64,000 bases of DNA from Candidatus Nitrospira neomarina (lineage in GTDB: Bacteria > Nitrospirota > Nitrospiria > Nitrospirales > UBA8639): contig NZ_CP116968.1 in the NCBI RefSeq assembly GCF_032051675.1, positions 2,542,001 to 2,606,000 of the forward strand, written 5' to 3'. This document shows, piece by piece, positions 1 to 64,000 of this stretch. Below the pieces are notes generated by a model. It made no database searches and was not told the DNA's origin. It worked only from the letters and a program-made list of their open reading frames with translations. A program made the translations under genes and the position numbers. Each line of letters starts with the position of its first letter. Position 1 is the first letter of the stretch.

Positions 1-1137
1 TCCCTTTTCGGACCATTCAGCATAACGTGTGTTTTGTGGAATCACATGGCTAAGGCGATTCACTACGGTCAATGCCTGCACATGCGTATTGAGACAAAGC
101 GAATTACCAGGAGATTTACCAAAAAGGACAGATTGAAAATGTGCATGTTTGTCCATATGTTCATTCGTATCGTGTAAAAACCAAAGACTCCCGTCATCGA
201 GCTGTTCCATCAGATGCTCGGACACAAAATCCATTCCACGTTCTGCGGCTTCTATCCATAAAGACTCACCCGTTTTTTCATACTGCGAAATGAGCAAATG
301 AATGCCGTCCAGATGGAATCGGGCATGGGTTTCAATTTCATCGGTCCAAAAACCGTGCCCCCACTCCCCTTTTGGCGACAGGTCTAAAACAACAGAATAC
401 GCAATGACATTTTGGATGATGTCATACAATTTTTTGCCGGTTTCCTGAAATAAAAACCCAAAATAACTCCACCAGGCGAATGCACATTGCTGACATTTGA
501 ATCGTTTCTTAAGGTCTTTGTGCCCACGAGGGTCATAGAGACTGCCGTTGACCAGATAGGTCCAGATATCTGAGGGTTTGCTGGCATAAAACCAATCTGT
601 TTTTCGATAGACACGTCGTTCAATGGAATTCAACGATGTGATTTCACCGACAAACTCCTCGCAAGCATCTTCGATAATCATAAACGGGACAATGGCCCGT
701 TCTCCTGGCATTCCTGTAAGGAACAAATGCAGTTGAATACCGGAACTCACTTCCCAATGGCAGGGAAGAAACGAGTCCTCAGGGGCTGAAATACGTTGGG
801 ATTGGTCGAAATGAAATTTTGCACCAGCAGCAGGTAGCCAAACCGTATATATTCTTTTTTCATATTGAACGGTTAGGAGCATTCCAAATTCATTTCCATG
901 AAAAACTTTCAGGACCGAGGCTGCACTTGAAAATGTTATGTGGGTAGGCCTCTCCTCTGCACAGACACGAAGGCTATGTATTCTCACACCCTGCCTCACA
1001 TGGACATCCACCAATTGGGAGCAAAACTCATCAAATGCATATTCAACCCGCTCAAAACCGTTAGAAGCGAAAATTCGCTCCTCTTTTTCTTTTCCAAAAA
1101 ATATATCCGTTGGATAAACTTTACTGTGTGAATCCAT
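1..1137 (-). CDS. Unknown polysaccharide-cluster protein (3' end cut by window)
   Basis: The frame is open from an ATG at 1137 to the first base of the window, giving 379 codons without a stop, so the C-terminus lies outside. AAGGAG sits 5 bases before the ATG, which supports this start. The N-terminal half (about residues 1-200) looks beta-rich, with no signal peptide or membrane segment. The C-terminal half (about 215-379) is helical and rich in aromatic residues and His/Asp, for example GHGFWTDEIETHARFHLDG and WFLHDTNEHMDKHAHF. This is reminiscent of the alpha/alpha-toroid folds of uronyl epimerases and heparinase-like enzymes, but I do not recognise the family. It is the last gene seen in the minus-strand polysaccharide cluster, 60 bases after the GT2 gene, so a role in modifying the exported glycan is plausible. 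Function is inferred from position only. Confidence 0.75.
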   Translation of the reverse strand, partial: MDSHSKVYPTDIFFGKEKEERIFASNGFERVEYAFDEFCSQLVDVHVRQGVRIHSLRVCAEERPTHITFSSAASVLKVFHGNEFGMLLTVQYEKRIYTVWLPAAGAKFHFDQSQRISAPEDSFLPCHWEVSSGIQLHLFLTGMPGERAIVPFMIIEDACEEFVGEITSLNSIERRVYRKTDWFYASKPSDIWTYLVNGSLYDPRGHKDLKKRFKCQQCAFAWWSYFGFLFQETGKKLYDIIQNVIAYSVVLDLSPKGEWGHGFWTDEIETHARFHLDGIHLLISQYEKTGESLWIEAAERGMDFVSEHLMEQLDDGSLWFLHDTNEHMDKHAHFQSVLFGKSPGNSLCLNTHVQALTVVNRLSHVIPQNTRYAEWSEKG

Positions 1138-1196
1138 GGTACTCCTTGCTCAAATGGGGATTCGGTAGCTAAGAAACAGCAATGTTGGTCCAACCG

Positions 1197-2168
1197 CTAC
1201 GCTTCATACCCAAAAGAACCTATTAATCGTTTCATTTTCCTTTTACCCGCTTTCCATTCATCAAGAATGGCGTATTTCAAAAACCGGCTGAAAGAAAATA
1301 AATACCCACATTTCCGGGAAATCAGGAATAAGGCCTTTAAACGGGAGCTCAAAAACTTCTCTTTTTTTAGTAAATTATAATTATGTCTGAAGATGAAATT
1401 CTTCCCTGTCCTTCTTATTTTTTGGACCATACTCTTTTCAGAAACCAACTGGCACATCGTTTCGACCAATAGCAATGACTCTTCACACCACTCTTTAGTT
1501 TTCAGAGATAATGTTAATTCATTGAGGTGTTTCCGATTACTTGCCTTACTTTCTCGAATATCCTTTCGGCCATACCGAGAGGATAATTTGGCTATTGCCA
1601 TGACATCTAACAGTAAATTATGTTTTGAATGCATGCCGCCGATTTCTCTTAACTTTTTGGTATTCAATAGGGTACTGCAGAGGTAAATACCCGTCTCAAA
1701 GGATAAATACGCCAAAAGAAATTCTTCCGTTGAAAGTCCACCTACTGTGTTGGGCCACTCCCCTAGCCACTGCCCATCTGGGCCAATATAGCGAGTTCCT
1801 GTTCTGATCACTCCAATATCCATCAATGAATAGTTCACCGTTTTTAAGCACACATCAACAAAATCCTCATCAATAAGATCATCATCCTGTAACAGTAAAA
1901 AATAATCTCCCCGGGCTTGTTCTATACAATACTTAAAATTATTGAAATGCCCGATATTTTGACTGTGCTTTTCATATCGAATGCGAGAATCATTAAATTC
2001 GTTCACCACTTGTTCGGTATGATCAGCCGAACAATTGTCTGAAACGATAATTTCTAAATTTTTATAGGATTGGTTTATCGCGCTGTGAAGGGTGTGCTTC
2101 AAATACGTGTCTGCTCGATTGTAGGTCGGAATCGCAATCGTGACTAATGGCTTTTCCTGATGGAGCAT
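1197..2168 (-). CDS. Family 2 glycosyltransferase
   Basis: This encodes a cytoplasmic GT-A inverting glycosyltransferase that would add one sugar from a nucleotide donor to the growing surface glycan. The N-terminus has the GT2 nucleotide-binding pattern VTIAIPTYNRAD (about residues 9-20), the VSDNCSADHTEQV motif (42-54) and the metal-binding acidic cluster LLLQDDDLID (91-100). The C-terminal 100 residues are basic and helical, perhaps for membrane contact. I start at the ATG at 2168 because GAAGAGG lies just upstream; a TTG five codons earlier is the alternative. At 323 residues it is a normal length for the family. It lies between asnB and the unknown 1-1137 gene in the same direction. Donor and acceptor sugars cannot be read from the sequence. 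Confidence 0.9.
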   Translation of the reverse strand: MLHQEKPLVTIAIPTYNRADTYLKHTLHSAINQSYKNLEIIVSDNCSADHTEQVVNEFNDSRIRYEKHSQNIGHFNNFKYCIEQARGDYFLLLQDDDLIDEDFVDVCLKTVNYSLMDIGVIRTGTRYIGPDGQWLGEWPNTVGGLSTEEFLLAYLSFETGIYLCSTLLNTKKLREIGGMHSKHNLLLDVMAIAKLSSRYGRKDIRESKASNRKHLNELTLSLKTKEWCEESLLLVETMCQLVSEKSMVQKIRRTGKNFIFRHNYNLLKKEKFLSSRLKALFLISRKCGYLFSFSRFLKYAILDEWKAGKRKMKRLIGSFGYEA

Positions 2169-2430
2169 ATTGGACCTCTTCAAAAGTGTTTCTCTTATCC
2201 CTTATGGGTAAAAGCATGAAATTTATTTCTCAGACAATGAGGATAGCGTGCAGGTTGCGTTGTGCCTCCATTATAAACCTCACGGCCGCGTCAGACCCTT
2301 CGTGCCACTCAGAATGACACTCCTTTCAAACTCTGGCTCGATTCCTTTGTTGATGCCCCAGAATGACAGATCAGCCAATTATGCCGTTTAACCAATAGGA
2401 TATTCTTTGTCCTCTGTGTTTTTTTCTTGG
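2169..2430. other. Intergenic spacer with repeated GTCATTCTG words
   Basis: No gene is seen. On the minus strand the word GTCATTCTG occurs twice: GTCATTCTGGGG at about 2357-2368 and GTCATTCTGAGTGGC at about 2309-2323, the second followed by ACGAAGGGTCTGAC. This resembles the interspersed GTCATTCTGAG...CGAAG repeats common in environmental bacterial genomes. It is also the widest gap between genes in this part of the cluster. Confidence 0.45.
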
Positions 2431-4272
2431 CTACTGATAATGTTTATTCATCCATAGCGATAAGCTGAGCAGAGGCCATAGCGCCCATGAAAGATCGCTC
2501 CCACCATCGAGATGCAGATCATACAGCCGTCGAAGAGCTTCCTTGTTTACTTCCAACCCCAACATTTCATCTCGTTTCAGTAGACTCTCCTCAACCATTT
2601 CCCGGAGTGAAGTACGTAACCATGCTCCCATAGGCACCTCAAAACCCCGCTTTCCTTGAGTCTGTTGTTTAGCATACTTGGATAAGACCTGACGTAAAAC
2701 CATCTTCCCCATTTTTTGCTCCACATCAAGGCACTGGTGCCAGTCGGTTTGTGCCGCTATTTCAATAACTTCCTTATCCAGGAGCGGCACCCGAACTTCC
2801 AATGAATGGAACATGCTTGCCCGATCCACTTTCATCAACACATAGGGCAAATGACATTCAAATTCGGCAATTCGGGAATATTGTGCTGCACGATCTTGAT
2901 CGCAACTATCATATTCAAAGGCTTTATAGGCATTTGGCCAAACTGGCAATGACGGAAAAATTCGGTTCAACCATTTTTCAGAAAGATGGGTGAGCATAAG
3001 ACGATGATAGCTTCCGAGTGAAGGTTGATTGAGATGGTTATAATTTCCATATTGCAGAACTCTCTTCAATCCCCGCCATACCCAACGCCACCAAAATGGG
3101 TACCGAAAATCCCCTGCATTTTTCACCAAGGAACCAAAGCGGCCCGTGTAGCCCCAAAACAATTCATCACCGCCATCGCCGGAAAGCATGACCTTGTAAT
3201 TTTGACTGGCCAGGCGGGATACCATCATCGTGGGGAATATAGAATAATCTCCAAACGGCTCTCCACAGCTTTCTATCACATCATCCAAGAAATCAAGCGC
3301 TTTGGCGGGATCCATACATTCAATCCTATGTTTAACCCCAAATTCTTTCGCATAGGCCATGGCATCCTGTGTTTCATCCGTGGCTTTTTCACCGGTTCCG
3401 ATTGTAAAGACCTCAACGGGGCCTGCACTCACCGATCTCATTTTTGCGACGACCAGCGGTGAGTCAATACCTCCGGAAAGGAATGCTCCGACGGGAACAT
3501 CACTGATCAGATGCCGTTTCACAGCCGCGGTGATCGTCGAATCCACCGCTTCCAGAGCCTCCCGCCCTTGCAATTTCGGCGTTTTGTACTGCGGAAATTT
3601 AAAGTATTGCCCTTTTTCTACGTGTCCATCCGCCGTAAATTTGACCCAGGAACCAGGCTCAAGCATATTGGAATCCTGCATCAGGGCATAAGGCGCAGGA
3701 ATATAGGCCAACCGCAAATAGAGACCCAGTGCTTCAGGCGAGACCTCAAGATTATGGCTCAAGGGATGCGCCAGAATCTGATTATATTGAGACGCAAATA
3801 CCATTCCTTCAGACTTCTTGAGATAATACAGCGGTTTCATGCCAGCATGGTCCCGAGCCAATAGCAATCGCTTTTCCACCGAATCAAAAAACCCCAAGGC
3901 AAACATTCCGTTAAAGCGATCCAATGCTGCGACTCCCCATTCCATCAGGGCATACAGCACTACTTCGGTGTCGCTGGTTGACCGAAATCGAACTCCACGA
4001 ACTTCCAATTCTTTCCGTAAGTCCTGAAAATTATATATCTCACCATTAAAGACCAGCGTATAGCGACCATTTTGAACGGTCATAGGTTGGTGGGCATTCA
4101 TACTTAAATCAATGATAGCCAAACGGCGGAAGACTAATGTACACGTCCTATGATCGGTCCAGATTCCTTGGTCATTGGGTCCCCGACGTGCCATCAAAGC
4201 ACTAATCTTTTCCCAATCGGCTTCAGGCCCCAACGCTTGATTAAATCGTAATTCTCCAGCTATCCCACACAT
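2431..4272 (-). CDS. asnB: Asparagine synthase-like glutamine amidotransferase
   Basis: Class B asparagine synthetases move ammonia from glutamine to an adenylated carboxylate. Cys2 of MCGIAGELRF is the N-terminal nucleophile once Met1 is removed, which fixes the start. The glutaminase domain (about 2-210) carries RRGPNDQGIW, VFNGEIYNF and TSDTEVVLYALMEWG. The synthetase domain (about 235-600) carries the PP-loop SGGIDSPLV and MLSGDGGDELFWGY. At 613 residues it matches the single-chain bacterial AsnB type found in exopolysaccharide clusters. A CGPS-style loss of catalytic residues is not seen. In this setting it may amidate a uronic acid or another carboxyl group of the glycan rather than make free asparagine; that is inference. 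It lies between the GT2 gene and the kinase-like gene on the same strand. Confidence 0.93.
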   Translation of the reverse strand: MCGIAGELRFNQALGPEADWEKISALMARRGPNDQGIWTDHRTCTLVFRRLAIIDLSMNAHQPMTVQNGRYTLVFNGEIYNFQDLRKELEVRGVRFRSTSDTEVVLYALMEWGVAALDRFNGMFALGFFDSVEKRLLLARDHAGMKPLYYLKKSEGMVFASQYNQILAHPLSHNLEVSPEALGLYLRLAYIPAPYALMQDSNMLEPGSWVKFTADGHVEKGQYFKFPQYKTPKLQGREALEAVDSTITAAVKRHLISDVPVGAFLSGGIDSPLVVAKMRSVSAGPVEVFTIGTGEKATDETQDAMAYAKEFGVKHRIECMDPAKALDFLDDVIESCGEPFGDYSIFPTMMVSRLASQNYKVMLSGDGGDELFWGYTGRFGSLVKNAGDFRYPFWWRWVWRGLKRVLQYGNYNHLNQPSLGSYHRLMLTHLSEKWLNRIFPSLPVWPNAYKAFEYDSCDQDRAAQYSRIAEFECHLPYVLMKVDRASMFHSLEVRVPLLDKEVIEIAAQTDWHQCLDVEQKMGKMVLRQVLSKYAKQQTQGKRGFEVPMGAWLRTSLREMVEESLLKRDEMLGLEVNKEALRRLYDLHLDGGSDLSWALWPLLSLSLWMNKHYQ

Positions 4273-4358
4273 GTCCTAGCCTACTCTCTCGAGGAACAAG
4301 AATTTCAAGATGGTTGTCGACGATGCAACTAAATTGTTTGAAGTAGATTTTTGAAATG

Positions 4359-5537
4359 TCAGTCGTTCTTAACGGCACACAATTCTTCGTAAAGATTAAA
4401 CGCCTTTAGATATTCTTGGATATAATGCATCACATTCAGGTTTTCATCTGTCATTTCACGATCTATTAATCGAGAGATCATCTCAAGATAAAAAATCCAT
4501 CGATAGGTTTTTTCTAATGCTTTCAGGCTGATTGAAACTTCCGGAGCCTTTGCGGTTAATTCCGAAATGACCATCGGCAATGCCTTCTGTATTTCTGAAA
4601 CCAACACACTTACTGACACGCCCCTACAGGCGGGTCGATAAAAAAAATAACTGTAAAAATCAAACAATGCACTCCGATATCCAGCCCCTTCCCAATCAAT
4701 TATTTTCATTCCATGCCGGGTATTCAGCATATTGGCTGGAACAAAATCTCCATGGGCAAACACCCAAAAAATTGGGAAATTCCCTTCCGCTTGGAGTCGA
4801 CGAACGATGTCTTCAATAAATGATGTAATTTTTTGATACGCCGCTCCAGTGGATCCCGGCTTTGACAAGATTTTTGATTGTAATCCCCTGGTCATATCCA
4901 GAGCATGTTCTACAGAGTTTTGAGAAATTGGTTCCTGAATCAGCATTAAACTTATCAAATGCTGAAGAATTTCATTGAAAAATTTTTCTAATAACGCTAC
5001 GGAATCCAAAGCCTTATAGGAGGAATCCAAAGATCCATTCACATATTCTTCCTCGTACCATCTTTCCTCAATACTCCATTTTTTTAATGAAGAGGCAAAT
5101 TCCATACAGGAGACACGTTTCAATATTTCAATTTCATCGCGAATAACGGCGGAATTCACATGACCATCGAATACTTTAATGGCAATCCTCTTGTGAAAAT
5201 CGAATATTTTGTACCCCTGATGAATGGGCACACATATTTGACCATAACATGGCAACTCAACGACCCCTTCGCTCTGTAATATTTGAAACTTATACCCCAA
5301 AAAAGTAATAAGACACCTCACATTGCTCTTCACAAATCCCAGATAACTATGGACCTGTTTTACGAATAACCTGCTACGAGAAGTCTTTGAATCAAATCGT
5401 ACAATAGGGGTTAAGGAGTCTTTTATGAAAAACAACATCCAAGCTAAATCAAGGATGTTTTGCTGTAAACAAAAAAACCGTCTATTCTCACTTTGGATTT
5501 TTACATATTGAAAGCCTACTGATTGATGGGAGGTCAT
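4359..5537 (-). CDS. Aminoglycoside phosphotransferase-family kinase
   Basis: The C-terminal half is a protein-kinase-like phosphotransferase of the APH/choline kinase superfamily. HGDFVPANML gives the catalytic loop (Asp264, Asn269) and IIDWEGAGY the metal-binding Asp281. The N-lobe is weaker, with AIKVFDGH around 119-126 as a candidate for the ATP-binding lysine strand. The first 100 residues match nothing I know. Members of this superfamily in polysaccharide clusters can phosphorylate sugars, lipid-linked glycans or small alcohols; which applies here is unknown. The protein seems soluble. No strong ribosome-binding site is visible before the ATG at 5537, and a start further in is possible. 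It sits between wzt and asnB, with a gap of about 200 bases after wzt. Confidence 0.82.
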   Translation of the reverse strand: MTSHQSVGFQYVKIQSENRRFFCLQQNILDLAWMLFFIKDSLTPIVRFDSKTSRSRLFVKQVHSYLGFVKSNVRCLITFLGYKFQILQSEGVVELPCYGQICVPIHQGYKIFDFHKRIAIKVFDGHVNSAVIRDEIEILKRVSCMEFASSLKKWSIEERWYEEEYVNGSLDSSYKALDSVALLEKFFNEILQHLISLMLIQEPISQNSVEHALDMTRGLQSKILSKPGSTGAAYQKITSFIEDIVRRLQAEGNFPIFWVFAHGDFVPANMLNTRHGMKIIDWEGAGYRSALFDFYSYFFYRPACRGVSVSVLVSEIQKALPMVISELTAKAPEVSISLKALEKTYRWIFYLEMISRLIDREMTDENLNVMHYIQEYLKAFNLYEELCAVKND

Positions 5538-5738
5538 CTCTTATTTATCCGAATCTTTTTTATTTGAGATCGGCATGGTCAAGCGGATGCTTCAATCAGA
5601 CCAACATGGCCGGGATTTACAGTTGAAATTTTGTGAATAACAGGATTATCTGGAGTGGATCGAAGGGCAAGTTGCGTACTAAAGTACAGAAAAAGGAGCA
5701 AATCCTATGGAAAAAGTAGAAATATTATAATCCTCAAC

Positions 5739-7088
5739 CTACACTTCGGTCTTTTCTGCGTGTGCTTCTTTTGGACTAAATTGCGTTTCCCACTTTAAAA
5801 GGGGCCTGACTACTCCCGGGATATGTCCGACAGAATCACCACGAGCCCCATTACCATCCATACTGTCAATTACATGAAATGCCACAACATCATTAACCTT
5901 CAGGCGCTTCACCCACGGATTTTCGGTGCCTATCGTCGGCCCAATAAAATATCTCCCTTCGGAAAGCAAATTCCCAGGGATCACGGACGTACTCACGTAT
6001 CGCCCAATGGGGCGCGGTTTCTGTCTCCAGGCTAGATCATTTTCGAGCGGTAAAAACGCTTCAATTCCTTCTTCATTAAACACATGGTAATAGAGCCGCA
6101 GCACATAGCCCGGTTGCAGTATCTCATACTCTATCTCGATTCGAACAGGTTGACTAATATCCGCAACGTCCGACACCAGGCCATCGTGTGTCCGCACTCT
6201 TACACCGCATAATCGAACGACTTCATCTCCAGGTGCCTCCATGACATTAGGCCATCTACGCTCAGCTTTGGTACATTTATCGGAATTCATGTAACTGGTG
6301 ATGACTTCATGAGTTGGACCATCCTCACGCACTTTTCCACCTTCGAGCAGAATAGACCTGGAACATAGACGGGTGACAGCCGGCATATTGTGCGAAACGA
6401 ACAGTACGGTGCGCCCATGTTGGCCGACCTCTTTCATTTTATCCAGACATTTTTGTTGAAAACGTGCGTCACCGACCGCCAACACCTCATCAATAATCAA
6501 AATCTCCGGCTCAAGATGAGCGGCGACGGCAAACGCCAGGCGCACTTTCATGCCGCTCGAATACCGTTTCACAGGGGTATCGATAAATTTTTCTACTCCG
6601 GAGAAATCCACAATTTCATCAAATTTCCTGTCGATTTCTTTCTTCCGCATGCCTAAAATGGTCCCATTCAGGTAGACATTTTCTCTCCCTGTCAGCTCCG
6701 GATGGAATCCGGTTCCAACCTCGAGAAGACTTGAAATCCTTCCACGGATCGTGACCTGCCCACTGGTGGGATAAGTAATTTTCGACAGAATTTTCAGGAG
6801 AGTCGATTTTCCTGCGCCATTGCTCCCGATAATGCCGATAATTTCCCCTTCTTTTACCTCAAACGAGACATTCTTGACAGCCCAGATGACATCGGGAGGA
6901 TTGGTATCTTGATCGGGATTCACATCGTCGAATTTATAGAGGGAGCGATAAACCCGGTAATTTTTGAGAGGATTTTTAATGAAATTCACGATGGTGTTAA
7001 AAAAATTATCCTGGATGGTTTCTTTCAATCCGATCCGGTAGCACTTACTGATATTTTCAATTTTGATGGCGAGATTTCGATTATTCAT
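5739..7088 (-). CDS. wzt: Wzt: ATPase of the polysaccharide ABC exporter with C-terminal glycan-binding domain
   Basis: This is the nucleotide-binding subunit that drives export of a finished lipid-linked polysaccharide across the inner membrane. The Walker A motif is GSNGAGKST (residues 88-96), the signature is [11 protein letters not shown], and Walker B is [12 protein letters not shown]. After the ATPase domain (about 1-280) there is an extra domain of about 150 residues, beginning near RVRTHDGL and ending near the C-terminus. In the O9a and O8 systems such a Wzt C-terminal domain binds the chain end and allows export only of chains carrying the terminal cap. AGGAAAAAC precedes the ATG. 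It follows wzm by 26 bases, so the two subunits are surely co-expressed. The extra domain suggests that the chain made here carries a terminal modification. Confidence 0.95.
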
Positions 7089-7114
7089 GTTTTTCCTGAT
7101 ACTGGTCTGGTTCC

Positions 7115-7981
7115 TTAAATCACATCTACAATGATACGCTCCATCCGCTTAAAATACACCGCTCCACTGATGACCAACAGGACCGCTGTCAGTGCTCCAG
7201 GCCATATGTAAAGCCAGGGAATGGGCGTTCCGAGCAAACACGCTCTGAATCCCTCTATGACACCGACGAGGGGATTGAGCGAGTACAGCAATCGATACCC
7301 CTCCGGTATCGATGATGCCGAATAGACGATGGGGGCCGTATACATGAGCATTTGAATAAAAAACGGCATGGCTTGTTTGACATCACGAAATCGAATGGCC
7401 AGTGAAGATAGCCACAATCCTATGCCCAACGGAACAGCCATCATCATGATGACCAGCACGGGGAAAAGCAGGAGATTCCATGTGGGGGACACGCGATAGT
7501 ACAACATGATGCAGAGGACAATAAACAGAGAAATTCCAAAATCAACCAGCTTAGCCAAAATGGGAGTAATGGGGAATATGATCCGAGGGAAATAAATCTT
7601 CCCTAATATATTCGATCCCTGAAGGAGGCTTTGACTCGATTGCGTAAGCGCCTGTGACATATACGTCCAGGGGATCACTGCTACACTTGAAAATAAAATA
7701 TAGGGAATGCCTTCCGTTGGCAGTTCCGCAACCTTTCCAAAAATAACCGTGAAAATCAAGATTTGCACAAGAGGTTGAATGATTGCCCATGAAAATCCCA
7801 AAACAGTCTGCGCGTATAACGCCTTAATATCGCGCCAGGTGAGAAAATAAAACAGGTCTCGATAATCACTCAGCTCTTTAAAATTTATAACTTTCCAGCC
7901 GGAATCAGGTTGTATAATGGTTACCATATCGGCACTTGAACATGTAGTTTCTTCTGTATTTTTCATTTTGCTTCCAAACAT
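7115..7981 (-). CDS. wzm: Wzm: permease of the polysaccharide ABC exporter
   Basis: This is an ABC-2 type membrane protein of the O-antigen/teichoic acid export family and pairs with Wzt. About six hydrophobic segments are visible, starting after [20 protein letters not shown], a typical amphipathic entry segment of Wzm proteins. The segment near [15 protein letters not shown] is the cytoplasmic coupling region of the family, and [16 protein letters not shown] is the usual C-terminal motif. I start at the ATG at 7981, which has GAAGGA seven bases upstream; a GTG seven codons earlier reads through the same ribosome-binding site and is less likely. The length of 288 residues is slightly above the usual 260. 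It lies between the SGNH hydrolase gene and wzt. Confidence 0.94.
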
Positions 7982-8292
7982 TTTATTCCTTCGTTTTGGC
8001 ACGAATTTGGATTCGTTTCACGATAACAAACCCGACACTCATTCCTTAATGGCTTCGATTATCCACGTCAGCTGATTATAAAGGATTCGGAGACTTTCCA
8101 TTTCCGGGAACGGCTACTATTCGTTGATTTTAGGATATACCTCGACGGAGCTCTAACCATTGGCGGTCAAAACGTTTCGCTGTTACCATTTGCCTCTTGG
8201 AAATGAACAGATTTTGCTTGGGATGCTGCCTTTCAATGGTCCAAGCTATCCTAGACATAATCTGAATACCATAATCTGGAGCAGTGTAATAG
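7982..8292. other. Spacer between SGNH hydrolase and wzm genes
   Basis: About 310 bases with no coding signal I would defend. It may contain a secondary promoter for wzm-wzt, but I could not pick one with confidence. Confidence 0.4.
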
Positions 8293-9414
8293 CTACAACT
8301 CATCGGACCTGTTCTTTTCGTGCCAATGAAACACCACATCACAAACCACCTTATTTCCATAAGGGGTATGATGACTATAGAGCTGATATCCAAACCAGAG
8401 TTTTTCCTTCTTTTCAGGAACATACACCTGATCGAATGAATCAATAATTTCAATAGCATATTTTTCTGCATATTTTCTAATAAGGCTTCGTTCATGATCC
8501 CTTCTTTCAAAGCCTTCCTCCAGAAGGATCCCCGGACCATACTGTAGTAAGACCACCTTTGCCTTAGTCCCGGTTAGATTAGCAAATCGTTGAAAGGAAA
8601 AATCCATGATCTCCTCGATTTCTGCAGCATTCTCCCCTGGAATTTCATATCTCCCGTCGTATTCAAAATTCCCTCTTTCCTGAAGAATTGGCAACAAATG
8701 CCTTTGCAGGATCACCGAATATCCAAGAAACCATAAGAAATCCGGGGAAGGATCAAATCTCCCAGGCGGCACTATCATCGGTTTTCCATCCACCGTGGCA
8801 ATATACGGTTTAGAAAAATTCGACCGGACCTTTAATCGAACGCGATTAAAATCTGATCCAACCGTAATCGACCAGATAAGGGTGTCGAAAGGTCCATGAT
8901 TGGCAATGGCCTGTTCCGCCCTCAAGAGGGCTTGGGCAGCTCCATAGCCACCCACTCCGCCATTCCAAACCTCATGGCCTGTTTTGTTTGCAAAACAAGC
9001 CGGCCACGTTTGAGAGTTATGCACCTGATCCCCAAAGGTGAAACTATCGCCCACGGTTAACACTTTTTTTCCGGAATGACCGGGAACATTCACATTGCTG
9101 TCATCGACATTACGACGGAAACCGTGACGGTCAATAGAGACATGGACGTTATCCCAATACGGTGGATGATGAATGATTCCACTAAAATCCGGATTGGGCT
9201 TATACCCAAGGACGGGATCGTGGGTGGTAAGACCAAGCAATCTATTTTCATGGAATAAATTGAACCTGGTGAATAATTGTCCATCACATTGCCCCGTCAG
9301 GCAAGATTTGACGGTAGAATATGTCCTTAACCCGATTTCGGCGAGGACAAAAATTAGGATCACCACGCCAATATTAATGAGGAGAATTTTAATCCAGTTC
9401 TTCAATATTTTCAC
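8293..9414 (-). CDS. Membrane-anchored SGNH/GDSL hydrolase
   Basis: One N-terminal hydrophobic segment (about residues 8-26) after positive charges suggests a signal anchor with a periplasmic domain. The catalytic serine is Ser124 in TVGDSFTFGDQ (block I of the SGNH family). VWNGGVGGYGA carries the oxyanion glycine/asparagine region, and SHHTPYGNKVVCD near the C-terminus can supply the catalytic Asp and His. The fold is shared with acetyl-transfer or deacetylation enzymes of glycan modification (AlgJ/AlgX-like), so acetyl removal or transfer on the exported polysaccharide is the best guess. The start is a GTG at 9414 with only weak ribosome-binding sequence. It is transcribed with wzm and wzt downstream but lies behind a 680-base gap, so it may begin its own transcript. 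Confidence 0.8.
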   Translation of the reverse strand: MKILKNWIKILLINIGVVILIFVLAEIGLRTYSTVKSCLTGQCDGQLFTRFNLFHENRLLGLTTHDPVLGYKPNPDFSGIIHHPPYWDNVHVSIDRHGFRRNVDDSNVNVPGHSGKKVLTVGDSFTFGDQVHNSQTWPACFANKTGHEVWNGGVGGYGAAQALLRAEQAIANHGPFDTLIWSITVGSDFNRVRLKVRSNFSKPYIATVDGKPMIVPPGRFDPSPDFLWFLGYSVILQRHLLPILQERGNFEYDGRYEIPGENAAEIEEIMDFSFQRFANLTGTKAKVVLLQYGPGILLEEGFERRDHERSLIRKYAEKYAIEIIDSFDQVYVPEKKEKLWFGYQLYSHHTPYGNKVVCDVVFHWHEKNRSDEL

Positions 9415-10094
9415 GCTCGAATTTAACTGATATCTTGGACAAGAGGTCTAGCTGCTCAACCAAGGGGGTGAAGGCAAACTCATTCTTTCTTTATCTCGCT
9501 TGGTATTGGTTAATGTAGAGATTTTGCCGGCATTCCTATTAATAAGATGGTGAAAACGATGAGCAGGGAACCATCTATAGCAGATTCGTAGGGAAATACC
9601 TTCAGTCAACGCTAGGCAAAACCATCCATCGAATGAACCCTTCCTCAGATCATATGAGAAGTTACGAATACCTCACCCAAGGATAAAACCCTCTGGCTGA
9701 AACTATGGAGGGCTGGAGGGATAATATTTCTCAATCTCAACAGCAGCGTTTTCAGACTATTTGTTTATATATCGTCCCGAAATGCTCCCAGCCTTAGGCT
9801 TTTCGGATTCCCCTTCTATCGCCACGCCCGTCTCACTGCCATTCCGCATACATCCTTACCTAGGGGGTTCCGGCATACTTTCACACTTTAATGTGGAACC
9901 CCCCATCCTTCTGAGCTCCGAACAATGAGGGACAGCTGACTGGGCCCGTTCAACAACCGATCCGCCAATATCGCGCATTCCTGCGGTCATTGAAGAATGG
10001 TATGGGATAAAAGGTTGAGAATGGATTAGCCAAATTCCAAAACAATCAGGGCATTTTATACGGAATTTTTTGACCGGATCTACCGATCAGCCGG
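9415..10094. other. 680-base non-coding stretch with a stem-loop
   Basis: No credible gene is seen on either strand. The only clear structure is an inverted repeat, GGGGGTTCC at 9863-9871 against GGAACCCCC at 9895-9903, with a loop of 23 bases. It lacks a T-run on either side, so it is not a classical terminator. It could be an RNA element in the leader of the SGNH gene, a factor-dependent stop after 10095-11153, or the end of a lost mobile element. Confidence 0.4.
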
Positions 10095-11153
10095 TTATTG
10101 AACCCGCTTCTTTCCTTCGGAATAGGTCTTACACGGTATTGAACTGGGCCCACATCTTCCATCAACCGCTGCCATCCATTGCCCATTCATGAAATGCGGA
10201 TCGACATGGTGCATGCCATACGCATTCCATCCTTCTCCTGACATCGTGACGACAGGTTTTTCTGAAACGATTTTCTCTTTATAGGCGGTTTTCGATAATT
10301 CTTCTATTTCAAAGGCGAACACCTGAATGCCGTAACGTGGCTCAGTATCTTGGGTGAACCGGTAAATTCGACCCTCATGAACGAGAACCCTTCCGCCCGG
10401 CCTGGCGATATGCTTATTTAATTTTATGATCGGATTCATCGGATGAGGCATCCATTCCCCCATCAACTCATCAGCATAATAGAGGTTTAAGGCATCATTT
10501 AGTGGATTGGTATAAAACAACCACCAGACATTCTCATATCGAAAAATTGAGGGATCCACATAATGCTCCCCATTGAAGATACTTTTCACAAATTGCCATT
10601 CCGCAGGAAATGACGTGGCCCGGTACAGCCTGATCGAGAGATCCTCGTGGCTCTCCAGTATCAAGTAATCATTGTTGTCCCATTCAAACACATAGGGATA
10701 GGATAAATGGAAGGGTTCATTGATGAGAATGTTTTTGTATTTCCATTCTTTCCCATTCTCGCTTTCGGCATATCCAATGTCTCCCTGTTTATTGGCACGA
10801 TTCAACACTTCAAAAAACAGATAAAAACGACCATCTTTGATGGTCATAAAGGGATCGGCAACAAATTTGGCATCGACATCCGTCACATCCTCTGCCGTAA
10901 GAACGGGATTCGAGATGTCTTCCGGATCATGCAATTCAAATGGGGATACACCCGTGTAGATGCCAATGGACCAGGGCCCGGAACCAGCATTCTCCATCTG
11001 TGGACTTAAAAAGCCACGGACCGCACCCAGATATGGAGAACTAACCCTCCAGATCAATGCCCCTATTACCAGGCTCATGATGATTATCCCAGCAAATACA
11101 ACTGGAGACAGTCTAAATTTCCTCATTAATGCCATATCCTTCCACCGAGGCAT
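10095..11153 (-). CDS. Membrane-anchored five-bladed-propeller protein (GINT1 N-domain / GH43-like fold)
   Basis: A hydrophobic segment at about residues 17-38 follows basic residues, so the protein is probably anchored with its domain outside the cytoplasm. The rest has repeated WFLFYT-like and ADPFMTIKDGRFYLFFE-like strands with DP/ADPF motifs, as in beta-propellers of the GH32/43/68 superfold. It resembles the N-terminal domain of glucosamine inositolphosphorylceramide transferases, which also occurs alone in bacterial polysaccharide clusters. The motifs LILESHEDLSIRLYRA, HYVDPSIFRYENVWWLFY and RPGGRVLVHEGRIYR fit that family. Whether it cuts or binds the glycan is not known. The ATG at 11153 is used, with a second possible start at MALMRKF. 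It lies between the methyltransferase and the 680-base gap. Confidence 0.75.
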   Translation of the reverse strand: MPRWKDMALMRKFRLSPVVFAGIIIMSLVIGALIWRVSSPYLGAVRGFLSPQMENAGSGPWSIGIYTGVSPFELHDPEDISNPVLTAEDVTDVDAKFVADPFMTIKDGRFYLFFEVLNRANKQGDIGYAESENGKEWKYKNILINEPFHLSYPYVFEWDNNDYLILESHEDLSIRLYRATSFPAEWQFVKSIFNGEHYVDPSIFRYENVWWLFYTNPLNDALNLYYADELMGEWMPHPMNPIIKLNKHIARPGGRVLVHEGRIYRFTQDTEPRYGIQVFAFEIEELSKTAYKEKIVSEKPVVTMSGEGWNAYGMHHVDPHFMNGQWMAAVDGRCGPSSIPCKTYSEGKKRVQ

Positions 11154-11232
11154 GTTCGTAGAAGGGCATCACACACACTTTCCAGTCTGGGTATGGGAGC
11201 ATAAAATTTTTCGCCCTTCATCCACCTCACAG

Positions 11233-12048
11233 TTAAATCCCAACACTGCACACAACCGTCGCGAGGAAATCTTTGTACTCTCTCTTCTCTTTCAAAAATG
11301 AGGGGAAAGGTGGTCCTTTTTTTAAAATCTTTTCCACATCACTAATTTTCCAGAGCCCCAATGATTTGTCTTTGTACTCCCCCTTCTTGGTCTTTTGAGT
11401 GCAATGTTCCACAAGAAGGAATTGGGGGGGAGGAAAATGGAAAGGACCCGCTTCAAGATTCAGGGGCCTCCATTGCCCAGTTGCTATGTCCCAGTTTGCG
11501 TTTCGCTCAGGAAATGTGGTTGTGAGCAAATAGGATGATTCACTCCGACTCATGTTCTTCAACGCCATGAAAATGTTCGAAAAGGAAAAATGCCCTAAAC
11601 AATCACGACAAAAAATAAGGTCAACTTTGGGCAAGTCACTTCGCAGGAGATTGAGCTTGGTGAAAACGATATTATCCGTCTGATATAATTGTCGATTACG
11701 CTCAACTAATTCTTCAACTATATCTGCTCCTGTATAATGCACACCCTGCAAATCCACCATTTTCATCCAGAAAAAATCACCACAGGGTATATCCAGCATT
11801 GTGGAAATTTTTAAATCGTTCAGGAGAATTGGCAGTTCTTTCACAATCGTCTGTGTTTGCTCAAGATCTGAGCCTTGCCCGGAAACGCTACTTTTCCCCC
11901 TCCAATAATTTTCCTTATAAATTTCAGTGAATATGGCCTCCGTGGATTTCATACGTGAAGGCACTTCCTTGTAAATTTCCAATATCAATTTGTAGGCAGA
12001 ACGGGCACCTGGAATTGATTTAATCAATCGTTTTAATTTTGATTCCAT
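11233..12048 (-). CDS. Class I SAM-dependent methyltransferase
   Basis: The Rossmann SAM-binding motif is MLDIPCGDFFWMK, followed by the acidic strand-2 end in YTGADIVEELVERN, KLNLLRSDLPKVD, and motif IV FCRDCLGHFSF. These fit a small-molecule or sugar O-methyltransferase. There is no membrane segment. The first 50 residues are basic and helical. The ATG at 12048 (MESKLKR) is chosen; a TTG two codons upstream is possible. It lies in the polysaccharide operon 100 bases after the GT4 gene. With a Wzt that has a chain-end-binding domain, a methyltransferase acting on the non-reducing end is an attractive reading, but the C-methyltransferase at 16469-17707 clearly has another job. Substrate not determined. 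Confidence 0.85.
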   Translation of the reverse strand: MESKLKRLIKSIPGARSAYKLILEIYKEVPSRMKSTEAIFTEIYKENYWRGKSSVSGQGSDLEQTQTIVKELPILLNDLKISTMLDIPCGDFFWMKMVDLQGVHYTGADIVEELVERNRQLYQTDNIVFTKLNLLRSDLPKVDLIFCRDCLGHFSFSNIFMALKNMSRSESSYLLTTTFPERNANWDIATGQWRPLNLEAGPFHFPPPQFLLVEHCTQKTKKGEYKDKSLGLWKISDVEKILKKGPPFPSFLKEKREYKDFLATVVCSVGI

Positions 12049-12149
12049 TTCCAATATCGTGAAAATCCTTTTCTCTTCTAGAGACGGTCTGGTGATAATT
12101 GGCTATTTCGTGTTTAAACCAATTGTCAACCACAATCAAATACTGATTA

Positions 12150-13445
12150 TTATTTTTTATATTCACTAACCAATGTTTCGATCACGTTTCGATATTTTTT
12201 CTCAAAATTTTTTATTGTATGATTTTCTTGGGCAAACTCCCATGACTTCCTGGACATACACCTGAGTTCCTGAGTTGAACGAGACGAAGTTTGACGAACC
12301 GCCTCCCGAATTGACTCGATGGAACAATCATCAAGGACCACACCCTCGTCCTTACCCACATCCACACCGGATTCACAGCTTATGATTGGGATAAGTCCAG
12401 CATGCAAGGATGTCAACACCGAACCGGCATTCGTTTCAGAGCATGATGGATAGACCAATCCGAGGCAGCGATTGGTCAGATCCCTAAACTCGGCGCTTTC
12501 AACGTCAATCCATCCATGAGTATGAATATTGGGAGTATGATACAACTCCTGAAAATATTCCTGCTCAAAATCCTTTTCTCTCGCGACCGGACCGCAAACC
12601 GTCAAATGATATTCTGGCATCCCTGCGAATGCCTCTAAAACCAAATCAAGACCTTTGTGCACCATTCCCTCACTCCCCAACCACAAAAATCGAAATCGAC
12701 AGGCTTCAAAATCCTTTGAATCTCTCCAGGTATAGTTGTAGGGAACTGCATTTGGAACCAGATACATAGGCTTATTGGCATACTTAAAGTTTTTGACACC
12801 AAATTCACAGTGAACGACCACACAATCAGCATACGTTACCGCCATGGCATACTTCTGGTTCATGAATCTTCGCGAACGCAAGGTCACATGCCTTCGCTCT
12901 TGCAGCGCCAATAAGCGTTTGGATTCGGCATAATTATTAAAGTAGGGATGAGCAGTGGTCGCATGCAATATTTTTACGCAATCCTTATTCAGTCCATTCG
13001 CGATCCTTTCAAAATTCATCCGGGTATCGATAAAAAAATCGTATTTCTTTTTAGGAAGAAAACTCCTATTCTCATTACTAATCACATCAACAGCAAAACC
13101 AAGATCAACAAATGTTCTTGCCATCACAACGGACAATTGACGGTTATAGTGATAATAAGGGATTGGTTGTCCCGGCTTGATTGAGAAAAGTTCGATTCTA
13201 TAGGAGAGAAGCACATGACCTCGAGGTGGGCCATCAGGATTAAGGGATATCACTTTTTTATTTGAGGGGGAATTGATTTCCTTAAGAAGGTTCCCGAGTG
13301 CGCCATGGGTCAGTTGGAGTACTTTTTTCACAAACCTACGAACAATCCTCATGAGTAATAGCACATTCTTTTCATTGGAGTTTGGAAGCTTTTTTGACAG
13401 AGGACAAAAACCTCTGTCAGAGATAATTTGATTGAGAACCTGCAA
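12150..13445 (-). CDS. Family 4-like (GT-B) glycosyltransferase
   Basis: The C-terminal half has the GT4 fold pattern: RFLWLGSEGMVHKGLDLVLEA for the nucleotide-sugar domain, TVCGPVAREKDFE, and the donor-binding YPSCSETNAGSVLTSLHAGLIPI with the E-x7-E-like pattern reduced to one acidic residue. The N-terminal acceptor domain contains GHVLLSYRIELFSIKPGQP and IPYYHYNRQLSVVMARTF. It is cytoplasmic and would add a retaining linkage. The frame starts from a TTG at 13445 behind GGGGGG; an internal ATG at residue 31 (MRIVRRF) is also possible. It begins 22 bases after the SDR gene in the same operon. The sugar specificity is not readable. Confidence 0.85.
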   Translation of the reverse strand: MQVLNQIISDRGFCPLSKKLPNSNEKNVLLLMRIVRRFVKKVLQLTHGALGNLLKEINSPSNKKVISLNPDGPPRGHVLLSYRIELFSIKPGQPIPYYHYNRQLSVVMARTFVDLGFAVDVISNENRSFLPKKKYDFFIDTRMNFERIANGLNKDCVKILHATTAHPYFNNYAESKRLLALQERRHVTLRSRRFMNQKYAMAVTYADCVVVHCEFGVKNFKYANKPMYLVPNAVPYNYTWRDSKDFEACRFRFLWLGSEGMVHKGLDLVLEAFAGMPEYHLTVCGPVAREKDFEQEYFQELYHTPNIHTHGWIDVESAEFRDLTNRCLGLVYPSCSETNAGSVLTSLHAGLIPIISCESGVDVGKDEGVVLDDCSIESIREAVRQTSSRSTQELRCMSRKSWEFAQENHTIKNFEKKYRNVIETLVSEYKK

Positions 13446-13466
13446 ACCTGCCCCCCAACACCAACA

Positions 13467-14459
13467 TCATGGAAACACTCTTTCATTCGAATGCCCTGGG
13501 AGTTGAGAATCTTTGTAGGCAGAAAGCTGAGCTTTATACCATTCCACCGTTTGCTGCAATCCATTTTCAAGTGAGACTTTCGGTCTCCAGTCGAGCCTTT
13601 TAAATGTCCTCGCAACGTCGGCCGTTCGCGCTGGCTCCAATACCCGATCAGGTAGGACACCGAATAGAGGTTGAGTCCCCTTCCCCACTATCTCCACCAG
13701 CCGTTCAACCAATTCACGAACACTCACCAATGTCCCCGATCCCAAATCCACCGTGGTCCCTTCAATTCGTGGCACTTGAGCAGCAGCAAGAAACCCCTCA
13801 ATAACGTCATCGACATAAATCCAATCAGCCATCCACTGCCCACTCGAAAGTTTAGGCGATTCTCCTTTCAATAGAGAAAGTGCGACTGTGGGAATTAGCT
13901 TTCGCGTTTCTTGTCCTGGTCCATATGTCATAAAGGTCCTGACAATGACCACGGGGGTACCATAGAGCGCATGAAACATACGCCCATACCCGCTACTCGC
14001 CCACTTGGCAGCCGCATAGGGTGAACTGGGGATACTCTCTCCATCATCCGGTGGTTCATTGAGGGATCCGGCCAGCACAATGCGTTGACACCCCACTTCC
14101 GCCGCAACAGTTAAGAGATTCACCGTGCTGGTCAGCAGGCTGTGGAAAGCCGGCAAAACAAGTTCTTTGTTCTGAATTCCTGAGACTAATCCGGACAAAT
14201 GAAAAATGATGTCGGGTTTTACGGAGTCGAACAACCTGCGAACTGCTCCTACATCCTCCAAGTTCGATTGCCACCAGATGGGTCCACTTTTCTGACGGTC
14301 CCGTTGAGATCGAGATATCGCATGTACCTCCCCACCCCGCATGCCTAGATGACGGCACAAATGCGATCCCAAAAAGCCGCTGGCACCGGTGACCATAACG
14401 GTGCAAGGTTTCCATGAAGTGATCGTTTCCACCAGGGGGTTTTGATTAGGAGAGGTCAT
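13467..14459 (-). CDS. Extended SDR: NDP-sugar 4-ketoreductase/epimerase
   Basis: It belongs to the NAD(P)-dependent epimerase/dehydratase family. The nucleotide loop is TGASGFLGSH (residues 24-33), and the catalytic pair is Tyr148 and Lys152 in SSPYAAAKWA. FHLSGLV, VVIVRTFMTYGPG and DWIYVDDVIEGF are family signatures. At 330 residues it is full length. The genes before it make a CDP-4-keto-6-deoxyhexose, methylate it and epimerise it, and a 4-ketoreductase is the step those genes do not supply; I propose that role. It could instead be a C4-epimerase. It begins 151 bases after the DUF4910 gene and ends 21 bases before the GT4 gene. Confidence 0.87.
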   Translation of the reverse strand: MTSPNQNPLVETITSWKPCTVMVTGASGFLGSHLCRHLGMRGGEVHAISRSQRDRQKSGPIWWQSNLEDVGAVRRLFDSVKPDIIFHLSGLVSGIQNKELVLPAFHSLLTSTVNLLTVAAEVGCQRIVLAGSLNEPPDDGESIPSSPYAAAKWASSGYGRMFHALYGTPVVIVRTFMTYGPGQETRKLIPTVALSLLKGESPKLSSGQWMADWIYVDDVIEGFLAAAQVPRIEGTTVDLGSGTLVSVRELVERLVEIVGKGTQPLFGVLPDRVLEPARTADVARTFKRLDWRPKVSLENGLQQTVEWYKAQLSAYKDSQLPGHSNERVFP

Positions 14460-14610
14460 CGCTCATCACCCGACCACATGGACTAGGCCATTCTTTGCGT
14501 GATCGAGGTATCCTGCCGAAGTATTTCTCTTTTGAACCATCGCACAAGTCGTTCTTTCTCTCCACTGCCCTCGACCCTCCTTGATGTCCGCTGAAAATTC
14601 ATTGAACGTG

Positions 14611-15909
14611 TCACAATGAGACTTTCTTTAGGAGTCCGTGCTCTTCCAACGATTCAGCAGCTTTGTCAATAACCTCAAACTCTAATCCAGATCGTTCGGC
14701 TATGTCTAAGAGCGAATGCGTTCCATCCGAAAAATTCAACACCCACAACATCGCCATCTCCCTTTTGGCGCCTTCCGATTCACCACCAATGGCACGGTAA
14801 AGGCCCCGTTTTCCCAAACGAGGTTCGCACTTGGGATTTTGACTGAGAAATGTTGTGTTCCTTTCCAAAAGATTGACCGCCTTTACACAACAAATCAAGG
14901 ACTCTTCCAACGGCTGAGGCTGGACAAACGTTAAATTGTCGCCTGACGTATGATATTCGGGATATTCGCCGTGAGGTGTCCTCATGAAACAGCCCACGGG
15001 CAAATTAAAACCAGGGGAACAATATTGCCTTTCATCATACCCATAGGGGAAGAAATCGATGATGGCATGCTCCAAGCCCGAGGTTTTCAGTATATGTATG
15101 AAGGCCCGATCGATCCCGGCCTTGCCTTGCCGGCTCTTTTTATACGTTAACGCTCCGGGATCTCCCACCCCGGTCACCACCATGCCATTGGTGATGGTGG
15201 ACACTTGGTTTTCATGCAACGCCAGCCAGGCAATGGACCCGATCGTCCCTGGAATAAAGAGAAAGCGGTAAGAATATCGCAAGGATCGCCCGCTCAACGT
15301 CTTGGCCAGAAATGTAGTAACGGCAATTCCGGACAGGTTGTCATTGCACAAGGATGGATGGCAGGTATGACAGGAGATCAAGATCTCTTCTTCAGTTTCC
15401 CCTTTTATGACGTATTCCCCATAGGTTAAATGCCCGGATTCTAAGGTCGAATGGATACATACCTCATATTCCTCCTCTTTCAACGCCATCAGTTGCCGAT
15501 GGGTCAGACAGAATCCCCAGCTTTCCTTATAGTAAGAGGTTCGGTAGGGAATCCAATCAGGATGTTCGGGCAATGAATACAGATGGGGTTTTAATTCTTC
15601 CAGCGTCATCGTGGTGTGAATGGGCTGACTATAACTAACAACATGCAGGTTCGATTGCGTAAAATCGACAATCCGTTCTCCCTTTTTATTTTTTATATAC
15701 GCATCCTGAATATTCCACTCCTGTGGCACTGTCCAATCAAACACCTCGGTTCCGCTTGGAATCTCATGCATCTTCACAGGGATATGGCGGGCAATTCCTT
15801 TTAGCGTCTCCCGAACGCCCTGACCTGTAATACTCCGACAGAGGGGATATAGTTCAGCAAGAAACTGATACATCTCATGTCCGACTTGCTTTGAAATTTC
15901 ATCAATCAT
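14611..15909 (-). CDS. DUF4910-type peptidase-like protein with C-terminal winged helix
   Basis: The central part resembles M28 aminopeptidases: SCHTCHPSLCNDNLSGI carries the metal-ligand His and Asp-Asn of that fold, and FPYGYDERQYCSPGFNLPVG and GEYPEYHTSGDN complete the usual site. The N-terminal 60 residues (YPLCRSITGQGVRETL) are the conserved start of DUF4910/DUF2172 proteins. The last 70 residues look like a winged-helix domain. Proteins of this family recur in sugar-modification clusters, and their substrate is not known to me; release of an amide-linked group from a sugar or glycan would fit. I start at ATG 15909 (MIDEISKQ); a TTG nine codons earlier overlapping the rfbC stop is an alternative. 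No signal peptide is seen. Confidence 0.83.
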   Translation of the reverse strand: MIDEISKQVGHEMYQFLAELYPLCRSITGQGVRETLKGIARHIPVKMHEIPSGTEVFDWTVPQEWNIQDAYIKNKKGERIVDFTQSNLHVVSYSQPIHTTMTLEELKPHLYSLPEHPDWIPYRTSYYKESWGFCLTHRQLMALKEEEYEVCIHSTLESGHLTYGEYVIKGETEEEILISCHTCHPSLCNDNLSGIAVTTFLAKTLSGRSLRYSYRFLFIPGTIGSIAWLALHENQVSTITNGMVVTGVGDPGALTYKKSRQGKAGIDRAFIHILKTSGLEHAIIDFFPYGYDERQYCSPGFNLPVGCFMRTPHGEYPEYHTSGDNLTFVQPQPLEESLICCVKAVNLLERNTTFLSQNPKCEPRLGKRGLYRAIGGESEGAKREMAMLWVLNFSDGTHSLLDIAERSGLEFEVIDKAAESLEEHGLLKKVSL

Positions 15910-15932
15910 ATGACCATGCAGCCTTATCGTGT

Positions 15933-16472
15933 TCAATGTTGGGGTTCGATAAAATCTGGGTAAGCCAGGTCGCGATCAGATATGAGCCGCTCATCGGCCG
16001 GCCATTGAATCCCAAACGCAGGATCATCCCACCGCACCCCTCTGGCACATTGAGGATCGTAGAACGCGGAGATCTGGTAAAAAATCTCCGTATTATCTTC
16101 TAGAGTCTGAAATCCATGGGCACATCCTTCCGGGATATAATGCATCCGCCGGTTTTCCGCAGTGAGAATGACCGCGGCATGCTGAGTATACGTTTGAGAT
16201 AAAGGCCGCAAATCGATCAACACATCGTAGATTGCGCCCTTAATGCACCAGACGAGCTTGGCTTCTTCAAACGGCGCACATTGATAGTGCATCCCCCTGA
16301 GGATCCCTTTCTTTTTATTAAAAGAAAGGTTGCATTGCACCTGTTTGAATGTGAGTCCATGCGCCTCAAACTCTCGTTGACACATCGTTCGGGCAAAGAA
16401 CCCGCGACTGTCTTCAATCCGCTCCGGATCAATGAGGAAGGCTCCCTTGATTGTTGATTCGGTGAAAATCAT
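15933..16472 (-). CDS. rfbC: dTDP-4-dehydrorhamnose 3,5-epimerase family protein
   Basis: This cupin-fold epimerase inverts C3 and/or C5 of a 4-keto-6-deoxy sugar nucleotide. The catalytic histidine is His62 in GILRGMHYQ, and GRFTARTM-like DSRGFFARTM and VRWDDPAFGIQWP are family motifs. The natural start is the ATG at 16472, which shares ATGA with the stop of the upstream methyltransferase; GGAGG lies about 13 bases before it. The 179-residue product is normal for the family. The cluster has no rmlA, rmlB or rmlD and instead has CDP-sugar genes, so the substrate is more likely a CDP-4-keto-6-deoxyhexose than dTDP-4-keto-rhamnose. That is inference from neighbours. Confidence 0.92.
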   Translation of the reverse strand: MIFTESTIKGAFLIDPERIEDSRGFFARTMCQREFEAHGLTFKQVQCNLSFNKKKGILRGMHYQCAPFEEAKLVWCIKGAIYDVLIDLRPLSQTYTQHAAVILTAENRRMHYIPEGCAHGFQTLEDNTEIFYQISAFYDPQCARGVRWDDPAFGIQWPADERLISDRDLAYPDFIEPQH

Positions 16473-17707
16473 GGATACACCCTGACCTCCGGAATCGGCA
16501 CCACGAATGCCCCGCCCCATTCGCGGATACACGCCATTTGCTGCATTATTTCATCCTTCAAATTCCAGGGCAGGATCAACACGTAATCAGGCTTGGTTTC
16601 CCTAATCGCATCGGGGGCATAGATTGGAATATGCGTTCCGGGCAGATAAAGCCCTTGCTTGTGGGGGCTACGATCAACCGTGTAATCAATGAAATCCGTA
16701 CGAATTCCACAATAATTTAAGAGGGTATTCCCTTTGGCGGGAGCACCATACCCTACGATGGTCTTCCCCTTTTCCTTCGCCTCAATCAAGAAGGAAAGAA
16801 GTTGCCTCTTGGTATGATGAACTTTTTCGGAAAAAGAAAGATAATGATCTAAGGTTTGTAAGCCTGCCTTTTTCTCCCGATCCTGTAAGGCCGCAACTCT
16901 GGACTCCACCGGCTTTGAGTGGTCGGCTTCATGGCGAGCATAAATTCGAAGAGACCCGCCATGCGTGGGAATTTCTTCGACATCGAAAAGAATTAAGCCG
17001 TGCTTCCTGAATACCTGTTCTACGGTGCCAAAAGAAAAATACGAGAAATGTTCGTGGTAAATCGTGTCAAATTGATTGTCCTCCATGAGGCGCATCACAT
17101 GGGGAAATTCCATGGTGATGACACCCTGAGGTTTGAGCAGCGTTTGAAGCCCACACACAAAATCATTCAAGTCCGGGACATGAGCTAAGACGTTATTGCC
17201 AATCAATAAATCTGCCTGTTTCCCTTCCTCAACCAACAATTGAGCTAAACGTTCCCCAAAAAATGAAACCCGTGTCGAAATCCCTTTTTCCGTAGCCACT
17301 TTGGCCACATTTTCCGCCGGTTCGATTCCCAAAACGGGGATGCCCTTTTCAACGAAATATTGAAGTAAATACCCGTCATTACTGGCAACTTCAACCACAA
17401 GACTGCGTTCATCCAATTTTATCCGCTCCTGAATCATGTCTGTATACGCGCACGCGTGTTGAAGCCACAGATCAGAATAGGAAGAAAAATAGGCATAATC
17501 GCTAAAGATTCGCTCAGGGCTTGAACAGTCTTTTAACTGCACCAGAAGACACCGGCTACAGACAAAGGCATACAATGGGAAAAACGGCTCCATCTCCCCC
17601 AAGGATTCGTTTTTCACATAGGAATTTGAAAAAGGGGAAGTCCCGAGATCAAGAAACGTGTGCTCTAGTACCATACCGCAAAACCGACAAGACTGAGAAT
17701 TTTTCAT
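16469..17707 (-). CDS. NDP-hexose C-3 methyltransferase (TylC3/NovU-type)
   Basis: It has the three-part layout of sugar C-methyltransferases: an N-terminal zinc site (Cys7, Cys10, Cys50, Cys53), a SAM-binding Rossmann core with VVEVASNDGYLLQYF and LLIGNNVLAHVPDL, and a C-terminal domain with GYGAPAKGNTLLNYCGI and FIDYTVDRSPHKQGLYLPG. The family adds a methyl group to C3 (or C5) of 4-keto-6-deoxy sugar nucleotides. The ATG at 17707 has GAGGGG nine bases upstream and places the CxxC right at the N-terminus. The downstream rfbC start overlaps its stop. With rfbF and rfbG just upstream, the likely product is a CDP-linked 3-C-methyl-6-deoxyhexose. Confidence 0.92.
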   Translation of the reverse strand: MKNSQSCRFCGMVLEHTFLDLGTSPFSNSYVKNESLGEMEPFFPLYAFVCSRCLLVQLKDCSSPERIFSDYAYFSSYSDLWLQHACAYTDMIQERIKLDERSLVVEVASNDGYLLQYFVEKGIPVLGIEPAENVAKVATEKGISTRVSFFGERLAQLLVEEGKQADLLIGNNVLAHVPDLNDFVCGLQTLLKPQGVITMEFPHVMRLMEDNQFDTIYHEHFSYFSFGTVEQVFRKHGLILFDVEEIPTHGGSLRIYARHEADHSKPVESRVAALQDREKKAGLQTLDHYLSFSEKVHHTKRQLLSFLIEAKEKGKTIVGYGAPAKGNTLLNYCGIRTDFIDYTVDRSPHKQGLYLPGTHIPIYAPDAIRETKPDYVLILPWNLKDEIMQQMACIREWGGAFVVPIPEVRVYP

Positions 17708-17864
17708 AGTTTTCCCCTCATGAGTTGACCGCCTCCACTCTGGAAACCGGGAATTGTTCGGTCGGCGGCAATCCACGCCAGAAACAAATCATTTCAATGA
17801 ACTACCATTCACGTATTCGTGGAGGGAGATTTTTAACAGGGCCCAATGTAACGGCCTTTTTTCT

Positions 17865-18860
17865 TTAATACTTCGTCGTACTTTTTTGCTCGAGAAATTC
17901 TTTATACCATGCAATCGTCTCAGCCAGCCCTTTTCCCAAATTATACAAGGGAGCCCAATTGAGGATTCGCTTGGCTTTGCTGGAGTCGAGATATTGATCC
18001 CGGATCTCGGCATTGGCCTGATTCATCACGATCGGGGCTAACTGATGGCACTCCATCAGGTTCTGAATTTCGCTCACAACATCCAAAACCGTCCACGGTT
18101 GTTCTCCGCTAAAATTAAACGCCTCACCACGAACCCCCTCCTCCTGGGCATGTAAGGCCAGAAGCATATAGGCTTGCACGACATCCAGGACGAAGATGTA
18201 ATCCCGTGTAAATTTTCCATCGCTTCGAATGATGGGGCTTTCCTGTTTCAAGAAGCTTCGAATCGTGCCAGGCACAATGCGACTCCAATTCAGATCGCCT
18301 CCTCCATAAATGTTGCCACATCTTGCAATCGTGACAGGCAAATCATAGGTCTGGCTATACGAGCGCGCAAGCAAGTCGGTACAACTTTTACTCACATCAT
18401 AGGGAAACCGTCCCAACGGCGGCATATCTTCCGTATAAGGTAAGACCTCAACATCACCATAGGCTTTATCACTGCTGGCCACGACAATTCGCTTGACCAG
18501 GTTTTTATGAATCCGACACGCTTCCAATACATGATATGAGCCACGAATATTCGCCTCGAACGTGGGCAGTGGGCTTCGCAGAGCAATCCCCACCAACGGC
18601 TGGGCGGCCAGATGAAACACCGTATCGATATCATTCTCGCTGATGGCACGCTCCAGAGCCTGATAATTTTCCAATTCCCCTGAAACCACCGTTGTTCTTT
18701 GAACATCGCCACTCCGTATGAGCTCGCTCTGAGGATTCCAATCTCTTACGAGGGTGGCCACAAACGCGCCTTTTTCAAGCAGGCTTTTCACCAGCCAGGA
18801 ACCGACAATGCCCGTTGCGCCAGTCACTAAAACCCGACTTTCACTCCACATCATGCTCAT
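17865..18860 (-). CDS. rfbG: CDP-glucose 4,6-dehydratase
   Basis: This extended SDR oxidises C4 and removes water across C5-C6 of CDP-glucose to give CDP-4-keto-6-deoxyglucose. The NAD loop is VTGATGIVGSW (residues 12-22), the active-site region is VASSDKAYGD (128-136), and the catalytic Tyr154 and Lys158 lie in RFPYDVSKSC. CGNIYGGGDLNWSRIVPGT is characteristic of the CDP-glucose branch. The ATG at 18860 shares ATGA with the rfbF stop, which gives the start. The product of 331 residues is near the usual 350-360. The next gene starts 157 bases further on. Confidence 0.93.
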   Translation of the reverse strand: MSMMWSESRVLVTGATGIVGSWLVKSLLEKGAFVATLVRDWNPQSELIRSGDVQRTTVVSGELENYQALERAISENDIDTVFHLAAQPLVGIALRSPLPTFEANIRGSYHVLEACRIHKNLVKRIVVASSDKAYGDVEVLPYTEDMPPLGRFPYDVSKSCTDLLARSYSQTYDLPVTIARCGNIYGGGDLNWSRIVPGTIRSFLKQESPIIRSDGKFTRDYIFVLDVVQAYMLLALHAQEEGVRGEAFNFSGEQPWTVLDVVSEIQNLMECHQLAPIVMNQANAEIRDQYLDSSKAKRILNWAPLYNLGKGLAETIAWYKEFLEQKSTTKY

Positions 18861-19630
18861 TCCCACACCTTCCAGGGGGCTTGTCCAGAATTCCACAATT
18901 CATCCAAATAATTTTTCTCTTTCAAGGTATCCATGCAGGACCAAAAGCCAAAATGCCGATATCCCATCATTTGTCCATCTTTAGTCAGACCTTCCAACGG
19001 CTCTTTCTCCCAGGATGTTTCATCATCACGGATGTAATCAATGGCCTTACCATTTAACACAAAAAATCCACCATTTATCCATCCTTCTCCTGATTCAGGT
19101 TTTTCATGAAAGTTACAGATCCTATCTCCTTCATACCCGATTCGTCCAAACCGGGCAGGTGAACGTACAGTGGTTACGGTTGCCAGTTTCCCATGTGAAT
19201 GATGAAACTTAATGACCGATTCAATATCAAGGTCCGCCACGCCGTCACCATACGTAAACAAAAAAGTTTCATCATCACCTAACCACTTTTTAAGACGTTT
19301 GAGCCTTCCACCAGTTTGCGTCTGCATTCCAGTATCAACAAGATGAATTTTCCAGTTTGGCTGTTTGCCGTCATGTATCGTGGTTTTTCCATTCGCTAAA
19401 TCAATCGTAAGATCATTATTGATAGCATAAAAGTTTAGAAAGTATTCCTTAATAACCTCAGCCTTGTACCCTAAAGCCACGATGAACTCGGTGACATTAT
19501 ACGCCGCATATACTTTCATGATATGCCAAAGAATCGGTTTCCCTCCAATCTCTATCATGGGTTTTGGTTTTAAGGCTGTCTCCTCAGAAAATCGAGTCCC
19601 GAATCCACCTGCTAAAATAATAGCTTTCAT
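18857..19630 (-). CDS. rfbF: Glucose-1-phosphate cytidylyltransferase
   Basis: It transfers CMP from CTP to glucose-1-phosphate, giving CDP-glucose. The nucleotidyltransferase signature AGGFGTRFSEETALKPKPM is at residues 7-25, followed by GGKPILWHIMKVYA. TYGDGVADLDI carries the metal-binding Asp, and FHEKPESGEGWINGGFFV is the product-site motif of the RfbF family. At 257 residues it is standard. AAAAGGGA lies before the ATG. It is the first intact biosynthetic gene of the sugar block and overlaps rfbG by four bases, so this pair is tightly coupled. Confidence 0.96.
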   Translation of the reverse strand: MKAIILAGGFGTRFSEETALKPKPMIEIGGKPILWHIMKVYAAYNVTEFIVALGYKAEVIKEYFLNFYAINNDLTIDLANGKTTIHDGKQPNWKIHLVDTGMQTQTGGRLKRLKKWLGDDETFLFTYGDGVADLDIESVIKFHHSHGKLATVTTVRSPARFGRIGYEGDRICNFHEKPESGEGWINGGFFVLNGKAIDYIRDDETSWEKEPLEGLTKDGQMMGYRHFGFWSCMDTLKEKNYLDELWNSGQAPWKVWE

Positions 19631-19849
19631 AATTTTGTCCCTTTTCTTTTTTTCTCGTCAATAATACGACCCAAGCTTAGGACAACTCATAAGTGCTTAA
19701 AAAACGGACAACAAAAGAACTCAGAAGCCCCGCATTCCGTATATCCCGACCTCAATCATTCGCTGCCATCGAACATGAGGCAATCAAGCAAATTTCAACA
19801 CACTCCCATGCACTTCGGCATGAGTTTCCTGCATCAACCATACTTGCCC

Positions 19850-20782
19850 TCAGGCGGTTTTCTTAGACACCTGAACCCTCTCACAGACATATTTTGAAAA
19901 AGGAATAGAGCATGTAAATCCAGGAGAGACCGCATTTAAAAAATGCATGGATTTGTTATCTTCTTCAAGGACAAAATCCATTTAAAGGTTCTTCTCCTTC
20001 ATATTAGCCAATTGTGCTCTTATACTGGTCTTCCCCAGGAGGTCCTACCCTGCCTGCACTCCATTGGGCAAAGCAGAACCCAAGGTGACCAGATGGCTGC
20101 GGGAGTATTTTCTCAACTCTTGAAAAGCCGGTTTTTAAAGTCAAAATTAGGAGTTCAATAAGATGCGTTTGCCTTAATGTGAGATCGATACACTCTTGAA
20201 AACTAAAGTTCTCAAATCGGGGACATGATTCCCGCCAAAAAGCTGAAACGGTCGTTCGTCCGATTTTAGCTTTTCACTCCAAGGTGCCAGTGATTGGACT
20301 TCGAGGAACGGATTCCGCAAATCTTGGACTGGATAATTGTTTGTTGATGTTGTTGGAGAGAACAGGGCTTGCTGACAGGTTTTCACGCGAGGCTCAATAG
20401 CTTTGGCTTCCTCCTCGGTAATGGCTTGTAAATTAATGTCGTTTACTTTTCCACGCCTGAGAAGCTCGTCAAGAGCTGTGTGTTCTTTACAATCTTTGGT
20501 AAGAACGAGCTTTCCACACTTATTCATCGGCATCTGCTTTGATTCACAATATTCCATTAGCCGTTTATTTCCAAGACGTGTAAATTTGCCCGTCAGACTT
20601 TCAGGCGAATAATAAAACCCAGCATGCAACACCCCGCTATTCCGACCGCTGGCCTGAGCGCCACAGTGATTTTCCTTTTCAATAACAGTCACGGTCGCAT
20701 CGGAAAACTGCCGTTTCAGTTGTCGGGCTATATTAATGGCAATGATTCCGCCGCCAATGACCAGAAAGTCTGAGATTGCCAT
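19850..20782 (-). pseudogene. lhgO: Decayed L-2-hydroxyglutarate oxidase gene
   Basis: From the ATG at 20782 (AGGGAA upstream) the frame reads as the FAD-binding N-terminus of LhgO: LVIGGGIIAINIARQL, SGRNSGVLHAGFYY, and so on to LFSPTTST (about residue 150). It then jumps directly to a sequence like YPVPDLRNPFLGV, so roughly 150 residues of the middle are missing, and the frame is soon lost. A third remnant follows on the same strand. It reads SIRAQLANMKEKNL, then DFVLEEDNKSMHFLNAVSPGFT, to a stop at 19850-19852, but carries in-frame stops at 20045-20047 and 19982-19984. Intact family members are about 400 residues. The gene is therefore dead by deletion and point lesions. The match to LhgO is by remembered motifs, not alignment. 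Confidence 0.85.
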
Positions 20783-21583
20783 TTTTTCCCTACAGCAAAT
20801 TCGAGAAAAGTTATTTAGCCCTAAAACTCTGACAAAATTGACCCAATGAAGCATGCCTATGACGTTTTAACCATTTGAAATAATAATCAATCAGGGGAAG
20901 AATAATATCTGGACAACTTGGGCCGAGGCCATCATAGGGGGAATGAATTAAAAAATAAGTCATCCTTAATCTTCTTCAGGGGATAAAAAGAAAAGGTTAA
21001 TCGCATTTTCGTCAAACCATCCATTTCAATTTTTCTAAATTCCTGCTTGGCATTTTCAGTTCTCCTAAAAAATGTCCGAATACCCGGAATGCAATTCTAA
21101 ATTATGGCAATTTTCATCAAATTTAAAAGTAAAATAAGACGACTTCACTTTTTGTCATGGGGGTATGAAAATTCAAGGCCAGTTCCAAAAATAGACAAGC
21201 TGCCGCCATCCCCAGCTAACTGAGTTAATCGGCTTATCGTCAAATTTCCCCGCTCCCAAAAATTCCGAAACTATTCAGACCGCAATGAGAACAAATGGGA
21301 ATATATTAGAAAACACGCTACAAGCGTTTCTCATTCAATTTATTTTATTAATCCTAATGATCTATGCCCTGAAATAGGTGTTTGTTCTTTAAAGTTTTTA
21401 AATAGCCTTGCAGCTACTTAGCGTAATTTATTTGTACGCGTTTTCAACCCTGAAGCAAAAATTAAGGACAAATCGAGGAGTATAATTTTGTTTTTGGAGG
21501 AACCTATTGGCTAGATTTGTTGATTGGTCTTATTTTAAACAATTTTTTTCTCGTAATGGCCAAATTAGCCAATGCAATTCTCA
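20783..21583. other. AT-rich untranslated stretch after the antiterminator gene
   Basis: About 800 bases with no convincing gene on either strand. It is clearly richer in A and T than the flanking genes. It lies in the leader between the RfaH-like gene and the sugar genes, where a recruitment sequence for the antiterminator would be expected if the family rule holds. I looked for a match to the enterobacterial ops core and saw none. A short hairpin-forming patch is at about 21200-21260. Confidence 0.4.
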
Positions 21584-22084
21584 TTACAACACCACACAAT
21601 CGCGATCAAGAACCATACGAACTTGAAATGTCACGGTTTTCATAAGAAGGGCGACTCGTTCCGTCCCATTCAGTTCTTGCTCAAAAATTGCCTCAAAGCC
21701 ATGAAAAGGCTCTTTATGAATACGAACTATTTGTCCAGGTTCCAAGGAAGCTGAAGGGGGTGGGAGAACAGATCTATTGTGAACTCTCTTCCTAATTGAG
21801 TCAATGATTTCTTCTTCCACGACTGCGGGGCCCATCCCAAACTTGACCACCCTCAGAACCCCGTGAGCATAAGTCACTTTCCGGTATCCGGTCTTCATAT
21901 TAACTCTTACAAAGAAATACCCTGGGAATAATACTTCTCCCTCACCCTGAGCCTTATTCCGAGTGTATTTCAATTCCCGTAAACGCGGACAAAAGGTTTC
22001 AATCCCCAACAATCGTAGATTGAACTCCGCGACATCTTCCTGACGGGCTTTACTATGAACGAGGTACCACTGCGAGTCAGACAT
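21584..22084 (-). CDS. NusG/RfaH-type transcription antiterminator of the polysaccharide cluster
   Basis: This is a specialised NusG paralogue (166 residues). The NGN domain (about 5-110) has WYLVHSKARQEDVAEFNL at its start and VLFPGYFFVRVNMKTGYRKV, the hydrophobic patch that touches the RNA polymerase clamp helices. The C-terminal KOW-like part has LEPGQIVRIHKEPFHGFEAIF. The housekeeping nusG normally sits beside secE and ribosomal protein genes; here the gene stands at the head of a long polysaccharide cluster, as RfaH-like and UpxY/LoaP-like proteins do. It should reduce pausing and termination over the roughly 20-kb unit downstream. A promoter and GGAAGGA lie just before the ATG. Confidence 0.9.
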   Translation of the reverse strand: MSDSQWYLVHSKARQEDVAEFNLRLLGIETFCPRLRELKYTRNKAQGEGEVLFPGYFFVRVNMKTGYRKVTYAHGVLRVVKFGMGPAVVEEEIIDSIRKRVHNRSVLPPPSASLEPGQIVRIHKEPFHGFEAIFEQELNGTERVALLMKTVTFQVRMVLDRDCVVL

Positions 22085-22107
22085 TTTATCTTTGTTCCTT
22101 CCATCAG

Positions 22108-22135
22108 ATCATATCAGAAAATTCAACTAACTCAA
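22108..22135 (-). promoter_or_regulatory. Candidate sigma-70 promoter of the polysaccharide cluster
   Basis: On the minus strand TTGAGT (22130-22135) and TATGAT (22108-22113) are separated by 16 bases. The start site would be near 22101, leaving a leader of about 17 bases with GGAAGGA before the antiterminator ATG at 22084. Found by eye; not measured. Confidence 0.55.
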
Positions 22136-23492
22136 CGTCTTACCCAAAAACCATTTTTTCTTTGACAGACAATAAAACAGCATGGAATGTATTTGTCATC
22201 CATCATAAGTCCTTGGACTCCATTGGCAGTATTTTTTTTACAATTACAATCGCCCAGACATCTGAATTGTTTCGGTTTTTCGCTGGTTGAGGCATGCATA
22301 ATCGGAGAACGGGAGACCTCCAATTTCTGCAGCCCGTCAGTATGTCCCCGAGGGACAGGACTGCGGATTTTGACCTGTGGCAAAATCATACCGATATTTG
22401 TCCAGTAGAAACGATGAATAAAACATGTGGGCTTTCCTTGTGGTTTTCCTTTCCGGATTTTCCGGCAATCAGTCGGCTACCAGCAGCTCTCAGCAATCCC
22501 CACGTCAGACTAATGGTTTGGAGCGGACAAAAAGATGTACTAATGCTTGCCTTTGAACGCGGAACTGAATCTTCTAACACACATAACGATATGCCAGGGG
22601 GAAGGAGTGCCGCCGGCCATCCTTTCTACCTGGCATTTGTGCAGTGCCAGGTGGCTGACTCGCCCTGCAGGATTGAATATGAAAGGGATAGCACTTTACA
22701 TTTCTGCTCTTGGTATTAATACACAATAGATAGGGAACATGGTCGGTGGAGGTTGTTATTGTGTTAAGAAATCAGAGGGACCTCCTTGCCGTCATTGACC
22801 ATTGAGGTGTAACACAACGAGAACCAAAGGTAACCGAGGATCCTTCGAGCCTCCCCATAATATCTGTTTGTCAGGACCATGATTTGTTAATCACAATTCG
22901 TAGATTTTGGTTTCACGAATCAATTATTGACAAACTCGGAACAGTTGTGGAAATAGACAGCCAAGAAAATGGCCTTCAGCATCAAAATTCAAACCGGAAT
23001 CAGAAACCCTCCCCTGGTGGGCTCGACCATAAATATGGCTTATTCCTGGGTCACGGACTCAATGACTCTGAGATGGGTATATAGGTTTCAGCCCACACCA
23101 ATTGCCCTACAAGTAGATATAAAGTGGCGATTTAGCCAGGACTTCTCCTCCGGATACCAACAACTGCTTTGGCCAATGGCCTAACTACAAAGAAAAGTGG
23201 AACGGTTAATCCACCATTCCTTCCAAACAGATGCTGACCAAATAGGGCAAAAGAGGCATTGCGCATGAATTACTTATTTCAGAAAAGTATTACTTCCTAA
23301 GCTTGGATTCCTTTACAATTTATAATAAGCTAATCACAACAAGATGATTGCCTTAGTTCAAGAGGTTATCATTCTTGGAGAGAGACTCATCAAATCCATG
23401 TAAAGTTAATCGCCGACCCTACCGAATTACCAAACGGCTCCAACTCTGAAGAAGCACAAGATGGAGCGATCCACTTAGTAGGAGGTCCACAG
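22136..23492. other. 1.36-kb divergent intergenic region
   Basis: No protein that I would defend is encoded here; the short open frames on both strands have implausible composition and no ribosome-binding sites. It separates the minus-strand polysaccharide cluster from the plus-strand TPR gene. TTGTGTTA near 22757 and TAACACAA near 22810 could pair. An AGGAGGT stands at the right end and serves the TPR gene. A TATAAT at about 23319-23324 lacks a good upstream box. Confidence 0.45.
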
Positions 23493-24497
23493 ATGAACAA
23501 GATGAACCCAGTTACCAATAAAGGACCGAAACGTTTCAAATCCCTTGCTGGAAAGATAGGCCAGACAATCAGATCTCCACACAGATTTTTCCTTGTGGGA
23601 ATGACCTGCATGGCACTGGCCATTGGTTGTTTCGGTTTCATCAAGCTGGCCACCGCCCATTCAGGGCTTGAGCCGGAGATTCAAGAAATCACTGAGAAAT
23701 TGATCAAGGATCCAAATAGTGTAGATCTGCTGGTTCGTCGTGGCCAAGTCTATCGGTCCAATGGGAAATACGTCGAATCCTTGCTTGATTTAGAACGGGC
23801 CTGGCTGCTGAACCGCGAGAACCGCACTGTTGTCTTACAACGCGCGCTGACTCTTTCTGCCTTGGGCCGTGACAGGGAAGCCGAAAGCGCCTTAGATTAT
23901 TTTCTCCAGGAAGAGTCAGACCCGAAACGAGTCTTTGCCCTGGCCGAACGCGCGAGCATTCATGCACGAAACGGTCAAACTGAACTGGCCATTATTGACT
24001 TTACCTCAGCCATTCAGTTGCAACCTACAATTGAGCTATACCTTGTTCGGGGGGAGCTCCAGGAATCTTTGGGAAAGCTTGAGGATGCGGCGGCAGGATA
24101 TCAGGATGGCATTGCCAAACTGGGAGATGCCATCTTATTAAAGAAAGGCCTCATTCGTGTCCGGATGATTCAAAAACAATACAGTGAAGCGCTAGCCTTG
24201 GTAGACGAAGAGATAGCTGGCTCCTCAGTAAAAACATCCTGGCACCTCAAACGGGCAGAAATCCTAGATCATATGGGTCGACCAGACGAGGCCAAACTCG
24301 CCAATGAACAGGCATTAGCTGAAGCCAATCGGGTACTGGGAAAACGCCAGACAGCCATGCAATTACTTGCCCGCGCTCAAGTTTATCAAGCTATGGGTCG
24401 AATTGAAGAGGCGAAAAATGACCTCCGTGTGGCTATTCAAAAGACTCCGCATTTTGACGAGGCCAATGAACTTTTAAAAACATTAGAGAGCCGATAG
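23493..24497 (+). CDS. Membrane-anchored TPR protein
   Basis: AGGAGGT six bases before the ATG gives a strong start. One hydrophobic segment at about residues 33-52 follows a basic stretch, so the protein is probably anchored with its repeats in the periplasm. From residue 58 to the end it is a tandem array of about seven tetratricopeptide repeats, such as VDLLVRRGQVYRSNGKYVES and AMQLLARAQVYQAMGRIEEA, with the small residues at helix-packing positions conserved. TPR arrays bind other proteins. It ends 37 bases before the large phosphatase-like gene and may be co-transcribed with it, perhaps helping its export or display. No specific function can be assigned. Confidence 0.85.
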   Translation: MNKMNPVTNKGPKRFKSLAGKIGQTIRSPHRFFLVGMTCMALAIGCFGFIKLATAHSGLEPEIQEITEKLIKDPNSVDLLVRRGQVYRSNGKYVESLLDLERAWLLNRENRTVVLQRALTLSALGRDREAESALDYFLQEESDPKRVFALAERASIHARNGQTELAIIDFTSAIQLQPTIELYLVRGELQESLGKLEDAAAGYQDGIAKLGDAILLKKGLIRVRMIQKQYSEALALVDEEIAGSSVKTSWHLKRAEILDHMGRPDEAKLANEQALAEANRVLGKRQTAMQLLARAQVYQAMGRIEEAKNDLRVAIQKTPHFDEANELLKTLESR

Positions 24498-24534
24498 CTA
24501 CTCGCCAATAGCCCCCACACCGAAAATCAAGCAC

Positions 24535-27500
24535 TTGGAATACTTAAAAAAATCAAAATGGTTTATAGTGTCACTAAGCTGTGCGCTATTTGTGCTGGTG
24601 GCCACTGTGGTGCCAGCCGCCGCAGCTGTTGTGCGGCAACCTTACCTGCAGCTTGTCACCCCCACCTCCATTACGATTATCTGGCGTACCGACCTGAATT
24701 CAGCGGACAATAGCCAGGTAAAATACGGCACGGCGTCCGGCTCCCTGACCCAAACGGCAACCGGTACGGCGGTCACCCGGACCGGGCTCAACGTCAAGGA
24801 TCACATTGTTACCATTACAGGCCTGACGGCTGCCACGAAATATTTCTATAACGTCGGCACCGCGACCGACGGGATACAAGGGGGTGGCACGACCAATCAC
24901 TTTTTTCTCACGGCGCCCCCCGTCGGGTCGGCTACACCTTTTCGAGCATGGGTGCTGGGCGACTCCGGCAATGCCAGTGTCAACCAACGAAATGTGCGGG
25001 ATGCGATGCTGACCGAAACCACATTGAATCCCCCTACTCCCAACCTTATCCTGCACATGGGAGACATCGCGTATGAAAGCGGCACCGACGCGGAATTCAC
25101 CAGCAAACATTTTGCGATCTATCAAGATATTCTCCGCCAGACGCCCCTCTGGCCGACGCTGGGCAACCACGAGGCTCTGTCGGTCACAACTTCCCTGGGC
25201 ATTGGCCCTTACTACGAAGCCCATGTCCTGCCGACCAGCGGCCAAGCAGGAGGGGTAGCTTCCGGCACTGAGGCCTACTATGCCTTTGATTACGCCAATG
25301 TGCATTTTATTGTGCTGGATTCGATGGACAGTAGCCGGGCGCCGGGTTCACCGATGGTGACCTGGTTACAAAATGATCTGGCTTCGACCGGGCAGGAGTG
25401 GGTGATCGCTTTCTGGCATCATCCGCCCTATTCGAAAGGCCACGACTCCGACAATGCTGCCGACTCCGGGGGACGGCTGGTCGACATGCGGGAGAAGATT
25501 CTCCCCATTCTAGAAGCCGGGGGCGTTGATTTGGTCCTTGCGGGACACTCCCATGCTTATGAGCGATCCTACCTCCTGGATGGGGCCTACGGCTATGGCA
25601 CAGCTCCTAACTTTGCCACCCCATCATTCAATACGCTGCAAGCCGATGGCCATATTCTTGATGCGGGAAATGGGAATCCCTCTGGCACGGGAGCGTATCA
25701 AAAAAGTGCCGGGGGTGTTTCACACGAGGGAACGGTCTATGTGGTCGCAGGGCATGGGGGTAAAAGCATTGAAACCAATACTGGATCCCATCCGGTCATG
25801 ACAGTGGTTGACCTGGCCTATGGGTCGGTGCTCTTGGACATTACGGGCAGCAGCCTCACGTTTCGGAATTTACGGGCAGGAGGTGCCATCACCGACACCG
25901 TGGCTATTCAGAAAAATCAGCCGCCACCCTCCCCTTTAACCATTTCGAACCTGACCGTGGCCAGCGGGCAATCATATGTTGTGCCCGCTTCCGGCCTTCA
26001 AGCTGGGAGCACCGTCTATATTGACCGCGGCTATACCTTTACCACGGTCCCTGCCAGCGTACAGGGTGCCACGTACATCCGAACCGCTAATAATGATAAA
26101 ACGGCTACTACTGCGACTTTTCTCAGCTTTACGGTCAATCAACCCGTCTCCGTATCAGTCGCCCATGACGTGCGGCTCACCCCTAAGCCGTCGTGGTTGA
26201 GCACCTTTACAGATACCGGTATAAATCTGGTGACCTCGGATACCACTCTTCGCCTCTTTGCACGGTCATTCCCGGCCGGGACTATTACCCTCGGGGGCAA
26301 TGCCAGTGGTGGGAGCGGCAGCATGTATTCGGTTATCGTCCAACCACAGGGGGGAGGAGGACCGGTTAACCAAGCCCCGAATGGGGTCATCAACACCCCA
26401 ACTGGGGCGCAGACCATCCAGGTGGGCCAGACCGTCACCTTTACTGGCACGGGCACTGATCCTGAACCGAACCTACCCCTTACTCATCGGTGGACCTTTG
26501 GAGCCGGCTCCGGGATTGCTGATCGCACGGTAGAAGACCCCGGCGCCATAACCTTTACAACCGCCGGGGTGTTTACGGTGACCTATACGGTGACGGATGG
26601 CCTGGGATTGGCCGATCCCACCCCCGCGACTGTTCAAGTAACAGTCCAGACACAAGGAACAGGTTTTACCGCCTATAATGACCTCGCCTGGGGCACCGGA
26701 CAGCTCGAAACGAATATCACAAAGTTCACCTCTCCCGTCGGAAACTCAGGCTTACCCAGCAGCGGCATACTTAAAGATTTCACCACCGGCCTCAATACCG
26801 GTGTGACCCTGACTGTGACGGGCGGCGAATTTATCGGAAGTGGCCAAGCCACTCAGGGTGCAAACCCTACCGAGGGAGACGCCTTCACCATATTTAATGG
26901 AAAAGTCAGTACTCTTGGCGTTATCTCCTACGTCGATCAAGTCGCCAACTCGCTCCTGTTGGCCTTTAATGGGCTCAATCCGAGTAAGACCTACGATTTG
27001 TCCTTCTTTGCTCATCGAGATTCTTATGGTTGGGATCGGGCCTCACTCGTGACTCTATCCGGTCAGGACGCGTTTACCAATACTAGTTCGGTCGCCAGCG
27101 ATAATCCCAGTGAGGTCGGCGGGGTGATCTTCTCCGGGCCGTCAGATACCTCGACTCGTCTACCGGCCGACAATGACAAGGGGTACGTCGCGCGATTTAG
27201 CAATATTGCACCAGGCAGCGATGGGAAAGTCGTGCTAACCATTAGCTTCGACGGAAACGTCGCCAGCCAATACACGGGTAAGTATGGCAGTGCAATCCGG
27301 CTGATGGAGTCCGGCGACGGAGGAGGGCCGGTCAACCAAGCCCCGAATGGGGTCATCAACACCCCAACTGGGGCGCAGACCATCCAGGTGGGCCAGACCG
27401 TCACCTTTACTGGCACGGGCACTGATCCTGAACCGAACCTACCCCTTACTCATCGGTGGACCTTTGGAGCCGGCTCCGGGATTGCTGATCGCACGGTAGA

Positions 27501-28800
27501 AGACCCCGGCGCCATAACCTTTACAACCGCCGGGGTGTTTACGGTGACCTATACGGTGACGGATGGCCTGGGATTGGCCGACCCCACCCCCGCGACTGTT
27601 CAAGTGACGGTGTCCGACACACCGCCACCCTCCGGCTTAACCATTTCGAACCTGTCCGTGGCCAGCGGGCAATCATATGTTGTGCCCGCTTCCGGCCTTC
27701 AAGCTGGGAGCACCGTCTATATTGACCGCGGCTATACCTTTACCACGGTCCCTGCCAGCGTACAGGGTGCCACGTACATCCGAACCGCTAATAATGATAA
27801 AACGGCTACTACTGCGACTTTTCTCAGCTTTACGGTCAATCAACCCGTCTCCGTATCAGTCGCCCATGACGTGCGGCTCACCCCTAAGCCGTCGTGGTTG
27901 AGCACCTTTACAGATACCGGTATAAATCTGGTGACCTCGGATACCACTCTTCGCCTCTTTGCACGGTCATTCCCGGCCGGGACTATTACCCTCGGGGGCA
28001 ATGCCAGTGGTGGGAGCGGCAGCATGTATTCGGTTATCGTCCAACCACAGGGGGGAGGAGGACCGGTTAACCAAGCCCCGAATGGGGTCATCAACACCCC
28101 AACTGGGGCGCAGACCATCCAGGTGGGCCAGACCGTCACCTTTACTGGCACGGGCACTGATCCTGAACCGAACCTACCCCTTACTCATCGGTGGACCTTT
28201 GGAGCCGGCTCCGGGATTGCTGATCGCACGGTAGAAGACCCCGGCGCCATAACCTTTACAACCGCCGGGGTGTTTACGGTGACCTATACGGTGACGGATG
28301 GCCTGGGATTGGCCGACCCCACCCCCGCGACTGTTCAAGTGACGGTGTCCGACACACCGCCACCCTCCGGCTTAACCATTTCGAACCTGTCCGTGGCCAG
28401 CGGGCAATCATATGTTGTGCCCGCTTCCGGCCTTCAAGCTGGGAGCACCGTCTATATTGACCGCGGCTATACCTTTACCACGGTCCCTGCCAGCGTACAG
28501 GGTGCCACGTACATCCGAACCGCTAATAATGATAAATCGGCTACCACTGCGACTTTTCTCAGCTTTACCGTCAATCAACCCGTCTCCGTGTCAGTCGCCC
28601 ATGACGTGCGGCTCACCCCTAAGCCGTCGTGGTTGAGCACCTTTACGGATACCGGTACAAATCTGGTGACCTCGGATACCACTCTTCGCCTCTTTGCACG
28701 GTCCTTCCCGGCCGGGACTATTACCCTCGGGGGCAATGCCAGCGGTGGAAGCGGCAGCATGTATTCGGTTATCGTCCAACCCCAGAGCCCAACCCCATAA
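24535..28800 (+). CDS. Exported purple-acid-phosphatase-like protein with duplicated domains
   Basis: The 1421-residue product starts from a TTG (no good ribosome-binding site) and has a signal peptide ending near AAAAVV. Residues 30-115 form the fibronectin-like N-domain of purple acid phosphatases. The metallophosphoesterase domain has all motifs: GDSG (Asp143), MGDIAYE (Asp177), GNHE (Asn211, His212), WHHPPYS (295-296) and GHSHAYER (338, 340). Then come modules: A1 (about 468-605), PKD-like B1 (607-705), C (711-929), B2 (930-1028), A2 (1033-1172), B3 (1174-1272), A3 (1278-1421). Copies of A and of B are nearly identical even at DNA level. C is shared with the protein at 33460-35109, and the first 450 residues with the protein at 30484-32745. 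A cell-surface or secreted phosphoesterase is likely; its substrate is unknown. Confidence 0.9.
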   Translation: MEYLKKSKWFIVSLSCALFVLVATVVPAAAAVVRQPYLQLVTPTSITIIWRTDLNSADNSQVKYGTASGSLTQTATGTAVTRTGLNVKDHIVTITGLTAATKYFYNVGTATDGIQGGGTTNHFFLTAPPVGSATPFRAWVLGDSGNASVNQRNVRDAMLTETTLNPPTPNLILHMGDIAYESGTDAEFTSKHFAIYQDILRQTPLWPTLGNHEALSVTTSLGIGPYYEAHVLPTSGQAGGVASGTEAYYAFDYANVHFIVLDSMDSSRAPGSPMVTWLQNDLASTGQEWVIAFWHHPPYSKGHDSDNAADSGGRLVDMREKILPILEAGGVDLVLAGHSHAYERSYLLDGAYGYGTAPNFATPSFNTLQADGHILDAGNGNPSGTGAYQKSAGGVSHEGTVYVVAGHGGKSIETNTGSHPVMTVVDLAYGSVLLDITGSSLTFRNLRAGGAITDTVAIQKNQPPPSPLTISNLTVASGQSYVVPASGLQAGSTVYIDRGYTFTTVPASVQGATYIRTANNDKTATTATFLSFTVNQPVSVSVAHDVRLTPKPSWLSTFTDTGINLVTSDTTLRLFARSFPAGTITLGGNASGGSGSMYSVIVQPQGGGGPVNQAPNGVINTPTGAQTIQVGQTVTFTGTGTDPEPNLPLTHRWTFGAGSGIADRTVEDPGAITFTTAGVFTVTYTVTDGLGLADPTPATVQVTVQTQGTGFTAYNDLAWGTGQLETNITKFTSPVGNSGLPSSGILKDFTTGLNTGVTLTVTGGEFIGSGQATQGANPTEGDAFTIFNGKVSTLGVISYVDQVANSLLLAFNGLNPSKTYDLSFFAHRDSYGWDRASLVTLSGQDAFTNTSSVASDNPSEVGGVIFSGPSDTSTRLPADNDKGYVARFSNIAPGSDGKVVLTISFDGNVASQYTGKYGSAIRLMESGDGGGPVNQAPNGVINTPTGAQTIQVGQTVTFTGTGTDPEPNLPLTHRWTFGAGSGIADRTVEDPGAITFTTAGVFTVTYTVTDGLGLADPTPATVQVTVSDTPPPSGLTISNLSVASGQSYVVPASGLQAGSTVYIDRGYTFTTVPASVQGATYIRTANNDKTATTATFLSFTVNQPVSVSVAHDVRLTPKPSWLSTFTDTGINLVTSDTTLRLFARSFPAGTITLGGNASGGSGSMYSVIVQPQGGGGPVNQAPNGVINTPTGAQTIQVGQTVTFTGTGTDPEPNLPLTHRWTFGAGSGIADRTVEDPGAITFTTAGVFTVTYTVTDGLGLADPTPATVQVTVSDTPPPSGLTISNLSVASGQSYVVPASGLQAGSTVYIDRGYTFTTVPASVQGATYIRTANNDKSATTATFLSFTVNQPVSVSVAHDVRLTPKPSWLSTFTDTGTNLVTSDTTLRLFARSFPAGTITLGGNASGGSGSMYSVIVQPQSPTP
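24600..25920 (+). repeat. Left arm of 1.3-kb inverted repeat
   Basis: The DNA for the phosphatase half of 24535-28800 is closely matched, in opposite orientation, by about 31400-32700. Long blocks are identical, such as the stretch starting GTGCGGCAACCTTACCTGCA in both. Confidence 0.85.
25936..26649 (+). repeat. Module A1-B1 repeat copy
   Basis: This DNA encodes module A followed by the PKD-like module B. At least 25976-26533 recurs without a visible difference at 27677-28234, an offset of 1701 bases. Such identity in DNA, not only in protein, means recent duplication or ongoing gene conversion. Confidence 0.85.
27319..28788 (+). repeat. Tandem 735-bp B-A repeat, two copies
   Basis: B2-A2 (27319-28053) and B3-A3 (28054-28788) are direct tandem copies with a period of 735 bases (245 codons). 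They differ at only a few positions that I can see, for example codons in the last A module (AAAACG versus AAATCG). Confidence 0.85.
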
Positions 28801-29181
28801 ACTGACTTATCCCAAGGACCCCAACAATATACCTAGGAATGGGGCCGTCATCTGGTGCATTAGAGGTGGTTGAAAAACTCGCTCAACCCTTCAGGTGACA
28901 GCATATGCATATCTCTTGGACGACAGACACCCCGTCCAATGGAGAAACCAAGCATTAACCATTTGATAACGAGGAGTTTTAAGAGGTCCTTATCTTGTTT
29001 AGTAGTTTATTTGTCCGCGGCGGGTAACAACTCAGATGCAGCCATCAACAATTAACCGGTTAAAGCAAACATGACGATTGTATAGGATCCTCTCTGAAAA
29101 CATCGGGAGTTGTTCAGACAACTTGAATAATGGCGGGAACTTTCTCGTGCTGGGGCGTCCGGCGGTGTGCTCCCCGAATTT
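28801..29181. other. Spacer before the IS remnant
   Basis: About 380 bases without a gene. It includes a perfect 12-base palindrome TTAACCGGTTAA at 29052-29063. No terminator hairpin is obvious after the phosphatase gene. Confidence 0.4.
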
Positions 29182-29228
29182 TGGACCACTTGATATGTTA
29201 GGTTTTCCTCAACCCGAGGAGGCCCGAC

Positions 29229-29474
29229 ATGAAGAAGAAGCGGTTCACCGAAGAACAGATTTTCCGGATTTTGCGTGATGCGGAAGCGAAGACGATTGAT
29301 GCGGCAGCTCGGCAACATGGTGCTTCGGAACAATCTATTTATGGCTGGAAACGCCAATTTGGTCAGAAGGAGGAGGCAGAAGGAGGAGGCAGAAGTGCGG
29401 GAACTCCGGCACCTTCGGCAAGAAAATGCCGGGCCAAGAAAGACTTAGCCGAACGAGACTTGGAAGTGAAGTGA
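29229..29474 (+). CDS. IS3-family OrfA (helix-turn-helix), altered C-terminus
   Basis: The N-terminal 45 residues are a clear IS3/IS911 OrfA helix-turn-helix: RFTEEQIFRILRDAEA and ARQHGASEQSIYGWKRQFG. The usual OrfA continues with a leucine-zipper segment and a phrase like LRQLEEENARLKKLLAD. Here the frame shifts after EEAEGGG, and the expected text (ELRHLRQENAGPRKT-like) is in another frame. The protein is therefore truncated or garbled after about residue 55. An AACCCGAGGAGG sequence lies upstream of the ATG, so it might still be translated. It is part of the dead element at 29182-30435. Confidence 0.8.
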   Translation: MKKKRFTEEQIFRILRDAEAKTIDAAARQHGASEQSIYGWKRQFGQKEEAEGGGRSAGTPAPSARKCRAKKDLAERDLEVK

Positions 29475-29479
29475 TAAAG

Positions 29480-30313
29480 GAACTGCAGGCAAAGAAGTGG
29501 TAACCCCACGGGCACGGCGTCAAGCGGCGCGGGTCGCGTGGGGTGAGTCAACGGCGGGCAGCGTGGCTGTGGACGACGCCTTGTTCGGGAATGAGATATG
29601 AGGCCAAGGGGCCCCGATGGTATGCGCGCTTGGCGCAAGCGCTCCAGGGAGTGGCGCACCGCTATCCTCCAGTGGGGCTATCGGCTGGCCGGAGGCTTCC
29701 TCCAATGTCGGTTACAGGCGCCCCGTCGGAAGTCTCGGAAGAAAGTGGTCACGGGGGCCACCCTCCAGCCCACCGCCACACAGAAGAATGCGGTATGGAG
29801 TTGGGATTCCGTACATGTGCCACGACGGCGGGGGAGGCCTTCCGCTGTTTGACGGTGAAGGATGAAGCCACGTGCTTCTGTTTAGCCATTGAGGTGGAAG
29901 GGTCCTTCTCACATCAATGGTGCTGGCCGTCTTGAAACGGCTGGTGAGCCTCTACGGGCAACCACTTTTTGTCCGGAGTGAGATGGGCCTGAACTCCGGG
30001 CTCAGCCGTTGCTCACATTTTTTGAGGATCGGGGATGATCCCCAGTCGCATTACCCCGGGCAAGCCCTGACAGAATGGCAGCAATGAAAGGTTGAATGGG
30101 ACGTTTCGGCGAGAATGTTTAGATGCAGAAGTGTTTGATTCCCTCGCAGAGGCGCGGGTCGTGATCGAAGATTGGCGCCGCTTGTATAATCAGCAGCGGC
30201 CTCACAGCACGCTGGGCTATCAGACGCCAGCTACCCTCTATTGGGGAACGGTGAGTCCACGAGCCGGTTCAGGAGGTACTCAGGGACCGCGGTGGAATAA
30301 TCAATGCACATAG
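29480..30313 (+). pseudogene. IS3-family OrfB transposase remnant
   Basis: Pieces of a DDE integrase-type transposase lie in different frames. One has WGYR and, further on, TQKNAVWSWDSVH, the block around the first catalytic Asp. The next, in a new frame, has FRCLTVKDEATCFCLAIEVEG. The last (30092-30313) has NGTFRRECLDAEVF and LYNQQRPHSTLGYQTP, the block of the catalytic Glu and the conserved C-terminus. Stops and frame changes between the pieces show that no single product can be made. Confidence 0.85.
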
Positions 30314-30483
30314 TGGGTCATCAAGCCACGATCACGGGCCGACCCGACTCAGAGGTCGAAAGGATATCATCCTACAAAAGCAAAAGCCGAAAACCAAACA
30401 TGATCACTCGGAAAACCTAACATAACCAAGTGGCAAAAAAACAAGGGCAGCTCACCGTGGAGATGTATCCCTGTTACCTCTGC

Positions 30484-32745
30484 CTATTGAATTTGCCAAT
30501 CTAGGGAGGTCGTCGCGGGATAGCCGGTTGAGGTTATCGTCGCCCCATTCATTAACCATACCGCTACTGTGCCACTACCAGTATTATGCCAGACGAGGTC
30601 TGCCTTCCCATCGCCATTGAAATCACCAACTTGCCGAATCACCCAATTTAACGAGACACTACCTGGAAAGCCGGTCGATGTGATAGTCGCCCCATTCATG
30701 AACCACACCGCCACCGCGCCTGAACTCGCATGACGCCAAACAATGTCATCCGTGCCATTCCCATTTACATCTCCCAAGCCCACAATCTGCCAGGCTAAGG
30801 ATCCACCGGATGGGAAACCGGTTGACGTAATAGCGGCTCCATTCATCAACCACACTGCCACGGCCCCTGTGCTGTTTTTACGCCAAACAAGGTCTGCCTT
30901 CCCATCGCCATTGAGATCGCCTACCTCCTTAATCACCCAATCCAAGGGAACAGTGCCTGGAAAGCCAGTCGATAGGATGGTTGTCCCGTTCATGATCCAC
31001 ACCGCCACGGCACCACTGCTCGTATTTCGCCAGACGAGGTCTGCCTTCCCATCGCCATTGAGATCCCCCACGCCCGCGATCTGCCACGCTAAAGGCGCCC
31101 CGGGTGGGAAACCCGTCGACGTGATGGTTGTCCCGTTCATGAACCACACCGACACGGCGCCACTATTGGTATTTCGCCAGACGAGGTCTGACTTCCCGTC
31201 GCCATTAAGATCGCCCTTTCCGGCGATTTTCCAGGATAAAGACGCCCCGCCTGGAAACCCGGTGTTGGCAATATTAACACCATTCATGAGCCACACGGCC
31301 GAGGCCCCGGTACTGGTATTCCGCCAAACAAGATCCGATTTGCCGTCAATATTAAAATCATGCGTGGCAATGGTACCACTAGAATTTTTGACGATACTCA
31401 CGGTGTCGGTAATGTCGCCCCCTTCCCGCAAATTTCGAAATGTGAGACTGCTGCCCGTAATGTCTAAGAGTACCGATCCATAGGCTACGTCCAACACCGC
31501 CATGACGGGATGTACGGGATGGGTCGAATCAAGATCATGGCCTCCGTGGCCTGCCACGACATAGACTGTCCCATCGTGCGAAACACCGCCGGCACTTTTT
31601 TGATATGCTCCCGTGCCAGAGGGATTCCCATTTCCGGCATCAAGAATATGGCCATCGGCTTGCAGCGTATTGAATGATGGGGTGGCAAAATTAGGAGCTG
31701 TGCCATAGCCGTAGGCGCCATCTAGGAGGTAGGATCGCTCATAGGCATGGGAATGTCCCGCAAAGACCAAATCAACGCCCCCAGCTTCTAGAATAGGGAG
31801 AATCTTCTCCCGCATGTCGACCAGCCGTCCTCCGGAGTCGGCCGCATTGTCGGAATCGTGGCCTTTCGAATAGGGCGGATGATGCCAGAAAGCGATCACC
31901 CACTCCTGCCCCGTCGAAGCCAGATCATTTTGTAACCAGGTCACCATCGGCGAACCCGGGGCCCGGCTACTGTCCATCGAATCCAGCACAATAAAATGCA
32001 CATTGGCGTAATCAAAGGCATAGTAGGCCTCGGTGCCGGAAGCTACCCCTCCTGCTTGGCCACTACTCGGCAGGACATGGGCCTCATAGTAAGGGCCAAT
32101 GCCCATGGAGCTCGTGCTGTTCGGAACCTCATGATTGCCCAGCGTCGGCCAAAGGGGCGTCTGGCGGAGAATATCTTGATAGATCGCAAAATGCTTGCTG
32201 GTAAATTCCGCGTCGGTGCCATTTTCATACGCCATGTCCCCCATGTGAAGAATAATATCTGGTGGGTTCGCCGAAGTTTCGGTCAGCATCGCATCCCGCA
32301 CATTCCGTTGATTGACCCCGGCGTCGCCGGAGTCGCCCAGCACCCATGCTCGAATAGGTGTAGCCGACCCGATGGGGGGGGCCGTGACAAAAAAGTGATT
32401 AGTCGTCCCACCCGCCTGCACGACATTCGGCGCGGTGCCGACGTTATAGAAATATTTCGTGGCAGCCGCCAGGCCCGTAATGGTAACAATGTGATCCTTG
32501 ACGTTGAGCCCGGCCCGGGTGACCGCCGTGCCGGTTGCCGTTTGGGTCAGGGAGCCGGACACCGTGCCGTATTTTACCTGGCTATTGTCCGCTGAATTCA
32601 GGTCGGTACGCCAAACAATCGTAATGGAGGTGGGGGTGACAAGCTGCAGGTAAGGTTGCCGCACAACGGCCGCAATGGCTGGCACCACAGAGGCCACCAG
32701 CACGGACAGCAGACAGCCCAGGCTTACCAAAACAATTTTCTTCAT
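30484..32745 (-). CDS. Exported purple-acid-phosphatase-like protein with FG-GAP repeats
   Basis: The 753-residue protein starts at an ATG with a signal peptide (LVSLGCLLSVLVASVVPAIA). The first 455 residues match the N-terminal half of 24535-28800 almost word for word, including GDSGDA, MGDMAYE, GNHE, WHHPPYS and GHSHAYER, so the dimetal site is intact. From about residue 460 there are six FG-GAP/VCBS-type repeats of about 49 residues, each with a calcium-loop motif like DLNGDGKADLVWR and then AVWLMNG. Such repeats form a beta-propeller or calcium-stabilised stalk on secreted and surface proteins. It is convergent towards the IS remnant and is the right arm of a large inverted repeat. The tail swap relative to its sister is a clear case of domain exchange. 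Confidence 0.9.
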   Translation of the reverse strand: MKKIVLVSLGCLLSVLVASVVPAIAAVVRQPYLQLVTPTSITIVWRTDLNSADNSQVKYGTVSGSLTQTATGTAVTRAGLNVKDHIVTITGLAAATKYFYNVGTAPNVVQAGGTTNHFFVTAPPIGSATPIRAWVLGDSGDAGVNQRNVRDAMLTETSANPPDIILHMGDMAYENGTDAEFTSKHFAIYQDILRQTPLWPTLGNHEVPNSTSSMGIGPYYEAHVLPSSGQAGGVASGTEAYYAFDYANVHFIVLDSMDSSRAPGSPMVTWLQNDLASTGQEWVIAFWHHPPYSKGHDSDNAADSGGRLVDMREKILPILEAGGVDLVFAGHSHAYERSYLLDGAYGYGTAPNFATPSFNTLQADGHILDAGNGNPSGTGAYQKSAGGVSHDGTVYVVAGHGGHDLDSTHPVHPVMAVLDVAYGSVLLDITGSSLTFRNLREGGDITDTVSIVKNSSGTIATHDFNIDGKSDLVWRNTSTGASAVWLMNGVNIANTGFPGGASLSWKIAGKGDLNGDGKSDLVWRNTNSGAVSVWFMNGTTITSTGFPPGAPLAWQIAGVGDLNGDGKADLVWRNTSSGAVAVWIMNGTTILSTGFPGTVPLDWVIKEVGDLNGDGKADLVWRKNSTGAVAVWLMNGAAITSTGFPSGGSLAWQIVGLGDVNGNGTDDIVWRHASSGAVAVWFMNGATITSTGFPGSVSLNWVIRQVGDFNGDGKADLVWHNTGSGTVAVWLMNGATITSTGYPATTSLDWQIQ
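31400..32700 (-). repeat. Right arm of 1.3-kb inverted repeat
   Basis: This is the reverse complement of about 24600-25920, with a few percent of scattered differences by eye. The arms enclose about 5.5 kb, including the IS remnant and the tail modules of the left gene. Confidence 0.85.
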
Positions 32746-33459
32746 AATTTTTTAATCCCTAAGTGGGGGGAAATAGGCCACCCTTCGGATCACCTAGAAA
32801 AAGTGAAAGGGAACCCTTTCTAATTTTATTGAGGCTCCTTTGAAGTAGACAACATCTCCTGGCAACCAAACCTGGTTATTATTGAGAAGTGAATCCAGGG
32901 CACTGATTCCATATGCTTTTTCGCACCTGATTATTCCAGACCATCAAATTGGGTTTTTCATCCCTTTGAAATTACCGGATCATTCATTTTGCATCAAAAA
33001 CATGGGGAATGAAGAAAATATTTAAGTAAATTACCATGAATTAAATTTTTAGGCTTAGCTATGCGTATACCCAGATAGTTCGCTTTAAAAATACCGCAAT
33101 AAGACTATCAGCTATAATTTAAAAAGCAAACCCCGTGCCAAGCCAATGTCACATAGAGAATGTTCAACAAATATAAGGCCCGAAACCTCTTCGATTTTCT
33201 TACTATACGTAAAATCTGCTGGACCTTCTCAATTTTCATTAGCTGTCAACATACAAAGTGGAGGGCAATATCGAGAGAGGTTTAAATCTTTCCTCATTTC
33301 CCGCCATGCTTCCCAGATTTTTAGGTGAGATTCCTCTCCTCTTGCACCAATTGCAGAATTCTCTAAAGCTTTGATTCCCACAGTTTGACGTGACCCCCGT
33401 TTCTTATGAGAAACGGGGGTCACATTCAGCAGGACTTTCTCTTTAGTGAGCTGATTAAG
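32746..33459. other. Intergenic region with a strong hairpin
   Basis: No gene is supported. The sequence is AT-rich upstream of the phosphatase gene and probably carries its promoter. At its right end lies the hairpin described separately. Confidence 0.45.
33390..33423. terminator. Perfect 15-bp stem-loop, probable terminator
   Basis: GTGACCCCCGTTTCT (33390-33404) pairs perfectly with AGAAACGGGGGTCAC (33409-33423) around a loop of four bases. It lies 37 bases after the stop of the minus-strand gene at 33460-35109, as a terminator would. There is no clear T-run on either side, so it may act through Rho, as a 3' stabiliser, or as a bidirectional stop. Confidence 0.6.
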
Positions 33460-35109
33460 TCATTCTTGAATTTCCCAAGCCGTCGACGCACTGCCGATAA
33501 ATCCAACGTCCGTCCTGGTTGCCCCGTTCATCAGCCACACGGCCACTGCGCCGCTCGTGGTATTGCGCCAGATGATATCCGCATTGCCATCCCCATCCGT
33601 ATCGTCTACTTGCCTAATTTGCCACGCTGAGGCCACACCACCCAGTGAATCCAGGGAGAAGGGCACTTCTTTTCCATTCAGCAACCAGACCGCAGCACTG
33701 CCATTCGTATGCCGCCAGACAAGGTCCACCTTGTTATCACCATTCAAATCCGCGATTCCCTTGATTGTCCAAGCTGTCGAGGCAGTTCCGGGAAAGCCCA
33801 CATCCGTTCTGGTCGACCCGTTCATCAGCCACACAGCCACCGCGCCACTCGTGGTATTGCGCCAGATGATATCCGCGTTGCCATCGGCATCCGTATCACC
33901 CACCCCGGCAACCTGCCACGCGGAGGCCACACCACCCAGTGAATCCAGGGAGAAAGGCACTTCTTTCCCATTCAGCAACCAGACCGCAGCACTACCATTC
34001 GTATGCCGCCAGACAAGGTCCACCTTGTTATCACCATTCAAGTCTCCGACTCCCTCGATTGTCCAAGCTGTCGAGGCAGTTCCGGGAAAGCCCACGTCCG
34101 TCCTGGTCGACCCGTTCATCAGCCACACAGCCACTGCGCCGCTCGTGGTATTGCGCCAGATGATATCCGCCTTGCCATCCCCATCCGTATCACCCACCCC
34201 CGCAACCTGCCACGCGGAGGCCACACCGCCCAGTGAATCCAGGGAGAAGGGCACTTCTTTCCCGTTCAGCAACCAGACCGCAGCACTACCATTCGTATGC
34301 CGCCAGACAAGATCGGCTTTGCCATCCCCATCTAAATCATGCCGTACAGAACTAGATGATGATTCAATCAACCGGACAGCGCTGCCATACTTACCAAGGA
34401 ATTCATTGCCAGCGGTTCCGTCCCAACTGATGGTCAGCACTACGATACCATCGCCGCCGGAATTCACCTCGCTCCACCGGGCAACATAGCCATTATCATT
34501 GTCAGCAGGTAGCCGAGTTGAGTTATCTCCCGACCCTGAAAAAATCACACCACCCGCCTCACTAGGATTATCGGAAGCGACCGAACTCGTATTCATTCGC
34601 GCATCCGTTCCGGAAAGAGTCACGAGGGAGGCCCGATCCCAACCGTTCGCATTTCGATGAGCAAAATAGGCCAGATCATACGTCCTATTCGGATTAAGCC
34701 CGCTAAAGGTCAACACGAGCGGATCGTTCACATTTGGATCGTTGTAGGAAAGCACACCCTGTCCGCTGATCTTGCCATCAAAGATCGTAAAGGCATCTCC
34801 AGTAGCCGGGTTTGCCCCTTGAGTGGCCTGGGCAGCACCGAGAAATTGCCCCCCCGTCACAGTCAGGGTCACACCGGTATCGAGGCCCGTGGTGAAATCC
34901 TTCAGTAGACCAGTGCTGGGTAAGCCTGAGCCTCCGTTGGGGGAGGTGATCTTTGTGATATTTGTTTCGAGCTGACCAGTGCCCCAGGCAAGGTCATTAT
35001 AGGCCGTAAAACCTGCCGCAGCGGCCATAGACCCTGTTCCCATAGCCAATACTGCAGTCGCTACTGACCCCGCTACCCACCATGATGTTCGACACGTATT
35101 CCTTTTCAT
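33460..35109 (-). CDS. Exported repeat protein: shared module C plus FG-GAP repeats
   Basis: The 549-residue product has a signal peptide (TAVLAMGTGSMAAAAG) and then module C (about residues 33-255), closely related to residues 711-929 of the phosphatase at 24535-28800 (both start GFTAYNDLAWGTGQLETNIT). The rest is three copies of a 98-residue unit, each made of two FG-GAP-like repeats with calcium motifs such as DLNGDNKVDLVWRHTNG and DTDGDGKADIIWRNT. AAAGGCGG precedes the ATG. There is no catalytic motif that I recognise. A secreted or surface-bound structural or adhesive protein is the best guess. It is followed by a strong hairpin and preceded by a long gap, so it seems to be a single-gene unit. 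Confidence 0.87.
   Translation of the reverse strand: MKRNTCRTSWWVAGSVATAVLAMGTGSMAAAAGFTAYNDLAWGTGQLETNITKITSPNGGSGLPSTGLLKDFTTGLDTGVTLTVTGGQFLGAAQATQGANPATGDAFTIFDGKISGQGVLSYNDPNVNDPLVLTFSGLNPNRTYDLAYFAHRNANGWDRASLVTLSGTDARMNTSSVASDNPSEAGGVIFSGSGDNSTRLPADNDNGYVARWSEVNSGGDGIVVLTISWDGTAGNEFLGKYGSAVRLIESSSSSVRHDLDGDGKADLVWRHTNGSAAVWLLNGKEVPFSLDSLGGVASAWQVAGVGDTDGDGKADIIWRNTTSGAVAVWLMNGSTRTDVGFPGTASTAWTIEGVGDLNGDNKVDLVWRHTNGSAAVWLLNGKEVPFSLDSLGGVASAWQVAGVGDTDADGNADIIWRNTTSGAVAVWLMNGSTRTDVGFPGTASTAWTIKGIADLNGDNKVDLVWRHTNGSAAVWLLNGKEVPFSLDSLGGVASAWQIRQVDDTDGDGNADIIWRNTTSGAVAVWLMNGATRTDVGFIGSASTAWEIQE
33463..34350 (-). repeat. Three tandem 294-bp coding repeats
   Basis: The 98-codon unit is repeated three times with very few base changes; for example 33709-33942 and 34003-34236 match at an offset of 294 bases. 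Unit copies differ in small ways (GDGKAD, DADGNAD, DGDGNAD). Slippage or unequal crossing-over could change the copy number. Confidence 0.87.
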
Positions 35110-36288
35110 AAGTCCGCCTTTCTTTCTCTCCAGGAATGAGATCTATTCTATATGGAATCTGTTCATTATCGATATCTCTTCACAAAAGATCCTTCCCGGT
35201 CAATTGTTAGAACACACCTAAAGAATATGCATATGACCGCATGCTACAGCTACATTTTCCCTCTCAAACGTATTGAAATGTTGGGGGAGCAATATCTCCA
35301 ATTATCCGATTTCATAAAACGCTTCAAGTATTCTCCTTGTCACCACCTCCTTTGTGTCTCTACAGAAAAGTCGATTTTCATGGATGGACAATTTCTGAAA
35401 AAGCAGGAGTTTTATCATAGCTCAATACCGGTTACCTGCTGGTAAAACGATGAGATCTTTCTTCCGGATTAGTACAGCAAAACAGCTGCCACCTTTCGGG
35501 GCACCACGATTTTCTCTGTACATTTCTTCTTTTTCAGTGCGTTTCGTGAGCTCAATGAAAGTATGCCGAAGTTAGAAAACTGGCTGTTTTTTGAAAATAG
35601 TAAACGGCTATGACAGATTTGGGTGCCCGGTGGTTTTAGACCCAAAGAAAGGTAAAACATCTTCCAGCAAGTGATGTAATAGGTTCCTAACATAGATAAG
35701 TTTTTCGACGACACGGATATTTTCTATACCCAGTGCTCCGATTTGAATTGTTGATTATTCGACTATTTGGGGAATTTCAAATCCTTTCCGAATCTTCTCC
35801 TTGAATACTTTCAGATAACTCCAATTCCTATTTCTTAATTCTCTCCTAAATCCCTAATGTGGTGGTTTCCCGAACGAAAAACTATTCTTATTTGTTTAGT
35901 TAACTATGGGTAGGAATAAAATTAGGCCTGGATTGAAAACCTTGAGCGAGAGAATGGCAAAAACCACATCCGTCTCATGCGGTTATTTTTTGATGAAATT
36001 TCCAGAATTCCCTCAGTGGGTGGCGGCTTGCTTGCAGACAAAGAACACTATATCAAGAACTATGATATACCCTCTATTGAAAGGCTATATCACCAGATCC
36101 AACAAAATATTAAGGCATGGCATTTCTCCATCAGAATTTTCTAAAACAGGGTAGATCCATTTTTTTGAAACCCTCCATGTAAATTGGGAGCGCCTCAGTG
36201 GAAGAAGAGTTGTTGACAATTGTTGATCACGTAAAACAATTGCATGGTTTAACACCCCTAACATTACCAACTTATCTCGATACATTTG
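35110..36288. other. 1.18-kb region without a supported gene
   Basis: Short open frames exist on both strands (for example 35152-35445 and 35906-36154, plus strand) but none has a good ribosome-binding site, family motif or convincing composition. The base composition is AT-rich. It may be the remains of lost genes. Confidence 0.4.
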
Positions 36289-37590
36289 CTAGCCACTTCT
36301 ATGCCCGGACTGGTTGCATTTTCCCTCCACGTGTGAGTGCGAAAGAACCACACTCGTCCCGACAAGTATCCAAAACAGATAGGAATGGCTTCCGCCGAAG
36401 CTGTCCTCGAAAAAAATACGGATCGAAAATCCAAGAACCATGAGAAATACCCCCATCTGTAACCACCGATATGAGGAAGTCATAGCTTTTGTCCAGTCTT
36501 CATAGATGGTAAATCCCACTTTGGCGAGCAACCAAAGAAACAAGGCCAATCCGGGTAACCCAGCCCCTGTCACCACCATGAGATACCAGTTATGCGGTTT
36601 TTCGGGAATATCGGGAATTCCGAGATTCACAGCTTCCAACTCAACGATATTTTGCCCATGCCGCTTTTCTAAAATAGGCACGCCATAACCCACGCCAACG
36701 ATTGGATGGTCCAGAATATCTGCAGCACTAAGATTCCATACTGCTAACCGAGCCTTAATAGTCCAGGGATTGAAGGTTTCACGATGTAGTCCCAATTGAC
36801 CAAGGACCACTCCAACCGAAAGAAATACCACCATTCCTATCACCAGCAAGCGAAATGCGTGACGTTTATGGACAAGAAATCCTCCAACAATTAATTGCGT
36901 CAGACAGGCTAGCCAGACACCACGACTATAGGAAAGCACTAGGGCCAAAAAAGAGAGAAGCATGCCACAACCTAACAGCACCCGTTTCCAGGAACTGGTC
37001 ACCGCCAAGAATCCCGTGATGAACAGAGGGAAAACCATCAACACATTGGTACTCAGCCAGGTAAAATCTGCGCCGCCCGCTTTTGGATAACCCGCACGAA
37101 TTGTGCGATCCAAAAGATTTCCTCCCCGGTCCCAAAAATCAAGAAGTGAATAGGAGTAACAGACAATAGCCCCCACCAATAAGACGGGGAGAGCCTTTCT
37201 TAGAAAATATTCATTTCGTTGTTCCTGCACAATCAAACAGGTGCCATAGAACACTGCCAACTGTGCTACAATTTTTTGCCATTCCTTCAGACTGACCCAA
37301 GGATCAATGGAAAAAGGAATCGTAAAGGCAACCCATCCCACAAAACAGATAAAGGGGGCAAGGAGCGGGGCATGAATCCAGAGGGGCTTTCGCTCCAATA
37401 CACAAAGGAGTATTGCCATACCCAGAAGAGTGAAAAAGAAATATTCTTGAATATGAAACAGTCGGGGAGAAAACCCCAAAAGAATAACTAGACATAGACC
37501 CCACCCAAGGGCGGGCCAAAGATCAGAACGGGAGAAAGTCCTCGAAGAAGAGGTGCTGCCAACCTGTCCCACGTCCAAGTCGATACTCAT
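36289..37590 (-). CDS. O-antigen ligase / Wzy-type polymerase family membrane protein
   Basis: This polytopic protein of 433 residues has about eleven hydrophobic segments and the long periplasmic loop of the Wzy_C (O-antigen ligase) family. FLALVLSYSRGVWLACLTQL is the typical membrane motif, and the loop contains the conserved pattern HPIVGVGYG followed by PEKPHNWYLMVVTGAGLPG with the key His. Such proteins transfer finished glycans from undecaprenyl diphosphate to lipid A core or to proteins, or polymerise repeat units. The cluster at 1-22 kb uses an ABC exporter, where a WaaL-type ligase is still needed, so this may be that ligase. The next gene upstream makes a KDO precursor, which fits LPS assembly. 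The start ATG has no strong ribosome-binding site. Confidence 0.88.
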   Translation of the reverse strand: MSIDLDVGQVGSTSSSRTFSRSDLWPALGWGLCLVILLGFSPRLFHIQEYFFFTLLGMAILLCVLERKPLWIHAPLLAPFICFVGWVAFTIPFSIDPWVSLKEWQKIVAQLAVFYGTCLIVQEQRNEYFLRKALPVLLVGAIVCYSYSLLDFWDRGGNLLDRTIRAGYPKAGGADFTWLSTNVLMVFPLFITGFLAVTSSWKRVLLGCGMLLSFLALVLSYSRGVWLACLTQLIVGGFLVHKRHAFRLLVIGMVVFLSVGVVLGQLGLHRETFNPWTIKARLAVWNLSAADILDHPIVGVGYGVPILEKRHGQNIVELEAVNLGIPDIPEKPHNWYLMVVTGAGLPGLALFLWLLAKVGFTIYEDWTKAMTSSYRWLQMGVFLMVLGFSIRIFFEDSFGGSHSYLFWILVGTSVVLSHSHVEGKCNQSGHRSG

Positions 37591-37825
37591 TGGATCAGAT
37601 CATTTGAGACAAGGTAGATCTCGCACAAGAAATGTTTTCAAACTAATCCCCATTAGCCGTTCATGGGTGAGAAAATGCTTTAACATTTCTTCCCCTACAC
37701 GCATAGCATCCTGTAATAACGGAACTTACAGAAATGCTTACTATCACGCCGTACCCTACCCATCTTAAACGACATTCTCCCCTCGAATCAGATTTAAGCC
37801 TCTTCTCGTCTAGTACGAGTCTTTG

Positions 37826-38791
37826 TTAAAGGCCACGGGAGATCAGATCATGAATATGTATCATGCCGACGACTTTTTCCTGTCGATTAAGGACGGGTAG
37901 CACGGAAATGGGCTTTTCCCGTTTCTCCATAAATTGAAGAACTTTGACGGCCTTTTCATCTTGATATACCCAACTGGGCTTTGGATTCATGACCGCTCCA
38001 ATCGTGAGAGCGAAAAGGTTTTGTCCCCCTTCCAACACCCGACGAATATCAAAGTCAGTGATCAATCCCAATAAACGATCTTCATCATCAAGGACGGACA
38101 CGGCGCCAGCACGTTTACTCGTCATTTCACACAACATGAATTGAATCGTGTGAGAAAGTCGAATAACCGCATTGGCTTCACCGGTTCGCATCAGATCCCC
38201 AACGTTTAAAAGCAGTCGTTTTCCTAACTGCCCACCAGGGTGAAACATGGCATAGTCGGTTGGTTGAAAGTTTCGCAATTTCATCAAAGCCATGGCCAGC
38301 GCATCCCCTAAGACCAAGGCTGCAGTGGTGCTGCATGTTGGTGCCAGATTGAGCGGACAAGCTTCTTCTTGTATGGGCGTCACAAGAACAAGATCGCTCC
38401 CTCGTGCCAGAGTGGAGTTTGCCTGCGCCGTAATGGCAATCATTCGTGCACCAATTTTTCGAATAAATGGAAGCAGTACCAGCAATTCTTCGCTTTCGCC
38501 TGACTTGCCTACCGCAATCACTATATCTTCTTTCGCCACAATCCCAATGTCCCCATGCAGCCCCTCGGAGCCATGTAAATACACCGCAGGTGTGCCGGTG
38601 GACACCATCGTCGCCGAAATTTTATTCGCTATCAGGCCGGATTTCCCCACCCCTGTGAGAATCACTTTTCCCTGACAGGCTTGCAACATCCTTACGGCCT
38701 CCTCGAAAGGAAGACCTATGCTCTCCTCAAGGTGTGCTATGGCCTGACCTTCCAGTCTGATCACCCGACGAAGTTCCTGAAGAATATCCAT
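37826..38791 (-). CDS. kdsD: D-arabinose-5-phosphate isomerase (KpsF/GutQ family)
   Basis: This enzyme converts ribulose-5-phosphate to arabinose-5-phosphate, the first step towards KDO of the LPS core. The SIS sugar-phosphate domain (about 1-200) carries GKVILTGVGKSGLIANKISA, STGTPAVYLHGSEGLHGD and AVGKSGESEELL. Two CBS domains follow (about 205-321), with AVSVLDDEDRLLGLITDFDIRR and SVLPVLNRQEKVVGMIHIHDL. The 321-residue length is standard. AAAGGA lies upstream of the ATG. It is transcribed in the same direction as the O-antigen ligase-like gene, 235 bases upstream of it. Confidence 0.95.
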   Translation of the reverse strand: MDILQELRRVIRLEGQAIAHLEESIGLPFEEAVRMLQACQGKVILTGVGKSGLIANKISATMVSTGTPAVYLHGSEGLHGDIGIVAKEDIVIAVGKSGESEELLVLLPFIRKIGARMIAITAQANSTLARGSDLVLVTPIQEEACPLNLAPTCSTTAALVLGDALAMALMKLRNFQPTDYAMFHPGGQLGKRLLLNVGDLMRTGEANAVIRLSHTIQFMLCEMTSKRAGAVSVLDDEDRLLGLITDFDIRRVLEGGQNLFALTIGAVMNPKPSWVYQDEKAVKVLQFMEKREKPISVLPVLNRQEKVVGMIHIHDLISRGL

Positions 38792-39232
38792 AAGAATCTG
38801 ATCCTTTGATCTCTAGTAAAATCGGCAATTTCGGAAAAAACGTTTCAAGGTGAAACTATCATTAGATAAACAGCTCCCATTCGCTCCATCATAGAAAAGG
38901 CGCGGGCTTCCTTCGGCAACCGCGGAGCACCTTCGCTATGCTAGAGAACCCCAACAAAGAGATTTCCTATTAACACACAATAAAAAAAGGAATGGGATCG
39001 GTGATAGGAGGAACTTTTGCCCCTTTTTGGGAAAAGACCTTTTTCCTTGAAAGAGCGTCTGAGCCTGTTCCAGTGTATCAATACACAAAATCGTAATTTG
39101 GGTCAAGTTGAGACAGGCTCACCTTCCTGGCTTGGATCATGGCACCGCCCATTCCTGGGAGGGCTATTATCTCCTTCGCCGAACCTGGTACAAAGAAGGA
39201 ACCCGAGACACATTGAAAGGCCCACACAGAGG
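38792..39232. other. Divergent region between kdsD and 39233-39928
   Basis: It must hold promoters for both sides. AGGAGG at 39006-39011 stands five bases before a TTG at 39017, a possible upstream start of the plus-strand gene. GAGCCTGT near 39060 and ACAGGCTC near 39114 can pair into a long-looped stem, which would sit inside the coding region if the TTG start were used. Confidence 0.5.
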
Positions 39233-39928
39233 ATGAAAACTCAAAAATTATCATCTGCCACGACTCAAGAAATTTCCAGAATGTATAATGTGTTGGACTA
39301 TGATCGGCTTGGCCCGGTTTATTGTGACGAAGGTGGAGACGCCTTTTGGGAGGACCGCCGAGGTCCTTGCAAGAAACTGGGGATCGCGATTGCGAAAGCC
39401 CTCCGCACCCGTTTGCCGGCAATGGGACGAAGTTTATATGTGGGAGCAGGAGTCCCCGAAATTCCGATTTTGCTCATGGAACGGCTGGAATTACATCGAA
39501 CGGTATGTCCCTATAATCTTCGGCAAGCAGAAGTGGATATTCTCAACCAAGCCGGGGGAGAAAATGGAATACATTTTTACTGCGGGTCGGCAGAGACTGC
39601 GACAGGCAACGTTGATCATCTTTGGATTGTCAGCGTTCTGAATGACCCGGAAGAATTTCCTAATCTGTCAGTCCTTTTTTCATACGGCCGTGCGGACCCT
39701 CTGGCATTTGACGTTTCGGCCTTTTCACACGAACGGGAAAAAGGAATTCGCTTATTTGCCAATTGCATGGCCAAACTTACCATGCCAGGGTTGCTCACGA
39801 CCTCGGTGGAAGAAATGCCCTGGGTTGAACACTGGTGCCACTCACAGGGCATTCCCTATCTAGTTGAGGATCGGACCTACCCAACAGCCTTGGTAGGCGA
39901 TCCGGTATGTTTCATACACGTTGGATAA
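39233..39928 (+). CDS. Methyltransferase-like Rossmann protein of unknown function
   Basis: The 231-residue product has no signal peptide or membrane segment. GRSLYVGAGVPEIPILLME resembles a class I methyltransferase motif I with a degenerate glycine pattern, and CPYNLRQAEVDILNQAG could follow it as strand 2. VDHLWIVSVLNDPEEF would be the motif IV region. The start is uncertain. I use the ATG at 39233, but a TTG at 39017 has a far better ribosome-binding site (AGGAGG) and would add 72 residues of low-complexity look; the ATG at MYNVLDYDRLG (39281) would begin the well-folded part. The Gfo/Idh gene follows 57 bases later in the same direction, so the two may work together. Confidence 0.65.
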   Translation: MKTQKLSSATTQEISRMYNVLDYDRLGPVYCDEGGDAFWEDRRGPCKKLGIAIAKALRTRLPAMGRSLYVGAGVPEIPILLMERLELHRTVCPYNLRQAEVDILNQAGGENGIHFYCGSAETATGNVDHLWIVSVLNDPEEFPNLSVLFSYGRADPLAFDVSAFSHEREKGIRLFANCMAKLTMPGLLTTSVEEMPWVEHWCHSQGIPYLVEDRTYPTALVGDPVCFIHVG

Positions 39929-39985
39929 GGACAACTTCTCTTTTTTTAGCACTCCTGCGGGATAAGGGAAAGAACCAGAGTGGTT

Positions 39986-40954
39986 ATGAAACCGATTCTC
40001 CTTGGATTGATTGGCGTAGGACGACACGGCTACCGTTATCTTCACCATTTGCTCTCCGTCGAGACGGGAGGAAAATTGATTGCCATCAGCCGAAGAAACA
40101 TGGAAGAAGGCATTCGACTTGCCGCTGAAAACTCCCTCCGTTTTTACCCGAATTATCGTGATCTTTTAGCCGATTCGGCTATTCAGGCCGTTTTGATCGT
40201 GACCCCTCCCTCACTCAATCTTCCTATTGCCTTAGAAGCCATTCAACATGGCAAAGCGGTTCTTCTGGAAAAACCTCTCGCCCTTACCCCGATCCAAGGC
40301 CGCCAAATCGTTGAAGCAGCCACCAAAGCTAAAATTCCTCTTATGACTGCCCAGACTCTGCGGTATGAGCCCACAATCCGGCAATTGCAAGCCCTCGCCT
40401 CATCCTTAGGTCAATGGCGCTATCTTGTGTGCACCATGCGATTCGAATGCCGCCAAGAGTTGCCTCAGAAAAACACATCATGGAGCAATTATGGGGTCCT
40501 TATGGAGTTCGGGATTCACTTGCTGGATCTGGTCCGTGTCCTCACTCAGGATGAGATCCATTCGGTCTCGGCTGACATTAGTCGACCTACGGCGCATGAC
40601 CCCGAAAATCTGGCTTTCATCAAACTGATGACGCAGAGAGGAGTCCGCTGTTATCTCGATATTTCACGCCTCAGCCAGGGGCGAGTCACCCGCGCAGAAA
40701 TTATGGGGTCAACAGGACAAGTCCAAGCCGATTGGACGACCAACATCGTTCGGAAAATTTCCGGAAGAAATGAGGTATTAGACTACCCCTGCCCTTCCAG
40801 TGCCACGTTGATTGAAGTGCTTCGAGACTTTTGTCAGGCGATTCGAACCGGAGGCCCTATGCCCGTTACCGCAGAAGATGGGTTACGAGCAGTGGAAATT
40901 GCCGAAGCCTGCTACCGATCGGCACAGACCGGGAAACCCGTTTTCCTCAATTAA
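39986..40954 (+). CDS. Gfo/Idh/MocA family oxidoreductase
   Basis: It is an NAD(P)-dependent dehydrogenase acting on a sugar, inositol or nucleotide sugar. The N-terminal Rossmann domain has LGLIGVGRHGYRYLHHLL at the start. The family motif is VLLEKPLALTPIQGRQI, whose EKP lysine is catalytic, and TAQTLRYEPTIRQLQAL follows. The C-terminal domain has NYGVLMEFGIHLLDLV with the conserved His. At 322 residues it is typical. The ATG at 39986 is used; a GTG two codons earlier is possible. It follows the methyltransferase-like gene at 39233 and converges with the unknown gene at 40966-41754. In Gram-negative bacteria such enzymes often supply unusual sugars for surface glycans; the substrate here is unknown. 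Confidence 0.9.
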   Translation: MKPILLGLIGVGRHGYRYLHHLLSVETGGKLIAISRRNMEEGIRLAAENSLRFYPNYRDLLADSAIQAVLIVTPPSLNLPIALEAIQHGKAVLLEKPLALTPIQGRQIVEAATKAKIPLMTAQTLRYEPTIRQLQALASSLGQWRYLVCTMRFECRQELPQKNTSWSNYGVLMEFGIHLLDLVRVLTQDEIHSVSADISRPTAHDPENLAFIKLMTQRGVRCYLDISRLSQGRVTRAEIMGSTGQVQADWTTNIVRKISGRNEVLDYPCPSSATLIEVLRDFCQAIRTGGPMPVTAEDGLRAVEIAEACYRSAQTGKPVFLN

Positions 40955-40965
40955 TTCCGGTATCT

Positions 40966-41754
40966 TCATGACCGGCCTCCTGGCATTTGTGCTCTCCAAA
41001 GCTCATAAGCATCATGGATGGATGATCCTTTGATGCGATAGGCTACTTCGGCTTCACGGAAGATTTTTTCAATCAATTCCCAATCCTGCCGGGAAATATT
41101 ATAGCGTTGAAAAAGTTCAATAAGAGCTGGTTTCTCCCACATTGGTATTTTGTGATTATAGCTCACGAGGCTCTCTAACAATTTGGATGTCAAACCACTC
41201 TGATGCATTGATTCTAAAAGCTCTGCACTTTCCTTTTCAAAACGCTGTTTAACCGCCGCTGAGACATATTCGCTCAACTCTGAGGATTGCGATTTCACTA
41301 AGGCCGACTGCATTTGAATAAGGCCATGAATCAGTTGATTGGCCTGGGAGGTCCCCTCCGGTGGAAGAACATTTGCACTTTCAAAGGTGGCTAAAAGGGC
41401 CATGACGGAACCAACCAAGGCCGAGCCAGTTCTCTTTGAAGAAAAATCTGGCGAAGGCTGGGGAGACGAGGCAACCTCGCCGTCAGCAAAAAATACATGA
41501 CCCGCCACCCACGGTTTATACGTATAGGCTAAGGGAACGTTTATATTCTCCTTTTGAATTGGATTCAAATTTTCAACTTCTGAAAAGGACTCATTCTTCA
41601 AACCTCCCTCACTTCTACTTAGACCAACCTCACACAGGAACAGGACAGTCGCCCATATCCATACAATCAAGAAGATCCACGAGGATTTACGAGTGTCAAC
41701 CGGGCAGATTATCAAATTCATGACGTTCACTGATTTTTTGGTCCTATGAACCAT
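40966..41754 (-). CDS. Unknown anchored or exported protein
   Basis: A hydrophobic segment at about residues 24-43 follows KSSW and basic residues; residue 41 is a Cys in LFLCEVGLS, but the context is not a convincing lipobox. The remaining 210 residues are mostly helical and hydrophilic, with no Cys pairs or known catalytic motif. The C-terminal half (residues 130-262) is alpha-helical, with QSSELSEYVSAAVKQRFEKE and LIEKIFREAEVAYRIKG. I do not recognise the family. It converges with the Gfo/Idh gene (gap 11 bases) and is divergent from the methyltransferase gene at 42023. AGGA just before the ATG at 41754 gives weak support for the start. Confidence 0.6.
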   Translation of the reverse strand: MVHRTKKSVNVMNLIICPVDTRKSSWIFLIVWIWATVLFLCEVGLSRSEGGLKNESFSEVENLNPIQKENINVPLAYTYKPWVAGHVFFADGEVASSPQPSPDFSSKRTGSALVGSVMALLATFESANVLPPEGTSQANQLIHGLIQMQSALVKSQSSELSEYVSAAVKQRFEKESAELLESMHQSGLTSKLLESLVSYNHKIPMWEKPALIELFQRYNISRQDWELIEKIFREAEVAYRIKGSSIHDAYELWRAQMPGGRS

Positions 41755-42022
41755 TTCCTTGCTGCCTTCGCGTTTTTCAGGAAAACCGATGTATGGTCAA
41801 AGGACCGATATAATAAGTCCAATAGGCAACCGGCAGATTCTTCCTGTGTTTGGGGAATTTTTTTGCTTCAGGAAAAAGACCTTCACCTTCCTAACAGATA
41901 ATTTCGATAAAAATCCATTGTCTTCTTACCTCATTTCTCCAAATGATAGCCGGTACCGTTTTTGCTTCTTTAAAATTAAAGGAACAACCGATAACTTCAC
42001 TTTCTCTCTTTATATCTTAATC

Positions 42023-42961
42023 ATGAACGACCCCTTATGTACCTCTCAACTGCCTTCTCTCGAACGACCAAAAAACTCGGACCTTCCCCGATCACTTCGT
42101 TATTATCAAAAGGGCATCTTACATCCCGAAGCCTGGTTTTCAATTGTGGAAAACGATTACATTAAATTCGTAGATGCGGTGAATTGGGATTCGCTATTTC
42201 CGGAACAGAACGCTGGCTATCAAGTTCTAGACATTGGATGTGGACCCGGCCGATTTCCTAGAATGTTGCAGGCATGGCTTCCGTCAACAATACGCCTTCA
42301 TTATGATTATTTGGACCCTTCCCACTATTGCCTCTCCACCTGCAGCCAATCTCTACGCCGGCCATTTCTCCCCAGACATGCCTTGCAAACCACCTGGGAT
42401 AATGCTGAAAATTTCTTGGCTCCAGGTTCTTACGATGTGGCATGGGCGATTCAATCCTTCTCTTGCCTGGATCATGCCTCTCTCCATCCTTCATTGTCCC
42501 GACTAATCGGTGCTCTGCACCCATTTCGAGGAACCGCATGTATTGTGCTTGCCAAGCAAGAGGCTTTTTTCTCACAGCTGCATCATACCTTCTTTCAAGA
42601 ATGTTCCCCTCACGCTTCAGTGCCCTATCTTTCTGCAGAGTCGGTCGTTGCTGTTTTAGAAAAACTGGGAGTTTCTATCACTATTCGAGAAATAGCCTGC
42701 ACCCATAGCATTTCAATCCGGCATGATCGACTATTAGAACAATACCTCCAACAGGTCGTTATGGACTCAACCCCCCTCCCAAACTGGATGAAGCAGCCAA
42801 GATTACGACAGCTTGTAGAGTCCTGCCGTGATGGTGAGACCTACCATTTTACCAATCCCTATTGGCTCATATTGTGTACACCCCCATCCGCAGGAGCTGG
42901 AGGAAGGCTTCGGCTTCAGCAATACCTCTCATCGGTAACATCTTGTAAACTCGCCTCCTAG
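42023..42961 (+). CDS. Class I SAM-dependent methyltransferase
   Basis: YQVLDIGCGPGRFPRMLQAW is a clear motif I. LHYDYLDPSHYCL is the strand-2 Asp region, QTTWDNAENFLAPGSYDVAWAIQSFSCLDH gives motifs II-IV, and IGALHPFRGTACIVLAKQE is motif VI. No membrane segment is present. I use the ATG at 42023 (MNDPLCTSQ), although no good ribosome-binding site is visible. The frame is open back to 41759 and the protein could be up to 88 residues longer. The sequence is rich in Leu, Ser and Pro. It stands alone between an unknown gene on the other strand and ilvD, so no pathway can be inferred. Confidence 0.78.
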   Translation: MNDPLCTSQLPSLERPKNSDLPRSLRYYQKGILHPEAWFSIVENDYIKFVDAVNWDSLFPEQNAGYQVLDIGCGPGRFPRMLQAWLPSTIRLHYDYLDPSHYCLSTCSQSLRRPFLPRHALQTTWDNAENFLAPGSYDVAWAIQSFSCLDHASLHPSLSRLIGALHPFRGTACIVLAKQEAFFSQLHHTFFQECSPHASVPYLSAESVVAVLEKLGVSITIREIACTHSISIRHDRLLEQYLQQVVMDSTPLPNWMKQPRLRQLVESCRDGETYHFTNPYWLILCTPPSAGAGGRLRLQQYLSSVTSCKLAS

Positions 42962-43209
42962 AAATCTCACAAAACCACCCTCCTAGCCATCTCAGTGGAC
43001 AAGACTCTGTGGCGTCTCCCCACTGCGCATCCCTTTTTCTCTTCTCCTGTTGATTCCTCGGAAAATCATCATCGCCAGGGCTGGACGTACAAACTTTTGT
43101 CCCACCAACATTGACCATTTTCCTAGCATTATGAGACATTCAGGAAACGAATAATCGACTGACCCTATATTCCATTCATCAACGGTTATGATCCAAGGAG
43201 CACTGTTTC

Positions 43210-44883
43210 ATGTCAAAAACCTTGAAGAAAAATAGCCTCCCCCTGACTGAGGGACCGGACCGTGCCCCCGCTCGCGCGATGCTCAGAGCTGTAGGCTTGA
43301 CCGACGACGACTTTACCAGGCCCCTCATCGCGATCGCCAATACCTGGTCGGAAATCACCCCTTGCAATTATCATCTCCGCGATTTGGCGGCGAGTGTGAA
43401 ACAAGGGGTTCGTGAGGCGGGAGGGACCCCCATCGAATTCAACACAATCGTGGTCTCAGACGGTATCAGCATGGGGACGGAGGGGATGAAAGCCTCTTTG
43501 ATTAGCCGAGAAGTGGTGGCGGATTCCATCGAATTGGTGGTTCGCGGACATTTGTTTGACGGAGTCATTGCCTTATCGGGTTGCGACAAAACCATTCCCG
43601 GATGCGTGATGGCGCTGGCCCGTCTGAATCTTCCATCAATCATGCTCTATGGAGGCTCCATTATGCCTGGAGAATTCCATGGAAAACCGGTATCGATCCA
43701 GGACGTCTTTGAGGCTGTAGGATCACACGCCAAAGGAAAAATGACGACGGAGGAGCTGATTGAATTAGAGCGACGAGCCTGCCCGGGAGCCGGGGCCTGC
43801 GGTGGTCAATTTACGGCGAATACCATGTCAATTGCATTTGAGTTTTTAGGAATTTCCCCAATGGGATTCAATGGCGTGCCAGCCCTCGACCCCAGAAAGC
43901 ACCAAGTGGCCAAGGAATGCGGAAAAATCCTAATCAATCTCCTGAAAAACGATCTTCGCCCACGGGATATTATCACTCGCCCCGCATTGGAAAACGCCAT
44001 CGCGGCAATCGCCACTACCGGTGGATCCACCAATGGGGTCCTCCATCTTTTAGCCTTGGCCCATGAAATGTCGCTCCCATTAAATATTGACGATTTTGAT
44101 ACCATTAATCGCCAGGTCCCGCTTCTGGCTGATCTGAAACCAGGAGGTCAGTTCATGGCAGCCGACCTCTATCAAGCAGGAGGCACACCGTTGGTGGCAA
44201 AATGGCTTTTGGAATCTGGCCATCTCCATGGAGACCAAATCACCGTCACCGGACGAACGTTAGCTGAAGAAGCGGCCACAGCCAAGGAAACCTCAGGGCA
44301 AACAGTTCTTTTTCCCCCTTCCCATCCAATTAAGCCAACGGGAGGACTTGTGATTCTGAAAGGCAACCTTGCTCCAGAAGGTTGTGTTGTCAAAGTGGCT
44401 GGCCATGCCAAATTAGCACACCATGGCCCGGCCAAAGTCTTCGACTGCGAAGAAGATGCGTTTCAGGCAGTCCAACAAGGAAAAATCATGGACGGGGATG
44501 TGGTCGTTATCCGCTATGAAGGGCCACAAGGCGGACCGGGGATGCGAGAGATGTTAGGCGTAACGAGTGCTATTGTCGGAGCAGGATTAGGCCAATCAGT
44601 CGCCCTTTTGACGGACGGACGGTTTTCAGGAGCCACGTATGGTTTCATGGCTGGACACGTCGCCCCTGAAGCCGCAAAAGGGGGCCCGATTGCGGCGGTT
44701 CAAAACGGAGACATGATTCATATCGACATTACTGCGAGACGTTTGGATGTTGAACTTTCAGAGCAAGAGATTGAAGGCCGTTTGGCAAAATGGACTCCAC
44801 CACCACCAAAATATACAACTGGCGTCCTGGCCAAATATGCCAGGATGGTTTCCTCGGCATCCCTGGGAGCCGTAACGTCTTAA
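43210..44883 (+). CDS. ilvD: Dihydroxy-acid dehydratase
   Basis: It dehydrates 2,3-dihydroxy-isovalerate and 2,3-dihydroxy-3-methylvalerate in valine, isoleucine and leucine synthesis. The Fe-S cluster ligands are Cys52 (ITPCNYHL), Cys125 ([10 protein letters not shown]) and Cys197 ([14 protein letters not shown]), all conserved. [18 protein letters not shown] and [22 protein letters not shown] are family signatures. At 557 residues it is the usual length of the short bacterial form. AAGGAG precedes the ATG by nine bases. It converges with the cytochrome operon, whose last stop lies 25 bases after its own, and seems to be a single-gene unit. Confidence 0.97.
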
Positions 44884-44907
44884 CGGATCATCCTCCGGGA
44901 ACAGACA

Positions 44908-46167
44908 TTATTTTTTAAGAGGAACATTCGACTTCTTTTGGGCAATTTGGACCGATTGAAAGGCCTTGTCCTTTTGCCCAAGTGCCGCCTCTTGTTCAAC
45001 CTTCTTAAGGAAATCCTCTGGTCCGTGTACAGGAGCATACGTGAGAGTCACCACTACATCCATTGATGGCGCATCCTGCGGTGTGGGAAATGAAAAGACC
45101 TCTACCCGCATCTCTTCAGGTTTAAGCAGGGTGTCGCGTAATACCTTTTTTGCCTCAAAATCAAAGACCGTCTCTTTTCCCTCAGCATTCCCAAATGTCC
45201 GTTCATAAAAACGTTGTTCATTGTAAACCTTTTTGAGATTTTTCCCAAAAATAGAAAGATCAACGACGACCCGAGACCATCCGGGATGGGGCAACGGCAA
45301 ATTATGCGGGACCAAGCTCTGAATACTGACCTGCACTTGTGAAGTTTCAGGAGTGGTTTCAGTGGTAAAGTCCAAGGTGACAGCTTCCGCGCGGACTTTT
45401 CCGAATCTCCCAGGGAAACTGTGATTGGCGACCTTCCTGACCCTCTCCCCATTAGCAGATTCATCAACTGCCTCTGGCATATGACAGAATTGACAAGGCT
45501 TCCCATTGGTTTCAGATTTGGTTTTTTCCCAAGATCCAAGCCAACCAGGGAGGTCCTTGGCAGAGCCTGAGGTCTTTGGAAGTGAATCATGGCAGGTCAC
45601 GCAGAATTTTGACTCTCGATAGAGATCCAGCTTTTGTGATTGATGTGCCAGGTTCTCAGCGGCTTTGTCATATCCTCCAAAAATCGTCGTCCCCAATTGA
45701 AATGTTGGCGTTGGTGGATGGGAATTCATGTCCACATCCTGAATAAGATGGCATTGAGGGCAGCCGACTCCATCCATCTGTGGGTCTTTTGATTGAACTT
45801 CCTTAAGGAAACGAGGCAAGTGGTCAGGATACTCAAGAATGTGAGGCGCATGACAGCGAAAGCACATTGCATGATCTTTTTTATCGGTTGAAGCCAGATA
45901 TTGGTCCAAGGTTACTCGGAAAGGGGCAGTCACAATCGAACGCGATTGAGCTGAAGCTTCCCATTCTTCGAAGACCCTAAGGTGGCAGCGTTTACATTTC
46001 TCGGAATTGGGAAATGATTTTTCTAATGGTTTTTTGGTTGAAGACGATTCACCTGCGACCGAGCCAAGAAGAGGCGCCGTCAGCAGAAAACATCCCAAAA
46101 CCAGCAAAAATATCCCTCTCCTCACACCTGTACTCCTGCGGGCACTCTTTTTATAGCTTTTCCTCAT
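44908..46167 (-). CDS. Exported pentahaem cytochrome c (c554-like)
   Basis: Five CxxCH haem c sites are present at about residues 58, 102, 136, 189 and 225 (CKRCH, CFRCH, CPQCH, CVTCH, CQFCH). The pattern resembles the cytochrome c554 family of periplasmic electron carriers. A signal peptide (IFLLVLGCFLLTAPLLGSVAG) sends it to the periplasm, where haem is attached. The C-terminal 190 residues lack haem sites and look like a beta-domain, with LVPHNLPLPHPGWSRVVVDLSI. GAAGGA lies seven bases before the ATG. It is the last gene of an operon with a second, related cytochrome, a PDZ protein and a gamma-like haem b protein. Confidence 0.93.
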   Translation of the reverse strand: MRKSYKKSARRSTGVRRGIFLLVLGCFLLTAPLLGSVAGESSSTKKPLEKSFPNSEKCKRCHLRVFEEWEASAQSRSIVTAPFRVTLDQYLASTDKKDHAMCFRCHAPHILEYPDHLPRFLKEVQSKDPQMDGVGCPQCHLIQDVDMNSHPPTPTFQLGTTIFGGYDKAAENLAHQSQKLDLYRESKFCVTCHDSLPKTSGSAKDLPGWLGSWEKTKSETNGKPCQFCHMPEAVDESANGERVRKVANHSFPGRFGKVRAEAVTLDFTTETTPETSQVQVSIQSLVPHNLPLPHPGWSRVVVDLSIFGKNLKKVYNEQRFYERTFGNAEGKETVFDFEAKKVLRDTLLKPEEMRVEVFSFPTPQDAPSMDVVVTLTYAPVHGPEDFLKKVEQEAALGQKDKAFQSVQIAQKKSNVPLKK

Positions 46168-46218
46168 CAGACAATCCTTCGTATGTTATTCAACAAAAAA
46201 TCTGGACGTTTCTGCTGC

Positions 46219-47556
46219 CTATAAACTCATGGTGCGAAACGTGAGGAGACGCGGAGAAGAATAATCATGAATAATGCGTTCTGCAGCTTCCCGTTCTTTA
46301 TCGGAAGCCAGACTTTCAAGGAATTTCGCAGCAAGAGCCTTCGAGGGCTCAGGAATGAGCGAATAACTGACTGAGGCCTCAATGAGGGAAGCCTCTGAAT
46401 CTTTGGGATATTTCAACGTAAATGGGATATGTCTGGTTGTACCTCCATTGACAAATGGTCGGGGGATCGGACCACGAAGCAGTTCTTCAAATGTTCGGCC
46501 AAACCGTTCCTGATATTGATCGATAACCTGTCCATCTGAATTTTTGAGAGTTATCGTGACATAAAATTGTTTTAACACTGGATCGCCACCCGGAAAAGTA
46601 TGAGGCAAGGCACCATTTCGCACCAGGACTTCTCCCTCAACCTGCCCCTGAACCTTTTTAACCTCAATATCCACCCGCGAAAACCATTCGGCCTGTAAAT
46701 TTCTATTGCTCAGCATAATCCCCGGAATCACAATACCTTGGAACCAATGCCGCCCGATTGGCCGAGTGAGGGCTCCACGTTGAGAGGTTGAACTCCCGGT
46801 AGAACGCTCCATATGACAATCCTGACAAATCGTGCCTTTCAAAATTTCCCCTGGAATATCAGCCCGAGTAACATCCCTTACCTTATCAAAGTGGCAGGAT
46901 GCACAATAATGGGCCCCTCGATAAATATCCACCTGCCCGGATGGATGCACTAGATTCTCCTCTGGTTCTGCGTAGGGTCCGTAAAGAGTCTCCCCGGAGG
47001 TAATTTTAAAAGTGGGGTGCCCATAGGCATTTTCTTGAATGCCGGTAATCAGGTGACAGGCACTACAACCGATGCCTTCAATTTTGACCCGTTTTCCCCC
47101 TTTCATCACTTGATCAATAACTCGATCAGTGTGTTGAGGGAACACGGTCACCGCTGGAGCATGACAAGAAAGACAGCGAGTACGTTGCTCCTGATCCGGA
47201 TCCGTTTGAAGCCACAGGCCTAAAACGGTTTTGAACACTGGAGAGGTGAAAGCCGTCCCATGCAGGAGAGCTCCATCCACGCGGCCAAATGTCTTTAAAT
47301 CCATGGTCTGCTCGCGCATCCCCTTCCACTCTTCATAATGCCGGTCATGGCATTGTTTGCATTGTTCGGAAGGGATAAAAACTTGTTCAATTTCCTTAAT
47401 CCAGGATTCTTCTGCTTCACCAACAACCGTGCTTGGCTGTTGACCAAACCCGATGCCGGATAAACAAAAAATCCCCAACATGATTGTTAAAATCCATCGG
47501 TTGTACATGGGTATTATTTCCAAAAACCGAAAAATTTTACTAAACAGATTCTTCAT
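46219..47556 (-). CDS. Exported pentahaem cytochrome c (c554-like), second copy
   Basis: Five CxxCH sites are at about residues 66, 128, 164, 218 and 244 (CKQCH, CLSCH, CSACH, CASCH, CQDCH), with the same spacing plan as the downstream protein. A hydrophobic segment at about 21-38 is the signal sequence or anchor. After the haem domain a beta-rich region has GALPHTFPGGDPVLKQFYVTITL, matching the position of the PHNLPLPHPGW motif of its neighbour; the HxxPxG-like motif in both suggests a shared extra fold. The two genes are paralogues by tandem duplication. They may pass electrons between the gamma-like protein at 48036-48914 and the respiratory chain. The start ATG has little ribosome-binding sequence. 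Confidence 0.92.
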   Translation of the reverse strand: MKNLFSKIFRFLEIIPMYNRWILTIMLGIFCLSGIGFGQQPSTVVGEAEESWIKEIEQVFIPSEQCKQCHDRHYEEWKGMREQTMDLKTFGRVDGALLHGTAFTSPVFKTVLGLWLQTDPDQEQRTRCLSCHAPAVTVFPQHTDRVIDQVMKGGKRVKIEGIGCSACHLITGIQENAYGHPTFKITSGETLYGPYAEPEENLVHPSGQVDIYRGAHYCASCHFDKVRDVTRADIPGEILKGTICQDCHMERSTGSSTSQRGALTRPIGRHWFQGIVIPGIMLSNRNLQAEWFSRVDIEVKKVQGQVEGEVLVRNGALPHTFPGGDPVLKQFYVTITLKNSDGQVIDQYQERFGRTFEELLRGPIPRPFVNGGTTRHIPFTLKYPKDSEASLIEASVSYSLIPEPSKALAAKFLESLASDKEREAAERIIHDYSSPRLLTFRTMSL

Positions 47557-47565
47557 GCAAGTAAC

Positions 47566-48039
47566 TTAATCCTGCAGAATTCGTACAAAATGGAAATTAA
47601 GCCCTCCGGTAACCCCTTGATTATCGGGATCCGCAGGTTCATATGTGGCAACAGTAAAATTCTTTGTGGGGAGGGTCTGCTCCAAGGCTGTTCCCAAATC
47701 TACAAGGGATTGAATTTCATATTTATCCACTTCCTTAATGATCGCTTTCACTTTTATGCCTGACAATTCAGCGGGAGACCCTCCTATGACGGCATACACT
47801 ACCACCCCTTCAGCTTTGGTTAAGCCAAGAATTTTCTTGACCTCCTCATCTACTTCCCCCACATCGATGCCAAACTTTTCAGCTAGAATCAGGGCTTTTT
47901 CTTTGGTCATACTCTCACTTGGCGGTTGACCAAATGCTTCTCCTTGAAGAACCATCATTCCAAACCACAGGCACCAACATATTAAGAACACTTGCATTCC
48001 GCCTGTAGATCTCATCCTCTTCATTATTGGGATCCTCAT
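47566..48039 (-). CDS. Exported PDZ-domain protein
   Basis: The 157-residue protein has a signal peptide (VFLICWCLWFGMMVLQGEAFG) and then one small domain. GVVVYAVIGGSPAELSGIKVKAIIKEVDKYEIQS is the carboxylate-binding loop region of a PDZ domain, as in the second PDZ of HtrA/DegP-type proteins, but no protease domain is present. A lone PDZ domain would bind the C-terminus of a partner protein. Its start ATG overlaps the stop of the gamma-like haem b protein (ATGA), and it ends 10 bases before the first cytochrome gene, so all are translated together. A scaffold or assembly role for the periplasmic complex is my inference. Confidence 0.85.
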   Translation of the reverse strand: MRIPIMKRMRSTGGMQVFLICWCLWFGMMVLQGEAFGQPPSESMTKEKALILAEKFGIDVGEVDEEVKKILGLTKAEGVVVYAVIGGSPAELSGIKVKAIIKEVDKYEIQSLVDLGTALEQTLPTKNFTVATYEPADPDNQGVTGGLNFHFVRILQD

Positions 48040-48914
48040 GATGAGCTCTGCGTGGACTCAATCCCTCCTGCCCCATGTTGAGATGAGGCCTGAACAGGAT
48101 CAATAAGTAATTGCATCCAGGAAGCAACAGATTTTTGCCCATTCCGCTCCTTATTTTCTCCATTCCAAACGGCAAAGGCTATGGCTTGCATGCGCCCGGG
48201 AACCAACATCGCTTCATTGTCCAAATCGTCTCCCATAGACGTCAAAGGCCGTTTCATGACCACTCGCCATAGGCCATTTTTCCATTCCCCTTGTCCTTGA
48301 ATTCGTCCCTGCTGTTCTTTGCTAGTTAGGGTGCTAAACCCTCCTCCCACGAGGTCCTCAACCGATGAAGGCCGACGCGGGATCACTTCAAACCGGCGAG
48401 GACCTGATTCCTCCCGCTTAGATTCTTTGGCTCGCTCGGCCCGCCGATCCACGTCGCTTTGCCAATCCGCTTTCCAATGCCAAATATTCACATAATGATC
48501 AAGTTGGCCCATGCAAAAAAAGGCCGGTGCATCTCCCAGAGGCAGAGCCACGGCAACCCCATCCCTAAAAACCCCGGGCGTCAATGATTCATTAATTGTG
48601 GCATCCTGCCATTCCAGCAAAAACGCAATATCTTTTCCGTTATGAATTGATCGAATAGAGAGGGCTCTCGCACTTGGCTCCGGCCATACCGGTCTGGTAA
48701 TGATTTGGCCACTGAGAGGAACAGGGAGGGGAGCCACGGTCTCCCACGCTGAATCGGAAGGATGGGAAGGCACTTCCCCTTTTGAAAAATGCGAAAGGAC
48801 AACCATACCCTGGGAACTGACAAGGGGGACTTGATACCAAGTCAATCCGAATAAAACCACCAACGCAAGAACCACAAACGAAATAATCCGTTTTTTGGCG
48901 TGAATTGTGCTCAA
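48036..48914 (-). CDS. Haem b gamma-subunit-like protein (DMSO reductase type II / NXR family)
   Basis: It belongs to the ethylbenzene dehydrogenase/nitrate reductase gamma family, whose members bind one haem b through a Met and a Lys. Candidate ligands are Met135 in AFFCMGQLDHYVNIWHWKADW and Lys221 in WRVVMKRPL. SVEDLVGGGFSTLTSKEQQG and AIAFAVWNGENKERNG are family motifs. The N-terminal segment (about 9-28) is a signal sequence or anchor. The start is a TTG at 48914, with AAGGA about nine bases before. It heads an operon with a PDZ protein and two pentahaem cytochromes, with no catalytic molybdopterin subunit, so it may serve as an electron relay by itself or with an enzyme encoded elsewhere. 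Residues 155-180 are very charged, unlike the sister at 55027-55983. Confidence 0.88.
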   Translation of the reverse strand: MSTIHAKKRIISFVVLALVVLFGLTWYQVPLVSSQGMVVLSHFSKGEVPSHPSDSAWETVAPLPVPLSGQIITRPVWPEPSARALSIRSIHNGKDIAFLLEWQDATINESLTPGVFRDGVAVALPLGDAPAFFCMGQLDHYVNIWHWKADWQSDVDRRAERAKESKREESGPRRFEVIPRRPSSVEDLVGGGFSTLTSKEQQGRIQGQGEWKNGLWRVVMKRPLTSMGDDLDNEAMLVPGRMQAIAFAVWNGENKERNGQKSVASWMQLLIDPVQASSQHGAGGIESTQSSS

Positions 48915-49300
48915 TTCTCGGTTTCCTTGGAAATTTTAAAGATTCAATGCCAATAATATTTCAAGAATGAGAAAAACTTAATTCATTATTACATATATTT
49001 TCGCGAAGAGATTCTTGATCATTCTCTATTTGAATGCGTGTTTTTCGAATTACAGCCCTATCCAATCTTGAGGGCAGAGCGGCGCGGAAAACAAACCGTA
49101 ACAACGCTTTCAGGCATTTTGACCAAAAATGAGCAATGAGAAAAGACGGAGTCCCACCAACAGGATATGAGGAGAGTAGAGAAGCGAAGCAAATGATATA
49201 GCTTAGAAACAATAAGTGTGACAGCAATTATTGATCTCACTGGGGCAGGAATAGCTGTACCGGAACAGCTAATCTCTATTGAAAAATCAGATTAGCCTCA
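48915..49300. other. Operon leader upstream of the gamma-like/cytochrome operon
   Basis: About 385 bases, AT-rich near the start of the operon on the minus strand. It probably holds the operon promoter and the end of the NHL operon. I could not choose a box pair, and no sigma-54 (GG/GC) pair was seen. No gene. Confidence 0.45.
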
Positions 49301-50554
49301 TTATCGTAATTTTACCCGACGAATTTTATTTTCATTCCGTTCACATATGTACAAATACCCCTGTGAGTCCAAGGTCAGGCCAGCTGGAGTATTCACAATT
49401 GCCTCTATGGCAATAAGGCCATCACCATGTTTCAACATCCCAGCGTCTTCTTTTGCCACAAAGCGCGCAGCACCGCACCCACCCATATTTTTGTCATCGT
49501 AGCCACTATCGCCATTCCCCGCGACGGTTGTAATGATACCGGTCTGGCAATCAACTTTTCGTACCCGGTGATTCATGGAATCGGAAATATACACATTTCC
49601 ATCTGAGTCCACCACAGCGCCCTCCGGGACATTAAGCATGGATTTCACCGCTAACTTTCCATCGCCGTCAAATCCATACCGACAGATGCCAGCCACGGTG
49701 GACATCGTGCCCGTTTTCCGATCTAGCTTTCGGATGCGGTTGGTTCCCTTATCGGTGATATATAGATCCCCATGTTTGTCCACATCGATATCGACCACGT
49801 CATACAACTTGCACTCCAAAGCCGGCTTGCCATCGTCAAGATATAGCGATAAATCCAGTCCATCGGAACAACGGGGACGCAGTAAGCCTTCATCGTTGCT
49901 AAAATCTATCCCAATCGCATCGCCAGAAAGAACAATTAGATTTTGAGCGGTCAGAGGGCTCACGCGCTCATCATCTTCTGCCGTCCAACATCCGGCAATG
50001 GTCGTCAGCATTCCTGTCTGAGGATTGTAATGCCGGATCCGATGGGCTTGAGTGTCTGCAATGTAAAGATGATCCTGATCGTCGATTGCAATGGCTGCCG
50101 GATAGGTTAAATTGCACTCCAAGGCTGGCCCATCCCCATTATATCCCCACTGCCCCGTCCCGATGATGGTCGTAATGATTCCTGTATCCGCGTCAATTTT
50201 TCTGATTCGATTGCTGCCTGAATCACAGACATAAATATGATTGTGAGAATCACACAAGACATCTAATGGAAGGTAAAGCCCAGCTTCCCCACAAGGTCCG
50301 TAATCGCCGCTGTAACATGTCTCACCGGTCCCCGCAAAGTTATGCAGAAGGCCTGTTTCCATATCCACCCGCCTGATTCGGTCAGAACCGGATTCGGCAA
50401 TGTAAAAAAACCGACCATCCCGATCAACCGTAATATGGTTAGGCAGCGGAATTCCAGATTTCACCGCTCGCTTACCATCACCCGTACTGCGAGATTTTCC
50501 ATTGCCGGCAAAGGTTTCAATCACTCCGATTTCTAACGCGGTCTCGATACTCAT
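49301..50554 (-). CDS. NHL-repeat beta-propeller protein
   Basis: The 417-residue product consists of about six or seven NHL repeats. Each contains a motif such as LPNHITVDRDGRFFYIAESG, then IRRVDMETG and a glycine-rich turn such as FAGTGETCYSGDYG. This gives a six-bladed propeller, probably for binding a protein or ligand. There is no signal peptide, so it may be cytoplasmic. I start at the ATG at 50554, which has GAAGGGTGA upstream; a TTG six codons earlier is the alternative. Family members can bind partner proteins or act as hydrolases with metal sites; no catalytic site is obvious. It is the last gene of the operon with tatA. Confidence 0.86.
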   Translation of the reverse strand: MSIETALEIGVIETFAGNGKSRSTGDGKRAVKSGIPLPNHITVDRDGRFFYIAESGSDRIRRVDMETGLLHNFAGTGETCYSGDYGPCGEAGLYLPLDVLCDSHNHIYVCDSGSNRIRKIDADTGIITTIIGTGQWGYNGDGPALECNLTYPAAIAIDDQDHLYIADTQAHRIRHYNPQTGMLTTIAGCWTAEDDERVSPLTAQNLIVLSGDAIGIDFSNDEGLLRPRCSDGLDLSLYLDDGKPALECKLYDVVDIDVDKHGDLYITDKGTNRIRKLDRKTGTMSTVAGICRYGFDGDGKLAVKSMLNVPEGAVVDSDGNVYISDSMNHRVRKVDCQTGIITTVAGNGDSGYDDKNMGGCGAARFVAKEDAGMLKHGDGLIAIEAIVNTPAGLTLDSQGYLYICERNENKIRRVKLR

Positions 50555-50644
50555 AGACAATTCACCCTTCAAGGTTCATTTCAAAAAATCCGGCCCAATC
50601 GCCACCACGGAATAGCCTTTTGGCCCCTCGCCGTTTTAGCAGAA

Positions 50645-50968
50645 TTAGGCCTTAGAGGACGCAGGAACCTGTTCCTGTTGAGCCGGCTGGACTGCTGCCG
50701 GTGGCATTGGGGAACCCGTTTCCAACGGGGCGGTCTGCATAGGCTGTGAAATTTGCGGTTGAGCATTTCCCTGGTTGGCGGATGCCGAATTTTCAGCCTG
50801 TGCTTGGGGGTCTATGTCATATGCTTCTGCCTCTTGAACAGATTTCTTGAACCCTTTAATCGCTTTTCCGACCCCTTCGCCCAATTGCGGTAATTTTCCC
50901 GCCCCAAAAATGATTAGCACAATCATGAGGATGAGAATTAATTCTGTAAATCCTAAGCTTCCAAACAT
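50645..50968 (-). CDS. tatA: TatA/TatE-type twin-arginine translocase protein
   Basis: The N-terminus is typical: [20 protein letters not shown] forms the membrane helix, the hinge is [20 protein letters not shown], and an amphipathic helix follows. The C-terminal 60 residues are Gln/Ala/Pro-rich and disordered, longer than in E. coli TatA. TatA forms the pore-like assembly that exports folded cofactor-bearing proteins. AAGGAGAGG lies just upstream of the ATG. It lies in an operon with TPR, membrane and radical SAM proteins near TorD and NxrC, and no tatBC are in the window, so it may be a specialised extra copy for folded redox proteins; that is inference. Confidence 0.93.
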
Positions 50969-50990
50969 GGTACCTCTCCTTGTTGGGGTA

Positions 50991-51806
50991 TCACTTTTTC
51001 ACCGTTTCACGCGAACGCTTGTTAAATCGATCCTTGAGACGATTTCTGGTTTCTTCCGCCTGCTCAAACATCTTACACTTTTCATAGGTGTTAATCAGAT
51101 TATAATAGGCCAATGGTTCGTCCTGATTATTTTCAACGGCATCTTCCATGACCTTTACTGCCATATCAGGTTTCTTCAGATTCAGGGCAATTTCCATGAG
51201 CCTAAAACTCGACTCAAGATGACTTGGATCAAACTGCAGGACTTTCATATACGCCTGCATAGCCATGTCTATCGTATTAAAATCGGAGACATTGGGATCA
51301 TCCAATTTTTCATAGACTCCAGCCAAATTATACCAAGCAATCGGATCTTCAGGTGAAATTTCGATCAGACGTTCGAAATACTCTTTGGCCTCCAGAAATG
51401 CATTTTTGTCATTATAGAGTCGGCCGACATTAAAAAGTGCAAGAACATCATAGGGGTTTAGTTCCAGCGCTCGTTTAAATTGAGCCGTGGCCTCATCCAA
51501 CATCCCTTTCGTTCCATAGATCGTTCCAAGATTCGAGTAGTACATGGCTAGAGATCGATCCATCTCAATCCGAATGCCCTCTGCCATCTCAATGGATTTC
51601 TTTACTTCCGCCAGTGCTTCATCCATCCGTCCTTTATTGAAATAAAGTTCACCCAAGCGACACCGCGCTTGAAAGTCGTCAGGCTCCTCACTCAGGAGCT
51701 TTTCAATCTCTGCAATTTCCTCATCAACCGTTAAAGGGCGATCTTCTGTGGTCGTCTCCCCCGACTGCGGATCCATTGTTTGGCTTCCAGCACTTTGTTC
51801 TTCCAT
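50991..51806 (-). CDS. Soluble TPR protein
   Basis: The 271-residue product has no signal peptide. It starts with an acidic tail ([20 protein letters not shown]), then about five or six TPR units follow, for example [20 protein letters not shown] and [20 protein letters not shown], with a spacing of 34 residues. It ends with a basic, polar segment. Such an array usually holds a multi-protein complex together. It lies between tatA (22 bases) and the polytopic membrane protein gene (14 bases) on the same strand, so the group is one transcript. A role in assembly of the exported redox proteins is possible but not shown by the sequence. Confidence 0.88.
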
Positions 51807-51820
51807 TTCAGGTGTCCTAA

Positions 51821-52933
51821 CTACTGTGTTTGCCCGTATACGGGACGAATTGGTTGATAGACTACCCCCTCTAGGGATTTCTTACGAAGTTTTCCTAACG
51901 TTCCTCTTTTATCAATATTTAGCAACATTAACCCAAGCACTACCATCAAGGTCAAATGTGATAATTGAAGCGCATAGCCTGCCATAAACATGAGGCCTAG
52001 CCCATATCCTGCTAATCGACCAATCAACACTAACTTAATCACGGTATACGCCCAGCAGGTAAAGCCCAACACATAAAATGCAAAAGGGAGATAAAAGGTA
52101 TAGCCCATTCCCATTTGAAAAATCCAGCCTATCCCCTCTCCAGCCTTCCTGACTTCTTTCGCCACTTCAGGGTTCCAAAGAGAAAGGAAATAATCCATGA
52201 ACAGTAAGGCGACAAAAGCGCTGCCCCCGCTAATAACCAAAGTTAATCCCCACCGGCGTTGTTGCTTGTTTTTGGTAATAATTGAAGTAGTGCCATAGGC
52301 CCAAAATACCAGGATGCTTGAAAGAACCATGAGTGCTTCCCCGAGCCGATTCCCTTCATGCACCAGCGGAGGGGCATCAAAAATATTGAGCCATCCATAC
52401 GTCGTTGACATCGTCTGATAATACAGCCATCCACTAATACCCAGGAAAAAACTACCTACCATAAGCCGTTGACTCAACACCCGGTGAGTAGCCCAATATT
52501 CCAAAACCAGAAAAACGATCAACCCAAACGCCAAAATATTATAAATAATGGTCCCGACCATGACTGGAGGAAAGAATAAGTAACCCACCGTACATGCTAC
52601 CAATAAGGCCGCCAATGGAATAATAACCTTATCCCACTCTCCCACCCACAGCTTTGTCCGTAATTTTTGAACCAGCAAAATACCCAAAATCAGAAAAACC
52701 AGAATGGCCGTCATATTCAACAGAACAAACCCTAATGAAGAGAGTGTGCGAAATCCGATCCTGACCGCTTCATATTTTTCGGCTAATTTGCCAAGGTGCA
52801 TACCCAACCGTGAAACCAGCCGATACAGCACCAATTCAAAAAAGGCTGCAAACAACAAACTCTTAAGACCCCATTCAAAAAGAAGCCCTGGGCCGTCGAT
52901 TCTTTCCTGGTTCTTTTCAGTAGTAGAAATCAT
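51821..52933 (-). CDS. Polytopic inner-membrane protein of unknown family
   Basis: The 370-residue product has nine or ten hydrophobic segments, spread from about residue 25 to the end. The N-terminus is polar and faces the cytoplasm by the positive-inside rule (RLRKKS-type charges occur at the C-terminus too). There are no CxxC, His-rich or quinone-site motifs I can name, so a respiratory subunit is not proven. The membrane face has aromatic-rich loops, WLYYQTMSTTYGWLNIFDAPP among them. No strong ribosome-binding site is visible before the ATG. The neighbours (tatA, TPR, radical SAM and NHL genes) suggest a membrane member of an assembly system. Confidence 0.85.
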   Translation of the reverse strand: MISTTEKNQERIDGPGLLFEWGLKSLLFAAFFELVLYRLVSRLGMHLGKLAEKYEAVRIGFRTLSSLGFVLLNMTAILVFLILGILLVQKLRTKLWVGEWDKVIIPLAALLVACTVGYLFFPPVMVGTIIYNILAFGLIVFLVLEYWATHRVLSQRLMVGSFFLGISGWLYYQTMSTTYGWLNIFDAPPLVHEGNRLGEALMVLSSILVFWAYGTTSIITKNKQQRRWGLTLVISGGSAFVALLFMDYFLSLWNPEVAKEVRKAGEGIGWIFQMGMGYTFYLPFAFYVLGFTCWAYTVIKLVLIGRLAGYGLGLMFMAGYALQLSHLTLMVVLGLMLLNIDKRGTLGKLRKKSLEGVVYQPIRPVYGQTQ

Positions 52934-53005
52934 TTTTTTGAACTTCAGATATTGGTGCGCATGCGTAAGAAGATGGCTAGATTTTCATCCAGAATATCTT
53001 AATTT

Positions 53006-54778
53006 CTACACCCTAGAGGGCTCCACCTCAAGCTCTTTGTTATGCCGGGTGATATATAACAACCCATCCGCCATGGAGTAGTTAAAGGGTAATTCACATA
53101 CCACTTCACTAATCTTTTCATACACATATTGATATACTTTTTCAGCCTGTTCTGGAGTCATCCCCGATTTTACTTCATAAAAGAACCCTAAGCTCAAATC
53201 TTCCGAGGCAGGTCGCATAATTCGTTGAATCCCATACCCCCCTGGATCGCTCATAATAGGAGCTTCCTTTTCTAAATCAAACAAGCACGGTTGACAGGAA
53301 AACCCATAGGAGGAATGCAGCTTCGTATTATTAACAATAAAATTCAATGTTTCCAATGATTCTTCCTCTGTTTCGGTCGGAAACCCTACAATCACATAGC
53401 AATGCACCGCAATTCCAAGATCAACACAATCGGAACAGATCCGATCAACATTTTCTTGGGTAATCCCCTTCACCATAAAATCCATCAACCGGGCATTATA
53501 GGTTTCCAAACCAAAGACAATTTTCTGACATCCTGCCTCCCGCATAGATGTAAGTAGCTCACGAGATAAATTCTTTTCAAACCGCAGCTCGGCCGTCCAC
53601 TGTAAACCCAATTTTCGATGAATGAGTTCCTTACACAATCGCTTGGTTGGCGAAAGAGCCAGGCATTCATCCGTAAAGAAAAAATACGGTGTTTCATATT
53701 TATGGGACAACGCTTCCAATTCATCCACAACTTTTATCGGATCCTTTTGCCGAAAATTCTGATGATCCAAAGTCAGGGCACAAAACGCACAATCCTTATA
53801 ATAACAACCCCTAGAAAATTGTACTGGCAACACCGTATGCGGGGCTAAATAGTCACCCAAGGGAAACCCGTCATAGTTTGGGGCTGGGTGGTCCGCAAGA
53901 TTTTCCGAGTAAAAGGGTTGATTCACAATTATTTTTCCCTCTTGCCGCCAGATAAGATTCGGCACTTTCGAAAAATCTTTTTTCCCGTCTAGTTGATTTA
54001 TCAGTTCCAAAAGTGCCGTCTCACCTTCAAACACAATGAAGTCATCTGTCAATTGAAACAACCGATCACACCGTCTGAGATTGTCTACCAGTCTTGTAAA
54101 AATACTACCCCCGATGGTGACATGAACCTCCGGATGAATTTCCTTAATTAATTTACACAGAGTTAAACCAGGGATAATCTGTGAGGTTGCGGTAATGGAG
54201 ACTCCAACAAAATCTGGAATATCTTGTCCAAAAGCAGGAAAGAAAAATTTTCGATAAAGCACAAGATACGGATTTTGGTTTTCATCGTGGATAGCTTGGA
54301 GAATTTCTCGGGAAGAATAGATTGAATACGCAAATTGGTTGTCTACCACCGTCATTCTGGTGGGAAAATATAAAGAAGATACAACCTCCAACCACCGATC
54401 AATTAAAAAGAGACATTCTCGGTAACGCTCAATGTCGTAAAACTCTTCCCCACGCAATGATGCTTTAACGGGTTCGATTTCATCTATGAGATAAGGAAAG
54501 CGGTCAAGTGATTCAACAACACGAGCGTAATGCTCCTTACTCCCATAGCCGGTATCTCCAGAAACCGATACTTCCAGTTTTTTAACCAAATCAACTAACT
54601 GTGGATAAATATCTAACCCAAATTCTTTAGTTAACACCCTATCAAGCAACTCAATATTTAAATCGCGTTGCTGATGAACCGGAACACCGGATTTTTCAAG
54701 AAAGGCCGAAAGACACGGAATACTCAAATAGGGCTGAGAGGGATGCCAACTAGGAGGGAATAAAAGTGAAATTTTCAC
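53006..54778 (-). CDS. B12-binding-type radical SAM enzyme
   Basis: The N-terminal half (about 1-310) is a cobalamin-binding-like Rossmann domain as in B12 radical SAM proteins, with the region PDFVGVSITATSQIIPGLTL and EVHVTIGGSIFTRL; the classic DxHxxG base is not obvious, so B12 binding is uncertain. The radical SAM TIM barrel (about 320-560) has Cys325, Cys330 and Cys333 in SRGCYYKDCAFC, that is CX4CX2C instead of the usual CX3CX2C. FFTDECLALSPTK and KIVFGLETYNARL are family motifs. The start is GTG at 54778, with GGGAG upstream. It is the first gene of the operon with the membrane, TPR, tatA and NHL genes, just downstream of a terminator. The reaction is unknown. Confidence 0.88.
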   Translation of the reverse strand: MKISLLFPPSWHPSQPYLSIPCLSAFLEKSGVPVHQQRDLNIELLDRVLTKEFGLDIYPQLVDLVKKLEVSVSGDTGYGSKEHYARVVESLDRFPYLIDEIEPVKASLRGEEFYDIERYRECLFLIDRWLEVVSSLYFPTRMTVVDNQFAYSIYSSREILQAIHDENQNPYLVLYRKFFFPAFGQDIPDFVGVSITATSQIIPGLTLCKLIKEIHPEVHVTIGGSIFTRLVDNLRRCDRLFQLTDDFIVFEGETALLELINQLDGKKDFSKVPNLIWRQEGKIIVNQPFYSENLADHPAPNYDGFPLGDYLAPHTVLPVQFSRGCYYKDCAFCALTLDHQNFRQKDPIKVVDELEALSHKYETPYFFFTDECLALSPTKRLCKELIHRKLGLQWTAELRFEKNLSRELLTSMREAGCQKIVFGLETYNARLMDFMVKGITQENVDRICSDCVDLGIAVHCYVIVGFPTETEEESLETLNFIVNNTKLHSSYGFSCQPCLFDLEKEAPIMSDPGGYGIQRIMRPASEDLSLGFFYEVKSGMTPEQAEKVYQYVYEKISEVVCELPFNYSMADGLLYITRHNKELEVEPSRV

Positions 54779-54917
54779 AATGCGGCTCCCAGGTAATGGG
54801 GAAAATAAGAAACGCAGAATTTGCCTATTTTAAATTTATACACGTCCCATTCTCTTCAATGCAACAATTAGCTTTTTCTTGTCTTGTCGGATAACCATTT
54901 ATGCGAAATACGTGCTT

Positions 54918-54975
54918 ATAAAAAAAACCTCCGGCAACTTCCCCCATTACTGGAGTCCATTACCGGAGGTTTTCA
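54918..54975 (-). terminator. Rho-independent terminator after nxrC
   Basis: On the minus strand the stem is formed by 54963-54973 and 54924-54934 (ACCTCCGG against CCGGAGGT and extra A-T pairs), with a loop of about 28 bases, and is followed by TTTTTTT (54921-54927). It lies 53 bases after the stop of the gene at 55027-55983 and so separates nxrC from the radical SAM operon. Confidence 0.85.
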
Positions 54976-55026
54976 AGCTCAGCTACGTCCTATATGAAAA
55001 AGGACCTGTTCAGAAAAGGAATGAAC

Positions 55027-55983
55027 TTAGTTTGGCATTTGAGCCGTAAACCAAGTCGAAATCCCTTTCATCCCATTTCGTTCTACGTTTGAACCGTCCC
55101 AGACCGCAAAAGCTACTGGGAAGCTCGATCCTGCCGCGAACTGAACATCATTGGGGTCTTGAGTTTTGAGACTCCGCTTCATGACCACTCTCCAGGTCGG
55201 ACCGCTGCAGCATCCACCCTTCAGTGACCCATACGGCTCCCATAATCCATTTCCTACCACGTCTTGCGACGCCTGGGTAGTCAACGTACTAAATCCGTTA
55301 GCATTCAAATCTTCAACTGATCCCAGCCGCAGGTTAGGATCGGACATGATGTTACCAGACCAAATGCCGGGGTTAAATGGCCCTAAGCTCCGACCAATTC
55401 GGTCAGGATAGGTCACACCACCAGCTGGCTCTTCATAGTAGTAATCCCATGCAATGGAGGGATATTGATTATCCACATCCCACATACCGGCCACGCCCGC
55501 TCCAAGATCCTTTTGCCATTCCGCATTCCAACGCCATATGTTGACCGTCCCACCAGACTGTCCCATACATTGGAATGGAGGCGCCCCTGCAGATTGCACA
55601 GGGAATTGTACCGCCACTTGATCCCTGAAATCCTGAGGACCAATGGTGGTGTTATTTAATGTTTGATCCCCCCAGTTAGCCCAAACGCCGATTTCTTCGC
55701 CATTTGTTGCCATTTTGATCATCACAGTTTTCACTGAAATGTTCGGGTGCATTGGGGTCGTTATCGTCTGCCCACTTAATGGGGCAACGATACCGGGCAC
55801 GGATTCCCATACAGGATTCGCCGCATCCATAGGGATTGGGCCAGTAATTTTGCCAACCGGAATCGTTACCGGTTGCGAGACGGCCAGCGGAATCTGCCCC
55901 ATGGTCAAACCTACACACACCACCAGGACAGACAGAAGAACGCCAAACACCAGTCGTTTGTTACGCGTCTGCACCAATCTCAT
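55027..55983 (-). CDS. nxrC: Nitrite oxidoreductase gamma subunit-like haem b protein
   Basis: Like the protein at 48036-48914 it is of the DMSO reductase type II gamma family. Met140 (PPFQCMGQSGGTVNIW) and Lys269 (WRVVMKRSL) are the expected axial haem b ligands. A signal sequence (LLSVLVVCVGLTMGQIPLAV) directs it to the periplasm, where in Nitrospira-type nitrite oxidation it would take electrons from the Mo and Fe-S subunits NxrA and NxrB. GGAGGATGCG precedes the ATG. It forms a single-gene unit with its own terminator, followed by the radical SAM operon, and lies just after torD. The NXR label is an inference from family and neighbours; other substrates of type II enzymes are possible. 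Confidence 0.85.
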   Translation of the reverse strand: MRLVQTRNKRLVFGVLLSVLVVCVGLTMGQIPLAVSQPVTIPVGKITGPIPMDAANPVWESVPGIVAPLSGQTITTPMHPNISVKTVMIKMATNGEEIGVWANWGDQTLNNTTIGPQDFRDQVAVQFPVQSAGAPPFQCMGQSGGTVNIWRWNAEWQKDLGAGVAGMWDVDNQYPSIAWDYYYEEPAGGVTYPDRIGRSLGPFNPGIWSGNIMSDPNLRLGSVEDLNANGFSTLTTQASQDVVGNGLWEPYGSLKGGCCSGPTWRVVMKRSLKTQDPNDVQFAAGSSFPVAFAVWDGSNVERNGMKGISTWFTAQMPN

Positions 55984-56098
55984 AATGACGCATCCTCCTT
56001 TGATAAAAGATTAAAACCGAAAAGACTGCTAACTACCTGTCTCCTCAAACCTGTCGCCACTAAAACAAATTTTAAAAATGACTTAACTCAATTCTATA

Positions 56099-57070
56099 CT
56101 AAGCATTTCCTGACTGACCTGAAGTTCCACTTTCCTTATCCAAAAATGCATCTGCTCCAACTTCACTCATCAGAAGGCTTAGCTCATTTCCTTGATCTTG
56201 AGCACCACATTCAAAACTTTGACCTTCAGGGTTATTGTACGACGCAGGGCGATAGTCTGTTTCTGAATAAGGCTGAGGTGTCACCCCTAAGAACGCAATA
56301 TCGAAAGCAATCCAATGAGAGGTGAAATCAGCCAAAATCTTATAAAAACCGTAATCGGCTTTTCTATTTAACATTCCTGAAAACAAAGGAACCCATCGAC
56401 CAATATGCTCTTTAACGAATTTTTTTTCAGCTTCAATGACGGTTTTAAGTTTATCTGCTCCATCATGGAGAATGGCATATGATTCTTTGTACGCCAGATA
56501 ATGCATAAATTCCAATTCTACACTCAAATGATCCAGGCGTTCATGAATATCCGGAGAAAGCTGAAGGCCAAAAGCACTATAAAAACCAGCAATGTCTCCC
56601 ATTACGTAAGACTGCCCGAAAACATGATCATTTCCAAATAATGTCTCGTATGGCGGACAATCTAACGCGATGACATTGCTAAACACGCGACGATGCTCAT
56701 CACGTAAGTCTTGAAGACTCCAGTTTTCGCCCTCTGAGGATATCCAAGATTCAATGGCATCAAAATTACCCACCAATGCATCAAGACGCTCTTGCGCTTC
56801 ATTGCCACCTATATTTTGCAGCTCTTTTTTCAACCCTTCTAATGCCGACTTTCCATCCTCAACAAATTCCCCACTCTGAAGATAATCCAGAAATTCCTCG
56901 TCTTCTGGGTAGAGATATCCCCAGGACACCAACAGGTAAAGTTTGCTTCGACAAAGCGCCCGGTCAACAGCTGGCGCATCTTTTGGAGAAATCTTGACGG
57001 CCTTTTCATTTCCAGAAACTGGCATTCCGTTTTTCCCTGCTTTTTTCCCCTCTTTAACGCCTGATGTCAT
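56099..57070 (-). CDS. TorD/DmsD-family molybdoenzyme chaperone
   Basis: This cytoplasmic chaperone family binds the twin-arginine signal and folding intermediate of molybdopterin enzymes until their cofactor is in place. The body (about 30-270) is all-alpha. Family motifs are SWGYLYPEDEEFLDYL near the start, DEHRRVFSNVIALDCPPYETLFG, and LDHLSVELEFMHYLAYKE with the His/Glu pair. At 323 residues it is much longer than the usual 200-220, with an extra 30-residue N-terminal tail and a C-terminal extension of about 50 residues. AGGTGAAAT lies before the ATG. It precedes nxrC, with 115 bases between, supporting a molybdoenzyme of the nitrite/nitrate type nearby in the genome. Confidence 0.9.
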   Translation of the reverse strand: MTSGVKEGKKAGKNGMPVSGNEKAVKISPKDAPAVDRALCRSKLYLLVSWGYLYPEDEEFLDYLQSGEFVEDGKSALEGLKKELQNIGGNEAQERLDALVGNFDAIESWISSEGENWSLQDLRDEHRRVFSNVIALDCPPYETLFGNDHVFGQSYVMGDIAGFYSAFGLQLSPDIHERLDHLSVELEFMHYLAYKESYAILHDGADKLKTVIEAEKKFVKEHIGRWVPLFSGMLNRKADYGFYKILADFTSHWIAFDIAFLGVTPQPYSETDYRPASYNNPEGQSFECGAQDQGNELSLLMSEVGADAFLDKESGTSGQSGNA

Positions 57071-57405
57071 ATTTCACCTAACTTTTAAAAATTTTTCATT
57101 TCACAAGCATTTGCTTCAATTAGGATCATTGTCAGGGCCATTAAGGATTCATGAAAAAGGGATCAGATAATAGGACAACAGCCCTATGAAGTCAAGACTT
57201 CATTATCCCTGATGGCCCCATAGTTTCCAGAATTTTCCAGGATTTGAATCCCCTAATTTTATCCTAGAAAATCCACACCAAAAAACTCCTTTTTATGCCT
57301 TCGTCCATTTTCCATACCTCCTAGCTTTAAGGTCCATATTCACACTTTTCTTCTCCAGGTCATTCAGATTATTAATATCATTAATCCTAAAATATCATAC
57401 GGTCC
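57071..57405. other. 335-base spacer between ferredoxin and chaperone genes
   Basis: AT-rich, no gene seen. It can contain a promoter for the chaperone gene. No sigma-54 pair (GG at -24, GC at -12) was found by eye. Confidence 0.4.
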
Positions 57406-58017
57406 TTACCTCGAAACAATCCGAATTGCGCTACGGTCATTTACCGTTCCACAGATATATTGGCATATGCCACAACCCACGCATACTGAATCATCTACAC
57501 GAATGTGATAAGAAGCAAAATCCATCGAAAGTGCCTCCGTAGGACATTTAGACACACATGCATTGCAGCCAGTTCCTGCCGTACACATTTTTGCCAAAAC
57601 TTTCGCCACTCCCATATTTACCTGAAACCGATCCGCAACGGGCAAAAGGGCCTCCGTTGTGCACGCTCCGATACAGGGGAGATCTTCACATAATTTGCAT
57701 GGAGATTCTCCTGGATAGATAACGGGAGTATCATTACTCGCTAACACTTGAATGGCATCGTGAGGACAGACCTCGACGCAATCGGCGCATCCCGTGCATC
57801 GCTCCAAAAACAATTCCTCATCAACAGCCCCTGGGGGACGGAGCCACCCCGTTTTCTCAGGAACAGGCTCCTCCTTTTTTATCGGGGGAGGAGCATCACG
57901 ATGTTTGACAAATTCATGAACTGTGGCGCCAAGGGAAATGGCCGACTGTCGAAGAAACATTCTACGACCTAATGTCGGATTGGACGAAGGTTGGTTTGGC
58001 AGATGGGAGTCCGACAT
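57406..58017 (-). CDS. Four-cluster ferredoxin-type protein (NapF/NapG/MauM-like)
   Basis: The 203-residue product has four 4Fe-4S sites: CTGCADCVEVCP (from residue 74), CKLCEDLPCIGAC (107), a third starting CTAGTGCNACVSKCP (145), and CVGCGICQYICG (179). The N-terminal sequence GRRMFLRQSAISLG (17-30) resembles a twin-arginine export signal, although its hydrophobic core is weak, so location is uncertain. Such proteins pass electrons to, or help mature, molybdenum enzymes of the NapA type. Its stop is 335 bases upstream of the chaperone gene, and it starts 64 bases after the HExxH gene. Cluster spacing is normal in all four sites. The link to nitrite oxidation is by neighbourhood. Confidence 0.9.
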   Translation of the reverse strand: MSDSHLPNQPSSNPTLGRRMFLRQSAISLGATVHEFVKHRDAPPPIKKEEPVPEKTGWLRPPGAVDEELFLERCTGCADCVEVCPHDAIQVLASNDTPVIYPGESPCKLCEDLPCIGACTTEALLPVADRFQVNMGVAKVLAKMCTAGTGCNACVSKCPTEALSMDFASYHIRVDDSVCVGCGICQYICGTVNDRSAIRIVSR

Positions 58018-58081
58018 TACGACGCTTTCAACAGTCTATACCAATAAAACCAATGGAACATGAGGATAGGTGTTTTCGAAT

Positions 58082-59080
58082 TTATACCACTCCGGAGGCC
58101 CGTAGCTTATACACCTCCACGCATCTGTCACAGGCTCCATATTCCACATCCCAACCTGGGTGATTTTCTCGAATGAAATCTAAGACAAAACCTTCGAGCG
58201 TCTCATCCATGTTTTCTACCCAGGTATAAGTTGGGAATCGACAAAGAGGACACGGAAACCCTGGAAGAAGCATGGGTTTCGTTGGCACATCGGGAACCTC
58301 ACTATCCTCAACCTCAATGGCTCTCTCAATCACTCGAATCGTATCAGAGGCCATTTCCACTAATTCGGCATGAGTAAGATAATCCGTCTGCCAAATGCCT
58401 TCAAACACGGATTCCACCTGACCTGGAGGAATTTTCCGATACCAAGAACGGAACTCCCGAAACCGATATTCTTTGGAAAACATCGGTTCTTTGCCTGTTC
58501 GGGCAATTCGGCTATCGACATGAAGATTCCACAGCACACGGTAACGATTTAATATCAAATGTTCTTCACCAGGGTTCAATCCTACTTTTGTGTCAGGATC
58601 GTAACCAAAGGCCTCATCTAACATGTCAGAAATATGGGTTAACTCATGTCGTAGGTACCGGGTAATGGCTGGATCATAAAACCGCCTCGGGATCAATTTA
58701 ATACCCACCCCTTTTTTCCCGGCCTCTTCAAATTGGCGAGCGAGTTTTTCTTCGACCACTCCCCACTTTCGAAGAACATCAACCCCTTCCTGATCTTCTT
58801 TCAATACGCCTCGCACCAACACAATCCCAGTTTTATCTCGTAAAACCGGGAAGTCATCAAAAGCATCACGAAGAATTTCGGCAAACCCCCATTTAGCAAA
58901 TAAATGTTGATAGAGGCGTTTGAACTCCGGATCACGGTCATCAAGGGAAAATTTCTCGTAAATGGGATCGGCAAACTCATGAAATTCATTAAAATAAGTC
59001 GGGTCCCCTTCACGCTCAGTTTTTTCCGCAAACGAATCAATCACCTCCTGAAGGAGGGCGGGTTGAAAACGAATTTCCAT
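58082..59080 (-). CDS. HExxH-type zincin-like protein with C-terminal Cys pairs
   Basis: I know no named family. The 332-residue product, without signal peptide, contains HELTH (145-149) in the helix TRYLRHELTHISDMLDEAFG, the signature of zinc metallopeptidases and related zincins. Asp189 and His187 in NLHVDSRI are possible further ligands. The C-terminus has CPLC (277-280) and CDRC (317-320), which can make a zinc ribbon. The ATG at 59080 has GGAGG seven bases upstream. It lies upstream of the ferredoxin, TorD and nxrC genes in the same direction. A metalloprotease that processes a molybdoenzyme precursor would fit; equally, the fold could be non-catalytic. Function not assigned. Confidence 0.75.
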   Translation of the reverse strand: MEIRFQPALLQEVIDSFAEKTEREGDPTYFNEFHEFADPIYEKFSLDDRDPEFKRLYQHLFAKWGFAEILRDAFDDFPVLRDKTGIVLVRGVLKEDQEGVDVLRKWGVVEEKLARQFEEAGKKGVGIKLIPRRFYDPAITRYLRHELTHISDMLDEAFGYDPDTKVGLNPGEEHLILNRYRVLWNLHVDSRIARTGKEPMFSKEYRFREFRSWYRKIPPGQVESVFEGIWQTDYLTHAELVEMASDTIRVIERAIEVEDSEVPDVPTKPMLLPGFPCPLCRFPTYTWVENMDETLEGFVLDFIRENHPGWDVEYGACDRCVEVYKLRASGVV

Positions 59081-59334
59081 GAGCAAACCTCCGTTTACCG
59101 CAAGATCACCACAAGACGAGTTTTGTTTCTCGGAAGATGATCACGTAATAATAAATTCACAATAATTTGGGAGGTAGCTACCTTGACTCCCTCGAAAAGC
59201 GCCGTTTAGTATCATAACTAGTTGAATTATAGGAATGCGTTTTCCCTTTTGGCAAGAGAATCCCATTCATCCATTCCTGATTCCGTTTAACCGATCCCTT
59301 TAGATGTCAATCTGTTTCCGAAGCGAGGAATTCC

Positions 59335-60429
59335 ATGACCCAGCCAACAAGCCCAGACACACTGAGTTCTAATCCCGGGTTCATCCATAATCCTGATTCA
59401 CAACCTCCGCCGCTCATCGATTCACTGGCCTATTGGAAAGGCGGTATCAGGGAACTGAAGTCATTCCGTGGTCACACACAAGAGATATGGGCTGTCGCCT
59501 TTTCCCCTGATGGGCTGACATTAGCAAGCGGAGGGAATGACCGTTTTATTCGAATGTGGGATATTGAGACCGGCCGCCTTCTTCGTTCCCTACGAGGGCA
59601 CACACATGTCGTTCGAGAAGTCAAATATAGCCCTGATGGCCAAATAATCGCTTCCGCAAGTGAGGACAGGACCATTCGACTGTGGAATCCTCAAACGGGA
59701 GAATCCCTCCGGTTACTCTTTACTCGTTACGACCATGCCGTATGCAGTATTTCCTTTTCCCCAGACGGGCTCATGCTCGCGAGGGCGGGACAGAATAAAG
59801 ACATTAAAATTTGGGAAGTAACCACCGGCACCGAACTCATGACGCTTCTTGGTAAAGATCAATACGACCATAATTGGAGTGTCTGCACAGCATTTTCACC
59901 TGACGGCATTCACCTAGTGGCTGGCACCGATATCGGGAAAATTAAGCTTTATGAGGTTTTGCCAAGCGGGGAAGAAAAAATTGTACACCTGGGCCATTGG
60001 AGAGATGAGGCCGATGACGAAGAGACCGAAAACCGTGGTTTTTACGTAGATGATCAAGGCGGATTTCAAAAACCCATGGAATATTGGATTGGGGCCCTCA
60101 CCTTTACCCCTGACGGGGGCACCATGATCTCAGGTAGTCGTGACTGTACGATTAAATTCTGGAACATGCCGACCATGGAGGAACGCCGCACGCTGAAAGG
60201 TCACTCTGAATGGGTCAGGAATCTTCTTGTAACCCAAGATGGACAGGTGCTTATCAGCGCCAGCGATGATGGGACCGTCAAAATGTGGGACATTCAAACC
60301 GGCCGTCAATTCCGAACGCTTCGATCGCACAAAGGGCCTGTCAGGGGAATTGCTCTTTCTTCTGATGGTAAATACCTCGCCACAGCTGGGAATGACCGGA
60401 TCATCACCCTCTGGGAGGGTGGAGAATAA
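59335..60429 (+). CDS. WD40-repeat propeller protein
   Basis: Seven WD40-like repeats fill the protein after about 35 unordered, Pro-rich residues. Examples are SFRGHTQEIWAVAFSPDGLT, SLRGHTHVVREVKYSPDGQI and LKGHSEWVRNLLVTQDGQ, each ending in W/LW-type strands such as IRLWNPQTG or VKMWDIQTG. This is a seven-bladed propeller for protein binding. There is no signal peptide or membrane segment. GAGGAATTCC before the ATG gives the start. It is divergent from the HExxH gene across 254 bases and converges with the regulator gene. The fifth repeat is interrupted by an acidic insert (residues about 222-240, DEADDEETENRG). Partner unknown. Confidence 0.88.
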   Translation: MTQPTSPDTLSSNPGFIHNPDSQPPPLIDSLAYWKGGIRELKSFRGHTQEIWAVAFSPDGLTLASGGNDRFIRMWDIETGRLLRSLRGHTHVVREVKYSPDGQIIASASEDRTIRLWNPQTGESLRLLFTRYDHAVCSISFSPDGLMLARAGQNKDIKIWEVTTGTELMTLLGKDQYDHNWSVCTAFSPDGIHLVAGTDIGKIKLYEVLPSGEEKIVHLGHWRDEADDEETENRGFYVDDQGGFQKPMEYWIGALTFTPDGGTMISGSRDCTIKFWNMPTMEERRTLKGHSEWVRNLLVTQDGQVLISASDDGTVKMWDIQTGRQFRTLRSHKGPVRGIALSSDGKYLATAGNDRIITLWEGGE

Positions 60430-60468
60430 TTTATTTCCCGCCACAGAAATCCTTAGCTTAGAATGCTC

Positions 60469-60499
60469 AGGGCAGCTCTCTTCCTCAAAGGGCTGCCCT
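60469..60499. terminator. Bidirectional hairpin between WD40 and regulator genes
   Basis: AGGGCAGC (60469-60476) pairs with GCTGCCCT (60492-60499). It lies 40 bases after the WD40 stop and two bases after the stop of the regulator gene on the other strand. A few T residues follow on the plus strand only. Confidence 0.55.
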
Positions 60500-60500
60500 T

Positions 60501-61961
60501 TCAACCCTCATTCTCTTCGCCCTTCTCAGAGTCTGTGTCGTCGCCTGCCCGCACAATTCCATACCGTTTACATTTTTCCCAAAGACCTTTTCTCGACAAT
60601 CCTAAAACCTTCGAGGCCGTCATCCGACTCCACCCTGTTCGATTGAGTATTTCTAGAATATGCCCCCGTTCAAAGTGCTCACGCGCTTCGGCCAATGTTT
60701 CCATCGCCCCATTTTTCACGCCTCTCCTGCTTTCTTGATTCCCGCAAAATCCGCATCCCTTTTGCGGTTCCCCTCCCGCATATGGACATCGACTCTGTCC
60801 GCAGAGATCCCAAACCTGGATTTCTTGCGTGTGTTGTGCCAATGCCAACGCCCGTTCAATAGTATTTTCCAATTCGCGGACATTCCCCGGAAAAGAATAC
60901 TGCAATAATACCTCGCGAGCTTGCCGTGACAAGGCTTTGGGTTCTTGGTGATTTCGACCTGACATCGTCTCCAAAAAATGCTGGGCGATCATGAAAATAT
61001 CTTCTCGACGTTCTCGGAGAGGGGGAAGCTGAACGGGCACCACATTCAATCGATAATAGAGATCTTCCCGGAATCGTCCTTGTTCAACTTCTTTCCGCAA
61101 ATCCTTCTGCGTTGCACACACTAATCGGACATCCACCTCGATCGTGTCATTTCCTCCGACGCGTTCAAATTGCCGTTCCTGTAGAACACGAAGCAATTTA
61201 ATCTGGACCAACGGAGAAATTTCGCCGATTTCATCCAAAAAAAGTGTTCCCTGATGAGCAAGTTCGAACCGCCCCTGCCGTTGCCGAAGGGCTCCCGTAA
61301 ATGCCCCTTTTTCATGTCCAAACAGTTCAGCCTCTAACAGCGTTTCCGGGAGCGCGGCACAACTTACTTTGACCAAAGCATGATTTCGGCGAGCGCTATT
61401 GGTATGGATGGCATTGGCAATCAATTCCTTTCCCGTTCCACTTTCCCCTACCACTAAAACGGTTGCGTCAGTGGCCGAGACTAGCTTGACTTTCTCGAGC
61501 ACTTGTCGCATCCGCTCATTTTTTCCCACAATTCCTTGGAAGCTAAATTTCTTTTCCAGGGCATCCCGTAACACCCGATTCTCTTCACGAAGAGCCACCA
61601 CCGCACAAACCCGCTGCACACTCAATAACAATTCATCCATAGAAAAGGGTTTTGTGATGTAGTCGTAGGCACCGCTTTTCATCGCGTCGACAGCCGTGTC
61701 AACGGAACCATGTGCCGTAATAACAATTACTTCCGTGCCTGGGCACTCCTCCCGGCACTGCTTGACGATATGCAGTCCGTCCACACCGGGCAATCGCAAA
61801 TCAGTAATGACCAAATTAAACCGTGAAGTCCGCAACCGCTCGAGTCCTTCCAATCCAGAACTGGCTTCCTGGACCACATAGCCGATAGCCTTCAGGGCAT
61901 CGACCATAGAGACTCGCATCAAAGGCTCATCATCAATGATCAAAACCGAACCGAGAGTCAT
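60501..61961 (-). CDS. NtrC-type sigma-54 response regulator with Cys-rich linker
   Basis: The receiver domain (about 1-120) has the phospho-acceptor Asp54 in LVITDLRLPGVDG. The AAA+ domain (about 143-375) has Walker A GESGTGKE (172-179), GAFTGA (219-224), which touches sigma-54, and Walker B FLDEIGE. The C-terminal Fis-like helix-turn-helix is at about 420-465. Between AAA+ and HTH lies an unusual linker with Cys387, Cys392, Cys403 and Cys406 (DLCGQSRCPYAGGEPQKGCGFC), which could bind zinc or an Fe-S cluster. The start ATG overlaps the stop of the kinase gene (ATGA), so the two make a two-component pair. It would activate sigma-54 promoters; target genes are unknown, but NXR-related genes are the closest. 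Confidence 0.93.
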   Translation of the reverse strand: MTLGSVLIIDDEPLMRVSMVDALKAIGYVVQEASSGLEGLERLRTSRFNLVITDLRLPGVDGLHIVKQCREECPGTEVIVITAHGSVDTAVDAMKSGAYDYITKPFSMDELLLSVQRVCAVVALREENRVLRDALEKKFSFQGIVGKNERMRQVLEKVKLVSATDATVLVVGESGTGKELIANAIHTNSARRNHALVKVSCAALPETLLEAELFGHEKGAFTGALRQRQGRFELAHQGTLFLDEIGEISPLVQIKLLRVLQERQFERVGGNDTIEVDVRLVCATQKDLRKEVEQGRFREDLYYRLNVVPVQLPPLRERREDIFMIAQHFLETMSGRNHQEPKALSRQAREVLLQYSFPGNVRELENTIERALALAQHTQEIQVWDLCGQSRCPYAGGEPQKGCGFCGNQESRRGVKNGAMETLAEAREHFERGHILEILNRTGWSRMTASKVLGLSRKGLWEKCKRYGIVRAGDDTDSEKGEENEG

Positions 61962-64000
61962 ATGCCTACCTTTACAGGAATGCCCGCACGAGATCGAACC
62001 AAGGGCAAGCGAATGGTAAAACGAGTGCCTTTTCCCTCTTCACTGTCAACCAACATTTCACCTGCGTGCCGCTGCACAATTCCCAAACTCACCGATAATC
62101 CCAATCCGGTCCCCTCTCCGGTCCCTTTCGTCGTGAAAAAGGGATCAAAAATATGAGTTCGAATCTCTTGAGGTATTCCGCACCCGGTATCCTCCACTTC
62201 AATTTCATATCCTTCTTCCTGCTTTCGGGTACGCAAGGTCACCTTGCCACCGTCTTTGAGTGCCTGAACCGCATTCAGGACTAAATTCATAATCACCTGC
62301 TCAATCATATGCGCATCGACCATTACCATCGGCAGTGTCTCATCATAGTCCTTACTCAGAGTGGCATGCTTGACCAGGAATACATGCTCGGTCAATACCA
62401 GAACTCGGTCTAAAATTTGATGAAGATCTGTCATGGCCAATTCCGGTTCACGTTGCTGGGAAAAATCCAGAAGCTGCCGAACGATGCGTTGAACGCGTCG
62501 CAATCCGTCCTCCATAAAATGCAAATATTCCTGAGATCGCTCAGGCGTCAACGTTCCCTTTCGAATATTATATAAACAATTTAAAATTCCCCCTAACGGA
62601 TTGTTGATTTCATGCGCGACCCCGGCGGCCAGCTTACCAATGGAGGCTAAACGTTCAGAATTCTGCACCTGGCGTTCCAAATGCTTCCGTTCCGTGATAT
62701 CCCTGGCAATACCCAAGACTCCTGTGTACACGCCTTCATCATTGAGAAGCGGGGCCACACTCACCAGAACTGACCGCAACTCTCCCTCTCGACTGACCAC
62801 CTCTACTTCGTAGACTTGCTTTGTTCCAAGATCCAATGTTTCTTTCAAATACCGTCCGCGATACCGCTTGGAGAGTAACGAGAGATACGGTTTACCAATC
62901 AAGTCTTCTTTTCGATATCCCCATGCATCAACTTTCCCATTGACATACGTAAACCGTAAATCAACGTCCAAGGTATAAATCACGTCATTCGCATTTTCCA
63001 ACAAACTTTCAATGTACAGCTTGGCCTGTTCAATTTCCCGCGTACGCTCAGAGACTTTCTCTTCCAGGACTTCATTGTATCGTTGCAGTTCAGCTTCAAG
63101 TTTTTTATGCTCGGTAATATCTCGCAACTGCACCATGATTGAGGCTCTTTCACCCATATCGATGCGAACCAGGTCCATCTCCATGGACTTCATGATGCCT
63201 TGCCGGTCATAAACCTCAATCTCTGTCGTGGGGACCTTTGACTCTTCACCGCTGACTCGTTCCAACAAATTCTGACTGATCATCTGGAATGCCGGAGGAA
63301 CAAGCTTCACGAAGTACGCGCCTTCTAAATCAGAAGGGACATACCCTAGAATTTCCCGTTCACGCGCATTGATATCCAGGATCCGGCCTTCCGAATCAAT
63401 CACAAAGATTGAATCGGCAGCCAAATTAAATAACGCCTTATAGCCCGCCTCTGAGTCAGACAGTTGTTGGGTGCGTTCGGCGACAATCCCTTCCAATTGG
63501 GTGGTATATCGCTCAACTTCACACTCCAGAGCCTTTCGGGCAGTGATATCCCTCACAAATCCTCTCGAATACACCACCGAATGGGTCCCCGGATCCATCA
63601 GCGTTGTTGAATGAATTTCCACATCCATCACTTCACGGGATTGCGTACGAAAAACAGTTTCTATGGAGCGCGCCCCACCCATGGCCAGCCCTTGAACATA
63701 GGCCCGCACCCCCTCTTGTTGTTCCGCCGGGACAATATCCCAGAGCGACATCTCAAGCATGTCGACAAGCGAATATCCCAGCTTTTGCAACTCAGTCGTA
63801 TTTACATGGACGAACCGCCCTGCGGGATCTAATTGATGAATCATTTCCGGAGCATTTTCAATGAGATCACGATATTTCTGCTCCAATCGCCCGATTTCAT
63901 CCACTTTCTGATTCAACTCAGAAAACGAATGCTGTAGATTGTCCGCCATGGCATTGAATGTATCAGCCAAGCGTTCGATTTCATCACCGGTACGGATCGC
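61958..64000 (-). CDS. PAS-domain sensor histidine kinase (5' end cut by window)
   Basis: The frame is open up to the last base, so the N-terminal sensor part lies outside. The part inside begins in a HAMP-type segment (IRTGDEIERLADTFNAM). Three PAS domains follow, each starting with a phrase like YRDLIENAPEMIHQLDPAGR, YKALFNLAADSIFVIDSEGR or IESLLENANDVIYTLDVDLR, joined by long coiled coils. The HisKA phospho-acceptor is the His in LAAGVAHEINNPLGGI. The ATPase lobe has VMNLVLNAVQAL (N box), VEDTGCGIPQEIRTH (G1) and TGLGLSVSLGIVQRHAG (G2). Its stop overlaps the start of the NtrC-type regulator. The HAMP segment implies membrane-spanning segments outside the window. The signal it senses is not known. 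Confidence 0.93.
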   Translation of the reverse strand, partial: AIRTGDEIERLADTFNAMADNLQHSFSELNQKVDEIGRLEQKYRDLIENAPEMIHQLDPAGRFVHVNTTELQKLGYSLVDMLEMSLWDIVPAEQQEGVRAYVQGLAMGGARSIETVFRTQSREVMDVEIHSTTLMDPGTHSVVYSRGFVRDITARKALECEVERYTTQLEGIVAERTQQLSDSEAGYKALFNLAADSIFVIDSEGRILDINAREREILGYVPSDLEGAYFVKLVPPAFQMISQNLLERVSGEESKVPTTEIEVYDRQGIMKSMEMDLVRIDMGERASIMVQLRDITEHKKLEAELQRYNEVLEEKVSERTREIEQAKLYIESLLENANDVIYTLDVDLRFTYVNGKVDAWGYRKEDLIGKPYLSLLSKRYRGRYLKETLDLGTKQVYEVEVVSREGELRSVLVSVAPLLNDEGVYTGVLGIARDITERKHLERQVQNSERLASIGKLAAGVAHEINNPLGGILNCLYNIRKGTLTPERSQEYLHFMEDGLRRVQRIVRQLLDFSQQREPELAMTDLHQILDRVLVLTEHVFLVKHATLSKDYDETLPMVMVDAHMIEQVIMNLVLNAVQALKDGGKVTLRTRKQEEGYEIEVEDTGCGIPQEIRTHIFDPFFTTKGTGEGTGLGLSVSLGIVQRHAGEMLVDSEEGKGTRFTIRLPLVRSRAGIPVKVGI

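Follow-up and report, generated by a model that had tools for sequence, protein, structure and literature searches.

The closest described system is the N. moscoviensis gene cluster NITMOv2_3614-3631, encoding NxrC, TorD and two putative pentaheme cytochromes, which the passages of its source available to us present as a conserved cluster diagnostic of nitrite-oxidising Nitrospirales, without an assigned function (PMC12342949, 2025). In the available passages of PMC6606698, two of its genes are named nxrC_1 (NITMOv2_3617, 30.8 kDa) and nxrC_2 (NITMOv2_3624, 34.2 kDa), and N. moscoviensis transcripts are given as 354 RPKM for nxrC_1, 20,365 for nxrC_2 and 18,744 for nxrB. The nxrC genes of all Nitrospira lie apart from the molybdopterin gene (PMC8115632), and the genes common to Kuenenia, Nitrospira and Nitrospina, as given in PMC3578206, include no pentahaem cytochromes. 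The wider question is by what routes electrons reach and leave NXR in Nitrospira, and what these genomes use several gamma subunits for.

The four-gene module analysed here bears on this question. It consists of a second NXR gamma subunit, a lone PDZ protein and two pentahaem cytochromes (CytA and CytB). The preliminary description of this DNA had stated that it knew of no description of the set, and this does not hold: the cluster is described in PMC12342949 and its gamma is named NxrC_1 in PMC6606698, as far as the excerpts of these papers go. These excerpts make no mention of the PDZ protein, do not group the four genes together and offer no mechanism, and our literature search found no paper combining Nitrospira, PDZ, nitrite-oxidizing and cytochrome. 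The cluster is real, exceptionally conserved and known; what is added here is the PDZ component, its strict co-inheritance with CytA, the family of the cytochromes and a pattern in the CytA C-terminal tails.

Organisation of the module and its gene block

The window, i.e. the whole stretch of DNA analysed, is 64 kb of a genome of 4.80 Mb in one contig. To judge by its relatives, this is a marine-type Nitrospira, probably from lineage IV. All four genes first reported from it (gamma-like, lone PDZ, two pentahaem cytochromes) are found on its minus strand, from 48914 down to 44908 (genome coordinates 2586908-2590914), in the order gamma, PDZ, CytA, CytB. As also first reported, no molybdopterin-oxidoreductase gene lies near the module, the nearest match in the genome being at 2935645, ~345 kb off. 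The module is the tail of a block of ~12 genes on the same strand, which begins with a NapG-like ferredoxin (57406-58017; NF007012, 3.7e-24), a TorD-like NXR chaperone (56099-57070; TIGR03482, 1.5e-22) and the main NXR gamma subunit (55027-55983; PF09459, 5e-27). These are followed by a B12-binding radical SAM protein (53006-54778; PF04055, PF02310), a polytopic membrane protein matching no Pfam or NCBIfam family (51821-52933), a TPR protein identified by domain search (50991-51806), a TatA/TatE-family protein (50645-50968; TIGR01411, 4.7e-18) and an NHL-repeat protein (49301-50572; NHL, 4.1e-29). The best model for the radical SAM protein is a RiPP maturation C-methyltransferase (TIGR03975, 1.1e-42), and almost every locus has its gene within the NXR cluster; a role in methylating a cofactor or an NXR protein is conceivable.

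Translational coupling of gamma and PDZ had been proposed from a 4-bp ATGA overlap of the two genes. The overlap is real in this genome, but elsewhere it is found almost only among close relatives, and coupling is rejected as a conserved trait. Across the loci of relatives the median gap is 73 bp between gamma and PDZ versus 9 bp between PDZ and CytA, and the closest-packed neighbour of the PDZ gene in most genomes is CytA, not gamma. A promoter and terminator scan of the region was uninformative (9 and 7 sites, versus 5.7 and 5.8 in shuffled sequence). Elsewhere in the window, 24535-28800 and 30484-32745 encode large secreted proteins with near-identical, metallophosphatase-like N-terminal regions, followed by long internal repeats in the former, while the latter has FG-GAP-like repeats, all as read from the translations.

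Conservation and taxonomic distribution

All 100 related loci compared, which include some genomes twice, show the block in the same colinear order, and this conservation is far above chance. Genes absent from these loci mostly lie beyond contig ends, and a few genomes are truly rearranged upstream (e.g. loci L074 and L132). The order is also kept in f2, the deepest-branching NXR family, and in small genomes (L197-L202). The check suggested in the preliminary description, whether the four genes are conserved together, thus comes out in favour of a single co-inherited unit.

At orthologue-level thresholds, CytA and the PDZ protein share exactly the same distribution, 140 of the 396 Nitrospirota genomes. 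All 140 belong to families f1-f3, all of them families with NXR genes, and neither protein occurs in the other 256 genomes. The two genes are adjacent on one contig in 136 of the 140; in three of the exceptions (G098, G117 and G136) they lie at or near contig ends, and in G066 the link is lost. The possibility that the G066 PDZ gene is a relocated module copy was rejected, since it groups with unlinked paralogues in a small tree, read without its support values. A CytA-family match is present in 152 of the 154 good-quality genomes of the order, and those genomes listed without CytA that meet the quality limits are of family f4, which has no member among the genomes with a strong NxrB match. 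The absence of CytA from f4 fits the statement, in the part of the source available, that family UBA2166 is the sole Nitrospirales clade without NXR (PMC12342949). In the NXR-bearing families, the module is missing from hardly any good genome.

Additional copies of its components also occur. Close to a sigma-70 factor gene, the genome of the window encodes another lone PDZ protein (50% identical; L066 10097-10642), and several relatives likewise have unlinked PDZ copies of this kind. The genome of the window also carries a further NxrC (L059 8447-9430), which shares 87% identity with the main NxrC, and, ~9 kb past it, an additional CytA-CytB pair (L059 17998 to L060 702) accompanied by neither gamma nor PDZ. 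Genome G103 has an extra gamma-CytA-CytB trio without PDZ (L204 9172-12631), with a tailed CytA and surrounded by genes resembling mercury and arsenic resistance.

The second gamma subunit

The gamma gene (48036-48914, minus strand, TTG start as listed) encodes a protein of 292 aa with a signal peptide or anchor followed by a haem-b EB_dh domain, which scores 104.9 bits against PF09459 (EB_dh; cut-off 33.3, E 8.8e-30). It falls below the cut-off of the narrower TIGR03477 (147 versus 169.85 bits), as does the main NxrC (135 bits). The protein aligns with Kuenenia NXR-C (7b04_C, 1.8e-41) and with EbdC (2ivf_C), and Met135 and Lys261, which align with the corresponding positions of both chains, are invariant in 29 sequences (22 gamma orthologues and seven main NxrC). 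We take these positions to be the axial haem b ligands, both of which the gamma keeps by alignment. It is predicted to carry haem b, and its family exchanges electrons with the beta subunit.

Masses of the two N. moscoviensis orthologues (locus L165) are 30.85 and 34.24 kDa. Since these agree with the masses in the available passages of PMC6606698, we identify the gamma at 48036 as the NxrC_1 orthologue and the main gamma as that of NxrC_2. According to the same passages the nxrC_1 transcript is ~57-fold below that of nxrC_2 in N. moscoviensis, and NxrC_1 is therefore not a stoichiometric core subunit. It is neither encoded with the alpha and beta subunits nor published as expressed at their level. 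A protein of 651 aa encoded just past the window on its right (L058 9158-11113) has cytochrome c domains (two CXXCH) fused to an EB_dh domain and resembles the alternative NxrC, bearing two haems c, that has been published.

The PDZ protein and the C-terminus of CytA

The PDZ gene (47566-48039, minus strand) encodes an exported protein of 157 aa with a signal or anchor helix and a PDZ domain, to which nothing else is fused. Its Pfam PDZ matches are under the curated cut-off, whereas the DegP model TIGR02037 matches at 1.6e-11, and profiles match DegP-like chains at 1e-14. The AF2 model (pLDDT 83) resembles the PDZ domains of DegP/DegQ (Foldseek to DegP, 1e-5), and ligand-bound HtrA2 and HtrA3 PDZ entries are among its structural matches. 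Neither the domain search nor the AF2 model shows a trypsin-like protease domain in the 157 aa, so the protein is not itself an HtrA; it is HtrA-derived and strictly co-inherited with CytA, both points being new here. An analogy with NXR-T, the tubule-inducing subunit of Kuenenia, was considered and rejected, NXR-T being a monohaem four-helix protein unlike PDZ or either cytochrome.

HtrA-type PDZ domains bind hydrophobic C-termini, which makes CytA the obvious candidate ligand. Of 79 intact CytA orthologues, 75 end flush in a Leu or Phe, as do six further ones, whereas all five copies without a linked PDZ gene carry extra C-terminal tails; a Fisher test on these counts ignores shared ancestry, and the tailed copies form a small and in part related group. 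The five are the CytA of the pairs in L059 (the genome of the window), L207 (G029) and L205 (G022), that of the trio in L204 (G103) and that of the operon of L166, which has no trace of a PDZ gene between gamma and CytA and was assigned to this group post hoc, after the Fisher test on the counts. By sequence, CytA mostly appears to have a free Leu/Phe end where a PDZ gene is adjacent and a tail where it is not, a pattern also new here. A firm claim of binding between PDZ and the CytA tail is withheld, since three PDZ-linked copies are tailed as well and Leu is kept inside the tails of tailed copies; given this persistence, the Leu may be structural. Of the role first proposed for the PDZ protein, as scaffold of an electron conduit, docking is plausible, and the C-terminal pattern lends it some support.

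A PDZ protein that is HtrA-derived and devoid of protease would also suit NXR biogenesis or quality control. Gamma, PDZ and cytochromes would then mature, haem-load or redox-check periplasmic NXR outside respiration, with a placeholder gamma and HtrA-like docking. TorD, TatA, the NapG-like ferredoxin and the main NxrC in the same block are consistent with such a role, as are the gamma transcript far under those of the core subunits in the N. moscoviensis values available and the strict co-inheritance with NXR families. However, two pentahaem cytochromes with invariant haem ligands would be costly for an assembly factor, and we know of no TorD-type system elsewhere that needs them; moreover, the trio and the cytochrome pair are also found far from the block. 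On balance we regard biogenesis as rather unlikely.

The pentahaem cytochromes

CytA (46219-47556, minus strand, 445 aa, with RLLTFRTMSL as its last ten residues and thus a free C-terminal Leu) and CytB (44908-46167, minus strand, 419 aa) contain exactly five CXXCH motifs each. They had been presented as duplicates, and are indeed homologous (~26% identity; profile-profile E 1e-46), but the duplication is ancient, not recent. CytB matches the selenoprotein cytochrome MccSep (6.8e-12), c552 (1.3e-9) and c554, with a weak match to the archaeal nanowire cytochrome 8e5g_A (E 0.035); c552 has been linked to archaeal extracellular cytochrome nanowires (ECN) (PMC11976967). The best solved match of the CytA model is c552; the AF2 model, which is poor in the haem domain, was used for this match and for the C-terminal domain, not for ligand geometry. 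Both proteins combine five c-haems with a C-terminal beta domain, as in the c552/ExtKL/MccSep family, although the ExtKL model NF040886 (cut-off 250 bits) is not reached (CytB 92.7 bits, CytA 48.4 bits). We assign both to this family on sequence and fold matches, an assignment new here. The designation of the module as exported redox proteins is supported.

CytA has five invariant non-motif His residues, i.e. one candidate distal His per haem, a number that would be enough for bis-His ligation of all five. CytB has four such His for its five haems, and the Sec position of MccSep corresponds to an invariant His in CytB (His294) and to an invariant Asp in the matching loop of CytA (Asp325). These features would suit a small-molecule redox enzyme (an oxyanion or nitrogen-oxide reductase, or a detoxification enzyme) made up of CytA and CytB, with gamma as electron partner, PDZ as anchor and NXR not directly involved. 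Consistent with such an enzyme, the relatives of CytB include c554 and MccSep, which has been studied with a Sec mutant, and the G103 trio lies among resistance-like genes. Its substrate pocket would be hypothetical, CytA appears fully ligated and the confinement to NXR-bearing families points to nitrite metabolism, so that we consider an enzyme of this kind improbable.

A proposed second electron port for NXR

We propose, with a probability of roughly 0.4, that the module is a periplasmic, PDZ-docked, low-abundance second electron port for NXR, with flow more likely in than out. NxrC_1, with its Met/Lys-ligated haem b, would take the docking position of the main NxrC_2 on NxrAB, and the CytA-CytB pair would exchange electrons with it. 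The lone PDZ protein would keep CytA close to the complex or to the membrane, probably through a grip on the free C-terminal Leu/Phe of the cytochrome. Net flow would more probably run into NXR, either in the nitrate-reducing direction or keeping the enzyme reduced, and the port would be weakly expressed while nitrite is being oxidised. Since the trio occurs once without PDZ, gamma plus CytA-CytB would form the core.

Bis-His haems are usually low in potential. The solved CytA relative c552 is called “low-potential” in the title of its publication, the haem b of Kuenenia NXR-C is high-potential and the nitrite couple lies at +430 mV (PMC3578206). With cytochromes that look low-potential and a gamma haem that is probably high-potential, flow from the cytochromes to gamma would be easier than the reverse. 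The preliminary description had suggested the opposite, an output branch in which nitrite-derived electrons pass through gamma and the pentahaem pair towards a different acceptor. Such a branch would use the same genes, universal in nitrite-oxidising Nitrospirales, and several gammas have been proposed to serve different acceptors (PMC3578206). With low-potential cytochromes, however, its electrons would have to move uphill, the block has no recognised gene for an acceptor or an outer-membrane porin, and the gamma is weakly expressed under nitrite oxidation in the N. moscoviensis data available; we therefore regard it as doubtful and very improbable.

An inward port accords with the capacity of NXR to reduce nitrate with H2 or formate, as stated in the available part of PMC12342949. 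Against the port, the module genes are not beside nxrAB, and universal conservation is a poor fit to an optional nitrate-reducing role. A more specific version, which we think unlikely to hold in full, is that a protease-less HtrA PDZ became a dedicated socket for the CytA C-terminal residue in the common ancestor of all the nitrite-oxidising Nitrospirales, forming with the second gamma a plug-in electron port, possibly for running NXR backwards or setting its redox state. Binding of the PDZ protein to the CytA tail is a specific and cheap test, which would turn part of the NXR electron question into an experiment; if true, separate multihaem proteins of a bacterium would here be docked to one another through a PDZ domain.

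Comparison with known systems

The N. moscoviensis cluster NITMOv2_3614-3631 is orthologous to the block described here, and as far as its published description was available, NxrC, TorD, unknown proteins and two pentahaem cytochromes are common to both. The gamma shares its fold family and both haem-b ligand positions with NXR-C of Kuenenia stuttgartiensis (7b04_C) and EbdC of ethylbenzene dehydrogenase (2ivf_C), but these are stoichiometric subunits of isolated complexes, whereas NxrC_1 is encoded far from nxrAB and weakly transcribed. CytA and CytB share five haems and a C-terminal beta domain, by sequence and fold matches, with Thermochromatium c552 (5ze8), Geobacter ExtKL, which lies within a conserved electron-transfer cluster, and MccSep (9wt8); they differ in having no Sec and in forming a heterologous pair with gamma and PDZ. 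An HtrA-type PDZ domain is teamed with c-type haems in MamP/MamE of magnetosomes (PMC3971196), and the PDZ model matches MamP (4jj0_A) at 3.8e-4. MamP, however, joins PDZ and two haems in a single chain, whereas the module described here distributes them over separate proteins, with five haems per cytochrome.
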